From: Cephalotus follicularis
Lineage: Eukaryota; Streptophyta; Magnoliopsida; Oxalidales; Cephalotaceae
Direction of reading: 5' to 3'
DNA: 64,000 bases
Assembly (NCBI GenBank): GCA_001972305.1
Contig: BDDD01000062.1
Span: 992,901 to 1,056,900 of the forward strand
Shown: positions 1 through 64,000 of the stretch, in pieces
Layout: every line of letters begins with the position of its first letter
How positions within the stretch are numbered: the first letter of the stretch is position 1
Notes under the pieces: generated by a model
The model's database searches: none
What the model saw: the letters and a program-made list of their open reading frames with translations, nothing else
Told to the model about the DNA's origin: nothing
Translations under genes and position numbers: made by a program

Positions 1-170
1 CAAAATCTCACATTTCTTTTTTCGTTTAAGTTTTTTTTAAGCAAAATTAAATACAAAATTACCAGAATACGTAAAAAAACTATAAAATTTTCTCAAAATC
101 TCACATTTCTTTTTTCGTTTAAGTTTTTTTTAAGCAAAATTAAATACAAAATTACCAGAATACGTAAAAA
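1..170. repeat. 93-bp tandem direct repeat, about 1.8 copies
   Basis: The block at 1-93 recurs almost unchanged from 94 to about 170: the same run through CAAAATCTCACATTTC, a T-tract, and ACCAGAATACG. The left end may continue outside the window. It is AT-rich and non-coding, and I do not recognise a family. Confidence 0.85.
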
Positions 171-2049
171 TAATTTTATAAACACCTCATTGTTATGTAG
201 TGATCAACATATAAATACTTTTTTCAAACTGTAATTCGAACAGAAACGCACGAAAAAAAAAGAATGAAATGACCTGGAGAAAGGAAAAAACTAAATTAAA
301 CTAAACTAACAAAAATGTGCATTACATTGGTCAAAAATCTTTCAAATCCATAACCTTTAGTTTGTATAAAAAAAGACCCAATAAATGATTTTATATTTTG
401 TAAAAATTGGAACAACCTGTAATTTATCAAAAAAAAAAAAAAACATAAAATCGTGTAGTGCATGTAAGCTAAACAATTTATCAATGTATTTGATGTATGG
501 TGAGTGGTTACATATTTCATGAATATGATAAGGCTGTCATGGTAAGTGTTCATCAATATCGTATAAAATCATCCAAACATTACAATTTTGATCCCATATT
601 TGTATGAAATCATAACATGTAGGATTTGATTCCTGTGTCTGCAATATTATTTCTGTTAGTAAGACAATTTACCACTTCAACACTGGCACTTGTAACTTTG
701 TTCCAGATCAACTGTACTGCAGTTTAAATTAAGCAAGTTGGTAATTATTGAAATTTGGATCAATGGCCAGCAAAATGAGAATATCTTTTCACCATAATGA
801 TATATGCTGAAATATATGGAGTCGAATACTTCCTTTTCTCAAAGTAGGATTCAAATACTAAAATAGTTGACAAATTTCTTATTGGGCTATTGAATTTTGC
901 GACTATATAATGCTTGCACAACAACATTTACTCTAAAATAGTTGACAAAGTAGGATTCAAAATTTTTGATAATACAAGTGTGAGTTTGTGACAAGCATGA
1001 AGAATTCATTGCTAGGAGTTCAAGAGAGAATATACTTGATGTGGTTATTGGCACGTTATTTTAATTACTACAGTAACAAGTATAGTAAGCTTTTTATTCT
1101 GTTTGGGCCCGCATAATTTGCACCACACTTTACCATGCCTAAAATGGTTTGCTTATATCCAACGGAAAAAGTTTCCCAAAGATTCCATCAGATTATATGA
1201 GCAACCATCCTCATATACGAATTTGCAGTCTTTCTAAGATTATTTTTATATCAATGTTCGGTGCATATCAGTCCAACTACCTATCAACCTCTGTAGCAGT
1301 GTAAGGCCGTTAATGATGAGCACATCCTTCCTTCCCTCTATTAAGACAGCTCCATATGCCCATTTAGCTACATAAGATCTTTTCCATTTTATTCAAGATT
1401 TTAAAGTATAAATAATATGCACTAGAATTTGACTAAAATATAAGCATAACCTCATAATATATATGAAAATTGGGTACACCACACTTTTCTGTAGAAGTTA
1501 ATTGGGTAAGTGCAAATTTGTTCCCGAAATATTGATGACTACTATAAATCTGAAACCATGCAAAAAAAGTTCGACCCCCATTTACCCGAGGGCGCAATTC
1601 TGAAGTACATCTATACATTTAGTCCAAAATCGCTCAAGTTTCATGTTAAGTGCATTTATTGAGACAAAGAATTCACTTCACTTAAACAAAGAAATCTCTA
1701 GCACTAAAGCACAAACAATCCTCATTCTATTAGCAGCTACTTAAATTGGAAAAAAGTATGTGATATGTGAGTAGCTATGTGGATCCCATGATGTAGCAAA
1801 CTGATGTTTGTGCTCTTGTTTTAAGTTCAGTATTAACTCTCAATAACCCCAGAGGTCTGGAGGAGAAAAGACATGAACAGTATGTACCAGAGTCCCATTT
1901 GGTGACTAAGCAGTTTTGGTTGTCAACGGAGTCAATTAGAATGCAGGATATAACTCCATCTAAGAAGTTTTTGCCGGCAGCGGATATAATGGGCTAAAAT
2001 GAAAAAGCATTTAGAACTTGCTATATATGAAGAACTAGAGTAACAGTTG
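171..2049. other. AT-rich intergenic region, no gene recognised
   Basis: I see no coding similarity or exon-like structure here. Short open frames near 296-556 and 1433-1618 have low-complexity or unrecognisable translations. The right end holds the 3' untranslated region of the minus-strand reductase gene. Confidence 0.6.
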
Positions 2050-4574
2050 TTACAATAGGGTATCTAGATGTTTGCTAATTGTAGTGTATTCCAAGTGTGG
2101 ATACAGCTGTGTGCCCTCTACCCCGACAGAAGATTCAATATCGAAGTAGGTATGATCTCCCTTTACGAAGGCAGAGTAAATGAAAATCATATCCATGTTG
2201 TTTGGATATGGTGTCTCTGCAATGCCACAAGGTAAACATTGTTGGTCAAACTTCCAATAACAAAGAACGGTGAAATCAATATTATTCCAATCAATGGATC
2301 CAAAAAATTGGAGATGAAGTAAAAGCAGATTCAGTTACTACAACTACACAATTAGGTGTCCCAATACCATGCACTGGTAAGCAAGAGCCCAATTTATCTT
2401 GCTTTTATTCTTTGCCTTGTATTGGTTCAGATTAGGACTCTGGTGTAATCATAAGCCTTGATGGAATCCTATATGCAGGTGGAACAGATAAATCAAATAG
2501 CACATGAACATTATATACTGCGCCGTTGTGGAGTTCTCATTACTTCTAGTAATACAAAAATTTGACTGGTATACAGTGTTTGCTTATTGATGAAATTTAG
2601 CAGGCACGAATAAATACTGTTAAGAAGCTGATCATTCACGTATATCAAGAATAGCTTACAACTATTTTCTCATATTAATTTTAGTCTTATGGGTTATGAA
2701 TTTCACAATATATGAACTACAGTTAACCATTTTCGAAATGACTTCTAAATGCCTTTCATATATTTCAATCAGTATCTGTTCAGGGTAAGATCACAAGCTT
2801 TAAGAATAATGATCATATACATATGAGAGTGCTTAGCCTGTAATACCTCTAATTATCTTAAGAAGTTCCTCTTCAGGTACATATATTTTCTCAAGCTTCT
2901 TTCCGGTCTTACTCTCCCAAACCTCAACCAGCTCATTCATGGAGATAATATTTCCTGGGGGCCTCAGATACAACACCTTATTTGATGTACGTGGATCGTC
3001 CACTGTACTGATGGTGAAGGCAGCAACATCACTTTCCTTCACAAAGACACCTGGAAAAAAATCACAAAAATGTGGCAAATTATGAATCTACTAATTTTGG
3101 CGCAGATAATATACGAGAGTGGGTTTAGCATCAAATGTTCTTCGAGCTCAATTTAGCGTTGCCAAAGCTGAGTCAAGGCGCCTACAATAAGAGTGGGCTT
3201 CTGATTTCGTATTGTAGAGCTAAGTCAAATCTGTATAAGCAAACCTTTAGCAGTCCCATTTCCAAAAATTGTAATCTTAACCGTTGGAGGAGTCTTTAGG
3301 CCTGGTTGAACTAGCCCTGGAAGTAAATAGCTCATGAAAAAGTTGCAGCAGATGTAAGTATAGGGAATGCCTTCAGCTTCTATAAGACGCCGGATCTCAG
3401 CTTTTCGAGAGTAGAAGTTACAGTCTAGGTCAGATATTTGAGTTTTAACTGGATCTGCTCCAAATTCTGACGGAATGAACCTCTGTAACAGGTCACATAT
3501 ATATGTGTTATCTAAAAAGAGAACACGTCTTAGATGACAGGCTGCAGCCTATCCCTTTCACACACACACGCGCGCAATATATGCCTAAAAAGAACAATCC
3601 TTTCAATTCTATTTTGCGATTCTTTTAAGCTTAATTAAATCTTACGTGCAAATGCTCTTGATATCATTCTATGCTGTATATTAATCTTGGAAACATCATT
3701 AATCACGATAGCAATTAATAACACAAATAAAGTGAAAGAATCACATTTCAATTACATATTGGCGAGTGAACAGAATGAGAGAGTGGAAAATTGTGATCAG
3801 TGGTCTAAAAGAGAAAAATACATACATAAAGTACAATTAAACATGTAAAAGTAATCAACTTCAGATTGAATTAATAAAGCCACAAGATTGTTCCACAAAC
3901 CGATGTATAGAAAGATGCTTGAATCTAATCACATTTTCTAAAAGGGTATTATATAAACCTACTGGCACTGTATTAACTCAGAAGTTTAGAATCAAGCCAC
4001 CAGGTATTGTTGAAAGAATAAAAAATAAAAACTAAAACGAAATGGGATTTTTTGCATCTTAATGTCAGTATAAATTAAGCTCAAGCACCATCTCTTATCA
4101 TTAAAAAACAGTAAAGAAAGTAAAATTAATATGCCAAATTAAATGGAGACAAACCTTAATGGATCCAACTTGCTTGATAACTCTAATAAGAAGCCTCTGA
4201 TCAAGAACCTGTCTAGATGGAATTGCACATATCACCACATCCACTTGCTTGACTGCCTTAATCAAACTCTCATCATCTTCCAATGAACCCTTAAACCCCA
4301 CCACAAAAGAATTAAAAAAGGAACCCACAATGAGAATCAGTGAACATAAGATAATATAACGAGAGAGGGAGAGAAGGTTTATAGTGACCTTGAGGAGTGT
4401 GGCACCAGCAGTGGAGAGGAAGTGGAGTGTTTGTGCTTTGTTGGGGTCAGTGAAAGCAGAGTCTCTAACAAGAAGAAAAGTGGGGTGTGCTAATTGAAGG
4501 CTGAATTTGGCCAAATGCTGCCCTAGCCTTCCTGTTCCTCCTATTATCAACACGCTACTCTTCTTCTCTTTCAT
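2050..4574 (-). CDS. NmrA/isoflavone-reductase-like NADPH reductase (PLR3-like)
   Basis: Five exons read on the minus strand at 4574-4389, 4289-4155, 3482-3245, 3050-2847 and 2216-2050, all with GT/AG introns and matching phases, giving 309 aa. The start is the first ATG; the codons upstream in frame lack one. The N-terminus has the NADPH-binding motif GGTGRLG (residues 12-18), followed by LVRDS, VDVVICAIPS and RFIPSEFGAD. The lysine in SRKAEIRR (about residue 134) matches the catalytic Lys of phenylcoumaran benzylic ether reductases. The last exon carries FVKGDHTYFDIES and LYPHLEYTT, family C-terminal motifs. The family reduces lignans, phenylpropanoid dimers or isoflavones in the cytosol. 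From memory, the motif set fits the Arabidopsis 'probable PLR 3' clade, whose substrate is not firmly known, better than eugenol synthase. The length is normal and there are no breaks. The 5' end lies inside a tandem duplication. Confidence 0.88.
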
Positions 4575-6058
4575 TTTTTTCTCTTTGTCTCTATTCCTTT
4601 TCAAAAATCAACCATAAAAATTATATTTACTTGTATTGGTTTTCGTTTGTATTATTATTTAGGACAAACTACCAAAAACCTATTAAGTTGTTTGGCAAAG
4701 GGTTTTACAACATACACTTATTTTCTTACATATCTATTATCTTATATATTTTTTGGTATATGTGATAACATTTGATTGTTATACCATATTTGGAATCCTG
4801 CGATGTTAGATAATTAAGGTTTGTATCGTTTATAAAACGAAAAAATTAACCTCAAACTTAAAAAATTGATAAAAATATAGTGTAAATATAGAATATTTTT
4901 TATATATGTAAAAATTTTATCAACCATATCACAAAAACATCCTCCTATGTTAGAATCCAAAACGCTACTCTTCTTCTCTTTCATTTTTTTCTCTTTGGCT
5001 CCGTTTGTTTGGAAGAAAATATTTTCTTGAGAAAAATATTTTTACTGGAAAATATTTTCTTGAAAAATATTTTATTTTTCAGTGTTTGGTGTACAATCCA
5101 AAAAATATTTTCTATTGTTTGGAACACAATATGAAAAATATTTTCCTTAATAAAATCATTTTTTCTCCATTAACATTTGTATATTAAAAAATATAGTAAA
5201 TATATTTCACAAATTTAAAAGTATTATATCTAAATACATATAGAGTCTAAATGTAGTCAAGAGAGAGATAGAGGGGGGAGAGAGATAGAGAAATAGAGAT
5301 AGAGAGGGAAAGAGAGGGAGAGAGAGAGGAGGAGAGAGAGGGAGAGAGATAAGAGGGAGAGAGAGAGGAGGGAGAGAGAGGAGGAGAGAGATAAGAGGGA
5401 GAGAGAGGGAGAAAGAGAGGAGGAGAGATAGGGAGAGAGATAGAGGAGGAGAGAGAGGGAGAGAGATAAGAGGGAGAGGAAGATAAAGAGTGAGAGATAA
5501 ACAAAGAGAGAGAAAGAAGAGAATGGAAAATATTTTTCATTTTTTTAAGAAAAACATTTTCCTATATTTATATTAAGATTTTCCGTTAACTGGAAAATAT
5601 TTTCCGTTGACTTATTTTCTAAATGTTATCAAACACAGGAAAATGAGGAAAATATTTTCCTACAAACAAACGGAGCCTTTGTCTCTATTCCTTTTCAAAA
5701 ATCAACCATAAAAATTATATTTACTTGTATTGGCTTTCGTTTGTATTATTATTTAGGACAAACTACCAAAAACTTATCAAGCTGTTTGGCAAAGGGTTTT
5801 ACAACGTACACTTATTTTCTTACATATCTATTATCTTATATATTTTTTGGTATATGTGATAACATTTGATTGTTATACCATAATTGGTATCCTGCAATGT
5901 TAGATAATTAAAGTTTGTACCGTTTATAAAACGATAAAATTAACCTCAAACCTAAAAAAATTAATAAAAATATAGTGTAAATATAGAATATTTTTGAAAT
6001 ATTTAAAAATTTTATCAACAATATCACAAAAACATCCTCCTATATTAGAATCCAAAAT
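4553..6058. repeat. 410-bp tandem duplication covering the reductase start and promoter
   Basis: Copy 1 (4553-4962) begins inside exon 1 of the reductase and includes its ATG, 5' leader and upstream region. Copy 2 (4963-6058) repeats the same sequence nearly base for base, from CGCTACTCTTCTTCTC to AGAATCCAAAA, but is split by a 681-bp MITE at 4997-5677. Copy 2 therefore carries a decapitated second start codon. Small differences between the copies show the event is not brand new. Confidence 0.88.
4997..5677. mobile_element. MITE with GGCTCCGTTTGTTT terminal repeats and a GA-rich core
   Basis: Terminal inverted repeats run GGCTCCGTTTGTTT at the left and AAACAAACGGAGCC at the right, flanked by TTT on both sides. 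The undisturbed site in the neighbouring tandem copy reads CTCTTTGTCTC, so the element and its 3-bp target duplication are defined by an empty site. The 3-bp duplication suggests a Tourist/PIF-Harbinger-type MITE. About 5258-5520 is a purine-rich GAGA/GGGAGA tract. There is no coding capacity. A relative lies at 18749-19279 in the opposite orientation. Confidence 0.85.
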
Positions 6059-6384
6059 GCTTCATATATGTTCCTGTCAATCTATATGTCGTAGCTTAAT
6101 CTGCAATATATTGGTACGTTAATTCGTTCCTCTTATAACTTAATAAGTTCTTTGTTTTTTTTTTCTGTGTTAAATTTGTTGTTGCTTTTTGTAACTATTG
6201 GTACATATTTATTCTTTAATGATTGCATTTTACAATATTCATTGATAATTTGTAGTATTTGTGATTTTCCTTAATTTATATTAATATGTGCGATTTTCTC
6301 TGATTTGTGATTTTTCCCTATTCCTTGATTTCTGATAATCTAATGTTGCTAACCTATTTATTCTTGTTCTTGCTTCTTTATTTC
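5678..6384. other. Remainder of tandem copy 2 and AT-rich debris
   Basis: Up to 6058 this is the rest of the duplicated reductase upstream region. From 6059 to the gypsy insertion at 6385 the sequence is AT-rich with no recognisable coding. It resumes at 11131 on the far side of the insertion, where Mutator-like coding debris follows, so it may be the 5' part of that element. Confidence 0.5.
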
Positions 6385-6963
6385 TGTTGATGCAGAAAAC
6401 TTTCCCTCAACAGTACCCCACGTGTAGGGGCTTGATTTGTTTAAGGGAAACGCTGGAATCAGTCCGAGAAAGAGTGTTTGGTGGTTGATGATCCCTGCAC
6501 AAGTGAAAGACAAGGGTAGAAGGTCCAGGAGGTTGTTCTCCCCGGGACACTCCGACGCTCAAGTTAGTGATTGCACTGAGAATATTGGGTTCTTTTGAGT
6601 GCTAAAGTCCCTGACCTTGTTGAAATCGTTTGATTTAGTATTTATAGACCTCAAATGTAACTGTTGAGCGTCCCATCAGGAGTTGGTGGTTGCCCCTAAG
6701 GAAAATGCCTCAGAAGTTCAGGCATTTCCCCTGATCTCTGTCGAATTTGGTGACCTTTTTCCTTTTGATGTGGTGGTGTGCACGTTTTCGGATTTGGTGG
6801 CCTATTCCCTTTTTGATGTGGTAGCGTGCACGTTTGCGGATTTGGTGACCTGTTCCCTTTTTGATATGGTGCCAGGCCTCGTGCCCAGGCCCTGGAATGA
6901 CATGTGTCGTCCTTTCCTGGAGGCATGTATCCTTATGCTTAAAAAATGAATTTTCCCATATCA
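6385..6963 (-). repeat. LTR of the deleted gypsy element (3' LTR in coding sense)
   Basis: 579 bp with TG...CA ends. It contains about 2.5 copies of a 48-bp tandem unit (roughly 6747-6870, GATTTGGTG...TTTTTGATGTGGTGGCGTGCACG), also present in the partner LTR. Spurious open frames on both strands arise from this array. Confidence 0.9.
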
Positions 6964-8210
6964 TATGCCCCCCTGGTCCTTCTCCTCTAGCCTTGGCAGA
7001 GGAGGAGGAGCAGGCAGAATTCCATTGAAGGGTCGACCCTGGGCTGACCAGGGGAAGAGGAGAAGTAGGCTTTGAAAAGTCATCAAGTACTCATGAAATA
7101 CCATCCTTTTTGACCCCGGGCTCTGTTTGAGTTGTATGCTGTGTTTGAGCTCTTCCCCGGCATTCGCCATTCCCTTAGGACAAATCACCTAAGCTTTGTA
7201 GTCCTCTTAGGACACCTTATTTCAAAGGCACTCAAGCAAAGAGACTTAGTCTTTACGAGTTCTGTTGTGTTCGTAGACTAAGTTTTTGGTCTGCTCGGAC
7301 AAGTTCCTATGGGTTTGCCGAGCAGGATATTGTCTGGTTCATCATGTTGTGAACCAGGTCGTCTGAGCTTTCACTCCTCGTAGGGACACTTGTTTCAAAG
7401 TGCTCAGTACAAAGAACTTGATCGTTGCGAGTTCCAATGGATTCGCCTCTCAAGACACAATTTTAGGTCTGGTCGAACAAGTTTCCATGGTGTTGCCGAC
7501 CAGAGTGTGCTTCCTGGGGAGTCTTATTGCTTCCTTGGAAGTCTTTCTAGAACTGCCCCCTGAGGGGTCCTTTTTGAATTGCTCCCTGGGGAGTCTTTTT
7601 TTATTGCCCCCTGGGGGGGTCTTTTTTGAATTGCTCCCTGGGGAGTCTTTTTTTATTTGCCCCCTGGGGAGGTGTACCATTCGTGCACTGAGCATGCTTG
7701 CTTCCACCCATGCACTGATGCCGCTACCCATGCACTGAGCATGAGTAAGAGCCCTTAGGCAACCATACGCACAAAACATATGCATTTCATCCCTGCCTTT
7801 TTGCGCCTGAGGTACGGTACTGAGTTTCCCAGTCATGCCCGAGCTCTTCGACCAATGCCTGGGGAGCCATGTGCCCGAGGTGGTCATGCCAGAGGAGCCG
7901 TGCTGGGATGCTATACCGAAGGTGCCGTGCTGGGGATCCAACGGCATTGAACTCCATGGTGCGGAGATGCAAGGCTCCGGGCTCCACGGCTATTGAGGAG
8001 AGATGCGAGGCACTGTAGCTGTAGTGCCGGGGATGCACTGGAGCATGCTTGACGTCCATGGTGCTGAGGAAGGAAGGAGCTGGGGATTCAAGGCGCTGGG
8101 CTCCCTTCCCTGTGGTTTGGAAAGATGTTTGCTGGTGCTTCTCTTGGGAGTATCCTCTGGTCCTCCTCGTGGGAGTTCCTCTTGCCCTTCTCTTGGGAGT
8201 GGCTTATTGG

Positions 8211-8600
8211 GTGCTCCCCTGGAGGAGTCTTTAAGTGCTCCCCTGGAGGAGGCGTTGTTGAGTGCTCCCCTGGAGGAGTCTTTGTTGAATTCTCCCCTGG
8301 ATGAGGCTTTGTTGAGTGCTCCCCTGGAGGAGTCTTTGTTGAATGCTCCCCTGGAGGAGGCTTCTGCGTGCTCCCTTGGAGGAGGCTTAGTTGAATGCTC
8401 CCTTGGAGGAGGCTTTAAGTGTTCCCCTGGAGGAGGCTTTGTTGAGTGCTCCCTTGGAGGAGTATTTATTGAATGCTCCCCTGGAGGAGGCTTTGTTGAA
8501 TGCTCCCCTGGAGGAGTCTTTGTTGAATGCTCCCCTGGAGGAGGCTTTAAGTGCTCCCCTGGAGGAGGCTTTGTTGAATGCTCCCTTGGGGGGTCTTTGT
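8211..8600. repeat. 24-27-bp minisatellite inside the gypsy element
   Basis: About 15 imperfect units of the form GCTCCCCTGGAGGAGTCTTT with a variable GTTGAAT or AAGT tail. A looser related array lies at about 7541-7670 and a few units at 8905-9000. The related element at 26559-38885 has a diverged version at 30490-30660 in the equivalent place. All six frames stay partly open only because of the periodicity. Confidence 0.85.
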
Positions 8601-9181
8601 TCATGATTAGTCAAACCCTTAGGTTGACTTCGTAGCTCAGGTTGGTTGACCCCAAGCTGAGGTCTGGTGTCGTCCCCGGGCCTTTTCACCAGGCATGCTC
8701 GCAGGCGTTAAGGGAGAGTAAGAAGTTTTCCTCAGTTTTGCCCGTCCTCCTGACCTCGGACCAGCTCGGTCTCTGAAGATGTTTTGTCAGGTGAGCCCTG
8801 GTGGACCCCTTGGGTGCCTGGTCAAGGTGAGATTCCATCTCCTGAGTATAAGTTGAGCATTTGGGGGATCTCGGATGGTTGTCCCTTGCTTGGTGTTACT
8901 TTTTCGGTTTGCCCCCTGGGGGGTCTTTTTGTAATGCCCCCTGGGGGGTCTTTATTGAGGGCTCCCCTAGGGGAGTCTTTCTGGTGCTCCCATGGGGGAG
9001 GATTTATGTGACTTGATAGAGTTGATTGGCGGTTGTTCAGAGGTTTAAGGACATGAACATTGGTCCTCCGGTCCCTTGTAAACTTGGAACTATGATCTTG
9101 AACAAGTATTTTGAAAAAGATTCAACTTTATTGCTAACTTGAATTTTACACCAAATCATTGATAGTGTTTTCTCAAATGCT

Positions 9182-9474
9182 TGCTATGGGAAGTACTTTG
9201 TCCTTCCCTTAATCCATGATGGCAGTTTTGTAACACTGTCTTGCTACATGTTGGTCTCCTCTGGCTTCCCCTATGCCAAACCTTGTAGGGAACTTCATCA
9301 ATAAGTGTCTCGTGGACACTATAGCCTCCATTAGGTTTAGACCTGGTCGCCCGATTATTGCATTGCATGGGCTTGGCGTATCAACCACCAGGAACGTCAT
9401 CTGTACCTGGGTTTGGCGTGGAGTCGTGCCTGCAACCACGGACAAGTCGATGGATCCCGGAGGATGGACCATCT
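9182..9474 (-). pseudogene. Gypsy protease C-terminal remnant
   Basis: The minus strand encodes VHPPGSIDLSVVAGTTPRQ and VVDTPSPCNAIIGRPGLN, matching the aspartic-protease region of the element at 26559-38885 (about 35990-36280). The catalytic Asp segment is absent. The upstream edge joins directly to gag at a CCTGC microhomology; the downstream edge jumps to non-coding sequence equivalent to about 31000 of the larger element, removing RT, RNase H and integrase. Confidence 0.75.
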
Positions 9475-10506
9475 CCCCTGCACCACATTGATCAGGTGAG
9501 TGGAGTTTCTCCTCTACGTGGTGCTATTGAGGAATTTGGTGACAACAGCTCTGTAAGCTAGCAAAGTCCTTCACTGACCTCTGAGCCAGGGTTGAGAATC
9601 ACGACTGGGCAGCTCCAGTCAATGTTGCCAGGAACCCTTGGCAAAGTGTTGCGTATGAGGTGTGGCGCACCAACATGGTTTGAATGTAGGTGTGCACATG
9701 TTGGATGGGGTCCGTGGACCCGTCATACATTTGTCAAGGCTGGGGAGCCGGAATCCACTGGGGATATACTCCGTCATGATCTTGGATGTGAAGGGGTGGG
9801 TGCTAAGCTTGCGCACCTCTAACAGATACCCCATTGGCTTTTCGGCTCCTTGGAGCCTTCTCTCCACCTCGACAAGCCTTCTGTTCATCGCTTGCTCCAT
9901 ATCCTCAATGTTCCTAGCTCTGCTAGAAACACTCGATTCCCCGGCCAATGTGGTCGGGCGGTCAATCCTGCACCCCCATTCCGTTCTAGCTCTGCGCAAA
10001 GCGTTGGAGTGTGCATATGCCTCCTCTGCGCCCTTGGCTTCCTCTTGGGGATCCACCTCCATGGCCTGGTGCTGGAGGTACGCTCTTGGGGGACCGTTGT
10101 GCTGATCCCTGGCAGTTGAGGACTCTGCCCTCTGAGACACATTGATCTCAGGTCTCCTCCCCAGGGGAATATTATCCCCTGACCGCCTCGGGGGAAGTCC
10201 GTCTCCCCTCGGCGGGTTTCGCCTGGCACCTCGGGGGTGCCCTGTCTCCACCACTAGCCTGTTGGGACCCAAAACTCTTCGGACCACTGACGGAGCAGGT
10301 CTGACATGTTGTTGGTTGGCCAAACTGGTGACCAGCAAATCGGTGAGGCGCTCCATCCCTTGGATCAGTTGATTGAACTGCTCCCCCGTAACGGGAGCCT
10401 GCTCGGCGGTGGTGGCAACTTGACTAGTTTGGGCTGGGTCGTTTCCAGCAGCATGCTGGCTTCCACTCGCCGTGGAGTGGTTGTTGATGTTCTTCCTCGG
10501 AGGCAT
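9475..10506 (-). pseudogene. Gypsy gag remnant
   Basis: Starts at an ATG just inside the LTR (MPPRKNINNH) and carries the gag-specific stretches TGEQFNQLIQGMERLTDLL, RAESSTARD and RARNIEDMEQAMNRRL, each with a counterpart in the gag at 37170-38345. The frame shifts near 9750, after FRLPSLDK, and similarity continues in another frame to about 9480 before the deletion junction with the protease. It is not functional as it stands. Confidence 0.8.
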
Positions 10507-10551
10507 GATTCTGTATGGCTTTTCGCTGCGCTTCCCACAGACGGTGTCAAC

Positions 10552-11130
10552 TGTTGATGTAGAAAACTTTTCCTCAACAGTACCCCACGTGTAGGGGCTT
10601 GATTTGTTTAAGGAAAACGCTGGAATCAGTCCGAGAAAGAGTGTTTTGTGGTTGATGATCCCTGCACAAGTGAAAGACAAGGGTAGAAGGTCTAGGAGGT
10701 TGTTCTCCCCGGGACACCGACGCTCAAGTTAGTGATTGCACAGAGAATATTGGGTTCTTTTGAGTGCTAAAGTTCCTGACCTTGTTGAAGTCGTTTGATT
10801 TAGTATTTATAGACCTCTAATGTAACTGTTGAGCGTCCCATCAGGAGTTGATAGTTGCCTTTAAGGAAAATGCCGAAGAAGTCCAGACATTTCCCCTTGA
10901 TCTCCGCCGGATTTGGTGGCCTTTTTCCTTTTTGATGTGCTGGCGTGCACGTTTTCGGATTTGGTGGCCTGTTCCCTTTTTGATGTGGTGGCGTGCACGT
11001 TTTCGGATTTGGTGTCCTGTTCCCTTTTTGATATGGTACCAGGCCAAGTGCCCAGACCCTGAAATGACATCTGTCGTCCTTTCCTGGAGGCACGTCTCCT
11101 TATACTTAAAAAATGAATTTTCCCATATCA
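10552..11130 (-). repeat. LTR of the deleted gypsy element (5' LTR in coding sense)
   Basis: Same length and ends as the 6385-6963 LTR, with the same 48-bp internal repeats (about 10911-11035). Immediately inside it the minus strand reads GTTGACACCGTCTGTGGGAA, the position of a primer binding site. The larger element has a similar sequence there. The priming tRNA is not assigned. Confidence 0.9.
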
Positions 11131-11135
11131 ATTTC

Positions 11136-12300
11136 GTCTCCTTTTATAATGTGTTTAGGGTCCTAATCAGGACCACATTGACAAGGTTAATGGTGGTTTT
11201 ATTCATGGAATCGATTATTTTGTTTGTCTTATCTGGTTCTTTATATGGATGTACTTCATGTGTTATTTTTTTATTTATTATCTCAATGCTTTCACGCAGA
11301 TATGTTGCTTTGTATGACTTCTGGTATATACAATGAAATCATTTGGTCCCTTTGTGTGTTGTTAAAATTCGATTTTCATTGAACTAATTTGTAATATCAT
11401 TATTCATGTTACAGGGTACATCAAAATGCATCATACTTTGATGCTATACTGTGGTGATGGCTTTGACAAAGTTGAAGATGTGGAATCTGATCGATTTTCG
11501 TACTTGAAATTTCTAGCGTTGATATTTCAAAGAATGAAGTGGAAATCCGCTTATATTCGGATGGTGACTGGTAAGGTTTTAGTAGATGATGCTGATGTAG
11601 TAGCCATGTCTAAAGAGAATGAAAAAAAAAACGTGGTTATTAATTTGTACTTGGTGAAGTTTGAATTCTGACCCATGGGTCGTATGGCCCACTAAATGGG
11701 GTAATTTTTTTTCAAACGAAGGGGTGTGTGAGAGCAATTAGGATTCTGGTATATGGAATGGTGTAATTGATGAGTTTTTTGACGAAAGTAGTCATGAATT
11801 AATTGCCTCTGATTCTAATGATGATGAGGAATTTAGGTTTTATAGCGATGAGTGGCATGGAGATGACAATGACAGCGATATCGAAGGTTTTATACTTGAA
11901 GAACCAGGTTTAGGTTCTGACGAAGAATATTGAGTGTAAGGAAGTTGACATAGGCTATGAACCGATGATCCCAACAGTAGTAATGAAAAGGGCACTGAGA
12001 AGAGGTATGACCTCTATCTAAGTCGGAATGTCAAAACATTTAAACTTGTTTTTTATGGGACTATAGTAGTTGAAATGAGGCAATTATTTGATAATGTAAA
12101 ACATTTTAGAAAAATGTTGATGATTTGGGATTGATGTTGTTTCGTCAAAAATTCTATCGCTTGTTGAAAAAGCGAATTCTGAACCAACTGTTGAAATCGA
12201 AGTTATTAATAAATCACGCGTTATGATGGAAAGAATAGGGTATTGTTGTCAAGATGTCTTCCACCACTCTAAAAAATTTTCATCCACATTTTCGATGATC
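11136..12300 (+). pseudogene. Mutator-like transposase N-terminal debris
   Basis: An open stretch at 11426-11671 follows an AG acceptor-like site. It has the layout of a plant MuDR N-terminal domain: DGFDKVEDVESDRFSYLKF, then a tryptophan/lysine stretch, then a beta-strand ending NVVINLYLV. Downstream (11790-11940) lies an acidic segment, FRFYSDEWHGDDND to EEPGLGSDEEY, and GYEP, also typical of the region before the MuDR transposase core. Stops and frameshifts are frequent and no catalytic domain is visible. The family call rests on layout, not on a strong motif. Confidence 0.4.
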
Positions 12301-12464
12301 ATGTCATGTGACGAGGGCATCTTCCCTAGCCACTGATAGAGTTCGTTGTTCTTGTACCTAGCTTTGTGAGCACATCGAACAAAGTTAAAAGAAAGTAGCT
12401 AAAAATATCAAGGGACCATCCATTGACACGTCAATTTAGCATCAACATCAGATAATTAAATTAT
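12301..12464. other. Junction between Mutator-like debris and copia element
   Basis: No recognisable coding. The copia element has no 5' LTR here, so this junction marks a deletion or rearrangement, not a clean insertion edge. Confidence 0.5.
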
Positions 12465-13017
12465 TTGAGAAGAAGAACCAATCGACATGTAGAACTGTTA
12501 TGGGGTTGTATGACAAATTCTATAAAACATCTATTTGTTTCTTGTCCTACCGCTCGTGCTATCTGGGAAAAATGTACTCTTTTGTATTTAGGCCAGAACA
12601 ATATGAGTACGGTGTGTGATGCTTGGCTCTCTCTCTTTGGCACGAGCCAAAATGGCGCAAGTATTGTTGACTATTATGCTCGGTTTGCCTCATTGGTTCA
12701 GCGTCTCCAGTCATATTTTCCTTCTGTAGCCACTGTTGCTGATATGGAGAAACGAGAGGCTTATATGTTATCATTGTTGTTTCTTCGTGGTCTTGATTAT
12801 GAGCATCATGCTCTTCGACAACAGCTTATCTCTGCCGGTACCTACCCACCATTGAGGAGGTGTATTCTCGAGTTAGTCTATATGCTCCATAGAGATCATT
12901 GTCTCTGGTTTCTGAGAGTGGTGCTATGGTTGCTCGTGGAGGTCGGAGTAGTCGTGGTCATGGTAATACTCGTGGTCGTTGGGGTTTTGATAGTAGAGGC
13001 CGTAGCAGTGGTGTACC

Positions 13018-13977
13018 TTGAGGGGTGGTATTGGTAGTTCCCGGGCAACCAAATCTGGTCGTTTTTGTACCCATTGTCAGCGTGATGGTCAAACAGTGGA
13101 CTATTGCTATGACCTTCACCCTGAGTTGCGAGGTTTACAGGCCTCTCTTGGAGCCTCTAGTGAGTCCCCTCCTGCTTTAGATCCTTCTTCTGGTATGATG
13201 ACCTTACAGTTGACCCGTGCTGAGTATGATGCGATGATTCGGTCTCAACCTCCTAGTGATTATGCTCGTGCTGCTACTTTTGCACAACACAGTAAGCCTA
13301 ATCCTGCTTGTCTCTTATCTGGTTCTTCTCGCCCTTGGATCATTGATTCCGGGGCTGCCCATCATATGATTGGCGATCAAAACCTCATTTCCACCGTATC
13401 TTCAGGTTCTTCTACCTCTGTTACCTTGACGGATGGTTCTAAGTCCAAGGTTGCCAGTACAGGTTTTGTATCTTTGAGTTCATCTTTGTCCTTACCGCCT
13501 GTTTATCATGTTCCAAATTTTCCTTGTAGTTTATTATATGTTAGCCATCTCACTTGTGATCTTGATTGTACTGTCTTATTTTCCTCCACTTCGTGTGTTT
13601 TTCAGGATAGGAGGACTGGACGCCAGATTGGTGGTGGGCGTGAGTTTGGGGGTCTCTACTTACTGGATCCATATATTATTACCGCAGTTACCGCTGTTTC
13701 AAATAATGTCATGTACGATCTTCATTGTCGTCTTGGTCATTCATCAGTCGATGTTCTCTGTCACTTTCCATTTGTGTCTAAGTCGAGCCTTCAGTTTCAT
13801 TGTGAAACCTGTCAATTAGGTAAACATCATCGGACGTCCTTCAGCTCCCGATTTGTGAGTCGTCGGTCTCAACAGTTTGAGTTAGTTCGCTCGGATGTCT
13901 GGGGTCCTAGTCGTGAGTCTTCATTTGGTTTTAAATATTTTGTAACATTTATTGACGACTATAGTCGTACAACGTGA
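13018..13977 (+). pseudogene. Copia gag C-terminus, protease and integrase N-terminus
   Basis: A 319-codon open block with a knuckle-like CTHCQRDGQTVDYC (CX2C...C pattern, imperfect), the protease active site DSGA in WIIDSGAAHHM, the HCRLGH...CETCQLGKH zinc-binding region and the start of the integrase core ending FIDDYSRTT. It closes at a TGA, after which the same frame continues as integrase. The upstream gag is in a different frame, so this is a fragment of a broken polyprotein. Confidence 0.85.
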
Positions 13978-14680
13978 TTACATTTAATAAAAGATCGTAC
14001 TGGGGTTTTTCATTCTTTTCGCAATTTTTATCATGAAGCTCTTACTCAATATGGTGTATCTGTAAAATGTTTGCGCATTGATAATGCTCGTGAATATTTT
14101 TCCGCTACTCAGTTTATTCCTTTTCTTGAGACTCATAGTATTCTACACCAGAGTTCATGTGCTCACACTTCTCAACAAAATGGGGTTGCTGAGCGAAAAA
14201 ATTGTTACTTATTAGATGTTGCTCGGTGTCTACTTCTCCACACAAATATGCCTAAAACCTTCTAGAGCTATGCCCTTATCACTTCCTGTCATCTCATTAA
14301 TCATCTTCCATCTTCCTAATCGTCCTTTCTGGACTGTTCGTCCTCGCATCTTTGGTTGTGTTTGCTTTGTACATTCATTGGATCCCGGGTTGGACAAATT
14401 GTCTTCTCGAGCCCAAAAATGTGTGTTTGTTGGCTAATACCGCACTCAAAAGGGATATGTTTGTAATAATCCATGTCGATGTCGAATATATGTTTCTGCT
14501 GATGTGACATTCTTTGAGAATCAGACTTATTACATTAATGCTTCTCAGCTAGAGTTTTCAACAGATGATTCTTTACTGGTATTGATTCCTCAGCCCGAAC
14601 AGTTACCCTTGCAAGCATACTCTTGACGACCAAGATCGATCCCACCACCACTGGCGGTCGTCCCTGATCCACCTGCTCTT

Positions 14681-15430
14681 GTGTCTACTGAGTCACCCAT
14701 TGCACATCGTACTCGTTCCCATACAGGTTCTCGGTATCCTCTTTCTCACTTTGTCTCTTATACAAATCTCTCTCCTGATATGACTGCATTTGTCTCTCTT
14801 CTGGCTTCTGTGTTTGTGCCTTGTAGTGTACAGGAAGCACTTACTCATTATGGGTGGACCCGAGCTATGGAGAAAGATAAGAATGCTTTGCATGATAATC
14901 AAACTTGGGATCTTGTTACTTTACCCCCCGGTAAACAATTGGTTGGGTGTCGTTGGGTGTTTGCTGTCAAGCATCACCCAGATGGTACAATAGCACGTTT
15001 AAAGGCTCGTCTTGTTGCAAAGGGTTAAACCCAAACTTATGGCATTGATTATGATGAGACCTTTTCTCCAGTGGTCAAGATTCCATCCGTTCATATTATG
15101 ATTTCTTTGGCTGCTCGTTTTCGCTGGACATTGCATCAGTTGGATGTTAAGAATGACTTTCTTCACGACGATCTTAAAGAAGAGGTTTATATGGAGCAAT
15201 CTCCCATGTTTGTTGCTCTGGGGGAGAAGGTTTGCCGACTTCAGAAGGCTCTCTATGGTTTGAAATAGTCTCCTCGTGCTTGGTTTGGAAAATTTAGTGA
15301 CGCAATGAGTGGTTTTGGTATGCGACGATGCAATGTTGATCACTCTGTGTTTAGTATGACCTATTCAGTTGGGTGTGTGATTCTTCTTGTTTATGTTGAT
15401 GATATTATTATTATTGGAAGTGATGATAGA
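14681..15430 (+). pseudogene. Copia reverse transcriptase remnant
   Basis: Reads from ALTHYGWTRAMEKDKNALHD through the palm motif region QLDVKNDF to ALYGLK, then SPRAWF and YVDDIIII (15390-15410). In-frame stops at about 15026 and 15266 interrupt it, and the frame is lost after SDDRGIQ. The YVDD catalytic residues are still readable. Confidence 0.85.
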
Positions 15431-15998
15431 GGTATACAATGACTCAAGTAATTTTTTACAACAAAAATTTAATACTAAAGAATTGGGTCGTCTCCGTTAC
15501 TTTCTAGGTATTGAAGTTTCATAATCGGAGGTTGGTATTGCTCTCCGTCAAAGGAAATACACTCTTGATGTGATGCAAGTCTGGGTGATTGTAAGCCTAG
15601 TGACAGTCCTATGATCCTCTTGTAAAGCTGGATAATGAGAAAGGTGAGCTTCTTCATGATCCTGAGAAGTATCGACGCTGAGTGGGTAAATTGAACTGCC
15701 TCACTATTACTCGACCAAATATTTCATTCGCTGTAATCGTAGTATGTCAATTTATGAGTGCTTCTCATACTACTCATTGGCAGGCAGTCCTTCACATTGT
15801 TCGATATTTGAAAGGTGCTCCTAGTCAAGGACTGATATTTTGTGATAGAGGACATCTTCATATTGCTGGTTATTCTGACCATGATTGTTTAGAGGTGACA
15901 AGTTATTCAGATGTAGATTGGACTGGATGTCCAGTTGATCGTCGGTCTACTTCAGGGTATTGTGTTTTTCTTGGTGGAAACCTTGTGTCCCTGAAAAG

Positions 15999-16345
15999 TA
16001 GACCTGACAAAATTTACCCAAACCCGCGGGTACCCGTAATTTTTACAGGTAATGGGTTAGGTTTTAGTACCCATTAAAAAACGGGTAATTTTTACCCGTT
16101 ACCCAACAGGTAAACCCGTTGTCACCCGTACCCACGGGTATCTGCGGGTACATGTAATGTTATCTTTATATTATGTAGACCCTACAAAATGTACCAAAAC
16201 CCGGGGGTACCCACGGGTACCCGTAATTTTTACGAGTAATGAGTATCGTTTTTAGTACCCATTAAAAAACGGGTAATTATTACCCGTTACCCAACGAGTA
16301 GACCCGTTATCACCCGTACCCATGGGTACCCGTTTGCCAGGTCTA
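15999..16345. mobile_element. hAT-like MITE inside copia RNase H
   Basis: TIRs TAGACCTGACAAA (left) and TTTGCCAGGTCTA (right) enclose 347 bp of GGGTACCCG/ACGGGTAA-rich sequence. The flanks are CTGAAAAG and TGGAAAAG, an 8-bp target duplication with two mismatches. The RNase H frame resumes as WKSKKQSVVSRSS right after it. A second TIR-like start (TAGACCCTACAAAAT) lies inside at about 16180, as if two units had been joined. Confidence 0.8.
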
Positions 16346-16702
16346 TGGAAAAGTAAGAAACAATCTGTTGTTTCGCGTTCTAGTGCAGAGGCTGAGTATC
16401 GCCCAATGGCTAATGTGACTGGAGAATTACAATGGATTTATATGTTGTTGGCCGAGATTGGATTTTCTGTGACCAGGCCATCTACGCTTCACTGTGATAA
16501 CCAATCTGCGATGCATATTGCTAGTAATTTAGTGTTTCATGAACGGACAAAGCACATTGAAGTGGATTGTCACTTTGTTCATGAAAAAGTTAACTGCGGG
16601 GAACTTAAATTAGTCCATACCCGTTCAGAAGAACAACTAGCAGAAATCTTCACCAAGCCTCTCCATAGTAGTCGAGTGTCTTATATTTGTCATCAGTTAT
16701 GA
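16322..16702 (+). pseudogene. Copia RNase H C-terminal part
   Basis: Clear copia RNase H sequence: QSVVSRSSAEAEYR, TLHCDNQSAMHIASN, FHERTKHIEVDCHFV, LAEIFTKPL. The N-terminal half is upstream of the inserted MITE (15682-15998, with SYSDVDWTGCPVDRRSTSGY). The first few codons here belong to the MITE, not to the gene. Confidence 0.85.
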
Positions 16703-16736
16703 CTATATGATATGTATGGTCCAACTTGAGGGGGAG

Positions 16737-16875
16737 TGCTATCGTTAGTATTTATCATTAGTACTTACTTACAAGTTGGGATTAGTTAAGAGGCTCACAT
16801 CCATGTAATAAGCCTATATATATGGTTTTTCTCTTTAGCATAATACAATGAATTAAGTTTTCACTAATCTATTCA
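16737..16875 (+). repeat. 3' LTR of the copia element
   Basis: Starts TGCTATCGTTAG right after the polypurine tract and ends TCTATTCA (139 bp, TG...CA). Contains a TATA-like CTATATATATGG. Only four bases separate it from the start of the duplicated splicing-gene fragment at 16879. Confidence 0.7.
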
Positions 16876-16878
16876 ATA

Positions 16879-17898
16879 ACTCAGATGAGGATTCCGGATC
16901 TGGTGAAGGCTTATACAATGGCAGAACTCAGGAAGGGAAAGAGCCAATGATAACTCGGAAAAGGCTCGACTCTGATAGTGACTCTGATACCTGGATGGCA
17001 AAAAAAGGAAGTAAGCGGAGAACTCAGCAAAGTGAAAGCCTTAGGATAGAGAGTGATGATTCTGATGCAGAGCAGCAGAAGAGGAAAGATGATAGATTTT
17101 GGGAAATCAACAAAGGCCATAATGTGGACAGTGAATATGATCTGGGTAAAGTGAGAAAGCATAAAAAGGAGTCAACGAACAGGAGTCGTAGATGGAATTC
17201 TTCTGATAGTGATGATTCTGACTCTAGCAGTGATGAGGAGATGGAGAAGCATCAAATAAGTAAGAGGCCTGATACAAATGTTGATGGTAAAACAACAATG
17301 GGAAGGCCAAAAGCAGTTGACATGAAGCATGTTTCAGGCAGTGACATTAGTAATAGCGACGATGATTCAGGCAGCAGTGCCAGTGATGAAACACATGAAA
17401 GAACTGGGAAAATTAACATAGAGAAAAGAAGTGGGCATGGAGTTGATTTGAATAGCAAAGGTGCACGTAGTGACCATGGATCTAGGCTAGAAGAGGGAGA
17501 GTTCAGGTCTAGTGTTGTTGAATATGATGGTAGAAAGAGAAGTATTACAGATAAATCTACCTATGGAAGTCAAGATACGATAAGGGATAAGAGGAAACTT
17601 CATGATGAAAACAGGGAGCAGCAGCCACAGTCAAAGTCAAGAACTAGGGTTATAGAGAAAAAGAGACCGAGTATAACAGAGATCATCAGGTTGATAGATC
17701 AGACATGAATAAAGATGGTCAGAGGAGGGACGACACCTCTGGTTTAGATATATCTAGAGGGTGTGATGATGAGAAATTAGCTCGTGAAGGCAGAATTTAT
17801 CACTAGACCGATAATCATTATATCTGGCTCTGTTAGAATGATCAAATGGTGTGTCCCTATCATAACTTTTACTTCCTCTCTCTTCTTCCACCCCTCTG
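16879..17898 (+). pseudogene. Truncated CWC21/SRRM2-like copy A with micro-inversion
   Basis: Nearly identical to exon 2 of the intact gene from codon context ...SDEDSGSGEG onward (55386-56317). The cwf21 domain and first exon are missing. There is a 9-nt deletion (loss of HYE) and a frameshift at about 17660. The tail 17801-17898 is the reverse complement of 56467-56564 in copy B, flanked by deletions of about 150 and 500 bp relative to copy B. No promoter or start is retained, so it cannot make the protein. Confidence 0.9.
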
Positions 17899-18745
17899 CA
17901 ACTTACAGAAAGTTATTGCTGTTTCTTCTTCTTGATTGAGTTTAAATGGGGTTTCTTTCGGTGCTCATTACATCAAATGGGGAATTGCCAAGTGAAAGCT
18001 GAACTTTCAAGCAGGGCCTAGGAAGGCTGAGGATGCAAACTATATTGGTTGATGTCTTGGATGTTTTCGCATTTGTATTATAAGACATTAATATTTTCCT
18101 CTCTGAGGGGTGTTTGTTCCTCCTGTTAGAATGTGTTCTTTTATTGTGGATTACGTTTTGGAATATTGAATATCCTTTTGGTAAAGCCTAGTTTCGTGAT
18201 CTTTAGAGATGTGCTGTTGCCACTTACAGGCCAACAGAGTTAGTGAGCCAAATGGGTGCATTGTTAATCAGGCTGTTGCAAGCTTGTACTGCTTTATCTA
18301 ATTTAAGTCAACTATTTTTAGTCTCCATTGCAAGGATCGACTTTTCCATGGCAGAGTATGATGCAGAGCATCAGCACATGCTGATTCCTCATTTATTTGC
18401 TCATCCTGAATTCTAGCATTGATGATGCTTGCGAAGGAAAGCATATGTTTAATCTGGACATATTGAAGGATTATATATGCGTTCTTCAAGCCATTTGTTT
18501 GACAAGCTTCAGGTGCTTAGTGGTTCTGCAAAAAATTTTAACGATGACTGATTAGGATGGAGATAATGTAGCAGGATTCCTTTTAATATACATCCCCTTA
18601 CTGGGACCTTAAGCTTGCAAGTTTTTCATTTTGTCTTCAAACCCAAGGCTCTCCCTGCAATACAAAATGTAGTATCTTGGCTTCTATTCCACTTCACTAT
18701 ATAACAATCCGACCATCATTTTTTTGTCACCAATTGGGGTTCCTT
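17899..18745. other. Duplicated non-coding block downstream of the splicing gene
   Basis: Matches 57070-57895 of copy B (TTTCTTCTTCTTGATTGAG and onward). No open frame is conserved between the two copies, so it is probably 3' untranslated or intergenic sequence. Confidence 0.6.
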
Positions 18746-18748
18746 TAA

Positions 18749-19279
18749 GGCTCCGTTTGTTTTGAGGAAAATATTTTCCTCTTTTTCCTGTGTTTGGTAA
18801 CATTTAGAAAATAAGTCAACGGAAAATATTTTCTAGTTAACGGAAAATCTTAATATAAATATAGGAAAATGTTTTCCTTAAAAAAATGGAAAACATTTTC
18901 CACTTCCTTCTTTCTCTCTCTTTGTTTATCTCTCTCTCTCTTTATCTCCCTCTCTCTCTCTCCCTTTTTCTCTATCTCTCTCTCTCCCTCTCTCTCTCTC
19001 TCTCCCTCTTATCTCTCTCTCTATCTCTATTTCTCTATCTCTCTCCCCCCTCTATCTCTCTCTTGACTACATTTGGACACTATATGTATTTAGATATAAT
19101 ACTTTTAATTTTGTGAAATATATTTGCTATATTTTTTAATATACAAATGTTAATGGAGAAAAAATGATTTTATTAAGGAAAATATTTTCCATATTGTGTT
19201 CCAAACAATGAAAAATGTTTTTTTTTATTATACGCCAAACACCGAAAAATAAAATATTTTCCTCCAAACAAACGGAGGA
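18749..19279. mobile_element. MITE with CT-rich core, TSD TAA
   Basis: Left end GGCTCCGTTTGTTTTGAGG, right end CAAACAAACGGAGGA, flanked by TAA on both sides (18746-18748 and 19280-19282), the classic Tourist/PIF-Harbinger target. Copy B at about 57890 is the unoccupied site. The core (about 18910-19065) is a TCTC tract, the complement of the GA tract in the 4997-5677 relative. The two elements lie in opposite orientations. Confidence 0.85.
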
Positions 19280-19849
19280 TAAGAGAGGATCGTTTTTACT
19301 TCTTTATGTTTCCACTTGGATCAGTTATACTTGGGAGAGACCCTTTGATTCCGATTACATCAACCATAAAAGAAGACGCAACTTCCAAATAGCCGAAACA
19401 ATTCATAATAGATTTATAACATCTGGCAAATTTTGTGGGTGGCCTAAAAAGCTAATAAATCTCTCATTAGATATTGAGACAGGAGGTGGAAACAAAAGCA
19501 AACAATATTTTTTTTCTTCCCCTGATTGGTGGACCAAACGATTAGAGACTGCCAAATATGTGCGGAGATTTTCCTTTCCATGAAAGATCTCCTTGTCTGT
19601 ACTGTTATCAGACAGTGATTTTTTTATAACTTCATTAGAAGTTAAAGGACAACAAAACAGAAAGAATGGTATACTTTTATTCTTTAAGTATAAATGTCAC
19701 AATGTCCTTGTCATCTAGAGACTAAAGAATGTACAAGTATCTACAGTGAAACCTTACATAGTGAAGAATTTAATTGAAAGAATAACAAATGACAATAGAA
19801 TGAATGAATCCTGCGTTTCAATAACTTAAACGGAAATCCTTTAGTTATT

Positions 19850-22800
19850 TTACTTGTTTCCATCAGCATTCACACTGATTATGGTAGAGGCTCTCTTGAA
19901 GTGCGTTGGCACAGGCCTAAGCCAACCTCGGCCCCCGATCATGTCCTTAGTCAAGAAGGGTGAAACTTCATCACTTGATAGGCTTCGTGACCATCTAACC
20001 CTTTTAGCTCTATTTGCTCCGGGACCATAATTCTTGTATTCACCATAATATGCAGTACTGTTTTGCCAAACACACAACATGTCAAAACATGTCAAAATAT
20101 ATAAGTGGCACATGGAAATATGGGGTTTTGAAAAAAATGAAGATACTACATATATATGATGATATATACCTTTGCTTGCTTTGGTCTCCCCAGTCATCCC
20201 ATCCCTGTGGCAAAATAGCACTAGGCATGTAAGTTAAAGCAAAGACCACCCTAGAGTAAGTACCCCATGGCCTCCCAAGTAGGGCAGTTCCAACACCAGT
20301 AATCTTGCAACCCAAAAAAGTGTAGCCAGTATCTTCTGATGGTGACTCCCTTTGTTGAGCAGTGATTGCTCCAATGCTCTCAGAAACTGAATGAATATGG
20401 CACCTCTGCATTACCATAATATATAGTGGTATTAATAGTACTCTTTTATTTGTGTGCCTAAACAAATTCAAATTGAAACAACTCGCATGGCACTATATAT
20501 CTATAGTTCTATCTTTAAAATGTAATCTAATTAACACTCACTTCGTATAAAGAAGCAGCATTCCCGCATATAAAATCAGTGGCTCCTTCAATGTAGCAGT
20601 TGCTGTAATAATGTCTCCCTAAATCATCTAGGAGAGTATCTTGATAAGAAGAAATGCTACAACCGTAGAATGCAGCTCTATCTCCCGACACCCTTAGTGC
20701 CACAGCTTTGCCAGATGAGCCAAAGGTATTCTACAAGAAATTGATGTAACTAAATTTATAATGATTCAAGGTCCAATCTTGGAGCTGTGGCATCGATCAC
20801 ATAATAACTTTCTGTAAGTTGCAGAATCCATTTTTGACTCATTTCGAATTTAATGTAAAGATTGTATCATTGTACAATTTTTTTTCTATACCTTGTATCC
20901 AATCATATATACACTATAAAAAAAAAAAAAAAGAAAGAAAATTGCGAGGGCATGAGGTAATTGCAACGGTGAGGACAATTAATGCTTTCGCCGTTTGACC
21001 AGTTTTCTTTTTTTCTTTTTAAAAAAAATGACATGACGAGGGAATTTAATGCTCTCGCCATACCCTCGCCCCCGTTAATAAAAGTGCCCTCGCCATGCCC
21101 TCACCCCTGCTAATAAAAGTGCTCTCGTCATGCCCTCACCTCCGCTAATACCTCCATATCAGTTTCCTTCTCTCTTTTTCTTTCACGCCTGACGCTCCTT
21201 TTCCTTCTCTCTTTTTCTTTCACGCCCGACGCCCGCTTTACCTTATTTTCATGTCCGCGCCGCACTGCTCCTCCTGGCCGTGCATCGTCGGAACACAGAT
21301 CCTCTCCGCCTCATCACAACGTCGAAAACCTCGCTGGAAACGTGCTGCCACATCGCAGATCGTTCCGGCCGTTCTTGCCTTCTCCATATCGCAGATCCAT
21401 TTTGCTCGACATCGCCAGTATTTCTTTAACTTTTATATTATATGCTTAATTAATTAATTTTTTTTTTTAAGTATATTGCATGAATTGTATCGATCTTCCT
21501 AGATTAATTTTCAATGTACTTTGGTTGTGAGTTATAATTTCGTTTTTCATATGATAAAGATCCATACAAATTGGTGGTTTAAATTGATAAGAGAATTTGG
21601 AAATAAGTTCCCATCAACTCGCCCTTATCTTGTCAAATTATCAACTCGCCCTTATCTTGCCTATTATAATTAAAGCCGAGAGAAACCTTAATTAGATTCC
21701 CATTCATGATTCATTCAATAGAGGTGAATCATGAATTGTCCAATTCCGACAGTTCTCACATACATACGTCAGCTATAGGATGTATCGTTATTTTGCGTAC
21801 ATGGTTTTTCCAAGAAAGTTTCAGTTACACTCCTTAAACATGTTCCTCGGATGCATAATTAAATCGATTAATTCAGTTTAATTCGTGTATTTAAGGAACT
21901 GTGTAGAAATGCTTACGAAATTTTCTCGGAGTGAACTATGCATGTGAGATGACGATATTAGTGGAGGTACGTAGTGGGGAATAGGATAGGGCCATACCTT
22001 TTAGAGTTAGGTGGTGAAAGTGATGTTCCTTTTGAGGAGATGGGAAAGGGGATGAGGTAATATTGCCTCCAAATGTTTGAATGAGGGATCCTACGTCAGA
22101 CCATGACAACACGGATGATGAGGAAGATGAATGGAAATAGGAGGATTTTGACACGGATGAGGAGGACGAAGTGATGGAATATGATTCCGATAATCAAGAC
22201 AACATGGATATTGATAACATAGATTATACTATAAGTTAACAGTGTAGTATATGTAGTAAAGGATGTTTGTAATAGTATTCTTAATCTTCTAATTTGGCAT
22301 GACATTATAATTTGATAATATATAGTGAAACAACTATATAGAATTTGTATTGATTTTAAATATGGTGAGTTCTTGCAGAGATGCTACATAGGGTGACACG
22401 TTCCTCTATTGCTGAGCTTCCACCACAGCTTCCAGTTTTACGCGTCCCAAGTCGGATGACATGGAGTTAGACACATGAGAACAGGATACCTAGTAAGAAA
22501 ATTTATTATGTCACAATATTTCGAAGGATTCTCGGCTTGGTCGTCATATCAGTGCCAATGGGTAAGTAATAATTAATTTCAGTAAAAACAAACCTATCAT
22601 GTTAGTGCTAATATTTGTTTAATTACAACTATTTTGAGGACATGGATGTCAAGAACACTATAGCGGTCCTCATCAAGGTCAGAATACTGCACCCTTGGAC
22701 CACGTGGATCCAGTGGTCTGATTCAAAAAAAGAACTATTGTGGAAGAAGCTATTGGTGAGTAAAACTGTTTCAGTTTACAATTAATATTATTCAAGATAT

Positions 22801-25437
22801 TTTTATTTTCGTTGTTATTTGACATTGATATTTTGTAGGAGTACTTCCACTTTCTGTCATCCAATGCACACAGCAGGCCTGCATTCTATAGTTACGTGCG
22901 GGAGAATTACCCAAAATGGATCTGTAAATTTAGAAATAAGTAGATGGCCAATGCTGGTGTGCATCAGATGAGTCCTGAGTGCAAGTGGCGTCGCCCAACA
23001 GAGATATCAGAGCCAGTGTGGGATTAGATGGTGGACATCTGGATGTTAGAGGATTTTGAAAAGAAGGCAAGAACAAATGCCACCAATAGGATGAATGAAT
23101 CACACACCACCTACACTAGCTGTAGTTACATGATGAGGAAGCAACTTAAGATTGGGATAAGTAATAAACTTAATTTGTAATTATGGTGATTAATAAACTT
23201 AATTTGTGTTTCAAACTTATTTGCAATAGCGTTTGACTTACAGGAGGCCAAGGGGAAAAAGATTGAGGATGTATATTACGACACCTATCGGAGGGTGAAG
23301 GAGGACACTCTTCCAACTCCTGTTGTAGTGGAGAAGGTGGTGAGTCATAAACTATAATGAATATGTTAATTACTTAACTGATTAAACTTGTATTTTTTAT
23401 AAGAGAAGTACAAGGCTGCTAGTGGGTTAGATATTGTGGAGGGGCCCGAAGGTACTAGTAGGACGGATCCCTTCAACGTCGTGGCAAGGACGGAGGCGAT
23501 CAGAGGTACGCGAAAGGGCAAGATCCGTGGCTTGGGGAACTACATGACTTCCACGAAGATGCTACCACAAGCACTTCGTACTTCATCAGCAATAGGTAAT
23601 CAGATCCACCCCTTCACTTCATAGCCACCATATGCTGGCCCTGGGACGAACACAGGCTATCATGAGGAGGTCACAAAGCTTCGACAACAATGTCTCAGAT
23701 TCAGACGACGTTAGAGACTCGGATGGCTCAAATGACTCACCTGACTCAGATGGTGGCTGTTCAGATGGCGTTGCAGTCGGGACGATCTAGATCTGACCAA
23801 AGTACGCTGCAGAACCTGTACCACCCCTCCAGTAATCTCCAGACTCAGACCTTAGCGATTCTCAATCATAGTTTGATTGATTTTGTTGATTTTGATACAG
23901 TTTATAACTTTTTATTTGTAAACTTATTACACTTTTTATAACTATGATATAAAGTTCAGTTGTATTGTTTTGTTACTTGAATTTGAATTAAATGTTTCAT
24001 TGAGTATTGATGGATTGTGTCCATAGGACAATTGAAATATGAACTGTCATTGTGGCTGCTGAAAAATAAATTACAGGTTTTGCTTGGATGGGGAATAAAT
24101 TCTGTTGATGGTTTCATCAACAGGATCTGCAGAATACGAGGGCATGGCGAGGGTAACTCCCCTTGTCATGCCCTCGCAATATTGCAGGAATTTTACATGG
24201 CGAGGGCACGTCCCCTCGCCATACCCTCGCCTCCTTGTGGCTCACGTTAGCGCTCTCCATACCCTCGCGTGTGGCGAGGGCACTCAATTGCAGGTTTTGC
24301 TTGGATGGGAAATAGATTCTGCTGATGGTTTCATCAGCAGGACCTGCAGAATGCGAGAGCATGGCGAGGGCAACTCCCCTCATCATGCCCTCGCAATATT
24401 GCAGGAATTTTACATGGCGAGGGCACGTCCCCTTGCCATACCCTCTCCTCCTCGTGGCTCGCGTGTCCCCTCGCCATACCCTTGCCATAGCGAGGGCACC
24501 ACGAGGGGACACGGAAGCTACAAGGAGTTGCCTATGAGGGTGTTAACCCTCGCCATACCCTCACGTGTGGCGAGGGCACTCAACGGCGAGGGGAGGTTAC
24601 CATGGTTGAGCTCTCATCGCCGAATTGATTGCGAGGAGTGCAACGGCGAGGGTGATTCCCCTTGGCTATACCCTCGCGGTTGAGTCAACAGCAAGGGCTT
24701 GACGAGGGGAGGTGCCCTTGCCGTTGCCTATTTTTTTGATAGTGTCAACCGCGAGGGCTTGGCGAAGAGAGATGCCCTCGTCGTTGCTTGTTTTTTTTAT
24801 ACTGTTTAATTAATGTCTGCAACCATATCAGTCTTCATAGACAAGACAGATAGTACCTGAATTGTGAGAAATCGTCCAACAAAATCAGATGCCAATATGG
24901 ACACTATTGGAGATTCATAGATATCCCCATCGTCATTCCATGTAATTACGGTGTTAGAGGCATGCGTGCCACTCAATGTGATGAAGGGCTTATCAGCAGG
25001 CACGACTATCTTTTCTCTGCTTAATTAAGCATAAAAATAAGTTGAATTAGAACAAATATAAGAATCCCACAATCCAATCAATTTGTCAAATAACCAAGGT
25101 GTCAACCCATAACTCTTTTTTTTTTTTTTTGGTTCTTTTACAAATTACAACACATTCTTGTGCACCATGCATGCGCCTAGGAATAGTTTAAAACTGCATA
25201 CTAGCTAGTCCACGCACACACAAACCTGTATGTTCCTGACTCAACCCAAATGAAAACAAGCTCAGAGTTATTAGATGGAACAGCATCAATAGCATCTTGT
25301 ATCTTTCCATAATCTCCTTCGCCAGACTGATCAACCTTTATGAGAATGGCAATAGACGTATTCACAGCATCGGTAGCCATGATAAAACCATATACAATTT
25401 GAAACAAAATGATAAGTAAATAGCCATAAATCTTCAT
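19850..25437 (-). CDS. Pectin methylesterase, copy A (intact reading frame)
   Basis: Five exons on the minus strand at 25437-25226, 25016-24857, 20730-20542, 20405-20170 and 20057-19850, all GT/AG with matching phases, giving 334 aa. The ATG is followed by a hydrophobic signal-peptide-like segment (residues 1-20), fitting an apoplastic enzyme that demethylates cell-wall homogalacturonan. Motifs: GTYRE, KAVALR, SSYQDTL (catalytic Asp near residue 155), DFICG (nucleophile Asp near 176; usually DFIFG) and LGRPW (Arg near 232). There is no N-terminal inhibitor-like pro-region, so it is a type II enzyme. The intron between FLTIQ and NTFGSS is 4.1 kb because a CACTA element sits in it. A TATATAAA lies about 80 nt upstream. 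Whether this intron still splices is unknown. Confidence 0.88.
20912..24803. mobile_element. CACTA (En/Spm) element in the pectinesterase intron
   Basis: Left end CACTATAAAAAA; right end reads TTTTTTTATACTG, the inverted end with one changed base. An inner alternative end, TTTTTTTGATAGTG, lies at 24729-24742. Both subterminal regions (20940-21140 and 24130-24800) are crowded with GCGAGGGC/GCCCTCGC motifs in both orientations, the arrangement expected for CACTA transposase binding sites. A 216-bp unit is tandemly duplicated at 24074-24500. A clear 3-bp target duplication was not found, so the exact right end is uncertain. Confidence 0.75.
22400..23640 (+). pseudogene. CACTA-associated Ptta/En/Spm transposase remnant
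   Basis: Fragments in changing frames have the layout of the plant Ptta/En/Spm (Transposase_24) family: [42 protein letters not shown], a WRRPTEIS segment, then [17 protein letters not shown] and an [14 protein letters not shown]-type segment. In-frame stops (for example after FRNK near 22940) and possible introns break it. It is probably the TNP-A-like accessory protein; no TNP-D catalytic domain is present. Confidence 0.55.
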
Positions 25438-26558
25438 TGGTGAAGGGCACAATCAAAACTTTAATTAAACAAATGGTTTAGTGAAGGAATGAAACAAAGT
25501 TATACTATATATTAATTTATATACTGACTACCAATATGTTGATATGACCACGTTCAATTTGTCGGTGGCTCGTGGCCGATTTCTTAAAGCTGAAGTTTAA
25601 ATGTTGATCTATCTTAAAGTGGATATAAATACATGTACCTGAGACGAAGAGGGAAAGAAAATTATTATACTATTAATTGCCAGCAAATCGTGCTTAATAA
25701 TAATCTGTTTTAGGTAAATGTACTCTACGTGTTATATGGCGGCGTTATGTACTATGTGATTTATGCTTTGAATTGTAAATGTACTCTACGTGTTATATGG
25801 CGGCACGTACGTAGTAGTAATCTCACAACAGCACAGCCACCACCCAAAATCTCAAGTTACTTAAAATGAGGAGGCAAGGCAACTATTAGTTTCTAGTTAA
25901 AGACGTTATTTGAAACTTTATATGCACGCATGCAACTATCTTATTCAAGTATCAAACAGCTGGAAGTAAAAAATGTACATGGATTTATTTGGATGGATAA
26001 CTTAAATCATTCATTTCTTATATAATTTAGTGGAAGAGATATATGCTACTATATAAAAGGATAACCAAATAAATCTTTTTTTGAGCTGAACCCAAATCTA
26101 CAATATAGTTCAAATTCTAAGATAAGATGTTATTTGAGCACTGAATTAACTCAATATGCCAGAAACAGGTGAAACAATAGCAGCTCGGAATACTGGTTTG
26201 TTAATTTATTGCATAAGCAACTAAGTAGATATGCTTTAAGATTAAGATTAAGATTAAGTTGGACAAAGAATTGAGGATCCATTTTAACAATTAATCAATA
26301 CCTTTTGGTCAAAGTTATTGCTTAGAGAACCTGGATGAGTCAAACAATTACAAATGATATTTTGATAATTTAATTATAAAACGTTTATGATACATTATTT
26401 GTGATTAATGGTATTACTCTTAAGTAATAGACCTGGTTTTTTCCTTAAATCTATTCAATTAATTAATTAGCAATTACAGCAGGTAAGATTATCCTTGTTC
26501 CTGTTTGACTGAGTTTGCCTATATTATAACAATCGCATGAGTAAATCCCAATACTTTG
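25438..26558. promoter_or_regulatory. Upstream region of pectinesterase A
   Basis: Shared with copy B (61610-62740), so it predates the duplication. On the minus strand a TATATAAA (25523-25516) lies about 80 nt before the ATG, a plausible core promoter. An AGATTA hexamer is repeated in tandem at about 26234-26260. A short block around 25715-25745 recurs at 25775-25805 in copy A only. No open frame is recognisable. Confidence 0.5.
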
Positions 26559-27044
26559 TGTTGATGCTGAAATCAACTCATCAACAGTACTTCACGTGTA
26601 GGACTTTGATTTGTAGAGGAAACGTTGCAGATGCTCCGAGAATGAATGTTTGATCGTCTTCCCTGCACACAAATAACAAACTGACCGAAGGACCAGGAGG
26701 TTTCACTCCTGGGGACTCTCCGTTGCTTAAGTCAGCCAGTGTACAAAGAAGGCAACGAAGGTTATTTAAGTGTATAAAAATGGTGGACCTGTGTAATGTG
26801 TTCGATTCTCATATTTATATGAACTCATTGTAACTGATTTGCTTGACTTGTGGAGATGATTATTGTACCCCTAAGGAAATGTCGAGTATCTCGCCATTTC
26901 CCTGATTTGGCGCTGGAGCGTTATTATGCGTTATCTTCCCAGATTATGAACGCACGACCACGTGTCTGTAGTTCTATATAACACTTATCTTGTTTTCCCG
27001 AAGACACGTGGCAGTATTTTTAGTGTAAGATTTTCCCCATATCA
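26559..27044 (-). repeat. LTR of the Tat-lineage element (3' in coding sense)
   Basis: Begins TGTTGATGCTGAAATC and ends CCCCATATCA. Close to the 38400-38885 LTR but with scattered substitutions. The start shares its first 20 or so bases, in diverged form, with the LTR of the 6385-11130 element and with the LTR at 51230-51710. Confidence 0.92.
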
Positions 27045-27554
27045 TATGCCTCCTTAGTCTTCTTTTTCTGGGCTTGGCAGAGGAAAAAGACCATCTATGG
27101 CCTGACTTGACTCTGAGCAGGACTATGATATGTTAACTGAGCCTGTTTTCGCTATTATGCCTCCAACACTCAGCCCACTTTCGTCATCAACTTTAAGAGG
27201 TCGCTTGCTGCACGTTATCTCTTCTTTTATAGCAACTGATTGGACGGGTTGATCTCAACCATTTAACCCCTCTGTGATCCAACGGTCTGAAAGCAATCCC
27301 TAGCCCTTTAAAAAAGGCACTACCTTCTTAGAGAAGTTTATTTACGCTTCCTTGAATCTTCAAAGCTCTTACCCTTTTTAGGTTTTCAAAATTCTCTAAT
27401 TCCCAAATTACTATTCGATCTTCTTTCAAGTCTTCATCATAAGAATCTCTGGTGAAACTCTTTTCTGGCCTTAATTTCCTTTAAGAAACTGTTCGGTCAT
27501 TCCTAGGGATTATTTTGGTTTTTTATCCTCTCTCTCTCTCTCTAGAGACTCCCA

Positions 27555-29903
27555 ATGGCTATGACCAAACAAACTTCCAGACAAGCTAACGATCCAGATG
27601 TGGCCAGCCGCCTGGTAGGAGAAGTGACCCTTGTCGAGCGTCCTCTCGGTGCCGATGAGGACATGGAAGCCGCAGCCGTGGGTGCCCCTGATGTTGGTTC
27701 CGCAGGGACGGGGGTCAAAGTTTTCAAGACTCACTTTGACAAAAGTGTGCTCCGTCCCGATAGAATGAAGGAACTGGCCAAAAAATATGGCTTCCCGGGG
27801 AGCTTGATTTATTCGATTCCCAATGATCCCAAGGAGTTCACTGAAAGCAAGCCTGGCCTCTTCCCGGTGTTTGTAGATGCTCTAGAGCATGGACTGAGGC
27901 TGCCGATTCTGCCTTTTGCCATTTCCATCCTAAGGCATTTCAAAATCCACCCCTCGTTGTTCCAGCTGCAATCATGGGCCTTCATCATAGGGTTTTTGGT
28001 GAAGTGCCTGGAGTCCGAGGTGGTTGCTACAGTAGAGTTCTTCAAAGAGTTCCACATTCTGGCGGTCTCCTCAGGCAAATGTGGGTGCTACTTCAAGTCC
28101 TGTCCAGGCCTGACTATGAAGTTGTTGGTGGAGCCCACGAAGTCTATCAAGGGCTGGAAAAGAAGGTGCTTCCTAGTCTGGAATCTCCCTGGGTTCACCC
28201 ACTGCCCATGGTCGGACACATTGGACATCCAACGCCTTAAAAGAGGTCAAAACTATCTATAGCTGAGAGGGCCGACCTGGCCAGGCTCTCCGCTCTGGAG
28301 CTAGAGGGGGTGAACCATACTGTATGGGAGGATCGCCTTCGCCGGGTTGGGCTAAGCATGTCCTTGGGCCGACGATTCTGCTTGGATAATGAGGATCATC
28401 TGAGAAGAACCTGAGGCTCGGCCCATGACCGAGGAAGAAAGCTATATAAAGCCTTCGTCTCCTACACTTTTAACTTCAGTATTTCTTTTATTCCTTTATT
28501 ATTTTTTGTTGTGCTTTTGATTCTGTGCTTTCTGTGGTTCTCTGCAGCAATGGGTCCTCGACGCAACGTGAATGACATCCTGAGGGTCAACAAAGAGAAG
28601 AGGAAACAAGTCGTTGTCGAGGGATCAAGGCAGAGAGAAAAAACTGTTGAGGCCGAGAGGAGGTTGCCGCTGCTTCCGCTGTTAAGGAGAAGACTGACAG
28701 GGGCAAGCGGCCTATGGAAGAGCGTCCCCCCACTGTTCTTCCTGCTCCTCCGACAAAGAAGCACAGAGGAGGGAAAGAGGCAAAGAGCTCTTCTCTCGGC
28801 CTACCAAACGCTCCTCCCGCCACAAGCTCTCGGGATCGAATTTAGCCGAGCGCTCCTCAGAATGTTGACAAGATGATAGATGAGCTGGATGCTTTGGGTA
28901 GCTTTGACTTGAACTTGAACACTCCTGGGGATCCCCTGGAACTCAGCCAGCTATTCATCCTTCCGTCCGAGATCAATGCTAGGAAAGGATGGAGCCATGA
29001 GATGTTAGTAAACCATTGCATTCAGAGCAATATTAGGGTAAGTGATCTCTTCTGTCTCTTTTCAAACACATTCTTTGCTTTTCCTCTAACACCCATTTTT
29101 CTCTGATAGACTCTGAATGATGCTTAATTGATGGTGGAAAACTTTGAGGCCATCATTGAGAAAAACAACCAGCTGAGGGGTGAGGTGGCCGAGCTCAAGG
29201 AGACCGCAAACATGGTCAAAACTCGGCTGGAGGAGGTGCTCAGGGCCCAGGAATCCATCTCGAAGGAGAAGAAGCAGACCGTTGAGGCTTTAGAGAAGGG
29301 GAGGGCGGAGAAGAAGCAAGTGGAGTGGGAGTTCATGCGTGTTGGTGATATGTACCATGCACTGGAGAAGAAATTCGAGGGTTACCAGAGCAGGGATGAA
29401 GTTCAGATGAAGGAAGCGGTGGACAAGGCCCTTGAGGAATTCAAGACTTCAGATAAATTCTAAACCATAGTAGAAGCTGTTGTTGAGGACTTCAAGGCTT
29501 CCTCGGCTTTTGATGATGAAGTATTCAAAAAGTCTACTGAATACTTCCATCGGGGCTTCTATTCCTGTCGGAACTGGATTTCATCTATTCATCCAGAGGT
29601 TCCTTTGACTGGCATCGTTTGCTGCCTGACTGCTGATACTTTCGATTTCTATCCCGATGGGATCGAGGCGGAGGAAGAAAAAGTTGGGCTTGCCCTAGGA
29701 GAGGAAGCTCGTCCTCCTTGAGAAGAGGACGAGGCATAGAGAACCGGTCCCTGGATCTGGTTATCCTATCCTCGGATCCTATTGTGGCCCCTTCTTCTTT
29801 GCCACCTTCTTCAGAGCTCGTTGCTCCTCAGCCTCCTGTTTTCGAACCCTTTACTGCTCCTTTGCCAGAGGATGAACATGAGCCCTCCCCTCCGGAGTCT
29901 TAG
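27555..29903 (+). pseudogene. Antisense gene of the Tat element (gypsy-type PF04195-like protein)
   Basis: Reads opposite to gag-pol. The first block, 27555-28262 (MAMTKQTSRQ..., then KELAKKYGFPGSLIYSIPND, HGLRLPILPFAISILRHF, IHPSLFQLQSWAFIIGFL), matches the plant 'putative gypsy type transposon' domain as I remember it. A frameshift near 28250 interrupts it. The second block (28549-29903) has a basic start, an SFDLNLNTPGDPLELSQLF segment, an intron-like GTAAGT...AG (29039-29109), and a strong coiled coil (29130-29460; NNQLRGEVAELKE...). It ends near a proline-rich tail, with AATAAA at 29961. A CT-rich leader (27525-27545) precedes the ATG. Such extra antisense ORFs are known in Tat elements. 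The function is unknown. A relative is at 44463-47758. Confidence 0.75.
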
Positions 29904-30489
29904 TTTTGTAACTTTGTTCTTTTCTTTTGCGTTGTAACTTGTACTTTTCCTTTCTGATCAATAAAATAAAAGGTTTTTCAAATTATTAAACTTCTTATCA
30001 TTTCTTTCATTGTGTACTGTTGTAGCTTCATTTGAGCATTATAATTCCCCTTAAGAATTTTATTTTAGTCTAACTTATAGACTTCTTGTATTGGGGTCTT
30101 ACATTTTTCAGACCGAATTACCTAAGCTTTCTAGCCCCCATAGGACACTTTGTATAAAAAGCGTTTAGGCAAAGGAACTTGGTCTTTACGAGTTCTTAAG
30201 TGTTCATAGATCAAGTTTTAGGTCTTCTCGAACAAGTTCTTACAGGTTTGCAGAGCAAGATCTCGTCTGGTCCGTTATTTTCCAGACCAGGTCATCTAAG
30301 CTTACAGTCATTGTAGGGACACTTGTTTCAAAGTGCTCAGTCCAACGAACTTGATCGTTGTGAGTTCTTATGGATTCACCTCTCAAGACATGATATTGGT
30401 TTGGTCGGACAAGTTCTCATGGAATCGCCGACCGGTGTTTGCCCCCTTAGGAGTCTTATTGCTTCCTTAGAAGTCTTTTATTGATAAAC

Positions 30490-30660
30490 TTTAGGCGCTC
30501 CTCGGAAGGAGTCTTTGGTACTTCTTGGAAGGAGTCTTTAGTGCTCCTCATAAGGAATCTTTGCGCTCCGCAGAAGAAGTCTTTGGTGCTCCTCGTAAGG
30601 AGTCTTTGTGATCCTGGCAAGGAGTCTTTGGTGCTCCTCGGAAGGAGTCTTTCTTGATTC
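30490..30660. repeat. About 25-bp minisatellite in the Tat element
   Basis: About seven units of the form GTGCTCCTCGGAAGGAGTCTTTG. It occupies the place equivalent to the 8211-8600 array in the smaller gypsy element, and the unit is clearly related. Confidence 0.75.
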
Positions 30661-31019
30661 GAGACCTCGGTCTGTTCGAGACTTTAGCCCGTATTTGTTT
30701 ACTTCCTTAGGAGTTTCGAGTCTTCATGAGACTTGGAGAGCTTTGGTCCTGTTTCAAGGCCTGCTCTGATTGCTCCCTTGGGAGTGTGGTCGGACAAGCT
30801 TGTATTAAAGCTTCTTGACTGAGGAGACTTATCGACGGCTATTCAGAGATTTAAGGACTTGAACATTGGACCTCCGGTCCCATGCAAACTTGGAACTATG
30901 ATATTGAACAAGCACTTTTTGGAGAAAAAATTCAACTTTATTGATATCCTTGAATATGTACAAACTTACAACAATCATTGGTAGTACTTTCTCAGATGCT
31001 CGATATTCCAAGCTCTAGG

Positions 31020-34000
31020 AATCTCAATGCCCCCTAGCGTTTCAAGTTTGAATGTTCCTGGTCAGAGCACTCTTTTCACCTTGTATGACCCTTTCCAATT
31101 AGGCGCTAATTGTCCTCTGGTACCGGTCGAATCAGCAATATCCGCATTGTGGAGGACTAGGTCTTCTTCCCTTAGTGGTTGGGGATTTACTCTTTTATTG
31201 TAGTAAAGACTCACCCTCAGTTGATATGCTGCTACTTTGATGACTACCTTATCTCTGAACTCTTCCTGTAAGAGCCCTAAATATTATAAAATATATTTAT
31301 TGGGCTTTGTAATTATTTTCTCACTTTTTGTGCTGGACCCGAATTTATTATGTATTTATTTGGGCCTTAATGGGATATAAATTATGATTACGGGCTTAAG
31401 AATTATTTTTATTTATTTTGGGCCGAAATTATAAAGCATAAGTAATTGGGCTTAAAAATCTAAGAAGAAAAGGCCAATTGAAGAAGACACAGCCCAAGCC
31501 CAAAAGTATAGCCTGCATTCTTCACGAAAATTCCAGACTCTTCTATTGATGTATATATATAAGGACAAAGGGTGGCCAAAAGAGGGGCTTTGGCATTTTT
31601 CTTTACATTCTCTAGAGAAATCGAGAGAATGGAGGAGTTATGGGAGATGGGTCCAGATGATGGAAGAAGGAGAAAGAAGACAATGGAGAAGGGTCCCTGC
31701 TTATATATATATATATTTGTTTGAGGGTGTGTGCCATCCCCTGAGAAGCAAGAGAATTGAGCAAGGGTGAAGAGGAGAAAAAGCTAAGTGTGTAGCAGTC
31801 CTCAACTGCAAGGAAGTGGGCGATCTCCGTTTCCAACCACCTCCAGGTAGGTTGCTCCTTATCCGAGTGCCTACCAGCATGTATGTATTTGTGATTGTTT
31901 TGTGTGTGTGTATGCATGCCTTCTCTACTCGTGTCATTGCGTGCTGTTATGCTTGTTTATAGGCAGATGACATATATACATATAAATGGCTAAATAATGG
32001 ATTACTTGGCATAATAACAGTATACCTATATATGTATATATATTGCAATATGGAGAGGAAGAGAAACAGAGCAGGCGCACGAAGGCGCCATCTATGCTAC
32101 ACGTTCAAGAAGGACACTGCCGAGGATGCCAAGTGCAAAGGATATCCCTGTCCTCTGCATGCGCTCCCACCACTGCCATAACCACCCACGCGTCCTGGTG
32201 TCAAGAACGCTGCCGAGGACGCCAAGTTGAGCTCTTCATTTTCCCCTGCATGTAATGGCACCGGGCTTTCACTGTGAAGACGCCAGAGGTGCCAAACGCA
32301 GAGGAAGCTTCCGTCCTTTGTCCTTTGCTCGCGTCTTCTCCACTGAGTGCCCGGGGACCATGCCAGACGAGCCATTTCTAGGAGATGCATGCGTTACCTT
32401 TCACTGCATGTGCCTCGCCCCACTGTGACGACCGAGATGAAACACCTGAGGAGCAATGGCTGTGGAGTAACGCCCGAGGTGCCAAGCTCCCCTGTCCGAG
32501 CTGAGGTGCCAAGCTCCCATGTCCGAGCTGAGGTGCCAAGCTCCCAGATTCGAGTAGAGTAGTCCGAGGATAAAGGCATGATGATGATTATGTTTGGGTT
32601 GTGATTACATATTTATTATTATTTTCTCCTCTGCTTGTATTTGTTTGTTCCTCTGGTATGTGCCCGTGTATGGAGTGACCTACACAACCCTCAGGGTTGC
32701 TGACCCATTCTTTTGAATGGGCCAGGTACAGGAACAGGTATTGGAGGCACATCGCAGCAACGGCAAGGATAAAGAGTACAGTAAGTTCTCCTCCTCGACA
32801 GTACGCTTCCATGGACGCAATTGCAGAAAATAAATTATGTATTTATTTTTATTCTGGTTCACAGTAGTATGTAATTTATATGATTCGAACTGGGTCTGTA
32901 ATCCACACATTAAATAAGGATTTTGATTTTAAATTTGATTATGATTTATATTAAGTTTAAATTTTTATGATGATTGTACGGATTGCCACGTGTCGAGTCG
33001 TGGGGCCCATCCCACGATTCGGGGCGTGACACTTCCACTAGGTCAAGAAGATTTCTCAATCATTTTTCATTATTTTCATCCCTAAAATGCACCACTCTTG
33101 GTGAATGCACTCCAATTTCCACCGGTATCATAGCTTCTGCTCCAAAACAAAGGCTGAATGGGGACTCACCAGTTGTGGTTTGATGAGTGGTTCTATATGC
33201 CCATAGTACACTTGTTAGCTCCTCTGTCCATCTTCTCTTACTGTCTTCGAGGCGCTTTTAACCCCAGATGATTTCCCTGTTAATCACCTCGGGTTGGCCA
33301 TTGCTTTGGGGGTAAGCTACTGAAGCAAACCCATGCTCAATTCTCCACTCTTTACAAAAATCACGGAACGCTTGACAATCAAACTGTTTCCTATTATCTG
33401 AGACTATTATTCTTGGGACTCCGGATCTACAGATGATTGATTTCCATACGAAGCTTTCTGTGTTCTTCTCTGTTATTGTAGCTAGGGGCTCGACTTCTAC
33501 CCATTTGGTGAAGTAGTCCACTGCTATAATGAGATACTTTCTCTGCTCTGTTGCTACTGGAAGTGGTCCGATGAAATCCATCTCTCATTGTGCGAAGGGC
33601 CAAGGGGCAGTGATAGATGCCAGAGTCTCTGATGGTCTTCTGCTTATATTAGCATTCCTCTGACACTTATCACACTTTCTTACAAAGTTGATGGCATCTT
33701 GATGCATGGTGGGCCAAAAATAGCCCTACCTCCACAATTTTTTGGACAAGGTTCTGCCCCCCGTGTGATTACCGCATACTCCTTCATGAACTTCCCTCAG
33801 AGCATAATCGGCCTCTGAAGGGGTCAAACATCTCAGTCAAGGAAAAGAAAAAGACCTTTTGTAGAGGATCCCTTCTCAGAATTGGTATCTGTTTGATCTG
33901 TACACCAATCTTCTTGCCTCTTCTGGTAAAATTCCATCCCTTATCCAACTGATAAATGGAGTCATCCAGATTGGCTCATGTGGTACATTTATGTCCATCA

Positions 34001-35770
34001 CATCCATCTCTGAAATGGTGGGCTTATCCAGATAGTCCACTAGCACGGTTTGATTTTTCTCTAATTCCTCTACCGTGGCTAGTTTAGACAACTGGTCTGC
34101 TCGGGCGTTTTCTACTCTAGGCACTTTCAAAACTCTGAACACTTGGAAAGCCGACTTCAAACTCTGAACGTGTGCTAAGTATTTAGCCATAGAATCTTCT
34201 CTGGCTTCATACTCCCCGCTCACCAGACCAACTACCAGCTGAGAATCACTAGAGGCTTCTATTTTTTGAACCTCTAAGTGTTTTGCAATTGTCAGTCTAG
34301 CGATTAGAGCTTCTCACTCGGCTTCATTGTTTGTGGCCTTGAACTCGAATCTCAGAGCATACTCTAAGGTCCACCCATCTGGACTAGTTAACACCAATCC
34401 TGCTCCACTGCCGGTGATGCATGATGAGCCATCGATAATTTTCATAACCCCTTCCCATCTTCAGATGTGTCTTCTTTCATACACTCCGTAAGTGTATGGT
34501 CTCCTACAAAGTCAGCCAAGACCTGTGATTTTATTGCTGGTCTGGTTTCGTGTTTTACGTCATACTCGCGCAATTCGACCGACCACTTGATCAATCTGCC
34601 CGAGATGTCTGGCTTTGCTAGCACTTGTCTTAGTGGCTTGTCGATCAAGACTTTAATAATATGGGCTTGAAAGTATGGCCTTAACTTCCTCGCAGCTATA
34701 ATCAAAGCATAAGCGTATTTCTCTACATCTGGATATCTCCTCTCAGCGTCATTCAAGACCTTGCTGACATAGTATACTGGCCTCTGAACTTTTTCCTCTT
34801 CCCTGACAAGCACTGCACTCACCACGTCTGCTGTTGCCACAAGGTACAAATACAAGTCTTTCCCATCCTTCAGCTTTGATATTAGAGGAGGGGAAGCCAG
34901 CTATTCCTTCAACTTGTCGAAGGCTGCTTGACATTCTTCTAACCAAGAAAACCCCTTGGGGTCCTTCAACACTTTGAAGAAAGGAAGACACTTCTCTGCT
35001 GATTTTGAAACGAACCTACTTAAGGCTGCTATTTGCCATTCAATTTCTGTATATCCCTGATAGTCTGAGGAGGCCTCATGCTCTGAATCGCTGCAATTTT
35101 CTCTGTGTTGGCCTCTATTCCTCTGCTCGAAAGCATAAACCCGAGGAACTTACCAGAAGTGACCCCCAAAGTATTGAGCTTCATTTTATATCTTCTCAGT
35201 ACCTCAAAATTTTCCTCCAAGTCTTTAATGTGGGGACTCCTCGCTGGCATCTTGACGAGCAAATCATCAATGTACACCTCCATATTTCTCCCGATCTGAG
35301 GCTCAAAAATTTTGTTGACCAACCATCGGTAGGTCGCCCCTACATTCTTCAGTCCGAAGGGCATGACTTTGTAACAATACATGCCCTTGTCGGTGATGAA
35401 TGATGTCTTGTTCTCATCGGGGCCATACATAGGTATTTGATTATAATCTGAGTATGCATCCAAGAAGCTTAGCATCTTGTATCATGAGGTTGCATCCACC
35501 AACTGATCGATCTTCGGGAGGGGGAAGTGATCTTTTGGGCAAGCTTTGTTTAAGTCTGTAAAGTCTATGCACATCCTTCACTTGCCATTTGCCTTCCTGA
35601 CCAGGACCGGGTTCGCCAGCCAGTCAGAGTAATGCACTTCCCTAATAAACCCCGCTTGTAATAGCTTGCTCACCTCTTCTGCTATTACTTGTTGCCTCTT
35701 GGGAGTGAAGTTCCTTTTCTTTTGCTTGGTTGGAGGCCTCATAGGATCCATACTCAGCTTATGCACCACT
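31020..35770 (-). pseudogene. Tat-lineage pol: RT, two RNase H domains, integrase
   Basis: Reading down the minus strand: RT from SKLLQAGFIREVHYSDWLAN through FLDAYSDYNQIPM, MPFGLKNVGATY and VYIDDLLVK (catalytic DD intact). Next is a gypsy RNase H (LYLVATADVVSAVLVRE, RPVYYVSKVLNDAERRY). A second, RVT_3-type RNase H follows (SGEYEAREDSMAKYLAHV, PRVENARADQLSKLA). Integrase has MDFIGPLPVA, VDYFTKWVE, VSDNRKQF (NR-K in place of the usual NGTQF) and QSNGQPEVIN. The integrase tail is cut by the solo LTR and resumes at 31261-31020. Stops and frameshifts (around 35800, 35000, 34440 and elsewhere) prevent expression as one polyprotein. Confidence 0.88.
31267..33031 (+). repeat. Solo LTR nested in the Tat element integrase
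   Basis: 1765 bp from TGTAAGAGCCC to GGGGCGTGACA, flanked on both sides by CTTCC (31262-31266 and 33032-33036). Integrase-tail coding stops at one side and resumes at the other. A TATA-like TATATATATAAGG occurs at 31550. A 27-bp unit containing GAGGTGCCAAGCTCCC is repeated about 2.9 times at 32476-32553. No internal retroelement sequence remains, as expected after recombination between two LTRs. Confidence 0.88.
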
Positions 35771-35799
35771 ACCTCTGGCTGATCCTAGGGACCTCCTCT

Positions 35800-38345
35800 G
35801 CCGATCAAGAAAACACATCTTTGTTGCTTTTGAGGAACGTTATTAGTTCCTCTTTCTCCACCTCTCTAAGTTATAAGCCGACTTGGAATACTTTCTCTGT
35901 GTTGCCCTCTACCAAGGGAACCTACACAATATCTTCAACAGGCTGTGGACACTCAGACTCCACTTATCCTCTAAGCTCCATATTGGCTATGGACAAGGCC
36001 TTCTCTTTTCCCTTGTCTATTATGGTAGTCTTGTAACACTGCCTTGCTGCCTGTTGGTCTCCTCGAACTTCCCCTACACCAAACCTGGTCAGGAATTTCA
36101 TCAATAAGTGTCCCATTGACACTATCGCTTCCATCAAATTCAGACCTAGCCGCTCAATTATAGCATTGTATGGGCTTGGTGTGTCAACCACCATGAATGT
36201 CATTTGAACTTGAGTCTGGCGCGGGGTTGTGCCTACTACCACTGACAGGTTGGTGGATCCCAGAGGATGGACCATCTCTCCTGCGAAGCCTATTAGAGGT
36301 GTCTTCACGGGCTTCAACTGGTCGGCCGGTATCCTCAACTGATCAAAGGCATGCTTGTACAGGATATCGGCCGAGCTCCCTCTGTCAATCAGGATCCTCT
36401 TCATTGTGAATAGCACCACTTGAAGAGTCACCACAATAGGATCATCATGAGGGAGACGTACTCCCTTATAGTCTGCCTCAGAGAAAGATATCACCTCCTC
36501 ATCTCCCCTAGTCTTCAACCTTTTGGTATGCTGGTATTGTTGCACAGCAAAGGTTTACCTTGCATAGGCCTTTCTAGACCTATTATGGTCGCCCCCAGAT
36601 GCGACCCCTCCAGAGATAGTATGGATCACTCCTCTGGGCTGCTGCTCCTCTTGCTGCTACAGAGCTTCCTCTCTGCGCTCCCTCTTTTCTTAGGGAGCGT
36701 TCCTTTCAACATACTTGCGTAGATGTCCTCTCTGAATCAGGTCCTCAATCTGATTTTTTAGATGCCTACACTCTTCTTTGTCGTGCCCGTGGTCACGATG
36801 GTACCTGCAATATTTATCTGGGTCCCTCTTCTCTAGCGCGAATCTCAATGGTGCTGGTCATTGAATTGAGACTTTGTCTTTCTCTACAACAAGTATCCTG
36901 GTGCGTGTCTCCAGGAGAGGGGCGAAGTTGTTGTAGGTCAGGATTGGTGTCCCTCCCTTTGGTGACTCCTCTCTTCTGGAGAGCTTGTGTCCAAGGTCGT
37001 CCTTGGATAGCTCTGACCTCTCCTTCCTCTTCTCTTTCTTCCCAGGAGCACTTCATGAGTGCTCCCCTTTCTCCGCCTGATGACCTGACCAGGAAGTTTT
37101 TTGTTTCCTAACGGCCATCGCCTCCTCGGCATTGACATACTTTTCCGCACTCCTCAGCAGGTCTTCCATGTCCTAAGCAGACTTCTTCATTAGTGAGAAA
37201 ATGAATGATGAGTTGTCCTTCAATCCACTGTTCAGAGCTGCTATAGCAAATGACGGCTCCAGGTCTTTCACTGTCAGAGACTCCTTATTAAACCTGGTAA
37301 GGTTGTCTCTCAGGGACTCATCCTTCCCCTGCACCACATTGATCAGATGACTCGAATTCCTCCTCTGCGTGGTGCTATTGAGGAACTTGATAACGAACAG
37401 TTCCGTAAACTGCTCGAAATTCACCACCGAATCCACTTGTAGGGTGGAATACCATGACTGGGCTGCTCTAGTCAATGTAGCCAGGAATCCTCGGCAAAGG
37501 ATCGCGTCTGAGGCCTAGTGCACTGACATGATCTGTGTATAGTAGCGCACATGCTGGATTGGGTCCGTGGATCCATCGTACTCCTTGAGACTCGGGAACC
37601 GAAATCCCCTAGGGATACGCTCCTTCATTATCTCGGATGTGAAAGGAGTGGCGTTGATATTTCGTACCTCAGACAGGTACCCCTTTGACTGCTCGGCTCC
37701 TCGGAGCCTCCTCTCCATCTCGGCTAGCCTCATGTTCATGGCTTGCTCGGCATCCTCAATATTCCTACTCTTGCTAAAAACTTGTGACTGCCCGGCCAGT
37801 GTGGCCGAATGGTCCGACCTACTCCAGCGCAATGTTTCAGTTCTGCAAGAAGCGTTAGAGCGTGCTCGGGTCTCCTCGGCATCAGCTGGGCGATCCACTT
37901 CCATTGGTTCCTACTCGGGATGCTCTGACCGATGATTGTTGTTGTGATCCCTGGCAGTTGAGGACTCTGCCCTCAGAGATGTATTAATCTCTGGTCTCAT
38001 CCTCAGGGGATTATCAACCCCTGACCGCCTTAGGGGGCACATGCCCCTCCTCGGCGGGTTTCGCTTTGCCCCTTGGGGCTGTTGAATCTCCTGGGCTGCT
38101 CTACTAGGACCAGATTGTTCTCGAATGATTTGTCGGGCAGATTCGACCTGATTTTGGTTGGCGAGGTTGGTTGCCAACAGGTTGGTAAGATGCTCCATTC
38201 CCTGAAGCAGCTGATTGAATTGCTCCCCAGTAATGGGAGCTTGCTCGGTGGCGGCGGTAATTTGGCCGGCAATAGGTGGTTGATTTCCAGTAGGGGTCTG
38301 GCTGTCATCGACCACAGAGTTGTTGTTGTTTCTTCTCGGAGGCAT
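35800..38345 (-). pseudogene. Tat-lineage gag and protease, one frame with many stops
   Basis: ATG at 38345, just inside the 5' LTR (MPPRRNNNN). Gag features: TGEQFNQLLQGMEHLTNLL, the retrotransposon-gag core with AAQSWYSTL and FEQFTELFVIKFL, and a knuckle-like CRYHRDHGHDKEEC (CX3HX4HX4C). Protease follows with LIDRGSSADILY, where Arg replaces the usual Gly/Asn of the D(G/N)GS(S) active site. Eight stops between 37913 and 36557 all fall in the same frame, with no frameshift over 1.36 kb. The first frameshift is near 35800. Confidence 0.85.
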
Positions 38346-38399
38346 GGTTAAGTCTTGGTTTGAAAGCTTTTTGAAGCGTTTCCCACAGACAGCGTAAAC

Positions 38400-38885
38400 T
38401 GTTGATGCTGAAATCAACTCCTCAACTGTATCCCACGTGTAAGACTTTGATTTGTAGAGGAAACGCTGCAGATGCTCCGAGAATGAATGTTTGATAGTCT
38501 TCCCTGTACACAAATAACAAACTGACCGAAGGACAAGGAGGTTTCACTCCCGGGGACTCTCCGATGCTTAAGTCAGGCAGTGTACAAAGAAGGCAATGAA
38601 GGTTCTTTATGTGTATAAAAATGGCGGACTTGTGTAATGTGTTCGATTCTCGTATTTATATGAACTCGTTGTAACTGCTTTGCTTGACTTGCGGAGATGA
38701 TTATTGTACCCCTAAGAAAATGACGAGTATCTCGCCATTTCCCTGATTTGGCGCTGACATGTTATTATGCGTTATCTTATCAGATTATGAACGTCTGATC
38801 ACGTGTCTGTAGCTCTGGATGACACTTATCTTGTTTTCTCGAGAACACGTAGCGGTATTTTTAGAGTAAGATTTTTCCCATATCA
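38400..38885 (-). repeat. LTR of the Tat-lineage element (5' in coding sense)
   Basis: Partner of 26559-27044. Just inside it the minus strand reads GTTTACGCTGTCTGTGGGAA, closely resembling the same place in the smaller gypsy element, so it is the likely primer binding site. The tRNA is not assigned. Confidence 0.92.
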
Positions 38886-39053
38886 CTTTGTCAAACCTAC
38901 AGTTTGAGTACTTTTCTATTTCATGATTATAGTATTGTTGTGAGTTGCATTAATAAATGAGAAAGAAGACAATGATGGAATCCTAATTGTATTAGTTGCA
39001 TAATATGACAAGATTTTGTTGTAATTGCTTGTTTTTAATTTGGGCCTAATGTG

Positions 39054-39563
39054 TAGGGCTATGCAAACAAATCGAAAAAATCGAACAAAATCAGTGTATT
39101 CGGTTCGGTTCAATACCATAAGTGGGCGGTTTGATTTTGGATTACATAAATATTAAACCGAATGTATTGGTTCGATTTACAGGATTAAAAAACCCACATA
39201 AATCGAACCGAACCGCATTTATAATATATATTATTTTAATAATTTTATATATCTAATTAATAATTATCTACTCAATATTTTTATTACACATCACTATATT
39301 ACGCATAAATATATATTTTTGGCATTGTAATTTTTTTATTTGACTTGTTGTATATTTTTACTATTTTTGTAAAAAATGATGCAAAAGGCTAAAACAATTC
39401 GAAACCATGATTCTGAACCGAATCGAATTGGTTTTTCATAGTTTGGTTTATTTAGTTTTAAGGAAGGTTCGGTTCGATTTGTTATCCAAAAAAAACCGTA
39501 TATATCACTTGGGTTTTGATTTTTTTCAAAAAACCATCTCAGATCAAACCGTACACAACCCTA
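39054..39563. mobile_element. hAT-like MITE, copy A
   Basis: Ends TAGGGCTATGCAAAC and GTGTACGGTTTGATC reversed (right end reads ACACAACCCTA). A perfect 8-bp target duplication CTAATGTG flanks it (39046-39053 and 39564-39571). The body is rich in GGTTCGGTTCGATTT and its complement. The left half is also present in copy B from 62903, so it inserted before the segmental duplication. Confidence 0.9.
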
Positions 39564-39571
39564 CTAATGTG

Positions 39572-39769
39572 CACAATAGAGAGTAGTTTGGTTAAGAAAT
39601 TGGTGCTCAATTTAAATGGGTTTTCAACAATGGGTTTAGATGGGCATTCCTTTTGAAGTTTGTTTGACCAATTACTTTTAAATTGCTAGTTTATGGATTC
39701 TTTCCATTGAATTAAATTAGTCTTTAAAAAGAGAAAATATTTTGATATCCGCACCTTGATGGTATAGTT
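39572..39769. other. AT-rich spacer, nothing recognised
   Basis: Short non-coding stretch between two MITE-like elements. Confidence 0.5.
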
Positions 39770-40582
39770 TAGGGATGGTAACGGATAAAGTACCCGCAAA
39801 AATCGATCTACTCTTTACCGTTCCATTTAAATATCTTAAAATCGTTACCATCCAAAACTTGTTTAAGATTTATCCCATTTTTTCAAACCCGTCCCGTCTC
39901 GAAACCAAAATACCCGTTAATTATCCGCCTCACCCGAATACCAATTAATCAAATGGCGTACTGATTAATACTTGAATCAAAACAAAAAAAAAACGTCAAA
40001 ATCATTGTTTTAAAATTACAAACCTATTTATACAACATCCTAATTCCCAACACACATCAATCATACCACATAAATCAATATTCAAATATAATTTTAACAT
40101 CATAATATGTTAGATAAATCAAATACAATTCAAAATTAATATAAAATAAATACATTTGTACTTTAGATAATTTGTACATAAGGTATAGAGTTCAAATCCC
40201 CATAATTACATTTTTTTATATAAATAAAGCATATATATAATTATTTTTTAAACATTAATATATTAGTTTTTAAGTTTATAAAAATGAAACTATATTCTCA
40301 ATTGGTAATATTTGTATTATTTGTATATAAGGTATATAGTTCAAATCCCCATAAATACATGTATTAGTGGGTATGTAATCGGGTAGCGGATACCCTATTA
40401 TTTATAATTGGGTTTTGGTAATGGGTACCCTAAGGTTAAATCCCAAACTCATCTCAAATCCTATAAAGTATTTGAGAAAAATCCAAAACCTGTCCAAAAC
40501 CCTATAAGATTTTATTAAACAAGTCTTTTTAGGATCGGTACGAGTCAAATACCCTAATGATAAAAAAAAATTGCCATCCCTA
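39770..40582. mobile_element. Probable hAT-like MITE with TAGGGATGG ends
   Basis: Left end TAGGGATGGTAACGG, right end ATTGCCATCCCTA, an 813-bp non-autonomous element. The interior has repeated GGGTA/TACCC stretches like the MITE at 15999-16345. The flanks GTATAGTT and GTACTATA do not form a good target duplication, so the ends may have decayed. Confidence 0.6.
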
Positions 40583-40994
40583 GTACTATAGCTAGCTAGA
40601 TAATGTTTATTTGTGTTTATAATTTTAATATAAATTATAATAATTGATTTTATTTGTGGTTGAGATATCTATTTGTTATAATTGTTAGATTTTTTATTAA
40701 AATAAGTATATTCACGATTCTTAATCAAAACTAAGGATTTTGCATTCTTTCAACATTTTTTTTTGTTAAATCAAATAATTATGTATTTTTAAAATACATA
40801 GTATACTTTAAATTTAATCTAATCCAAGCCTAGTTTCTATAAATACTTAATTAAGCTTAATGTTTGCTAGGCCCAACCTTTATTATATTATCCAAACCTA
40901 ATTTTTACAACCATATCCAACTTTTAACCCAATTGAATATTTTTATCTTACCTTATTACAAAAGTAAATAAAGGAAATAAAAAGAAAAAGAAAC

Positions 40995-41340
40995 AAGTAT
41001 CAAATTACGTATCAAACATTAGTCTAAGGTATCAATTGCATACCGAAAAAAAAAATTGGCTCAATTAAAGTACTGAACGTTTACAATTATATCAAATAAA
41101 GAACTTCGTCAAAGTTTTATCTATTTTCATTAAATTTTCTCATGTGGCATCCTACGTTGCGCTGACGTGCCTCGTGTCAGTACCACATAAGATGCCATGT
41201 CAGTAAGGTAATGGATGGAAATTTGACTATACTCTATTTAAACTAATTGTAAACGTTTAATCCCTTAATTGAGCCAATTTTTTTTTGTTCAGTACGCAAT
41301 TGGTACCTTAGACCAAAGTTTGGTATGCAATTTGATACTT
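40995..41340. mobile_element. Fold-back MITE with about 140-bp arms
   Basis: The left arm starts AAGTATCAAATTACGTATC and the right arm ends with its complement, GGTATGCAATTTGATACTT. The arms continue inward through GGTATCAATTGCATACC and the complement of TTGGCTCAATTAAAG. A short spacer contains CATGTGGCATC repeats. No coding. The family is not assigned. Confidence 0.8.
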
Positions 41341-42955
41341 CTGATAAAATATTATTTGCAATGATATAGACTATCATCTAATATATTTAAAAGGAAAAAA
41401 AATTACTTAATCAGTTAAGAAATCGATAGGCAACGTCAAGATGGTCAACTGACTAGTCAAAAAGATTGGGCAAAAGCAGTAATTCATGTTGTTGACATTT
41501 TTTTTTCTCAATCCTAATTTTGATGATATCATATTTGCTTCTAACATAATTTGCTTAAATGTGCAAGATATTGTAATAAGTTAGAGATCAAAGAAAAATC
41601 AACTTGGCATTTTAAGCATGTTTTGAGCAGAATTTGGCTAAAGCAGCGACGCCCAAGTATCAAGCGACAACGCTTAAGCAAAAACTGTCTAAAGTGGCAA
41701 CCCAGAAGTCAAGCATCAGAGCTTATTGACAGTTGGTTTTCAGCCAAGTCAATTTGGCTAACCAACGATGCTAAAGGGGCGCTTAAGCAAAACGACGACC
41801 TTTGAACACTAAGCATCAACGCTTAGCAGTGCATTGTGAACATATCAAACAAGCTTAAGCAGTAACACTAAGAGGAAAGCATCAGTGCTTTGCAAAGCCC
41901 AGGGAGAGCTTAAGGCTAACCGAAGGAGTTTAACATTGAGGATTCAAAGTCAGAGCTTAACGGTAGCTACTAAGCGGCGACGCTCAGCTTGTAACTGTCG
42001 ACGCTTACGTTGCAAATCATTAATCTAGTCAGCAAATTCAAATGGAATTGAAGCCTCTCACCAACGAATTTATTCACTCAAGAAGTATAAATTGGGGCCT
42101 TTTACAGCTGAAGAACATAAACTACACTTATCAATTCTCGCACAAGTCATTAACTCTTCAAGCTACATTCTTACAAGTTCAAGAAGCCTCAAAAGTTCAA
42201 GCAAAGCTTTTATTCTCTAATCTTGAGTATTATATTGAGTTTATTTATTCAAAATCAAACCTTATAGAGGTTATACAAACACTAAACACTTTCTTGTAAT
42301 TGTTTTATTATCAAGGGAAGTGAACCATTACTTTAGGCTTTGGTTATAAAGTCTAAGTGTTTGAGTTCAAACACAAATTGTAAGGTACGTTGAATTGCTT
42401 CTGTAAAAAAATTTGGAGAATTTATTCAAGCTTAGGATATTAATGGAATCACAAAGAGGTCTTGGAAAAAGTTGTTAGATTAGGGTGTCCCTACATGCCA
42501 CGAGAGGTGACTGCTTACATATATTTATGATCCACTCCTTGGTTGGAGATGTCCATGCCAGCCGAGAGACGGCTGCATGAATATATATTACATTCTTAAA
42601 TCTACATTCTTAGTTCCAGTTTTGTTTTAATGCGCATATTCCTGTAACAATGGCATTTGCTATATGTATTATCGCTACCATAACTATAGAATCTGCTTGA
42701 TTAACATATCAACTGAATACACATATAGCGCCCTGTCGTTCGAGGCGTTGGATCTCGTGCCTGGGAGGTTATGAGAATGAGATCCTTACTCCCTTATGAC
42801 AAAAAGTTCCAAGTCATAGATTCGCTTTTTTAGGACAATTGATGAACCGGACAGACTTACCGTGTTATGCTTGCTCCCGGGTCATGTGGAGGATGGATTA
42901 TCTCATTGCCATTTGGGTTTACCTTAAAGCTGATGCGGGGTGCATGCTGGGAAGT
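41341..42955. other. Unrecognised region with LTR-like features
   Basis: From about 41600 to 42020 the sequence repeats words such as CGACGCTTAAGC, AGCATCAGAGCTTA and TCAACGCTTAG at irregular spacing. A TATA-like AGTATAAATTGGGG lies at 42083. It could be an LTR (TGTTGACA at 41490 is a possible start), but no matching end or target duplication was found. The open frames at 41551-41805 and 42042-42299 have no recognisable product. Confidence 0.35.
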
Positions 42956-44462
42956 AGGAATGGCAACGGGGAGGGGTGGGGAGGATTTTGTCATCCCTGC
43001 CCCCGTCTCGCCTATTGGAACTTCCCCCCAACCCCGCCCCGCCAATGGGGATTAAAACCTCCACCCGTCCCTTCCCTACGGGGGTAATATCTTCCCCGTA
43101 TTTGCCCCAATCCCCGCGGGAGAATCCCTGCGGAAGTTTCTCTTCTCCCTGCCCTGTCCCCGCCCCGCATAGACCCTGATCCAACCTCCGTTGACTGAGC
43201 CCCGACCCCCGACCCAGCCACAGCCCCATAGATATATATTAAAAATTGTTAATAGGTGATTTGAACTCAAGACCTCATACATCGAATTAACATATACAAC
43301 CACTAAGCTGGTAGCTTCTTATTTTTAAAACTCACATACTATTATACTTAAAGTTTATATATATATAATAAATACATATTACAAGAAACATTAAATAGAT
43401 ATAATAATTAGAAATCTTAGTGATTAATTGATATACCATTGAATATAATCATAAACATAACCTTCATGGTCGCATGTCATATCTATCATTATTTTTGACA
43501 CATGTCTGATGTCTATATTCAATAATTTTCTTGTAATATAATTTTGAAGATGAGAAATTTCAAATTGAAATGTTAAAAAAAAAGGGAAAGGGAATATAAT
43601 TTACAATATTGGGAATATTTATTAAAATCAATTAGTAAATAGTTATCGTATTCAATCAACAACACTCGGAAGAAAAAAAAGAGTCAGTATATATTTTTTA
43701 GTGAAGAAAAAAGTGACTAAGAATATATGTTCAATCTAACAAAATAATAAAGTATTTGATTATGTTTGATATGACATATAACTTAAGTGCTATGTCAATC
43801 TTAATTATCATACTTAAGATTAATACTTTATAAATCTAACACTTCAATAATTTGATTTGATGGTTTAATTATATAAATCATGAACACCAATTTTTAAATG
43901 AATAAAAATATAACTTTTGCATCTAGACATAAAAATTTTAACTTTATATGATTTTCTTATATTATGTAAAAGGTGTATTAATGTAGCAAATACATATAAA
44001 TATCATATTTGTTTGAAAATTAGTAGTTAGCACGATTGATCTCCATGATAAAATATAAAACTGATCGATTGATTTATAAAATATCAATCATAAGTACAAT
44101 ATGAGGCGAATGAGTACAAACACCTAACTTAGATGCTATGTAAAACATAATTTTCAAGTCTCTCTATATGCAAAATAAACCCACAGGTTTGCTTTGAAGG
44201 TTATGTTTATGATTATATTCAACGGTATATCAATTAATCACTAAGACTTCTCATAGCATGATTATATTATTATTATATCTATCTAATATTTCTTGTAATA
44301 TGTATTTATGTATGTATGTAAGTGTATAAAAATGTAACATATATATATAAACTTTAAGTATAATAGCATGTGAGTTTTAAAAATAAGAAGCCACTAGCTT
44401 GGTGGTTGTATATGTTAGTTAAATGTATGAGATCTTGAGTTCAAATCACGGGGGCGGGGCGG
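42956..44462. repeat. Large inverted repeat with GC-rich hAT-MITE-like ends
   Basis: Left end TAGGAATGGCAACGGGG begins a G/C-rich tract (42956-43230). Arms at about 43256-43475 and 44197-44451 are reverse complements (for example GTGATTTGAACTCAAGA...), around a 720-bp AT-rich loop. The right arm is again bounded by a GGGGCGGGGCGGGG tract. The right end stops abruptly at the gypsy remnant, so the element is truncated or fused there. Open frames in the GC-rich part look spurious. Confidence 0.75.
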
Positions 44463-47400
44463 GGTGGGGCTGGGAGAAGACAAACTGTCTCTCTCTCTAT
44501 CTCCACTGGGATCTCCTTTGCATCGTCTAAGACATCTCTGCGACCTCGGGACATACTTAGCCCAACGTCGCGCATATGGTCCTCAATTATGGTAAAATTC
44601 ACCTCCCCGGGCTCCAGCGTTGACAGTTTTGCAAGGTCTGCCTTCTCTGCCTCATATAAAATTGATCTTTGGTTAAGGCGTTGGGTATCCAACGAATCAC
44701 ACCAATGGGAGGGAGTGAAGCCAGAGAGATTCCTTGTAAGGAAGTACCTCTCCCTCCAGTTCTTGATAGATTTTGTAGGATCCACCAACAGTTTATTGGT
44801 CAGACCAGTGCGAGCCTTAAAGTAATACCCGCGCTTTACATGAGACACGGAAAGGGCATGAAACTCCTTGAAGAGCCCCACCGTAGCTGTCATCCCTTTT
44901 TCTTAGCATCTCACCAAGAAGCCCATTATGAAGCTTCGAGACTGCGCTTGAAGGAGTGAGGGATAAAGTTGGAAACTCCTCAAAACCGCAATAGCGAAGA
45001 GGTGTACAGGAAGTCTCAAACCATGCGAGAGAGCATCCTCAAAAACCACAAAGAGGCTAGGTCTACTCTCTGTGGCCTCCTTGGAATCTCGGGGAATGGA
45101 TATCGTCAAGCCTCTGGAAAAACAGTATTTTTTAGCCAACTTCTCCACTTTTTTTTGCAGAGAAGTACACTTTTATCGAATGGGTCCTAAAGACTTGGGT
45201 CCAGCTCCGGAAGAGGCAACCTCAGGACCGCCCTCTGCGACAATATCCATGGCACCCTCTGAGCCGAGAGGACGCTTGGCAACTGTCACTGCCTCAGTCA
45301 TGCTGACATGCTCGGACCCAGCCTAGCTAGAATCCGTCGTGCCCACTACGAGGCCAAACCTCCCATCAGAGACTCACCTTGTAGGTTCAGCATAACAGAG
45401 TTTCAGAAATACATTTTTAAGCAGAGAATCTCTTTAAAACATAAAGAAAAACAGAAAGTTTTTTGAAAAACTTGAAAATAATTCTAACTCTTAAAATTTT
45501 ACGAAAATCAGGCATGTAGTATTCGTTTATCGGACTATGCCCCCTGTAAATAAAAACACAGTTTATAAATCCACACTCCCGAAGGAGGAAACAGTTATAA
45601 AATGGGCTCAGCCTTCAGCAGATCACAATTTAAAAGCAGAAAACAAATAATGGGTTGGGCTCTGCCTCAACCATATTATCAAAACTTAAACCTGAATAGG
45701 GCTCAGCCCTTTTAAACGAAACTAAAATATTTATATAAAAAATATAAGAAATGCAGAATTTAAAACATTGATGCAGTAATGCTATGCATATGTTGACTCT
45801 GGTAGGCATGCCCTTTGTGGTCTCACCTCAGCAGACTGACTGACTCCAGCTGACAGAGCTCAGCAGACTAACCTGTCAGAACTAAAAACAGAAAATAGAG
45901 GAGGGGTTAGTCCACAGGACTAGTGAGATGGAACAAAAAGACTCCGCAGAGTTTTGCTCACATATAAAACATCCTTGCATAAGAGATATAACAAAACTGT
46001 AAAACAACTGAAACAGCGTTTCAGAAACAAAATCAAAAGCAAAATCTGATTTATAAAACAGATATAAAACAACTTAAACAGAATATAAAATCAAAACCAA
46101 TTTATAAATCGGTATTTTCAGAAATCAGCAGAAAAACCAGATCAGATAACCAAACCAGACTATTTCTTTCAAACAGATTCAAATCCTCAGATTTTTCATA
46201 CATATTATAGTAACAGAGTTTAAACTAAAAATAAATATATAGAGATGTCATGGGTCTATTAGGTAAGGTTGACGCTTAGGCCCCGTTGGACCGAACTTCC
46301 AGCAGAAATAGTGGCAATGACACCGTTGTGTCAAAGCATCATAACAGAAAGTCATACACGTGTAGACAGTGCCTCTCATGGGCATCAGAAATATAAATAA
46401 TACAATACCGAGATCACCATGCATCTAAACATATTTAAACAGATTCAGTAGATACAGAAAACCGTCAAAACAGATTCAACAGATTTCAAAACAGATTCAG
46501 ACAGATACAGAATTCATCAATGTTTCAAAACATACTTAAAATAGATTTCAAACAGATCAAGAATTCATTTTCTTATCAAATACAGATATATCTGAAAATA
46601 ACGTCATACTATGACTATCATCTTGCGAGCGTTTGAAAACATTAAAAGAAAGTTTCAGATATTAAAACTTAAACATTTTTCAGAAACAGAGTAAATCCAA
46701 ACTCATTCAGATACGGAAATAAACCAATGAAAACGTTCAAACATTCAAACTATTAAAAAGAATTTCAGAGTAAAAGGTTTAAGAAAAGCGTTCAACTCAC
46801 AGTACAGACGAGCGAGTCTCTTGACTGGTCGTCTCCATGGCCGACCTCAAAGGCAAGATCTCGAAAGACGATGAAAGGGAGCACAGAGTCCGAATCTCGA
46901 AGCTGAACCGGAACGGATCACGCCTGGTGCGTTGGAGGACAAAGATCACCGATTTGGGGCGCGTTGGTCACGGCGCTGTGGCTTTTGGCCGGAAAGTGCG
47001 CGTCTAACTGCGGTTGACTTCACCGTCGATCTGCGCTACCGGCGTCGTCATATGTCGGGGCTGGTACAGTTCAAACGGCTGCTATGCCAGGAGTCCGAAT
47101 CTGGGCTCACCTTGCCGTGACGGTCACCGGAGATGCCGGAACGACGCAAAACATAGGCGGAGAAAGAAGGGCTTCGTGCGCGCGAACGACGCGGTTGCCG
47201 GTGCGGTGGTGGGGCTCGGTGCACTCAGGAGACTGAGGCGGTCCCGCCGATGCCTTCGCCTGTGTCAGGTCAGCATTGACGCTTGTGGCAGGAGCAGAGA
47301 GAGTGTGAGAGAATGGGAGAGATGGGAGAGAAACGGGGGGGAGAGAGAGAAAGTCATAAAATGAAAGCATTTTGGCATTTTCTTTATATATTCAATTCAA

Positions 47401-47758
47401 AACGGACTGGGTTCATCCATAATTAAACCGATACGGACGAAAATTGGATATTTAGGACATACCACTTGGCCTATTTTCTGAATTCAGCAGCAGTTTCAGT
47501 AAAACATCATTTAAATTTTTTACAGCAGAGAAAACTTATGTTAGGTAGAAAACCATCAAAATGAAATCACATTAGTAAAATTTTTATTAATATCGTGATG
47601 CATATGTCATGAGAACTAGAGAACGGACCAACTGCTAGACAGACAGACAGAAAGCCACGTAGCCTCACAGACACAGACTGTACTAGGACACGGATGTCAC
47701 ACATGCGGCATATTTCTGCTGGGGTAGCTGGTCTGGAGGTTTGCTTAACTCTAGCCAT
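44463..47758 (-). pseudogene. PF04195-like gypsy accessory gene, split by a solo LTR
   Basis: ATG at 47758 gives MARVKQTSRPATPAEICR, resembling the start of the 27555 gene (MAMTKQTSRQ). After the inserted LTR the gene resumes at 45303 and runs through EKLAKKYCFSRGLTISIPRD, HGLRLPVHLFAIAVLRSF, a gap with frameshift or intron at about 44900, then LFKEFHALSVSHVKRGYYF and DPTKSIKNWRERYFL. It ends at 44463 against the inverted repeat, lacking the coiled-coil half. It shows the gene family independently of the 27555 copy. Confidence 0.8.
45304..47701 (-). repeat. 2.4-kb solo LTR inside the gypsy accessory gene
   Basis: On the minus strand it runs TGTGACATCCGTGTCC to ...GAGCATGTCA. CATGC flanks both ends on the plus strand (45299-45303 and 47702-47706). 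No internal element is present. Minus-strand features include a TATA-like TATATAAAGAAAATG (about 47384) followed by a CT-rich run. The same LTR family begins at 63142. Its GC-rich part yields open frames on both strands that I do not regard as genes. Confidence 0.88.
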
Positions 47759-47989
47759 CTGGAAACTTATGAAGAGAGAGAGAAAGAATATGAGAAGCTA
47801 AGAAAAAACCAAGAGACGCCCTGATCAGTTTACACAGCAAATAATAAAGAGCGACTCGCCTAAGAATTTGAAGAGAAGTTTTGAAGAAAAGTTGTTTGAA
47901 GATCTGGAAAATCGAAAAGCTTCATAGAAAAAAGAGCCTTGAAAATTGAAGAAGATTAGAGTAAGGAAACTCACTACAAAAAACAAGCC

Positions 47990-48440
47990 TTTTGAAACGG
48001 ATGGAATCCGTTTCAAAAGGCCTATTTTTTCGTTTCAAAAGGTCAATTGAAACGGTTTTGAAACGGAAAAATGGAATTTCAAAAAAGTGGCGTATCAATA
48101 GCCTTTTGAAACGGACAAACCGTTTCAAAATGGTACCTTTTGAAACGGTTAGATCATCCGTTTCAAAAGGATACCCTTTTGAAACGAATAGAAGCAACCG
48201 TTTCAAAAGGGTACCCTTTTGAAACGGAGGACCCAAACCGTTTCAAAAGGGAACCCTTTTGAAATGGTAGGCCCGTTTCAAAAGGTTTAGAAAAAAATAA
48301 AAAAAATAAGACCCTTTTGAAACGGTTGACATTAACCGTTTCAAAAGGGTACCCTTTTGAAACGGTTAGTCCGTTTCAAAAGGTTTTTAAAAAAAAATAC
48401 CCTTTTGAAACGGTTAACACAAACCGTTTCAAAAGGGTTT
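47990..48440. repeat. Palindromic subterminal array (CCGTTTCAAAAGG)
   Basis: About 20 half-sites alternate as TTTTGAAACGG and CCGTTTCAAAAGG with spacers of 4 to 20 bp, so neighbouring sites form hairpins. A smaller set is at 50785-50895 near the other end. By analogy with En/Spm these are likely transposase binding sites. Confidence 0.85.
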
Positions 48441-48869
48441 TAAAAAAATAAAAAAAAATCATTTAAATCTTTTATAATCTGATTTTTTTATTAAAAAATA
48501 ATAAAAATATATTATTATACAATATTATAGACAACAAATTATTTTGCCTAAATGTATAAACGAATAATCATGGTAAACAGACATTATAATTGGGAAACAT
48601 ACATTGTATCGAACCAAAGCACACATTGCATCGACTGAGCTACAATCGTTATATCTCGAATTAAATACAATTTCTATATATTATTGTACAATATTATAGC
48701 CAACAAACTATTTTGCTTGAATGTAAATAAACATCGTGAGCATAAAAGTATCAAAAATCAAAATACGATACAATTAATTTATCAACTACTTAAATCTTGG
48801 CAACTAACTTTTAACAGTGAAAAAGCTGACTATAGAACTCTGCAGCAAGAGCAATTTGATGAAAAGAAA

Positions 48870-49003
48870 CCAACCTTATCCATACGAGCTAGATCAGAGA
48901 TAATTATCAGAACATCCAGCACAACCTCCCTTGGACTAGAAGAATCAAGCAACATTCAGGATATGGCTGCTAAATCCCATAGTACACTTCTACAATGAGT
49001 AAT
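48870..49003 (-). pseudogene. Captured exon fragment, FUSED/TIO-like ARM-repeat segment
   Basis: The minus strand reads LWDLAAIS, a stop, then MLLDSSSPREVVLDVLIIIS and DLARMDK, ending at a GT splice-donor-like site. From memory this matches the ARM-repeat tail of the plant FUSED-type kinase TIO. It is one exon with a stop, with no start and no kinase part. Assignment is tentative because it rests on one short exon. Confidence 0.45.
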
Positions 49004-49489
49004 TGGTAAGATCATGGCTCACAATACCTTAGTAGAGAGCTGTAGTTGGTTGTTGACCAATAGAAAGCATGGGGAAAAGGAGAATGCACAAACAAAAAGG
49101 GATGCAAGCAAGGAAGCAAGCCTAGTCAAGCTGCACCCAATCAACAAACAAAGGTAAATACAATTTTATCTGACATATGGATGTCATGTTAGAGGATCAT
49201 AAATCTCAGCAAGATCAACAAAACATAAGGGGAAATTTTGTTTTTTTGGAAGCAACATCATCCATTAAGGTAACCTGAATAGAATCTTTTAACAAAATAA
49301 ATGCACCAAACAGAATAACAGACTTGTATGTCCCTTCAGTAAACCATCAATGTCCTCAAAGGAGTAAACCATCAATGTCCTCAAAGGCTAAAGGAAGAGA
49401 AGATGGAAATGAAATAACAAACATATTTCCTAGCTGAAGAGAAAATTTAACTGCAAATGAACCACACAAGACTGAACTGCAACAAAAGC

Positions 49490-50460
49490 TTGTTTGAAAA
49501 TTTCAAATGGGAAGGCCTCAATAGGTATATCATAAGGGTATTGCTGCAAAATGGAAAAAAAATGTTGAAAATGATGTTGGGTGACGATCACAATCACTAA
49601 TTACTAAAGTAATATACCGCTATGATAGATTTTCCCAAATCCCGAACCCCCCACCAAGGATCGAATCCTAGTCTTCCCAATAGTAATGCAATGCATTTGT
49701 CATTAGGGTGTTCCCTTGGAGACTACTAAAGTAATATAGCCTAGACAAAAACTGGAGGAAAAGTTTTTAACATTAATAAAAGCAAGAATATGACCTGGAA
49801 GAGAGACCCAGCCATAAACCAGACAGTGTCAAGCTCATTATACTCTCGTTTGATTCCTTCAGCCCTTTCAAGAACTTCAGCCTGGTTCATAAAATTTAGA
49901 AATAAATTTTTTGAACCACTATTTATTAGTTAACTTTATAATTGTGAGGAAAGCGCGTAAATAAATAAATGTATCAGAATTCATCTCCAATTGAAAAAAA
50001 AATACCTTAGTGGGGCTACCAGTGAGAGAATCCGGTTCAGCTTCTGACCATAGAAGTGGAGATTCCACAGCCATCTGGCCTCTCCCCCTTTGGCGATCCA
50101 GCTCTCTAATATATGGATACCAGAACGACTTCTTTCCTTGTTTCTTCTCATACATTAGATACAATGCCAAGCATGCCAGTTCCAATAATTTGTTTGTGGT
50201 CAATAGTTTAGCTGTACAAACCACCAAGCCCAAACATATTATATAGCTTAAACACATACTTTTTTTTTCTTCTTTTCATTCATCACACCCAATTAGCCAA
50301 AATCCAAAATTGAAACAAAACAATGAAAATTAGGACCAAAATGTAGCAAAAACTGAGCTAAAGAAAGCACCTTTTCAAGGGCTTCAACTTCAACGACAGT
50401 TTTGGTATCAAGCCCATTTAGGTTATCCTTCACAACCTCTTGCGGGGTATTAAATCAAGG
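49490..50460 (-). pseudogene. Captured exons of a plastid SET-domain protein (pTAC14-like)
   Basis: Minus-strand exon-like blocks in order: PQEVVKDNLNGLDTKTVVEV and EALEK (about 50450-50373); ELACLALYLMYEKKQGKKSF through RELDRQRGRGQMAVESPLLW to GSPTK (about 50195-50008); AEVLERAEGIKREYNELDTV and WFMAGSLFQ (about 49883-49797); and QYPYDIPIEAFPFEIFKQAF then VAVQSCVVHLQ (about 49546-49455). GT/AG intron borders are retained between them. I recall this series from pTAC14/Rubisco-methyltransferase-type SET proteins of chloroplasts. The SET core and both gene ends are absent, so it is a captured middle part, not a gene. Confidence 0.65.
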
Positions 50461-51229
50461 CTAGCTCGTCTTCTCTCTTTGAACGGATGACGGTGATGGC
50501 GACGTTGGCGGAATTGCCACAACTAGCCACTGTCCCCCTTTCTCGCGCGCCTTTCTCTCTTCGTCGATTTCCCTTTTCCTTTTCTTTCTCTGCCGAACTC
50601 TCACTCTTTCTTATCTTCTTGCTCCCGCTGCCTCTCTCTTTCCTCCGCCTCTCTCACTGTCTCCTCTTCAGCGACGTGTTTCTCCCTCTCTTGTTTCACT
50701 TCTTCATTTTCTTTCTTCAGAAAAAATGAGAGTTAGGTCGAATGATTATATATTTGGGCATTAGCTATTTAAAACAGTAAATATCTACCGTTTCAAAAGG
50801 GTATACCCTTTTGAAACGGACAAAGCGACCGTTTCAAATGATACCTTTTTGAAACGGCCGCGTGATCCGTTTCAAAAGGTTGCGTTTCAAAAAGGCTGTT
50901 TTTTTGTAGTGACTTCTCCAAGAAGGAGAAGCGTTTTAAAGGGCTTTAGTTTGATTCCAGACCATGAGATCTATGCGGGATCAAACGACCTAGATCAGCC
51001 CATCAATCAGGTGCGAGAAACTAAAAGACCATGCGCAACAATGAAAATACGTGGACGGGAGACATGCTCGTCTTGCCACGCATCAATTAAAGTTAGAGCT
51101 GGGCTAAAAAGCAAAGCCCATAAGCCAAAACATACCTAATTACTTATTAAAGGTCTGCTCAAAACAAGAACACCTAACTAATGCTTTTCCCCCTCTACAA
51201 AGAGTAGAAAAAGTAGATCGTGGGGCATA

Positions 51230-51710
51230 TGATATGAGAAAAATTCATGCATTATTTGAGGTACTGACACGTGTCATTAAAACCCACAAATATTGGCAAA
51301 ACGTTCAAGTTCGTGGTCATTATGAGGGAGGAAACGCCTCCATCTCGTAATGAAGAAATGGCTTGGAATCTCGGCCAATTCCCAGGGTCCAGTAACCTCC
51401 ACGATGATGCTAGCAGTTCAGAGACGTTATAGCTAGGTAAAGCTATAAATACCCCCAAGAAAAAACTATGCAAGGGTCGAGCAATTTTCCATTTACACAT
51501 ACTACTTTCTTTGCACTCAACTAACTTAACCATTGGAGGGTTATCGGGAGTAAAAACTCCTGAACTTTTGACAGTTTGTCTTCTTTGTGTACAGGAAAAA
51601 CTAGAGAACCAAAGAACTAATACCTTCTTCGAAGCATCCAACGCGTTTCTCCCAACAAATCAAACATCTGCACGTGGAGGACTGTTGTGTATTTGATTTT
51701 AACATCAACA
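51230..51710 (-). repeat. LTR of the third gypsy remnant
   Basis: Plus strand starts TGATATGAGAAAAATTC and ends AACATCAACA, the complement of TGTTGATG...ATATCA. Internal CACGTG and the overall 481-bp length match the 486-bp LTRs of the 26559-38885 element in diverged form. The far LTR is missing, so no target duplication can be tested. Confidence 0.75.
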
Positions 51711-53240
51711 AATTTTAAGAGGGCAAAAAAGATTTTAAATCAAAAGAGAAACCAACGTCTACACTTTAATAAGTATAAAAATTAAATACTAAATCTTAAT
51801 AGTTGACAAAAATTGATGGAATTGAGCGTACATTTTCAATATGTATGTTCTCCACTAATCATCGATCGAAACTAACAAGAAGTATTTTTTCTAAGCACCT
51901 TTCCTTTTCGTAAGGACCGTTATCCGAAAGCCTCCAAAACAAAATACATTAACAAACGAGTTCCTTTCTCTCTATCTCTCTTTTTTTGGTAGAAGGCTTT
52001 TTAACCAAAGAAATACTGATATTATACAAAAAAAAAAAAAACAACTTTAATAACAATTTTAAAAAATTCTTATGAAGAAAATGAAATATAAAATTAAATA
52101 ATTTACTCATCTTTAACTCTTTTAAAAATGAATGATGAATAGTTATTGGCTATCGTTTTTATAACAAATAAAGACATTCAACAATATAAATAAAAGTACT
52201 ATTTCACTCTACACCGGTGTGAGCAGTCCCTTCACACCTCTCAATATTTCAATAATTTTATATTGATATTTTACAACTCTAACCATTCAATTTAATGTTT
52301 TATATATGTAAATCACTTTTGTAAATTGTCAAATCAATTAAATATCTATATCTATTTTATTTTTTTTATATTTATATAAGATATTTCATCGATTACATAG
52401 TTTCACAGTGATATTTTTTATAACTGTTGAATTTTTTTATATAAATATATAAAAATGAAGTATTTATAATTATCCAATTATCTTAAAAATTTATAGTAAT
52501 AATTTATATAGATCAAAAATTAAACTAAACCATAAAATTTATAAAATTTTATTTATAAATTATTTCACACTGAAATGAAAGGTAATATTCTTCTGTAAAT
52601 AAATTATTCTATCTTAAAACATATTATGTCCATACGCAAAGTTTATTCTATAATGTATGTAATTTAAAAAGATTAGAATAATAGAGGGGGTGTATATTAC
52701 CAAACACATACTGCCACGCACCTAATTTGATCTCATGTCAGGCAACCCTAAATTGAATCAAGAAGATATCAAACACAGAGAAACGCGTTCCAAAAGAGCC
52801 CAGACCCATTATTTCTCTCTAACGCTCTGGTTGTCGCACATCGGAGTATGGGTGGCTACTGACCGGAAGTGTGGGCCGTTGCTTACCGGAAGGGATTCGC
52901 CGACTATCGGTGGCTACTAAAGAGAGATTCGCCGACTTTTAGTTGCAGGTACCTCTTTTCTCTGTTTTTTTCTTTTTATAAAAAAAACCCTTGAGATTTA
53001 AAGATTTAACAAAATTTATAAAAATAAGATCTGAGATTGATCATATTGTAAGTACTGATTTGTTTTATTGTTCAAAATAATACAACCAAGTTTTTTCGTT
53101 TCTATTAACATAGAACAAATTCTGTTTTAACTGTTTGTTTTTTGATATATCTTTAGCATAAGAAATCTGGTTTTCTCTCTTTAATTCTGTCTTAGGCTTT
53201 AAGACCAAAATAGCATCATATCCAAAAGTGTTTAGCGGCG
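51711..53240 (+). promoter_or_regulatory. Upstream region and possible 5' UTR intron of the splicing gene
   Basis: 51711-52680 is AT-rich with nothing recognised. From about 52730 base composition rises and the sequence looks like transcribed leader. A donor-like TTGCAG|GTACCTC at 52948 and an acceptor-like site before about 53200 (TCTTAG|GCTTTAAG) could bound a 5' UTR intron of roughly 250 bp, ending shortly before the ATG. This is inference from splice-site appearance only. Confidence 0.4.
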
Positions 53241-56200
53241 ATGTACAACGGAATAGGATTGCAAACCCCTCGAGGGTCGGGGACGAACGGGTACATACAG
53301 ACAAACAAGTTCTTCGTGAGGCCAAGGAGCAACAACAACAACAACAGCGACAACAAAGGGTTCGAGGCAGGTGAAGGGATGGCAGGAGTCACTAAGAAAC
53401 CCAACAAGGACATCCTCGAACACGACCGTAAGCGTCAGATTCAACTCAAGCTCGTCATCCTCGAAGACAAGTTGTCCGAACAAGGTTTCACCGATGCTGA
53501 GATCGCCGATCGCTTGGACGAGGCCAGGAAGACTCTCGAGGCCGCCGCCGCTTCTGAGGAGACTGGTGGTCCCTTGGCCGTTATTGTTTCCGAAAACAAG
53601 TAATCCATCTCTATCTCAACCTTTACTCAAGTATTACTTTATTTGGGTGTAAATTAGAAATTATATATGTGACACTAGATGAGGGAGATACAAAGTCGTT
53701 TACTTTTATGTAGGCATAGTGATTAATGATATTACTGAGATCCACACCTTTAGTACCTGTAAGGAGCCATCGATTATGTACTGAATGACAATAAAAAAGT
53801 TTGTAGTTTAGATTCTGATGAGTTTATCTCAGGCTTCTCACATAAGAGGCATTTTGGAGGGTTAACTTTTGTGATTTTGTCATTTATAGCCCATTTCTGT
53901 ATCATTGAAAGATTAAGCCCATCGTTTGGTGTAAGCTTGTCGATTTTTAATTTCAGGTCTGACTTGCAGACTATTGCAAACATTGTTTTTAATCCTGAAA
54001 ATTAAGGTTGCAATAACCAGGAGCTAGTTAATTAGGCACACATATATTTATTTCTCGGCTGAATCTCTTTCAAATAGGGTTCATACCCCACCCAAATTGC
54101 CTTTACTTACAATGAAACTGATGTTGCCTCGGTAGAAAGCCTTGATCTTTTGAATATTTTCCTTCTAAAGAGTTACTAGAATACTGAACACAGAAGGTAT
54201 TGCCTTTTTAATATCTTGTAACAAATGCTAATAGTGTTAACATTGTAACAGTAACATATACAGCCTGCTTTTGGAGGCCGGATCATATTCTTTGCTAGTT
54301 AATTCAATGGTGTTTTGTCGGGCCATGCACACAATTTTTCCCCTTTGAAGCTTGCTTAACATAGTTTAAATTTCTTCTGTGAAACTTTAGGAAAAATTAG
54401 CATAGAAAATATGGACCTTAGAATAGCATGAAGAACTTATATATGTAACATTAGACAATTGTGATACATCATGTTAATACTTTGAATTGTAATTTGTTCT
54501 TGTGGTTGCGTCTACATTCTGTCGTGTGATTTTAATCACTTTCCAAACTTTGAAAGCTTAGAAATTTTTGTTATTGTGTTATTAATTTGATGCACTAGAC
54601 AGCTACATTGATGTTCAAACTTTGGAAGCTAAGATTTTTTTTATTGTTTGTGTTATTGTATTGATAATTTGATGCACTGGACAGCTATATTGATGATGAT
54701 GGTCTATGATGGAAGGATTCTACTGATGTTTGTTTTTGGTGGTTTCTCAGGTTTTCAGATACACAGACCCACCAAATCGCCGCTAGGAAGGAGAGACAAA
54801 TGGAAAAATTTAGAGATGCTCTTGGTCTTGATTTTTCTGAGAAGAAGGAACAAGGTGGTGAAGGGAGTGATGAGGAACCAAGAAATAGAAGAAAGAATAG
54901 CCTAAATGATGCCATACCTGAGCACACTTTTCTGGATAGAGACTTTGGGTGGAAGAAACATCTGGAAACTGAAAGGGGTGACAAGAACAAGGCTGCTAAA
55001 GATGCTAAAAGTAAGAAGGAAAGCAATGAAAACAGAAGGCATGGGGATGACTCTTCTGATACTTATAGCAGTGGCAAACATGGTAAGAGGATTCTAAAGA
55101 AGCACCGTAAAAGTAGCCGTGAGAGTGATCGTGATGGGAACGCTGGCAAGAAGAAGAAAACTTTTAAAAAGTACAAGAAAAGGATAAGGATTGATAGTGA
55201 GGATTCTGATGGCTCGACGGATGATGATGCTGACGTTGGCAAGAAGACGGAAAATTTAAAGAAGCACAAGAAAAGTAGAAGACATGACAGTGAGGATTCT
55301 GATTCTGCCACTGATGATGATACTGTTGGCAAGGTCACTTCCAGAAGGCAAGTTCAAAAATTTGGAAAATCTAGTCGGAGGCATGACTCAGATGAGGATT
55401 CCGGATCTGGTGAAGGCTTAGACAATGGCAGAACTCAGGAAGGGAAAGAGCCAATGATAACTCGGAAAAGGGTCGACTCTGATAGTGACTCTGATACCCG
55501 GATGGCAAAAAAAGGAAGTCATTATGAGAAGCGGAGAACTCAGCAAAGTGAAAGCCGTAGGATAGAGAGCGATGATTCTGATGCAGAGCAGCGGAAGAGG
55601 AAAGATGATAGATTTTGGGAAATCAACAAAGGCCATAATGTGGACAGTGAATATGATCTGGGCAAAGTGAGAAAGCATAAAAAGGAGTCAACGAACAGGA
55701 GTCGTAGAAGGAATTCTTCTGATAGTGATAATTCTGACTCTAGCAGTGATGAGGAGATGGAGATGCATCAAAGAAGTAAGAGGCCTGATACCAATGTCAA
55801 TGGCAAAACAACAATGGGAAGGCCAAAATCAGTTGAAAGGAAGCCTGTTTCAGGCAGTGACATTAGTAATAGCGACGATGATTCAGGCAGCAGTGCCAGT
55901 GATGAAACACATGAAAGAACTGGGAAAATTAACATAGAGAAAAGAAGTGGGCATGGAGTTGATTTGAATAGCAGAGGTGCACGTATTGGCCATGGATCTA
56001 GGCTAGAAGAAGGAGAGTTCAGGTCTAGTGTTGTTGAATATGATGGTAGAAAGAGAAGTATTACAGATAAATCTACCCATGGAAGTCAAGATACGATGAG
56101 GGGTAAGAGGAAACTCGATGATGAAAACAGGGAGCAGCAGCCAGAGTCAAAGTCAAGAACTAGGGTTATAGGGAAAGAGACCGAGTATAACAGAGATCAT

Positions 56201-56620
56201 CAGGTTGATAGATCAGACTTGAATAAAGATGGTCAGAGGAGGGATGACACCTGTGGTTTAGATATATCTAGAGGGTATGATGATGAGAAATTAGCCCGTG
56301 AAGGCAGAATTTATCGCAAGAATTTGGAGTCACAACGTGAAAGTAGGAGGAATGATCGGGATTATGAAGATCACCGAGGGGGCAAGAGGAGCTATAGAGA
56401 TGAGGAGGATCGTAGGGGGAGAAAGCATGAAAGAGATGAAGAAGATCGAAAATATAGAAGGCATGGAAGAGGGGTGGAAGAAGAGAGAGGAAGTAAAAGT
56501 TATGAGAGGGACACAACGTTTGATCATTCTAAGAGACCTAGATATGATGATTATCGGTCTAGTGAGAGAAGGTATGCAAGTGATAAACATGCTGATGATA
56601 AGGTCAGACTTCAAGACTGA
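53241..56620 (+). CDS. CWC21/SRRM2-type pre-mRNA splicing factor (cwf21 domain)
   Basis: Two exons, 53241-53599 and 54751-56620, joined at AA|G in phase (GT/AG intron of 1151 bp), giving 742 aa. The N-terminus MYNGIGLQTPRGSGTNGYIQ is the hallmark of the Cwc21/SRRM2 family, followed by a cwf21 domain (residues about 57-100; HDRKRQIQLKLVILEDKLSE). Residues 120-742 are a long disordered, highly charged tail rich in KKH, SDSD and RD/RE stretches with RS-like dipeptides. In yeast and humans the N-terminal region contacts Prp8 and Snu114 in the activated spliceosome, so a nuclear splicing role is expected. A further splice near the end (GATAAG|GTCAGAC at about 56600) is possible. It is the intact member of the segmental pair; copy A at 16879 is truncated. 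Confidence 0.9.
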
Positions 56621-58492
56621 CTTTGCTGGTACTTTTGGAACCACTGGATTGCTGGTAAGTTCTTCAGATCTGTTTAAATTTATATTCTGGTATTTACATA
56701 TCTGAAAGTTGGTGTAATTTGACTATGTTAATATTTCTAGCCTTGGGTACATGTTTATATTATCGTACTTAGAAAATATAAGAGCTCAACTAAAGTATGC
56801 CGTTCCTACTGTAGAGGGTCCAAATCTGTAGTCTAGTAGAGTTAAAATTCAGCTGCATTAGATAACACTTGACATCGAGGAAGTACTATAACACTTGACA
56901 TCGAGGAAGGACTCTTAAAGGGGTAGGAAATATCAAAACAATTTTCTTTTGTGCTAAATATGGAGCCTTAGGCTTTTAAATCATTGTATCCCAGCATCTC
57001 ATATGCGATATCTACCTGAGTATTTTAATTATTGTTATAGTGCTTACTTATCATTGATTCCTATGATGTTGGATATTGCGGTTTCTTCTTCTTGATTGAG
57101 TTTAAATGGGGTTTCTTTCAGTGCTCGTTACATCAAATGGGGAATTGCCAACTGAAAGCTGAACTTTCAAGCAGGGCCTAGGAAGGCTGAGGATGCAAAC
57201 TATATTGCTTGATGTGTTGTGTGTTTTCGCTTTTGTATGATTAAGACATTAATATTTACCTCCATGAGCCGTATTTGTTCCTCCCCTTAGAATGTGTTCT
57301 TTTATTGTGTATTACATTTTGAAATATTGAATATCCTTTTGGTAAAGCCTAGTTTCGTGATCTTTAGAGATGTGCCGTTGCCACTTACAGGCCAACAGAG
57401 TTAGTGAGCCAAATGGGTGCATTGTTAATTAGGCTGTTGCAAGCTTGTACTGCTTTATCGAATTTATTAGTCTCGATTGCAAGGATGGACTCTTCCATTG
57501 CAGAATATGACGCAGAGTATCAGCACATACTGATTCCTCATTTATTTACTCATCCTGAATTCTAGCATTGATGATGCTTGCGAAGGAAAGCATGTGTTTA
57601 ATCTGGACAGTGAAGGGTTATATATGCAATCTACAAGCCATTTTTTTGACAAACTTCACTAGCTTAGTGGTTCTGCAAAAAATTTTAACGATGGATACTT
57701 GGGATGGAGATAATGTAGCAGGATTCCTTTTAACATACACCCCCATTCTGGGACCTTCAGCTTACATGCTTTTTATGTTGTCTTCAAACCCAAGGCTCTC
57801 CCTGAAATACAGAATGTAGTATCTTGGCTTCTATTCTAATTCACTATTTAAAAATCTGGCCATCATATTGTTGTCACCAATTGGGGTTCCTCTTAGACAA
57901 GTTCTTTTTTACTTCTTTATGTTTCCACTTGGATCAGTTATACTTGGGAGACACCCTTTGATTCCGATTACACCAACCATAAAAGAAGACGCAACTTCCA
58001 AATAGCCGAAACAATTTATAATAGATTCATAGCATCTGACAAATTTTGTGGGTGGCCTTAAAAAGCTAATAAATCTCTCATTCGATATTGAGACAGGAGG
58101 TGGAAACAAAAGCAAACAATATTTTTTTTCTTCCCTTGATTGGTGGAACAAACCATTAGAGACTGTCAAAGATCTCCTTGTCTATACTGTTTTTTTTTTT
58201 GAACGAAATTGTCTATACTGTTTAATAGTATATCTTTTTGTAATGTTGTTATCAGACAGTGATTTTTTTATAACTTCATTAGAAGTTAAAGGACAACAAA
58301 ACAGAAAGAATGTTACTTCTATTCTTTTAAGTATAAATGTCACAATGTCCTTATCATCTAGAGACTAAAGAATGTACAAATATCTACAGTGAAACCTTAC
58401 ATAGTGATGAATTTAATTGAAAGAATAACAAATGACAATAGAATGAATGAATCCTGCGTTTCAATAAATTAAACTGAAATTCTTTAGTTACT
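56621..58492. other. Downstream of the splicing gene, non-coding
   Basis: Contains the probable 3' UTR and intergenic sequence. From 57070 it matches copy A (17905-18745 and 19290-19849). A 9-fold T run with an inserted ACGAAATTG block at about 58190 is specific to copy B. No frame is conserved between the copies, and I see no gene. Confidence 0.55.
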
Positions 58493-59371
58493 TTACTTGT
58501 TTCCATCAGCATCCACATTGATTATGGTAGAGGCTCTCTTGAAGTGGGTTGGCACAGGCCTAAGCCAACCTCGGCCCCGATCATGTCCTTAGTCAAGAAG
58601 GGTGAAACTTCGTCACTTGATAGGCTGCGTGACCATCTAACCCTTTTAGCTCTATTTGCTCCGGGACCATAATTCTTGTATTCACCATAATATACAGTAC
58701 TGTTTTGCCAAACACACAACATGTTAAACATGTCAAAATATATAAGTGGCACATGGAAATATTGGGTTTTAAAAAAAATGAAGATACTACATATATATGA
58801 TGATACCTTTGCTGGCTTTGGTCTCCCCAGTCATCCCATCCCTGTGGCAAAATAGCACTAGGCATGTAAGTTAAAGCAAAGACCACCCTAGAGTAAGTAC
58901 CCCATGCCTCCCAAGGAGGGCAGTTCCAAGACCAGTAATCTTGCAACCCAAGAAAGTGTAGCCAGTATCTTCAGATGGTGACTCCCTTTGTTGAGCAGTG
59001 ATTGCTCCACTGCTCTCAGAAACTGAATATGGCACCTCTGCATTACCATAATATATAGTGGTATTAATGGTACTCTTTTATTTGTGTGCCTAAACAAATT
59101 CAAATTGAAACAACTCGCATGCCACTATATACATATTGTTCTATCTTTAAAATGTAATCTAATTAACACTCACTTCGTATAGAGAGGCAGCATTCCCGCA
59201 TATAAAATCAGGGCTCCTTCAATGTAGCAGTTGCTGTAATAATGTCTCCCTAAATCATCTAGGAGAGTATCTTGATAAGAAGAAATGCTACAACCGTAGA
59301 ATGCACCTCTATCTCCCGACACCCCTAGTGCCACAGCTTTTCCAGTTGACTCGAAGGTATTCTACAAGAAA

Positions 59372-61026
59372 TTGATAAGAAGAAAGGACCAGGTTTGCAG
59401 TATCGGTATGAGTCACGAGTGCTTCGGTCCCATTGTTCTTTCGTAGCATTGACCTCTGTTAGTAGACTCTTATTATTGGTTACATGACATGTAGCTCCAG
59501 TGTCTAACAACCACTCTGAAGAAGCGTTGGCCCTGCAATCCGTCATCATTGCGATAAAGTTGCGAGGTTCAGGCTTGCCCACCAACATGTGAGCTTCCTT
59601 ATGTGTTGTGTCAGCATTAAGCACACCAATATTCTCATTGTTCATCTTAGACCTCAAGTTCTCGAGATCAGTAACTTGATGAGTGATTTCCATGTCTTCA
59701 CAGAACTTAAAATCTAAGAACTTATCCACTATGTGAGATTTGGATAGTTCCTCATCTTTTCGGAATTGAACGTCTAAATTGTCCCACATTTCCCTAGCAG
59801 TCTTAAACTTACTATAGATTTCTGCAAGACGGTCTGATAAACAATTCAATAAGTAGTCTCTACAGTAGTCCTCATCACTTAACCATTGAGATTCAGAAAC
59901 ATCTTCAGTGGTGCCAGAAAAAGTACTCAAAACAGTATAGAATATTTGATTGGATTTCAACCCGAATTGAGTCTTACGTCTCCAAGCGTTGTACTCCGAC
60001 CCACCAAATGATTGTAATTTAGCCATCTCAAAAAGAATATATTTATCCATTTCAGTAAATAAATAGATTAAATAATAAGTAGAACGAGTGCACCTGAATT
60101 TTCAGCATAAACAGCAACCAAACGGAGCCTCGAAGTCTGAAAAAACAGTAAAAATCAGCCTCACTCTCACTGTGCGCGTGTGCACCACACGCGCTAGCAA
60201 CTGCCAGTCTCTCCCACGCATGCGTGCGCCACATGCCCGTCTTCTCCTTCCTTCGCTCGACGCAGCAGGCGGAAAAGAAGAAGATGGTGATTCCAGCGAT
60301 GATAGACGACGCCGACCTCGCAAACGGACTGGCGGACCTCCAAGAGTCGACAACTGGACTCCTATGCCTGAAACGACGTCACCAGTGGCTGGAAAAACCG
60401 ATTCAAATCGCGGCGGCTACACAACCAAGCTCCTTCGTCCGGCAACGGTTCAACGCCGCACCACCTGCCAAAGAACCACCATGGAAAGACGAGTTCAACG
60501 CGACCGCTTTGAGCCTCTGACGTCAACTCCAGTGGCTAGAATAGGAGTTCAAAAGTTGCGGATCGCTAAAGCCTCAGGACGCTGTTCTGGATGATTCCGA
60601 CACCGGATCAAAAATCCAACACCACCGACAGATTCCTCTGGTCGAGGTGCACCAGACGGTGGCCGGAACAAAAAATTACTTTTTTGACCGTTTTACTCCT
60701 GACGTGAATAATGACAAAACTGCCTCTGTCATGGAACAACCAAATTGCACGCGAAATGAGACATCCATCAAATTAAGATAAAAACACAAAATAATGCTTT
60801 AAGATTGTTAAGGTTTTAGACTGTATTGACAAATAAGTATGTATGGCTTAAAACATTACACATTCAAGTTTGGAATACTCTGCAGTGTTGCCTCCAGCTA
60901 ACACACTTATATTTATACTAGGGTCTTACCTTATTATGGGCTCTAGTCCACATAACCCCAAATCTTAGGCCTTCACTTATTGAGTTTATATTAAAACATA
61001 TTAGTTAGATAGTTAAGTATCTAACA
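59372..61026 (-). mobile_element. Truncated copia retroelement in pectinesterase B intron
   Basis: The minus strand starts TGTTAGATACTTAACTATC at 61026, an LTR-like start. Gag begins MDKYILFEMAKLQSFGGSEY (about 60050) and includes SKFKTAREMWDNLDVQF. It passes directly to protease sequence with EWLLDTGATCHVT (about 59520), so the middle of gag including the zinc knuckle is deleted. Coding ends against pectinesterase intron sequence at about 59372. The 60100-60650 stretch is a GC-rich leader. No second LTR and no target duplication were found. Confidence 0.7.
59480..60050 (-). pseudogene. Copia gag-protease remnant
   Basis: Carries SDEDYCRDYLLNCLSDRLAE, HIVDKFLDFKFCEDM and QVTDLENLRSKMNNE of copia gag, then the protease active-site region WLLDTGATCHVTNN. 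The frame stays open by chance into pectinesterase exon 3, which should not be read as a fusion protein. Confidence 0.75.
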
Positions 61027-61609
61027 GATAATACCTTAATTGTGAGAAATCGTCCAACAAAATCAGATGCCAATATGGAGACTGTTGGAGATTCATAGAT
61101 ATCCCCATTGTCATTCCATGTAATTACGATGTTAGAGGCATGCCTGCCACTCAATGTGATGAAGGGCTTATCAGCAGGCACGACAATCTTTTCTCTGCTT
61201 AATTAAGCACAAAAATAACTTAAAATTAGAACATATATAAGAATCCCTCAATCCAATCAATTTGTCAAATAACCAAGGTGTCAACCCATAACTCGTTTTT
61301 TTTTTTCTTTAACAAATTACATCACATTCATTTGCACCATGCATGCGCCTAGGAATAGTTTAAAACTGCATGCCAGCTAGTCCACGCACACACAAACCAG
61401 TATGTTACTGACTCAACCCAAATGAAAACAAGCTCAGAGTTATTAGATGGAACAGCATCAATAGCATCTTGTATCTTTCCATAATCTCCTTCGCCAGACT
61501 GATCAACCTTTATGAGAATGGCAATAGACGTATTCACAGCATCGGTAGCCATGATAAAACCATATACAATTTGAAACAAAATGATAAGTAAATAGCCATA
61601 AATCTTCAT

Positions 61610-62902
61610 TGGTGAAGGGCACAATAAAAAATTTAATTAAACAAATGGTTTAGTGAAGGAATGAAACAAAGTTATACTATATATTAATTTATATACTGAC
61701 TACCAATATGTTGTTATGACCACGTTCAATTTGTCGGTGGCTCGTGGCCGATTTCTTAAAGCTGAAGTTTAAATGTTGATCTATCTTAAAGTGGATATAA
61801 ATACATTTACCTGAGAGGAAGAGGGAAAGAAAATTATTATACTATTAATTGCCAGCAAATCGTGCTTAATAATAATCTGTTTTAGGTAAATGTACTCTAC
61901 GTGTTATATGGCGGCGTTATGTACTATGTGATTTATGCTTTGAATTGTACATGACTTTGCACGTACGTAGTAGTAATCTCACAACAGCACAGCCACCACC
62001 CAAAATCTCAAGTTACTTAAAATGAGGAGGCAAGGCAACTATTAGTTTCTAGTTAAAGACGTTATTTGAAACTTTACATGCACGCATGCAACTATCTTAT
62101 TCAAGTATCAAACAGCTGGAAGTCAAAAATGTACATGGATTTATTTGGATGGATAACTTAAATCATTCATTTCTTATATAATTTAGTGGAAGAGATGTAT
62201 GCTACTATATAAAAGGATAACCAAATAAATCTTTTTTTGAGCTGAAGATTGGAGAACCCAAATCTACAATATAGTTCAAATTCTAAGATAAGATGTTATT
62301 TGAGCACTGAACCAACTCAATATGCCAGAAACAGGTGAAACAATAGCAGCTTGGAATACTGGTTTGTTAATTTATTGCATAAGCAACTAAGTAGATATGC
62401 TTTAAGATTAAGATTAAGATTAAGAGGGGATATATTAATAGTTTAGACAAAGAATTGAGGATCTATTTTAACAATTAATCAATACCCTTTGGTCAAAACT
62501 ATTGCTTAGAGAACCTCGATAAGTCAAACAATCACAAATGATATTTTGATAATTCTATTATAATGCGTTTATGACACGTCATTTGTAATTAATAATATTA
62601 CTCTTAGATAATACACCTACTTTTTTCCTTAAATCTATTCAATTAATTAATTATCAATTACAGCAAGTAAGATTATCCTTGTTCCAGTGTGACCGAGTTT
62701 GCCTATGTTAGGAATCCCAGGAATAAATCCCAATACTTTGTACTAACTTCATTTTGAGTACTTTTCTATTTCATGATTATAGTATTGTTGTGAGTTGTAT
62801 TAATAAATGAGAAATAAGACAATGATGGAATCCTAATTGTATTAGTTGCATAATATGATAAGATTTTGTTGTAATTGCTTGTTTTAATTTGTGACTAATG
62901 TG
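61610..62902. promoter_or_regulatory. Upstream region of pectinesterase B
   Basis: Matches 25438-26558 plus 38886-39053 of copy A, with the Tat gypsy insertion site left empty near 62735. The AGATTA hexamer repeat is at about 62401-62425. A duplicated GTACTCTACGTGTTATATGG block of copy A (25725 and 25785) is single here. No gene. Confidence 0.6.
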
Positions 62903-63141
62903 TAGGGTTACGCAAACGAACCACAAAAATATAACAAAATCAGTGTATTCAGTTCGGTTTGGTACCATAAAAGAGCAGTTTGATTTTGGATTACATAAAT
63001 ATTAAACCAAATGTATTGGTTCGGTTTATAGGATTAAAAAACCCACAAAAATCAAATCGAACCGCATTTATAATATATATTATTTTAATAATTTTATATA
63101 TCTAATTAATAATTATCTATCCAATATTTTTATATCACATC
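62903..63141. mobile_element. hAT-like MITE, copy B, interrupted
   Basis: Starts TAGGGTTACGCAAACG and matches the left half of the MITE at 39054-39563, including the preceding CTAATGTG. It is cut at 63141 by the LTR that follows. Confidence 0.85.
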
Positions 63142-64000
63142 TGTGACATCCGTGTCCTTGTACGGTCGGTGTCTGTGAGCCTGCGGGGTTTCTGTCTGTC
63201 TGTCTTTCTGTCTGTTAATCTGTTTTTCTGGCTCTCTTGACATATGCATCACGGCATTTATAATTTTTTTTACCATTTCGATTTCATTATGATGATTTTT
63301 CTGTGTAACAACTAAGTTTTCTCTGCTGAAAAATTTAACAATATTTTACTGAAACTGCTACTGATTTCAGAAAAATAGGCCAAGTGGTATGTCCTAAACA
63401 TTCAATTTTGTCCGCATCGGTTAAATTCTGGATAAAAACCCAGTCCATTTAGAGTTGAATATATATGGGAAATACCATTTTTTGGCTCACTTTTGCCATT
63501 TCCCTCTCTCTCTCCCCGACTCTCTCTCTCTCTTCTCTCCCGTCTCTCTCCGGTTTCTGCCTTCTGCCACTGACGTCAGTGCCGATCTGACGCTGGCGAA
63601 GGTACCGGTCAAACTACAGTGACCTCCCGAGCACGCCGAGCCCATTTACCGCGCCGGCAACCGCGCTGTTCGTGCTCACGGACCTCTTCTCTCACCGCCC
63701 CTGTTTCGCTTCGTTCCGGCGTCTCCGGTGGTCGTCATGGAAAGGCGAGCCCAGATTCGGACTCCTGACGTTGTGGCCGTTCGAACGGTACCGGCCCCGA
63801 CACGTGACGACGTAGGCAATGCCGATCGGCGGCGAAGGACAGCCGCGGTCAACGCGGCCGTTTCGGCCAGATGCGGCGGCGCCAGACCCAACACGCCTCA
63901 GATATGTGCTCCCTAGCCTCCAACGCGCCAGATGCGACCTCTGCGGCTGACCGGCGAAGCGCGTGGCAGTCACGCACCAGCGACCTTCCGGCGAGAAATT
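63142..64000 (+). repeat. Partial LTR, same family as 45304-47701
   Basis: Begins TGTGACATCCGTGTCC and follows the reverse complement of the 45304-47701 LTR: AGGCCAAGTGGTATGTCC (63378), a TATA-like TATATATGGG (63460), a CT-rich run (63500-63545) and the GC-rich part with GAGCCCAGATTCGGACTCC (about 63748). It continues past the window edge, so whether it is a solo LTR or a whole element is unknown. GC-rich open frames here are not supported as genes. Confidence 0.85.

Follow-up and report, generated by a model that had tools for sequence, protein, structure and literature searches.

A 2,940-bp segment of the 64-kb window (the whole stretch of DNA analysed, C62:992901-1056900) is, with a probability of about 97%, a non-autonomous, gene-capturing CACTA (Pack-CACTA) element. 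The element occupies positions 47972-50911 on the plus strand and is defined by its ends, its target-site duplication (TSD), its family copies and a six-frame Pfam scan. The termini are CACTACAA-type CACTA ends with terminal inverted repeats that begin with CACTA. The left repeat (47972-47993, plus strand; inverted pair I22) starts with CACTACAAAAAA, and the right repeat (50890-50911, minus strand), which was located by an inverted-repeat search, finishes with TTTTTTTGTAGTG; the pair is 88% complementary over 26 nt when the flanking bases are counted in. The trinucleotide ACT immediately flanks the element on both sides, at 47969-47971 and 50912-50914, as a TSD. Furthermore, the 13-bp subterminal motif CCGTTTCAAAAGG and its complement are found in 18 exact copies (10 plus and 8 minus) from 47988 to 50880, including a left array of direct and inverted motifs at 47988-48436 and right motifs of the same kind at 50788-50880, and the rest of the 64-kb window contains 0 copies. 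A Pfam scan of all six frames of the element, with stops written as X and a threshold of E≤0.1, detected no family and hence no transposase domain. The longest stop-to-stop frame in the element encodes 124 aa and extends beyond the element. The first-pass annotation, which described CACTA ends and an ACT duplication without a transposase, is thus borne out in position and by the empty six-frame scan, and the exon-like blocks that it placed inside the element are found there among the open reading frames of the window.

The element is multi-copy and moved after capture. In the searched genome (1,577,397,061 bases, or 1.58 Gb, in 9,746 contigs), the left 529 bp as a query yielded many matches; 40 of 1609 candidates were scored, their 40 main rows were 81-100% identical, and the best match away from the window among these 40 of 1609 candidates was 94% identical. 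The interior as a query gave 53 matches in the 40 of 427 candidates that were scored, and the match counts from both queries mean at least that many family members. Because the left 529 bp and the interior match many other places, the element does not reflect chance. A total of 17 loci were examined, of which two are donor loci (C339 and C9626) and 15 contain relatives of the element. Both ends were located in eight of the 15 relatives and were not located in C3151, C7664, C3165, C1227, C1176, C3432 and C49. Among the nine elements with both ends, window included, six display a perfect 3-bp TSD (ACT in the window, AAA in C1745, CCA in C2947, TGT in C1573, ATC in C227 and TAG in C1407) and range from 1.0 to 4.6 kb in length. 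One more of the nine, C1296, has the TSD TGA if its last base is taken as substituted, and the remaining two, C114 and C2233, have no TSD.

The DNA around the element contains repeats of its own. Two blocks of the window, at 16857-20745 and 54710-59376, resemble each other at 90-95%, with order and direction preserved, at a distance of ~38 kb. The second block has a charged 636-aa open frame, and the first contains a pectinesterase piece (PF01095) at 20085-20492; the corresponding frame in the second block gave no Pfam match. By their likeness, the two blocks are likely to be a segmental duplication located on either side of the CACTA element. In addition, the region 26559-38885 is bounded by 486-bp direct repeats (26559-27044 and 38400-38885; 90.7%) with a PF17917 reverse-transcriptase RNase H frame between them, and it interrupts a sequence of which a second copy, at 61024-63141, is continuous; by these features, it is a nested LTR retrotransposon.

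Where did the captured DNA come from? The largest piece (48955-50287, minus strand) corresponds to a gene at C339:691708-693011. The window piece aligns with C339 as a single piece, introns included, with 1249 of 1334 columns identical (93.6%), and 25 of the 31 gap positions in this alignment belong to a tandem duplication at 49338-49387. C9626 matches the piece equally well (93.6%), and its identity to C339 is 97.9% across 4.3 kb. Neither CACTACAA nor TTGTAGTG was found as an exact match in the 7 kb examined at C339 or in the 7 kb examined at C9626. The C339 gene has further exons on both sides of the captured piece, so the search for a parental gene elsewhere in the genome that the first-pass annotation had called for found one. 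Read from its open frames, the exon order at C339 is exon 1 (Met start), exon 2 (VGDVAFSVPNSLVVTLERVLGNETI), B, C and D, followed by KVSLARRFALVPLGPP. By eye, exon 1 has the look of a transit peptide, and the sequence downstream of the traced exons is retrotransposon-like.

The donor-1 protein weakly resembles SETD3-type SET enzymes, as judged from its translated exons. When the joined donor exons were compared with PDB at E≤10, ten of the 12 listed sequences were named setd3 or actin-histidine methyltransferase, with a best E of 0.22, which is weak. The window SET exons alone gave one and two unrelated PDB rows and no SETD3-type match, and no Pfam match was obtained for exon 1 or the joined donor exons of C339. 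pTAC14, a plastid SET protein, was considered as donor 1; its name is absent from the PDB matches of the window exons and of the joined donor exons, in a PDB set that may not include pTAC14.

Three SET exons lie in the captured piece, all on the minus strand. Exon B (50006-50211) and exon C (49795-49881) keep both splice borders, and exon D (49451-49543) keeps its acceptor, with the parental donor GT changed to TT. At the exon D donor position, the two donor copies read GT, seven of the eight element copies covering exon D read TT and the eighth reads CT, and a GT one base upstream of the lost donor persists in the seven TT copies. The intron between C and D contains a SINE-like insert (49602-49738) of 107 bp between 15-bp direct repeats (TACTAAAGTAATATA), and the same insert with its repeats is found in the donor gene intron. 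The insert is therefore older than the capture, and since introns and insert were copied along, the capture was made from DNA, not from mRNA. The exact 25-bp tandem duplication at 49338-49387 is single in the C339 donor, and the window copy is 25-38 nt longer than the five others in which the SET piece is covered in full; judging from these lengths, the duplication is probably private to the window copy.

Relative to C339, 12 of 387 exon bases and 42 of 916 intron bases are changed in the window copy, and the exon changes comprise six at 84 synonymous sites and six at 300 nonsynonymous sites. This pattern could mean some constraint on the window SET exons, and constraint on the donor lineage can give the same pattern; with counts this small, weak constraint may be present. 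The window SET exons contain no stop codon. Across ten copies, two of which cover the exons partly, a stop is found in the SET exons of four (C1296, C2947, C3151a and C3151b).

The right part of the element is a family module (50284-50911, plus strand), which 13 other places match from exactly 50284 without an adjoining SET match. This module contains an open stretch, exon A (EVVKDNLNGLDTKTVVEVEALEK|gt; 50371-50437, minus strand, left limit approximate), which we evaluated as a fourth SET exon and rejected. The exon A peptide is absent from 19 kb around the SET gene, where the right module gives only four short, chance-like matches, and the donor order runs from exon 1 through exon 2 to exon B, with an exon 2 phase that, by reading, fits exon B. 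Exon A occurs at 32 places in the genome, 30 of which overlap interior matches and two of which (C304 and C3554) do not, and neither Pfam nor PDB gave a lead to its identity. The first-pass annotation had counted four SET blocks with splice borders kept: three exons stand, with five of six borders intact in the window copy and the exon D donor lost, and the fourth block belongs to the right module instead.

A second captured piece (48782-48957, minus strand) adjoins the SET piece and matches C3098 at 169 of 176 bases (96%). At C3098, an open exon of at least 64 aa (ELKDLRRPVAFLAKLIGHRALAVQLVGKGLLEPNRVRMLLDSSSPREVVLDVLMIISDLARMDK|gt) within the 501 bases examined extends past the joint, and the element has only the last part of this exon (48875-48957, minus strand; ...SSPREVVLDVLIIISDLARMDK|gt), cut where the SET piece begins. 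On these 501 bases, C3098 is the probable second donor. The donor-2 peptide was found at nine places, one of which, C1:776393, likewise shows a longer open frame and is situated 1.3 kb away from a match to the right module. The 64 aa of the C3098 exon matched nothing in Pfam or PDB; the name FUSED/TIO, that of a kinase and ARM-repeat protein, is therefore a putative one for donor 2. The proposal that intron-containing pieces of two host genes were taken up thus holds firmly for the C339 gene and probably for C3098, where the longer exon is located.

The arrangement of these pieces is shared by other family members. The left family module (47972-48783, plus strand) is common to C1745, C114, C1296, C1176 and C2233 (in C2233 from base 37). 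SET exon B occurs, complete or starting at residue 5, at 12 places, two of which are the donor loci, and the SET piece diverges by 1.1-2.5% among element copies when C3151a is left aside and by 4.1-5.2% for C3151a. The joint between donor 2 and the SET piece is crossed in one alignment by six relatives (C1745, C114, C1296, C2947, C3151 and C3432). Because these six relatives cross the joint and all eight copies covering exon D are without its donor, we conclude that the pieces were captured once and then spread.

Longer relatives reveal what the window copy is without. C1745 (4,606 bp, TSD AAA) consists of the left module, two DUF7477 exons (Pfam E of 1.1e-26 and 6.4e-25), a longer donor-2 piece, the SET piece and the right module. 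DUF7477 is a domain found in MUT9-like casein kinases of plants. By coordinates, this stretch of C1745 is whole in C1296 and mostly present in C3151, and C114 is without the DUF7477 part. In C2233, whose ends are changed and which has a long N run and no TSD, two DUF3537 pieces (Pfam E of 5.6e-64 and 5.1e-25) each lie beside a repeated family stretch within a 13-kb span. Because C2233 could represent two insertions combined, capture of DUF3537 is only possible. A scan of C1745 and of part of C2233 found no transposase. In C114 (L030, 2765-3493), a 243-aa open frame gave weak, mostly coiled-coil Pfam rows; presumably it is gag-like, with a zinc-knuckle-like stretch.

What sets the window copy apart from C1745 is a joint with ATC in common, and at this joint the left end of the donor-2 piece meets the family module. 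A further 0.75-kb stretch, which lies beside the DUF3537 piece and not on it, is present in C2233 and C3151 and missing from C1745, and the C1745 joint at this point shares AAACA in comparison with C2233 and only CA in comparison with C3151. From this comparison of sequences, the most fitting view of the window element is that it has been shortened and belongs to a family that acquired pieces of at least three host genes (SET, donor 2 and DUF7477) together with exon A.

How was such an element built? We consider it reasonably likely that the family arose through template-switching capture, trans-mobilised spread and later short-homology deletions. An earlier member would have acquired stretches of several host genes by the copying of donor DNA into a break within itself, and the template would have been switched at short matches during copying. 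The captured product, larger than the window copy, would then have been moved by a CACTA transposase presumably supplied in trans and multiplied. Copies including that of the window may later have lost internal parts by short-homology deletion, as two joints suggest; that these two joints reflect deletion rather than addition elsewhere is itself something that we infer.

The direct joint between donor 2 and the SET piece bears on the capture step. The two pieces share 3 bp (TTC) at the joint, with no CACTA sequence between them. Compared with 20,000 random joints between the two loci, sharing of at least 3 bp has P=0.066; the further joints gave P=0.071 (ATC) and P=0.0097 (AAACA), so that P exceeds 0.05 singly at two of the three joints. 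In the accessible part of a study of animal Pack-TIRs, short homology at one or both breakpoints is reported in 190 (67.6%), and gap filling with template switching is favoured (PMC8277862). The other route would be entry of the host pieces by fusion of neighbouring CACTA insertions, followed by deletions that removed the element sequence between them. According to the portions available, fusion was proposed for Arabidopsis Pack-CACTA and is supported in maize and rice (PMC8903248; PMC13317346), and doubled arrangements do exist in the present family: within 7 kb of C3151 there are two stretches that carry SET, and in C2233 a family stretch is repeated, each copy being accompanied by a DUF3537 piece. 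However, donor 2 and the SET piece match different contigs (C3098 and C339) with no CACTA sequence between them, and because the pieces meet in this manner, fusion requires an extra deletion. A later deletion could hide a fusion at this joint. That pieces matching different contigs are joined directly speaks for template-switching repair rather than for fusion, by ~2 or 3 to 1 and not decisively, and overall we regard fusion as an unlikely route that still carries some weight.

A bolder form of the template-switching account would be that the CACTA family strings together pieces of at least three unrelated host genes in one direction with no element DNA between them, yielding trains of exons open to transcription from the module at the right end; we consider this improbable. 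The host pieces recognised in the window element and in loci L029 and L037 (C2233) do read towards the left end, for three of three sure pieces (SET, donor 2 and DUF7477) and two of two unsure ones (DUF3537 and exon A). The shared direction would also suit a function of the captured exons as a chimeric gene or as a source of regulatory RNA acting on the donor genes, which is compatible with the other readings, as would the five intact SET splice borders of the window copy and, in the text available, the splicing of Tgm-Express1 exons into transcripts (PMC1947982). However, a single direction arises by chance with P=0.06 for five of five pieces and P=0.25 for the three sure ones, the exon D donor is lost, stops interrupt four of the ten copies, exons A and B are by reading out of frame with each other, and the longest frame, 124 aa, runs past the element. 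Such a function is thus more doubtful still. Lastly, the idea that resident host exons simply lie between unrelated chance ends, with no capture, has virtually nothing left to commend it: relatives stand at other sites with other flanks and TSDs and the matching C339 gene lies elsewhere in the genome, so that the order of events in which the genes were there first and the ends are unrelated, which the first-pass annotation had kept in view, is excluded.

The family is instructive because the donor gene, the capture joint, the spread and the later shortening of a gene-capturing CACTA family are all readable in one genome, and because the direct joint of two unrelated donors bears on the choice between repair with template switching and fusion of neighbouring insertions. 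Gene-carrying and multi-donor CACTA elements are already known in plants, and the window element is a good new example. Tgm-Express1 of soybean is, in the text available, a CACTA element with five unrelated host gene fragments that include exons and introns (PMC1947982), and the window element likewise is a CACTA element with several unrelated host gene fragments containing both. As Tgm-Express1 and maize Pack-CACTA elements show multi-donor capture, two donors in one element are not new. Tgm-Express1 resides in intron 2 of F3H and has its exons spliced into transcripts (PMC1947982, as far as the text was available), whereas the window element is known from DNA alone, as a multi-copy family whose donor gene has been located. 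The Arabidopsis and maize Pack-CACTA elements resemble the window element in their CACTA-type ends (CACTACAA for Arabidopsis), non-autonomy and coding DNA, which in maize often derives from more than one locus; the window element differs in its two directly joined donor pieces, a joint of a kind not described in the consulted portion of that source (PMC8903248). CACTA-like elements of Chenopodium also carry host gene fragments, but, in the excerpts available, these are located upstream, either of a TAD domain or of the element coding sequence (PMC8978399), in contrast to the window element, in which no such domain was found.

Follow-up and report, generated by a model that had tools for sequence, protein, structure and literature searches.

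A Pack-CACTA-type element with probable captured pieces of two unrelated plant genes in Cephalotus follicularis

Results

The element, its ends and its subterminal repeats

The window analysed here, a 64-kb stretch of DNA from Cephalotus follicularis, contains a CACTA element bounded by CACTACAAAAAA, a perfect 12-bp sequence that is found inverted at the two termini and has no other perfect match in the window (Table 1). These 12 bp belong to a longer, imperfect terminal inverted repeat (pair I22) of 26 nt and 88% complementarity, the arms of which take in four flanking bases. The terminal repeats start with CACTA and ACT abuts both ends, as expected of the 3-bp target duplications of the CACTA superfamily. 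A match of three bases taken alone would be weak evidence of a target duplication; here a related, apparently unoccupied site carries a single ACT (see below). The clean CACTA ends and the ACT duplication claimed in an earlier note made from the sequence alone were thus both recovered, with the ends at exactly the two positions given.

Inside the termini, the motif CCTTTTGAAACGG is repeated in direct and inverted orientation over approximately 450 nt on the left and 110 nt on the right, the subterminal arrangement typical of CACTA elements. All 26 copies in the window, allowing up to two mismatches, lie inside the element; 100 dinucleotide shuffles of the window yielded 2.06 matches on average and never more than 5. 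None of the 26 falls between 48437 and 50787, i.e., the interior contains no relic of ends, and no further copy of the element ends or of the motif was found elsewhere in the 64-kb window. Read as RNA, 48090-48450 is predicted to form a very stable hairpin, at -188.8 kcal/mol versus an average of -77.0 for 100 shuffles (z -20.3). Between the left array and the first gene-like piece lies a 63-bp direct repeat (48494-48556 and 48663-48725) with 83% identity between its copies.

Table 1. Features of the CACTA element and its surroundings, from left to right (positions are those of the window).
Feature	Position	Strand	Size	Remarks
Left flank, part of putative target gypsy-like retrotransposon	47725..47971	-
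Target site duplication ACT, left copy	47969..47971			sequence; single ACT at related unoccupied site
CACTA element	47972-50911		2.9 kb	ends exact at 47972 and 50911
Left CACTA end CACTACAAAAAA	47972..47983	+	12 bp	perfect part of longer imperfect terminal inverted repeat
Left subterminal array	47988..48436			20 copies of CCTTTTGAAACGG, 0-2 mismatches, both orientations
TIO/FUSED-like kinase exon piece (LLDSSSPREVV...ARMDK)	48875..48952	-	26 codons	GT after; no AG directly upstream
SET-like exon C (QYPYDIP...VVHLQ)	49451..49543	-		acceptor AG kept; TT in place of donor GT
Intron B-C	49544..49794	-	251 nt	GT...AG; holds SINE-like insert
SINE-like insert	49617..49723		107 bp	perfect 15-bp duplication TACTAAAGTAATATA at 49602-49616 and 49724-49738
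SET-like exon B (AEVLERAEG...GSLFQ)	49795..49881	-		acceptor AG and donor GT present
Intron A-B	49882..50005	-	124 nt	GT...AG
SET/Rubisco-LSMT-like exon A (..KLLTTNK...GSPTK)	50006..50211	-	206 nt	acceptor AG and donor GT present
Exon-like block VVKDNLNGLDTKTVVEVEALEK, then GT	50371..50436	-		sequence; no significant match
CT-rich (+)/GA-rich (-) block	50460..50735		~280 bp	sequence; no Pfam match
Right subterminal array	50788..50894			6 copies of CCTTTTGAAACGG
Right CACTA end, perfect inverted copy of CACTACAAAAAA	50900..50911	-
Target site duplication ACT, right copy	50912..50914			sequence
Right flank, part of same putative target gypsy-like retrotransposon	50915..51710	-

A three-exon piece of a SET-family gene

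The larger of the gene-like pieces comprises exons A, B and C, which are consecutive in the native protein and together read as 129 stop-free codons (386 nt in the exons proper, the first codon borrowing its first base). Of 610 candidate proteins in a search with this piece, 427 had E <= 1e-3, the best with an E value of 2.4e-76. The matches are plant proteins, mostly with a precomputed Rubisco-LSMT substrate-binding domain (PF09273), and their names include Rubisco methyltransferase family, N-methyltransferase and histone-lysine N-methyltransferase setd3; the label "SET" is used here because of these names. Arabidopsis AT5G14260 is presumably the orthologue. A tblastn comparison placed the blocks at 50212-50006, 49887-49795 and 49555-49451, and the splice borders refine these to the exon coordinates of Table 1. 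The earlier note had counted four SET exons: the plant SET-family exons are real, but there are three of them and no fourth, so that most of the native protein, about 500 aa long, has no counterpart in the element.

The piece is identical at 123 of 129 residues to each of two Cephalotus follicularis proteins, P0001 and P0002, and exon A is 94% identical to P0002 across 69 residues; a search of P0002 against NCBIfam returned no family. Compared with the consensus of the best 120 of the 427 relatives, the piece differs at seven positions. Five of its residues occur in none of these 120 proteins, at positions where 117 to 120 of the 120 agree; as these counts use the best 120 of 427 proteins, they apply to close relatives. 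Such private changes, five in all and at sites that hardly vary otherwise, suggest that constraint was relaxed after capture, and part of the changes might predate capture.

A TIO/FUSED-like piece

The second piece (48952-48875) encodes LLDSSSPREVVLDVLIIISDLARMDK. A protein search covering proteins of ~398-1267 aa, with a query shared with the block at 50371-50436, produced four matches at E <= 10 among 5.8 billion proteins, and all four are plant ARM-repeat proteins, 83-89% identical to the piece. Three of these had E values of 2.4e-3 to 4.0e-3 and the fourth, P0121, one of 6.0e-13. A second matching block behind the 66-bit score of P0121 was considered and ruled out, as P0121 holds the TIO stretch twice. 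Against the window, tblastn gave E values of 9e-9 to 2.6e-8. Another of the four proteins, P0124, also possesses a protein kinase domain, with NCBIfam returning kinase models only, below the cut-off. In PMC4712874, TWO-IN-ONE, the orthologue of FUSED, is described as combining a kinase domain with ARM/HEAT repeats, and the putative TIO/FUSED name of these matches is an assignment by architecture. The FUSED/TIO ARM-repeat exon proposed in the earlier note accordingly finds its counterpart in plant proteins. That note had also named a lack of plant SET-domain or ARM-repeat matches as a reason to doubt the capture, and plant matches were found for both pieces.

The TIO match stops at MDK, and the GT that follows is likely a splice donor. 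The match begins without a splice acceptor, making it likely that a capture breakpoint lies inside the exon.

Introns and splice borders

The statement in the earlier note that splice borders are kept held for six of eight inferred borders (acceptor and donor of A, acceptor and donor of B, acceptor of C, and donor of the TIO piece) but failed for two: exon C has TT where its donor should be, and the TIO piece lacks an acceptor AG. The native intron positions behind this count were deduced from where protein similarity ends. Since introns are retained between A, B and C, DNA rather than mRNA appears to have been captured. Intron B-C also holds the 107-bp insert, which lies between two perfect copies of a 15-bp sequence and whose SINE class we infer; presence or absence of this insert in the parental intron might serve to date the capture. 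Downstream of exon C there is a perfect 25-bp tandem duplication at 49338-49387.

Blocks without an assigned source

Two further stretches of the interior resemble gene sequence. The exon-like block at 50371-50436 is probably what the earlier note took for its fourth SET exon, an assignment that we reject, as the native protein reads LERVLGNETI/AELLTTNK at this point instead. Protein searches with this block found nothing among proteins of ~398-1267 aa or of 114-364 aa (a single candidate in the latter range); the best E value against the PDB was 0.53, and Pfam gave no match. Among 124 proteins compared with it, its best match was to the tail of P0002, at an E value of 0.12. Additionally, 22 SET proteins (from the best 120 of 427) align at 50454-50341 with E values of 0.26 to 2.8. 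These alignments might be counted in favour of a fourth SET exon but are taken as chance, because in their register the block would code once more for residues that exon A already supplies. The block would represent either a third donor or non-coding or element sequence.

The CT-rich block at 50460-50735 gives the impression of a plant 5' leader and could likewise come from a third donor or be element sequence. Two candidate matches in this region were not accepted: 50518-50459 as a SET N-terminus (E 0.39), and the Ser/Leu-rich plus strand of 50590-50706 against P0121 (E 0.004 when the element alone was searched and 0.12 for the window), which looks compositional.

Coding capacity

The absence of a transposase claimed in the earlier note was upheld within the ORFs scanned: Pfam searches of 15 of the 63 ORFs listed for 47000-52000 matched no transposase family, and the few weak matches were all under the Pfam cut-offs, the best being to Anoctamin (E 0.012). 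This lack of an encoded transposase is a defining property of Pack-CACTA elements, as is an interior that resembles non-transposon host genes, here the SET and TIO pieces. The longest stop-to-stop ORF entirely within the element is 119 aa. Nothing of note was returned by a Pfam scan of five ORFs from the captured blocks or by comparison of the exon A ORF with the PDB and with plasmids, and no hits came from Rfam, run over 44000-54000, or from ARAGORN, run over the whole window.

Insertion site

When the two flanks are joined with one ACT between them, they align to 26559-27588 in the same window over 1100 columns, with 60.6% identity, 127 gaps and an E value of 3.8e-55. The alignment is gap-free within about 15 columns of the junction, and the relative at 26559-27588 has a single ACT there. 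This relative continues into an ORF with a match to PF04195, "putative gypsy type transposon" (E 5.5e-7). At 61% identity, 26559-27588 reads as a distantly related unoccupied site and not as an allele, and the host site of the element is likely to be an older retrotransposon relic. Further to the left of the element, 46924-47705 resembles 63931-63138 at 76%.

Other repeats in the window

A large direct duplication, 90-95% identical, is spread over the window in pieces (16876-20745 with 55383-59376 and 24846-26559 with 61024-62741). It contains an inverted 98-bp piece (17800-17897 versus 56565-56468), a fragment of a pectinesterase at 20085-20492, and a charged, serine-rich repeat ORF at 54710-56617 for which Pfam gave no match. 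Direct repeats at 6384-6963 and 10551-11130, 93% identical and approximately 4.2 kb apart, are possibly an LTR pair; between them lie a tandem array with a 27-bp period that is open on both strands (8153-8601) and most of an ORF at 9622-10728 with no Pfam match. Inverted repeats at 5064-5679 and 18747-19260, 13 kb apart and 86-96% identical, carry Ser/Leu-rich low-complexity frames.

Discussion

Nature of the element

Taken together, we consider it very likely that this locus is a Pack-CACTA-type element with no detected transposase, in which fragments from two plant genes, unrelated to each other, were captured as DNA before the element inserted at its present site. This agrees with the proposal of the earlier note, a Pack-CACTA element with two donors, and is based on plant SET and TIO matches enclosed by CACTA ends and on a related site that lacks the element. 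Genes of the host are the likely source from which this DNA was copied.

The order of events could in principle be reversed, as the earlier note recognized when it asked whether the genes were there first and the ends unrelated. The exons would then be those of a resident host gene or its degenerate duplicate, flanked by CACTA-like ends through chance or a nearby insertion. The joined exons A, B and C still form 129 open codons and are not heavily decayed, which speaks for this explanation. However, this explanation would require the ends, the target duplication, the motif arrays and the read-through of the related site to coincide, and it has to accommodate a gene of which only three exons of a ~500 aa protein are present and in which residues near-invariant among the best 120 of 427 relatives are altered. 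As a related retrotransposon runs through the insertion point without the element, the gene pieces were very likely not there first, and we regard a resident gene as extremely improbable.

Assembly of the interior

CACTA elements without a transposase are moved by one encoded elsewhere that acts on the ends and subterminal repeats, and an autonomous relative located outside the element would mobilize this one, which by its anatomy is non-autonomous, in the same way. Its interior was probably assembled stepwise, in two or more captures from donors that were not linked. Faulty gap repair is one published route by which such elements capture genes. For one such mechanism, PMC8978399 cites Rubin and Levy. 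Fusion of neighbouring elements is described as a capture route in PMC8903248 and PMC13317346. Neither fusion nor gap repair leaves a direct mark in the element. As there are two donors and the interior shows no remnant of further ends, we lean slightly toward template switching during repair of an excision gap, with fusion of neighbouring elements as the other candidate. The element would then have jumped to its present site. Once captured, the SET piece probably went on evolving in the manner of a pseudogene.

The captured DNA may instead have been acquired in one event from a single locus where the fragments already lay together, e.g., in an older collecting transposon. The shared strand of the SET and TIO pieces would be explained in this way, and a history in layers is evident from the SINE-like insert and from other repeats. 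The interior contains no end motifs and no second set of ends, however, and we view a single capture as rather unlikely compared with stepwise filling from unlinked donors.

Whether the element now acts as a gene is a separate question from how it was assembled. A chimeric gene that is transcribed and translated could have arisen from the SET and TIO pieces, possibly joined by a third donor. These pieces and the extra block all lie on one strand, most of the inferred splice borders (six of eight) survive, A-B-C is open, and fragments in soybean Tgm-Express1 are described as being spliced into transcripts in the pertinent part of PMC1947982. Against this, none of 15 ORFs gave a Pfam match above the cut-off, the five private changes at sites near-invariant among the best 120 of 427 relatives suggest relaxed constraint, and the insertion sits in a retrotransposon relic. 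On this evidence a functional chimeric gene is improbable. Any transcripts of the captured pieces would presumably undergo splicing wherever a border survives, and they might contribute to silencing by small RNAs. A more speculative view, which we hold only tentatively and think doubtful, is that the element is an exon shuffler caught mid-assembly. It would have drawn on at least three donors (SET, TIO, the exon at 50371-50436 and the leader at 50460-50735) and would constitute a mobile proto-gene in which chimeric transcription is possible, with borders that mostly work and all parts on one strand.

The locus provides one well-delimited CACTA element with two unrelated plant gene pieces, introns being kept in the SET piece, and the window also contains a related site that is unoccupied. 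In combination with genome, transcript and small-RNA data, the element could help to date the capture and to test siRNA feedback from the captured pieces on their parents; alone it changes no view of the field.

Comparison with known systems

Pack-MULEs and gene-carrying Helitrons reach the same outcome, the mobile shuffling of gene pieces, but belong to other superfamilies with other ends and chemistry. Both Pack-MULEs and gene-carrying Helitrons are mentioned in PMC1947982, the source for the soybean element Tgm-Express1, which, as described there, carries fragments of five host genes. The claim of the earlier note that gene capture by CACTA elements is known in plants is thus correct. Tgm-Express1 resembles the present element in belonging to the CACTA superfamily and in that its ends enclose exon and intron fragments from several host genes unrelated to one another. 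It measures 5.7 kb, has five donors and lies in intron 2 of an F3H gene (PMC1947982), whereas the element described here is 2.9 kb long, has two identified donors, which are different ones, and is found in a likely retrotransposon relic.

The Tpn1 family of Ipomoea consists of non-autonomous CACTA elements that capture genic regions, and in the account of PMC5105172 these share with the present element conserved ends with subterminal repeats, a captured host interior and a 3-bp target duplication, a likeness of anatomy. Further CACTA elements with host gene fragments are described from Chenopodium and grape in portions of PMC8978399 and PMC2528002. The Pack-CACTA elements of Arabidopsis, rice and maize, as presented in PMC8903248, also combine inverted ends and a target duplication with coding DNA in place of the transposase, at times from more than one locus, several loci being reported for maize Pack-CACTAs; such elements are covered as well in a review (PMC13317346), which refers to Catoni 2019. 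Unlike the element described here, with its duplication of 3 nt, the CACTA set of PMC8903248 shows duplications of 5 nt in the sections bearing on it. Set beside these systems, the Cephalotus follicularis element is a clear but ordinary case, which adds other donors and another insertion site to a known kind of element and is not a new kind of its own.
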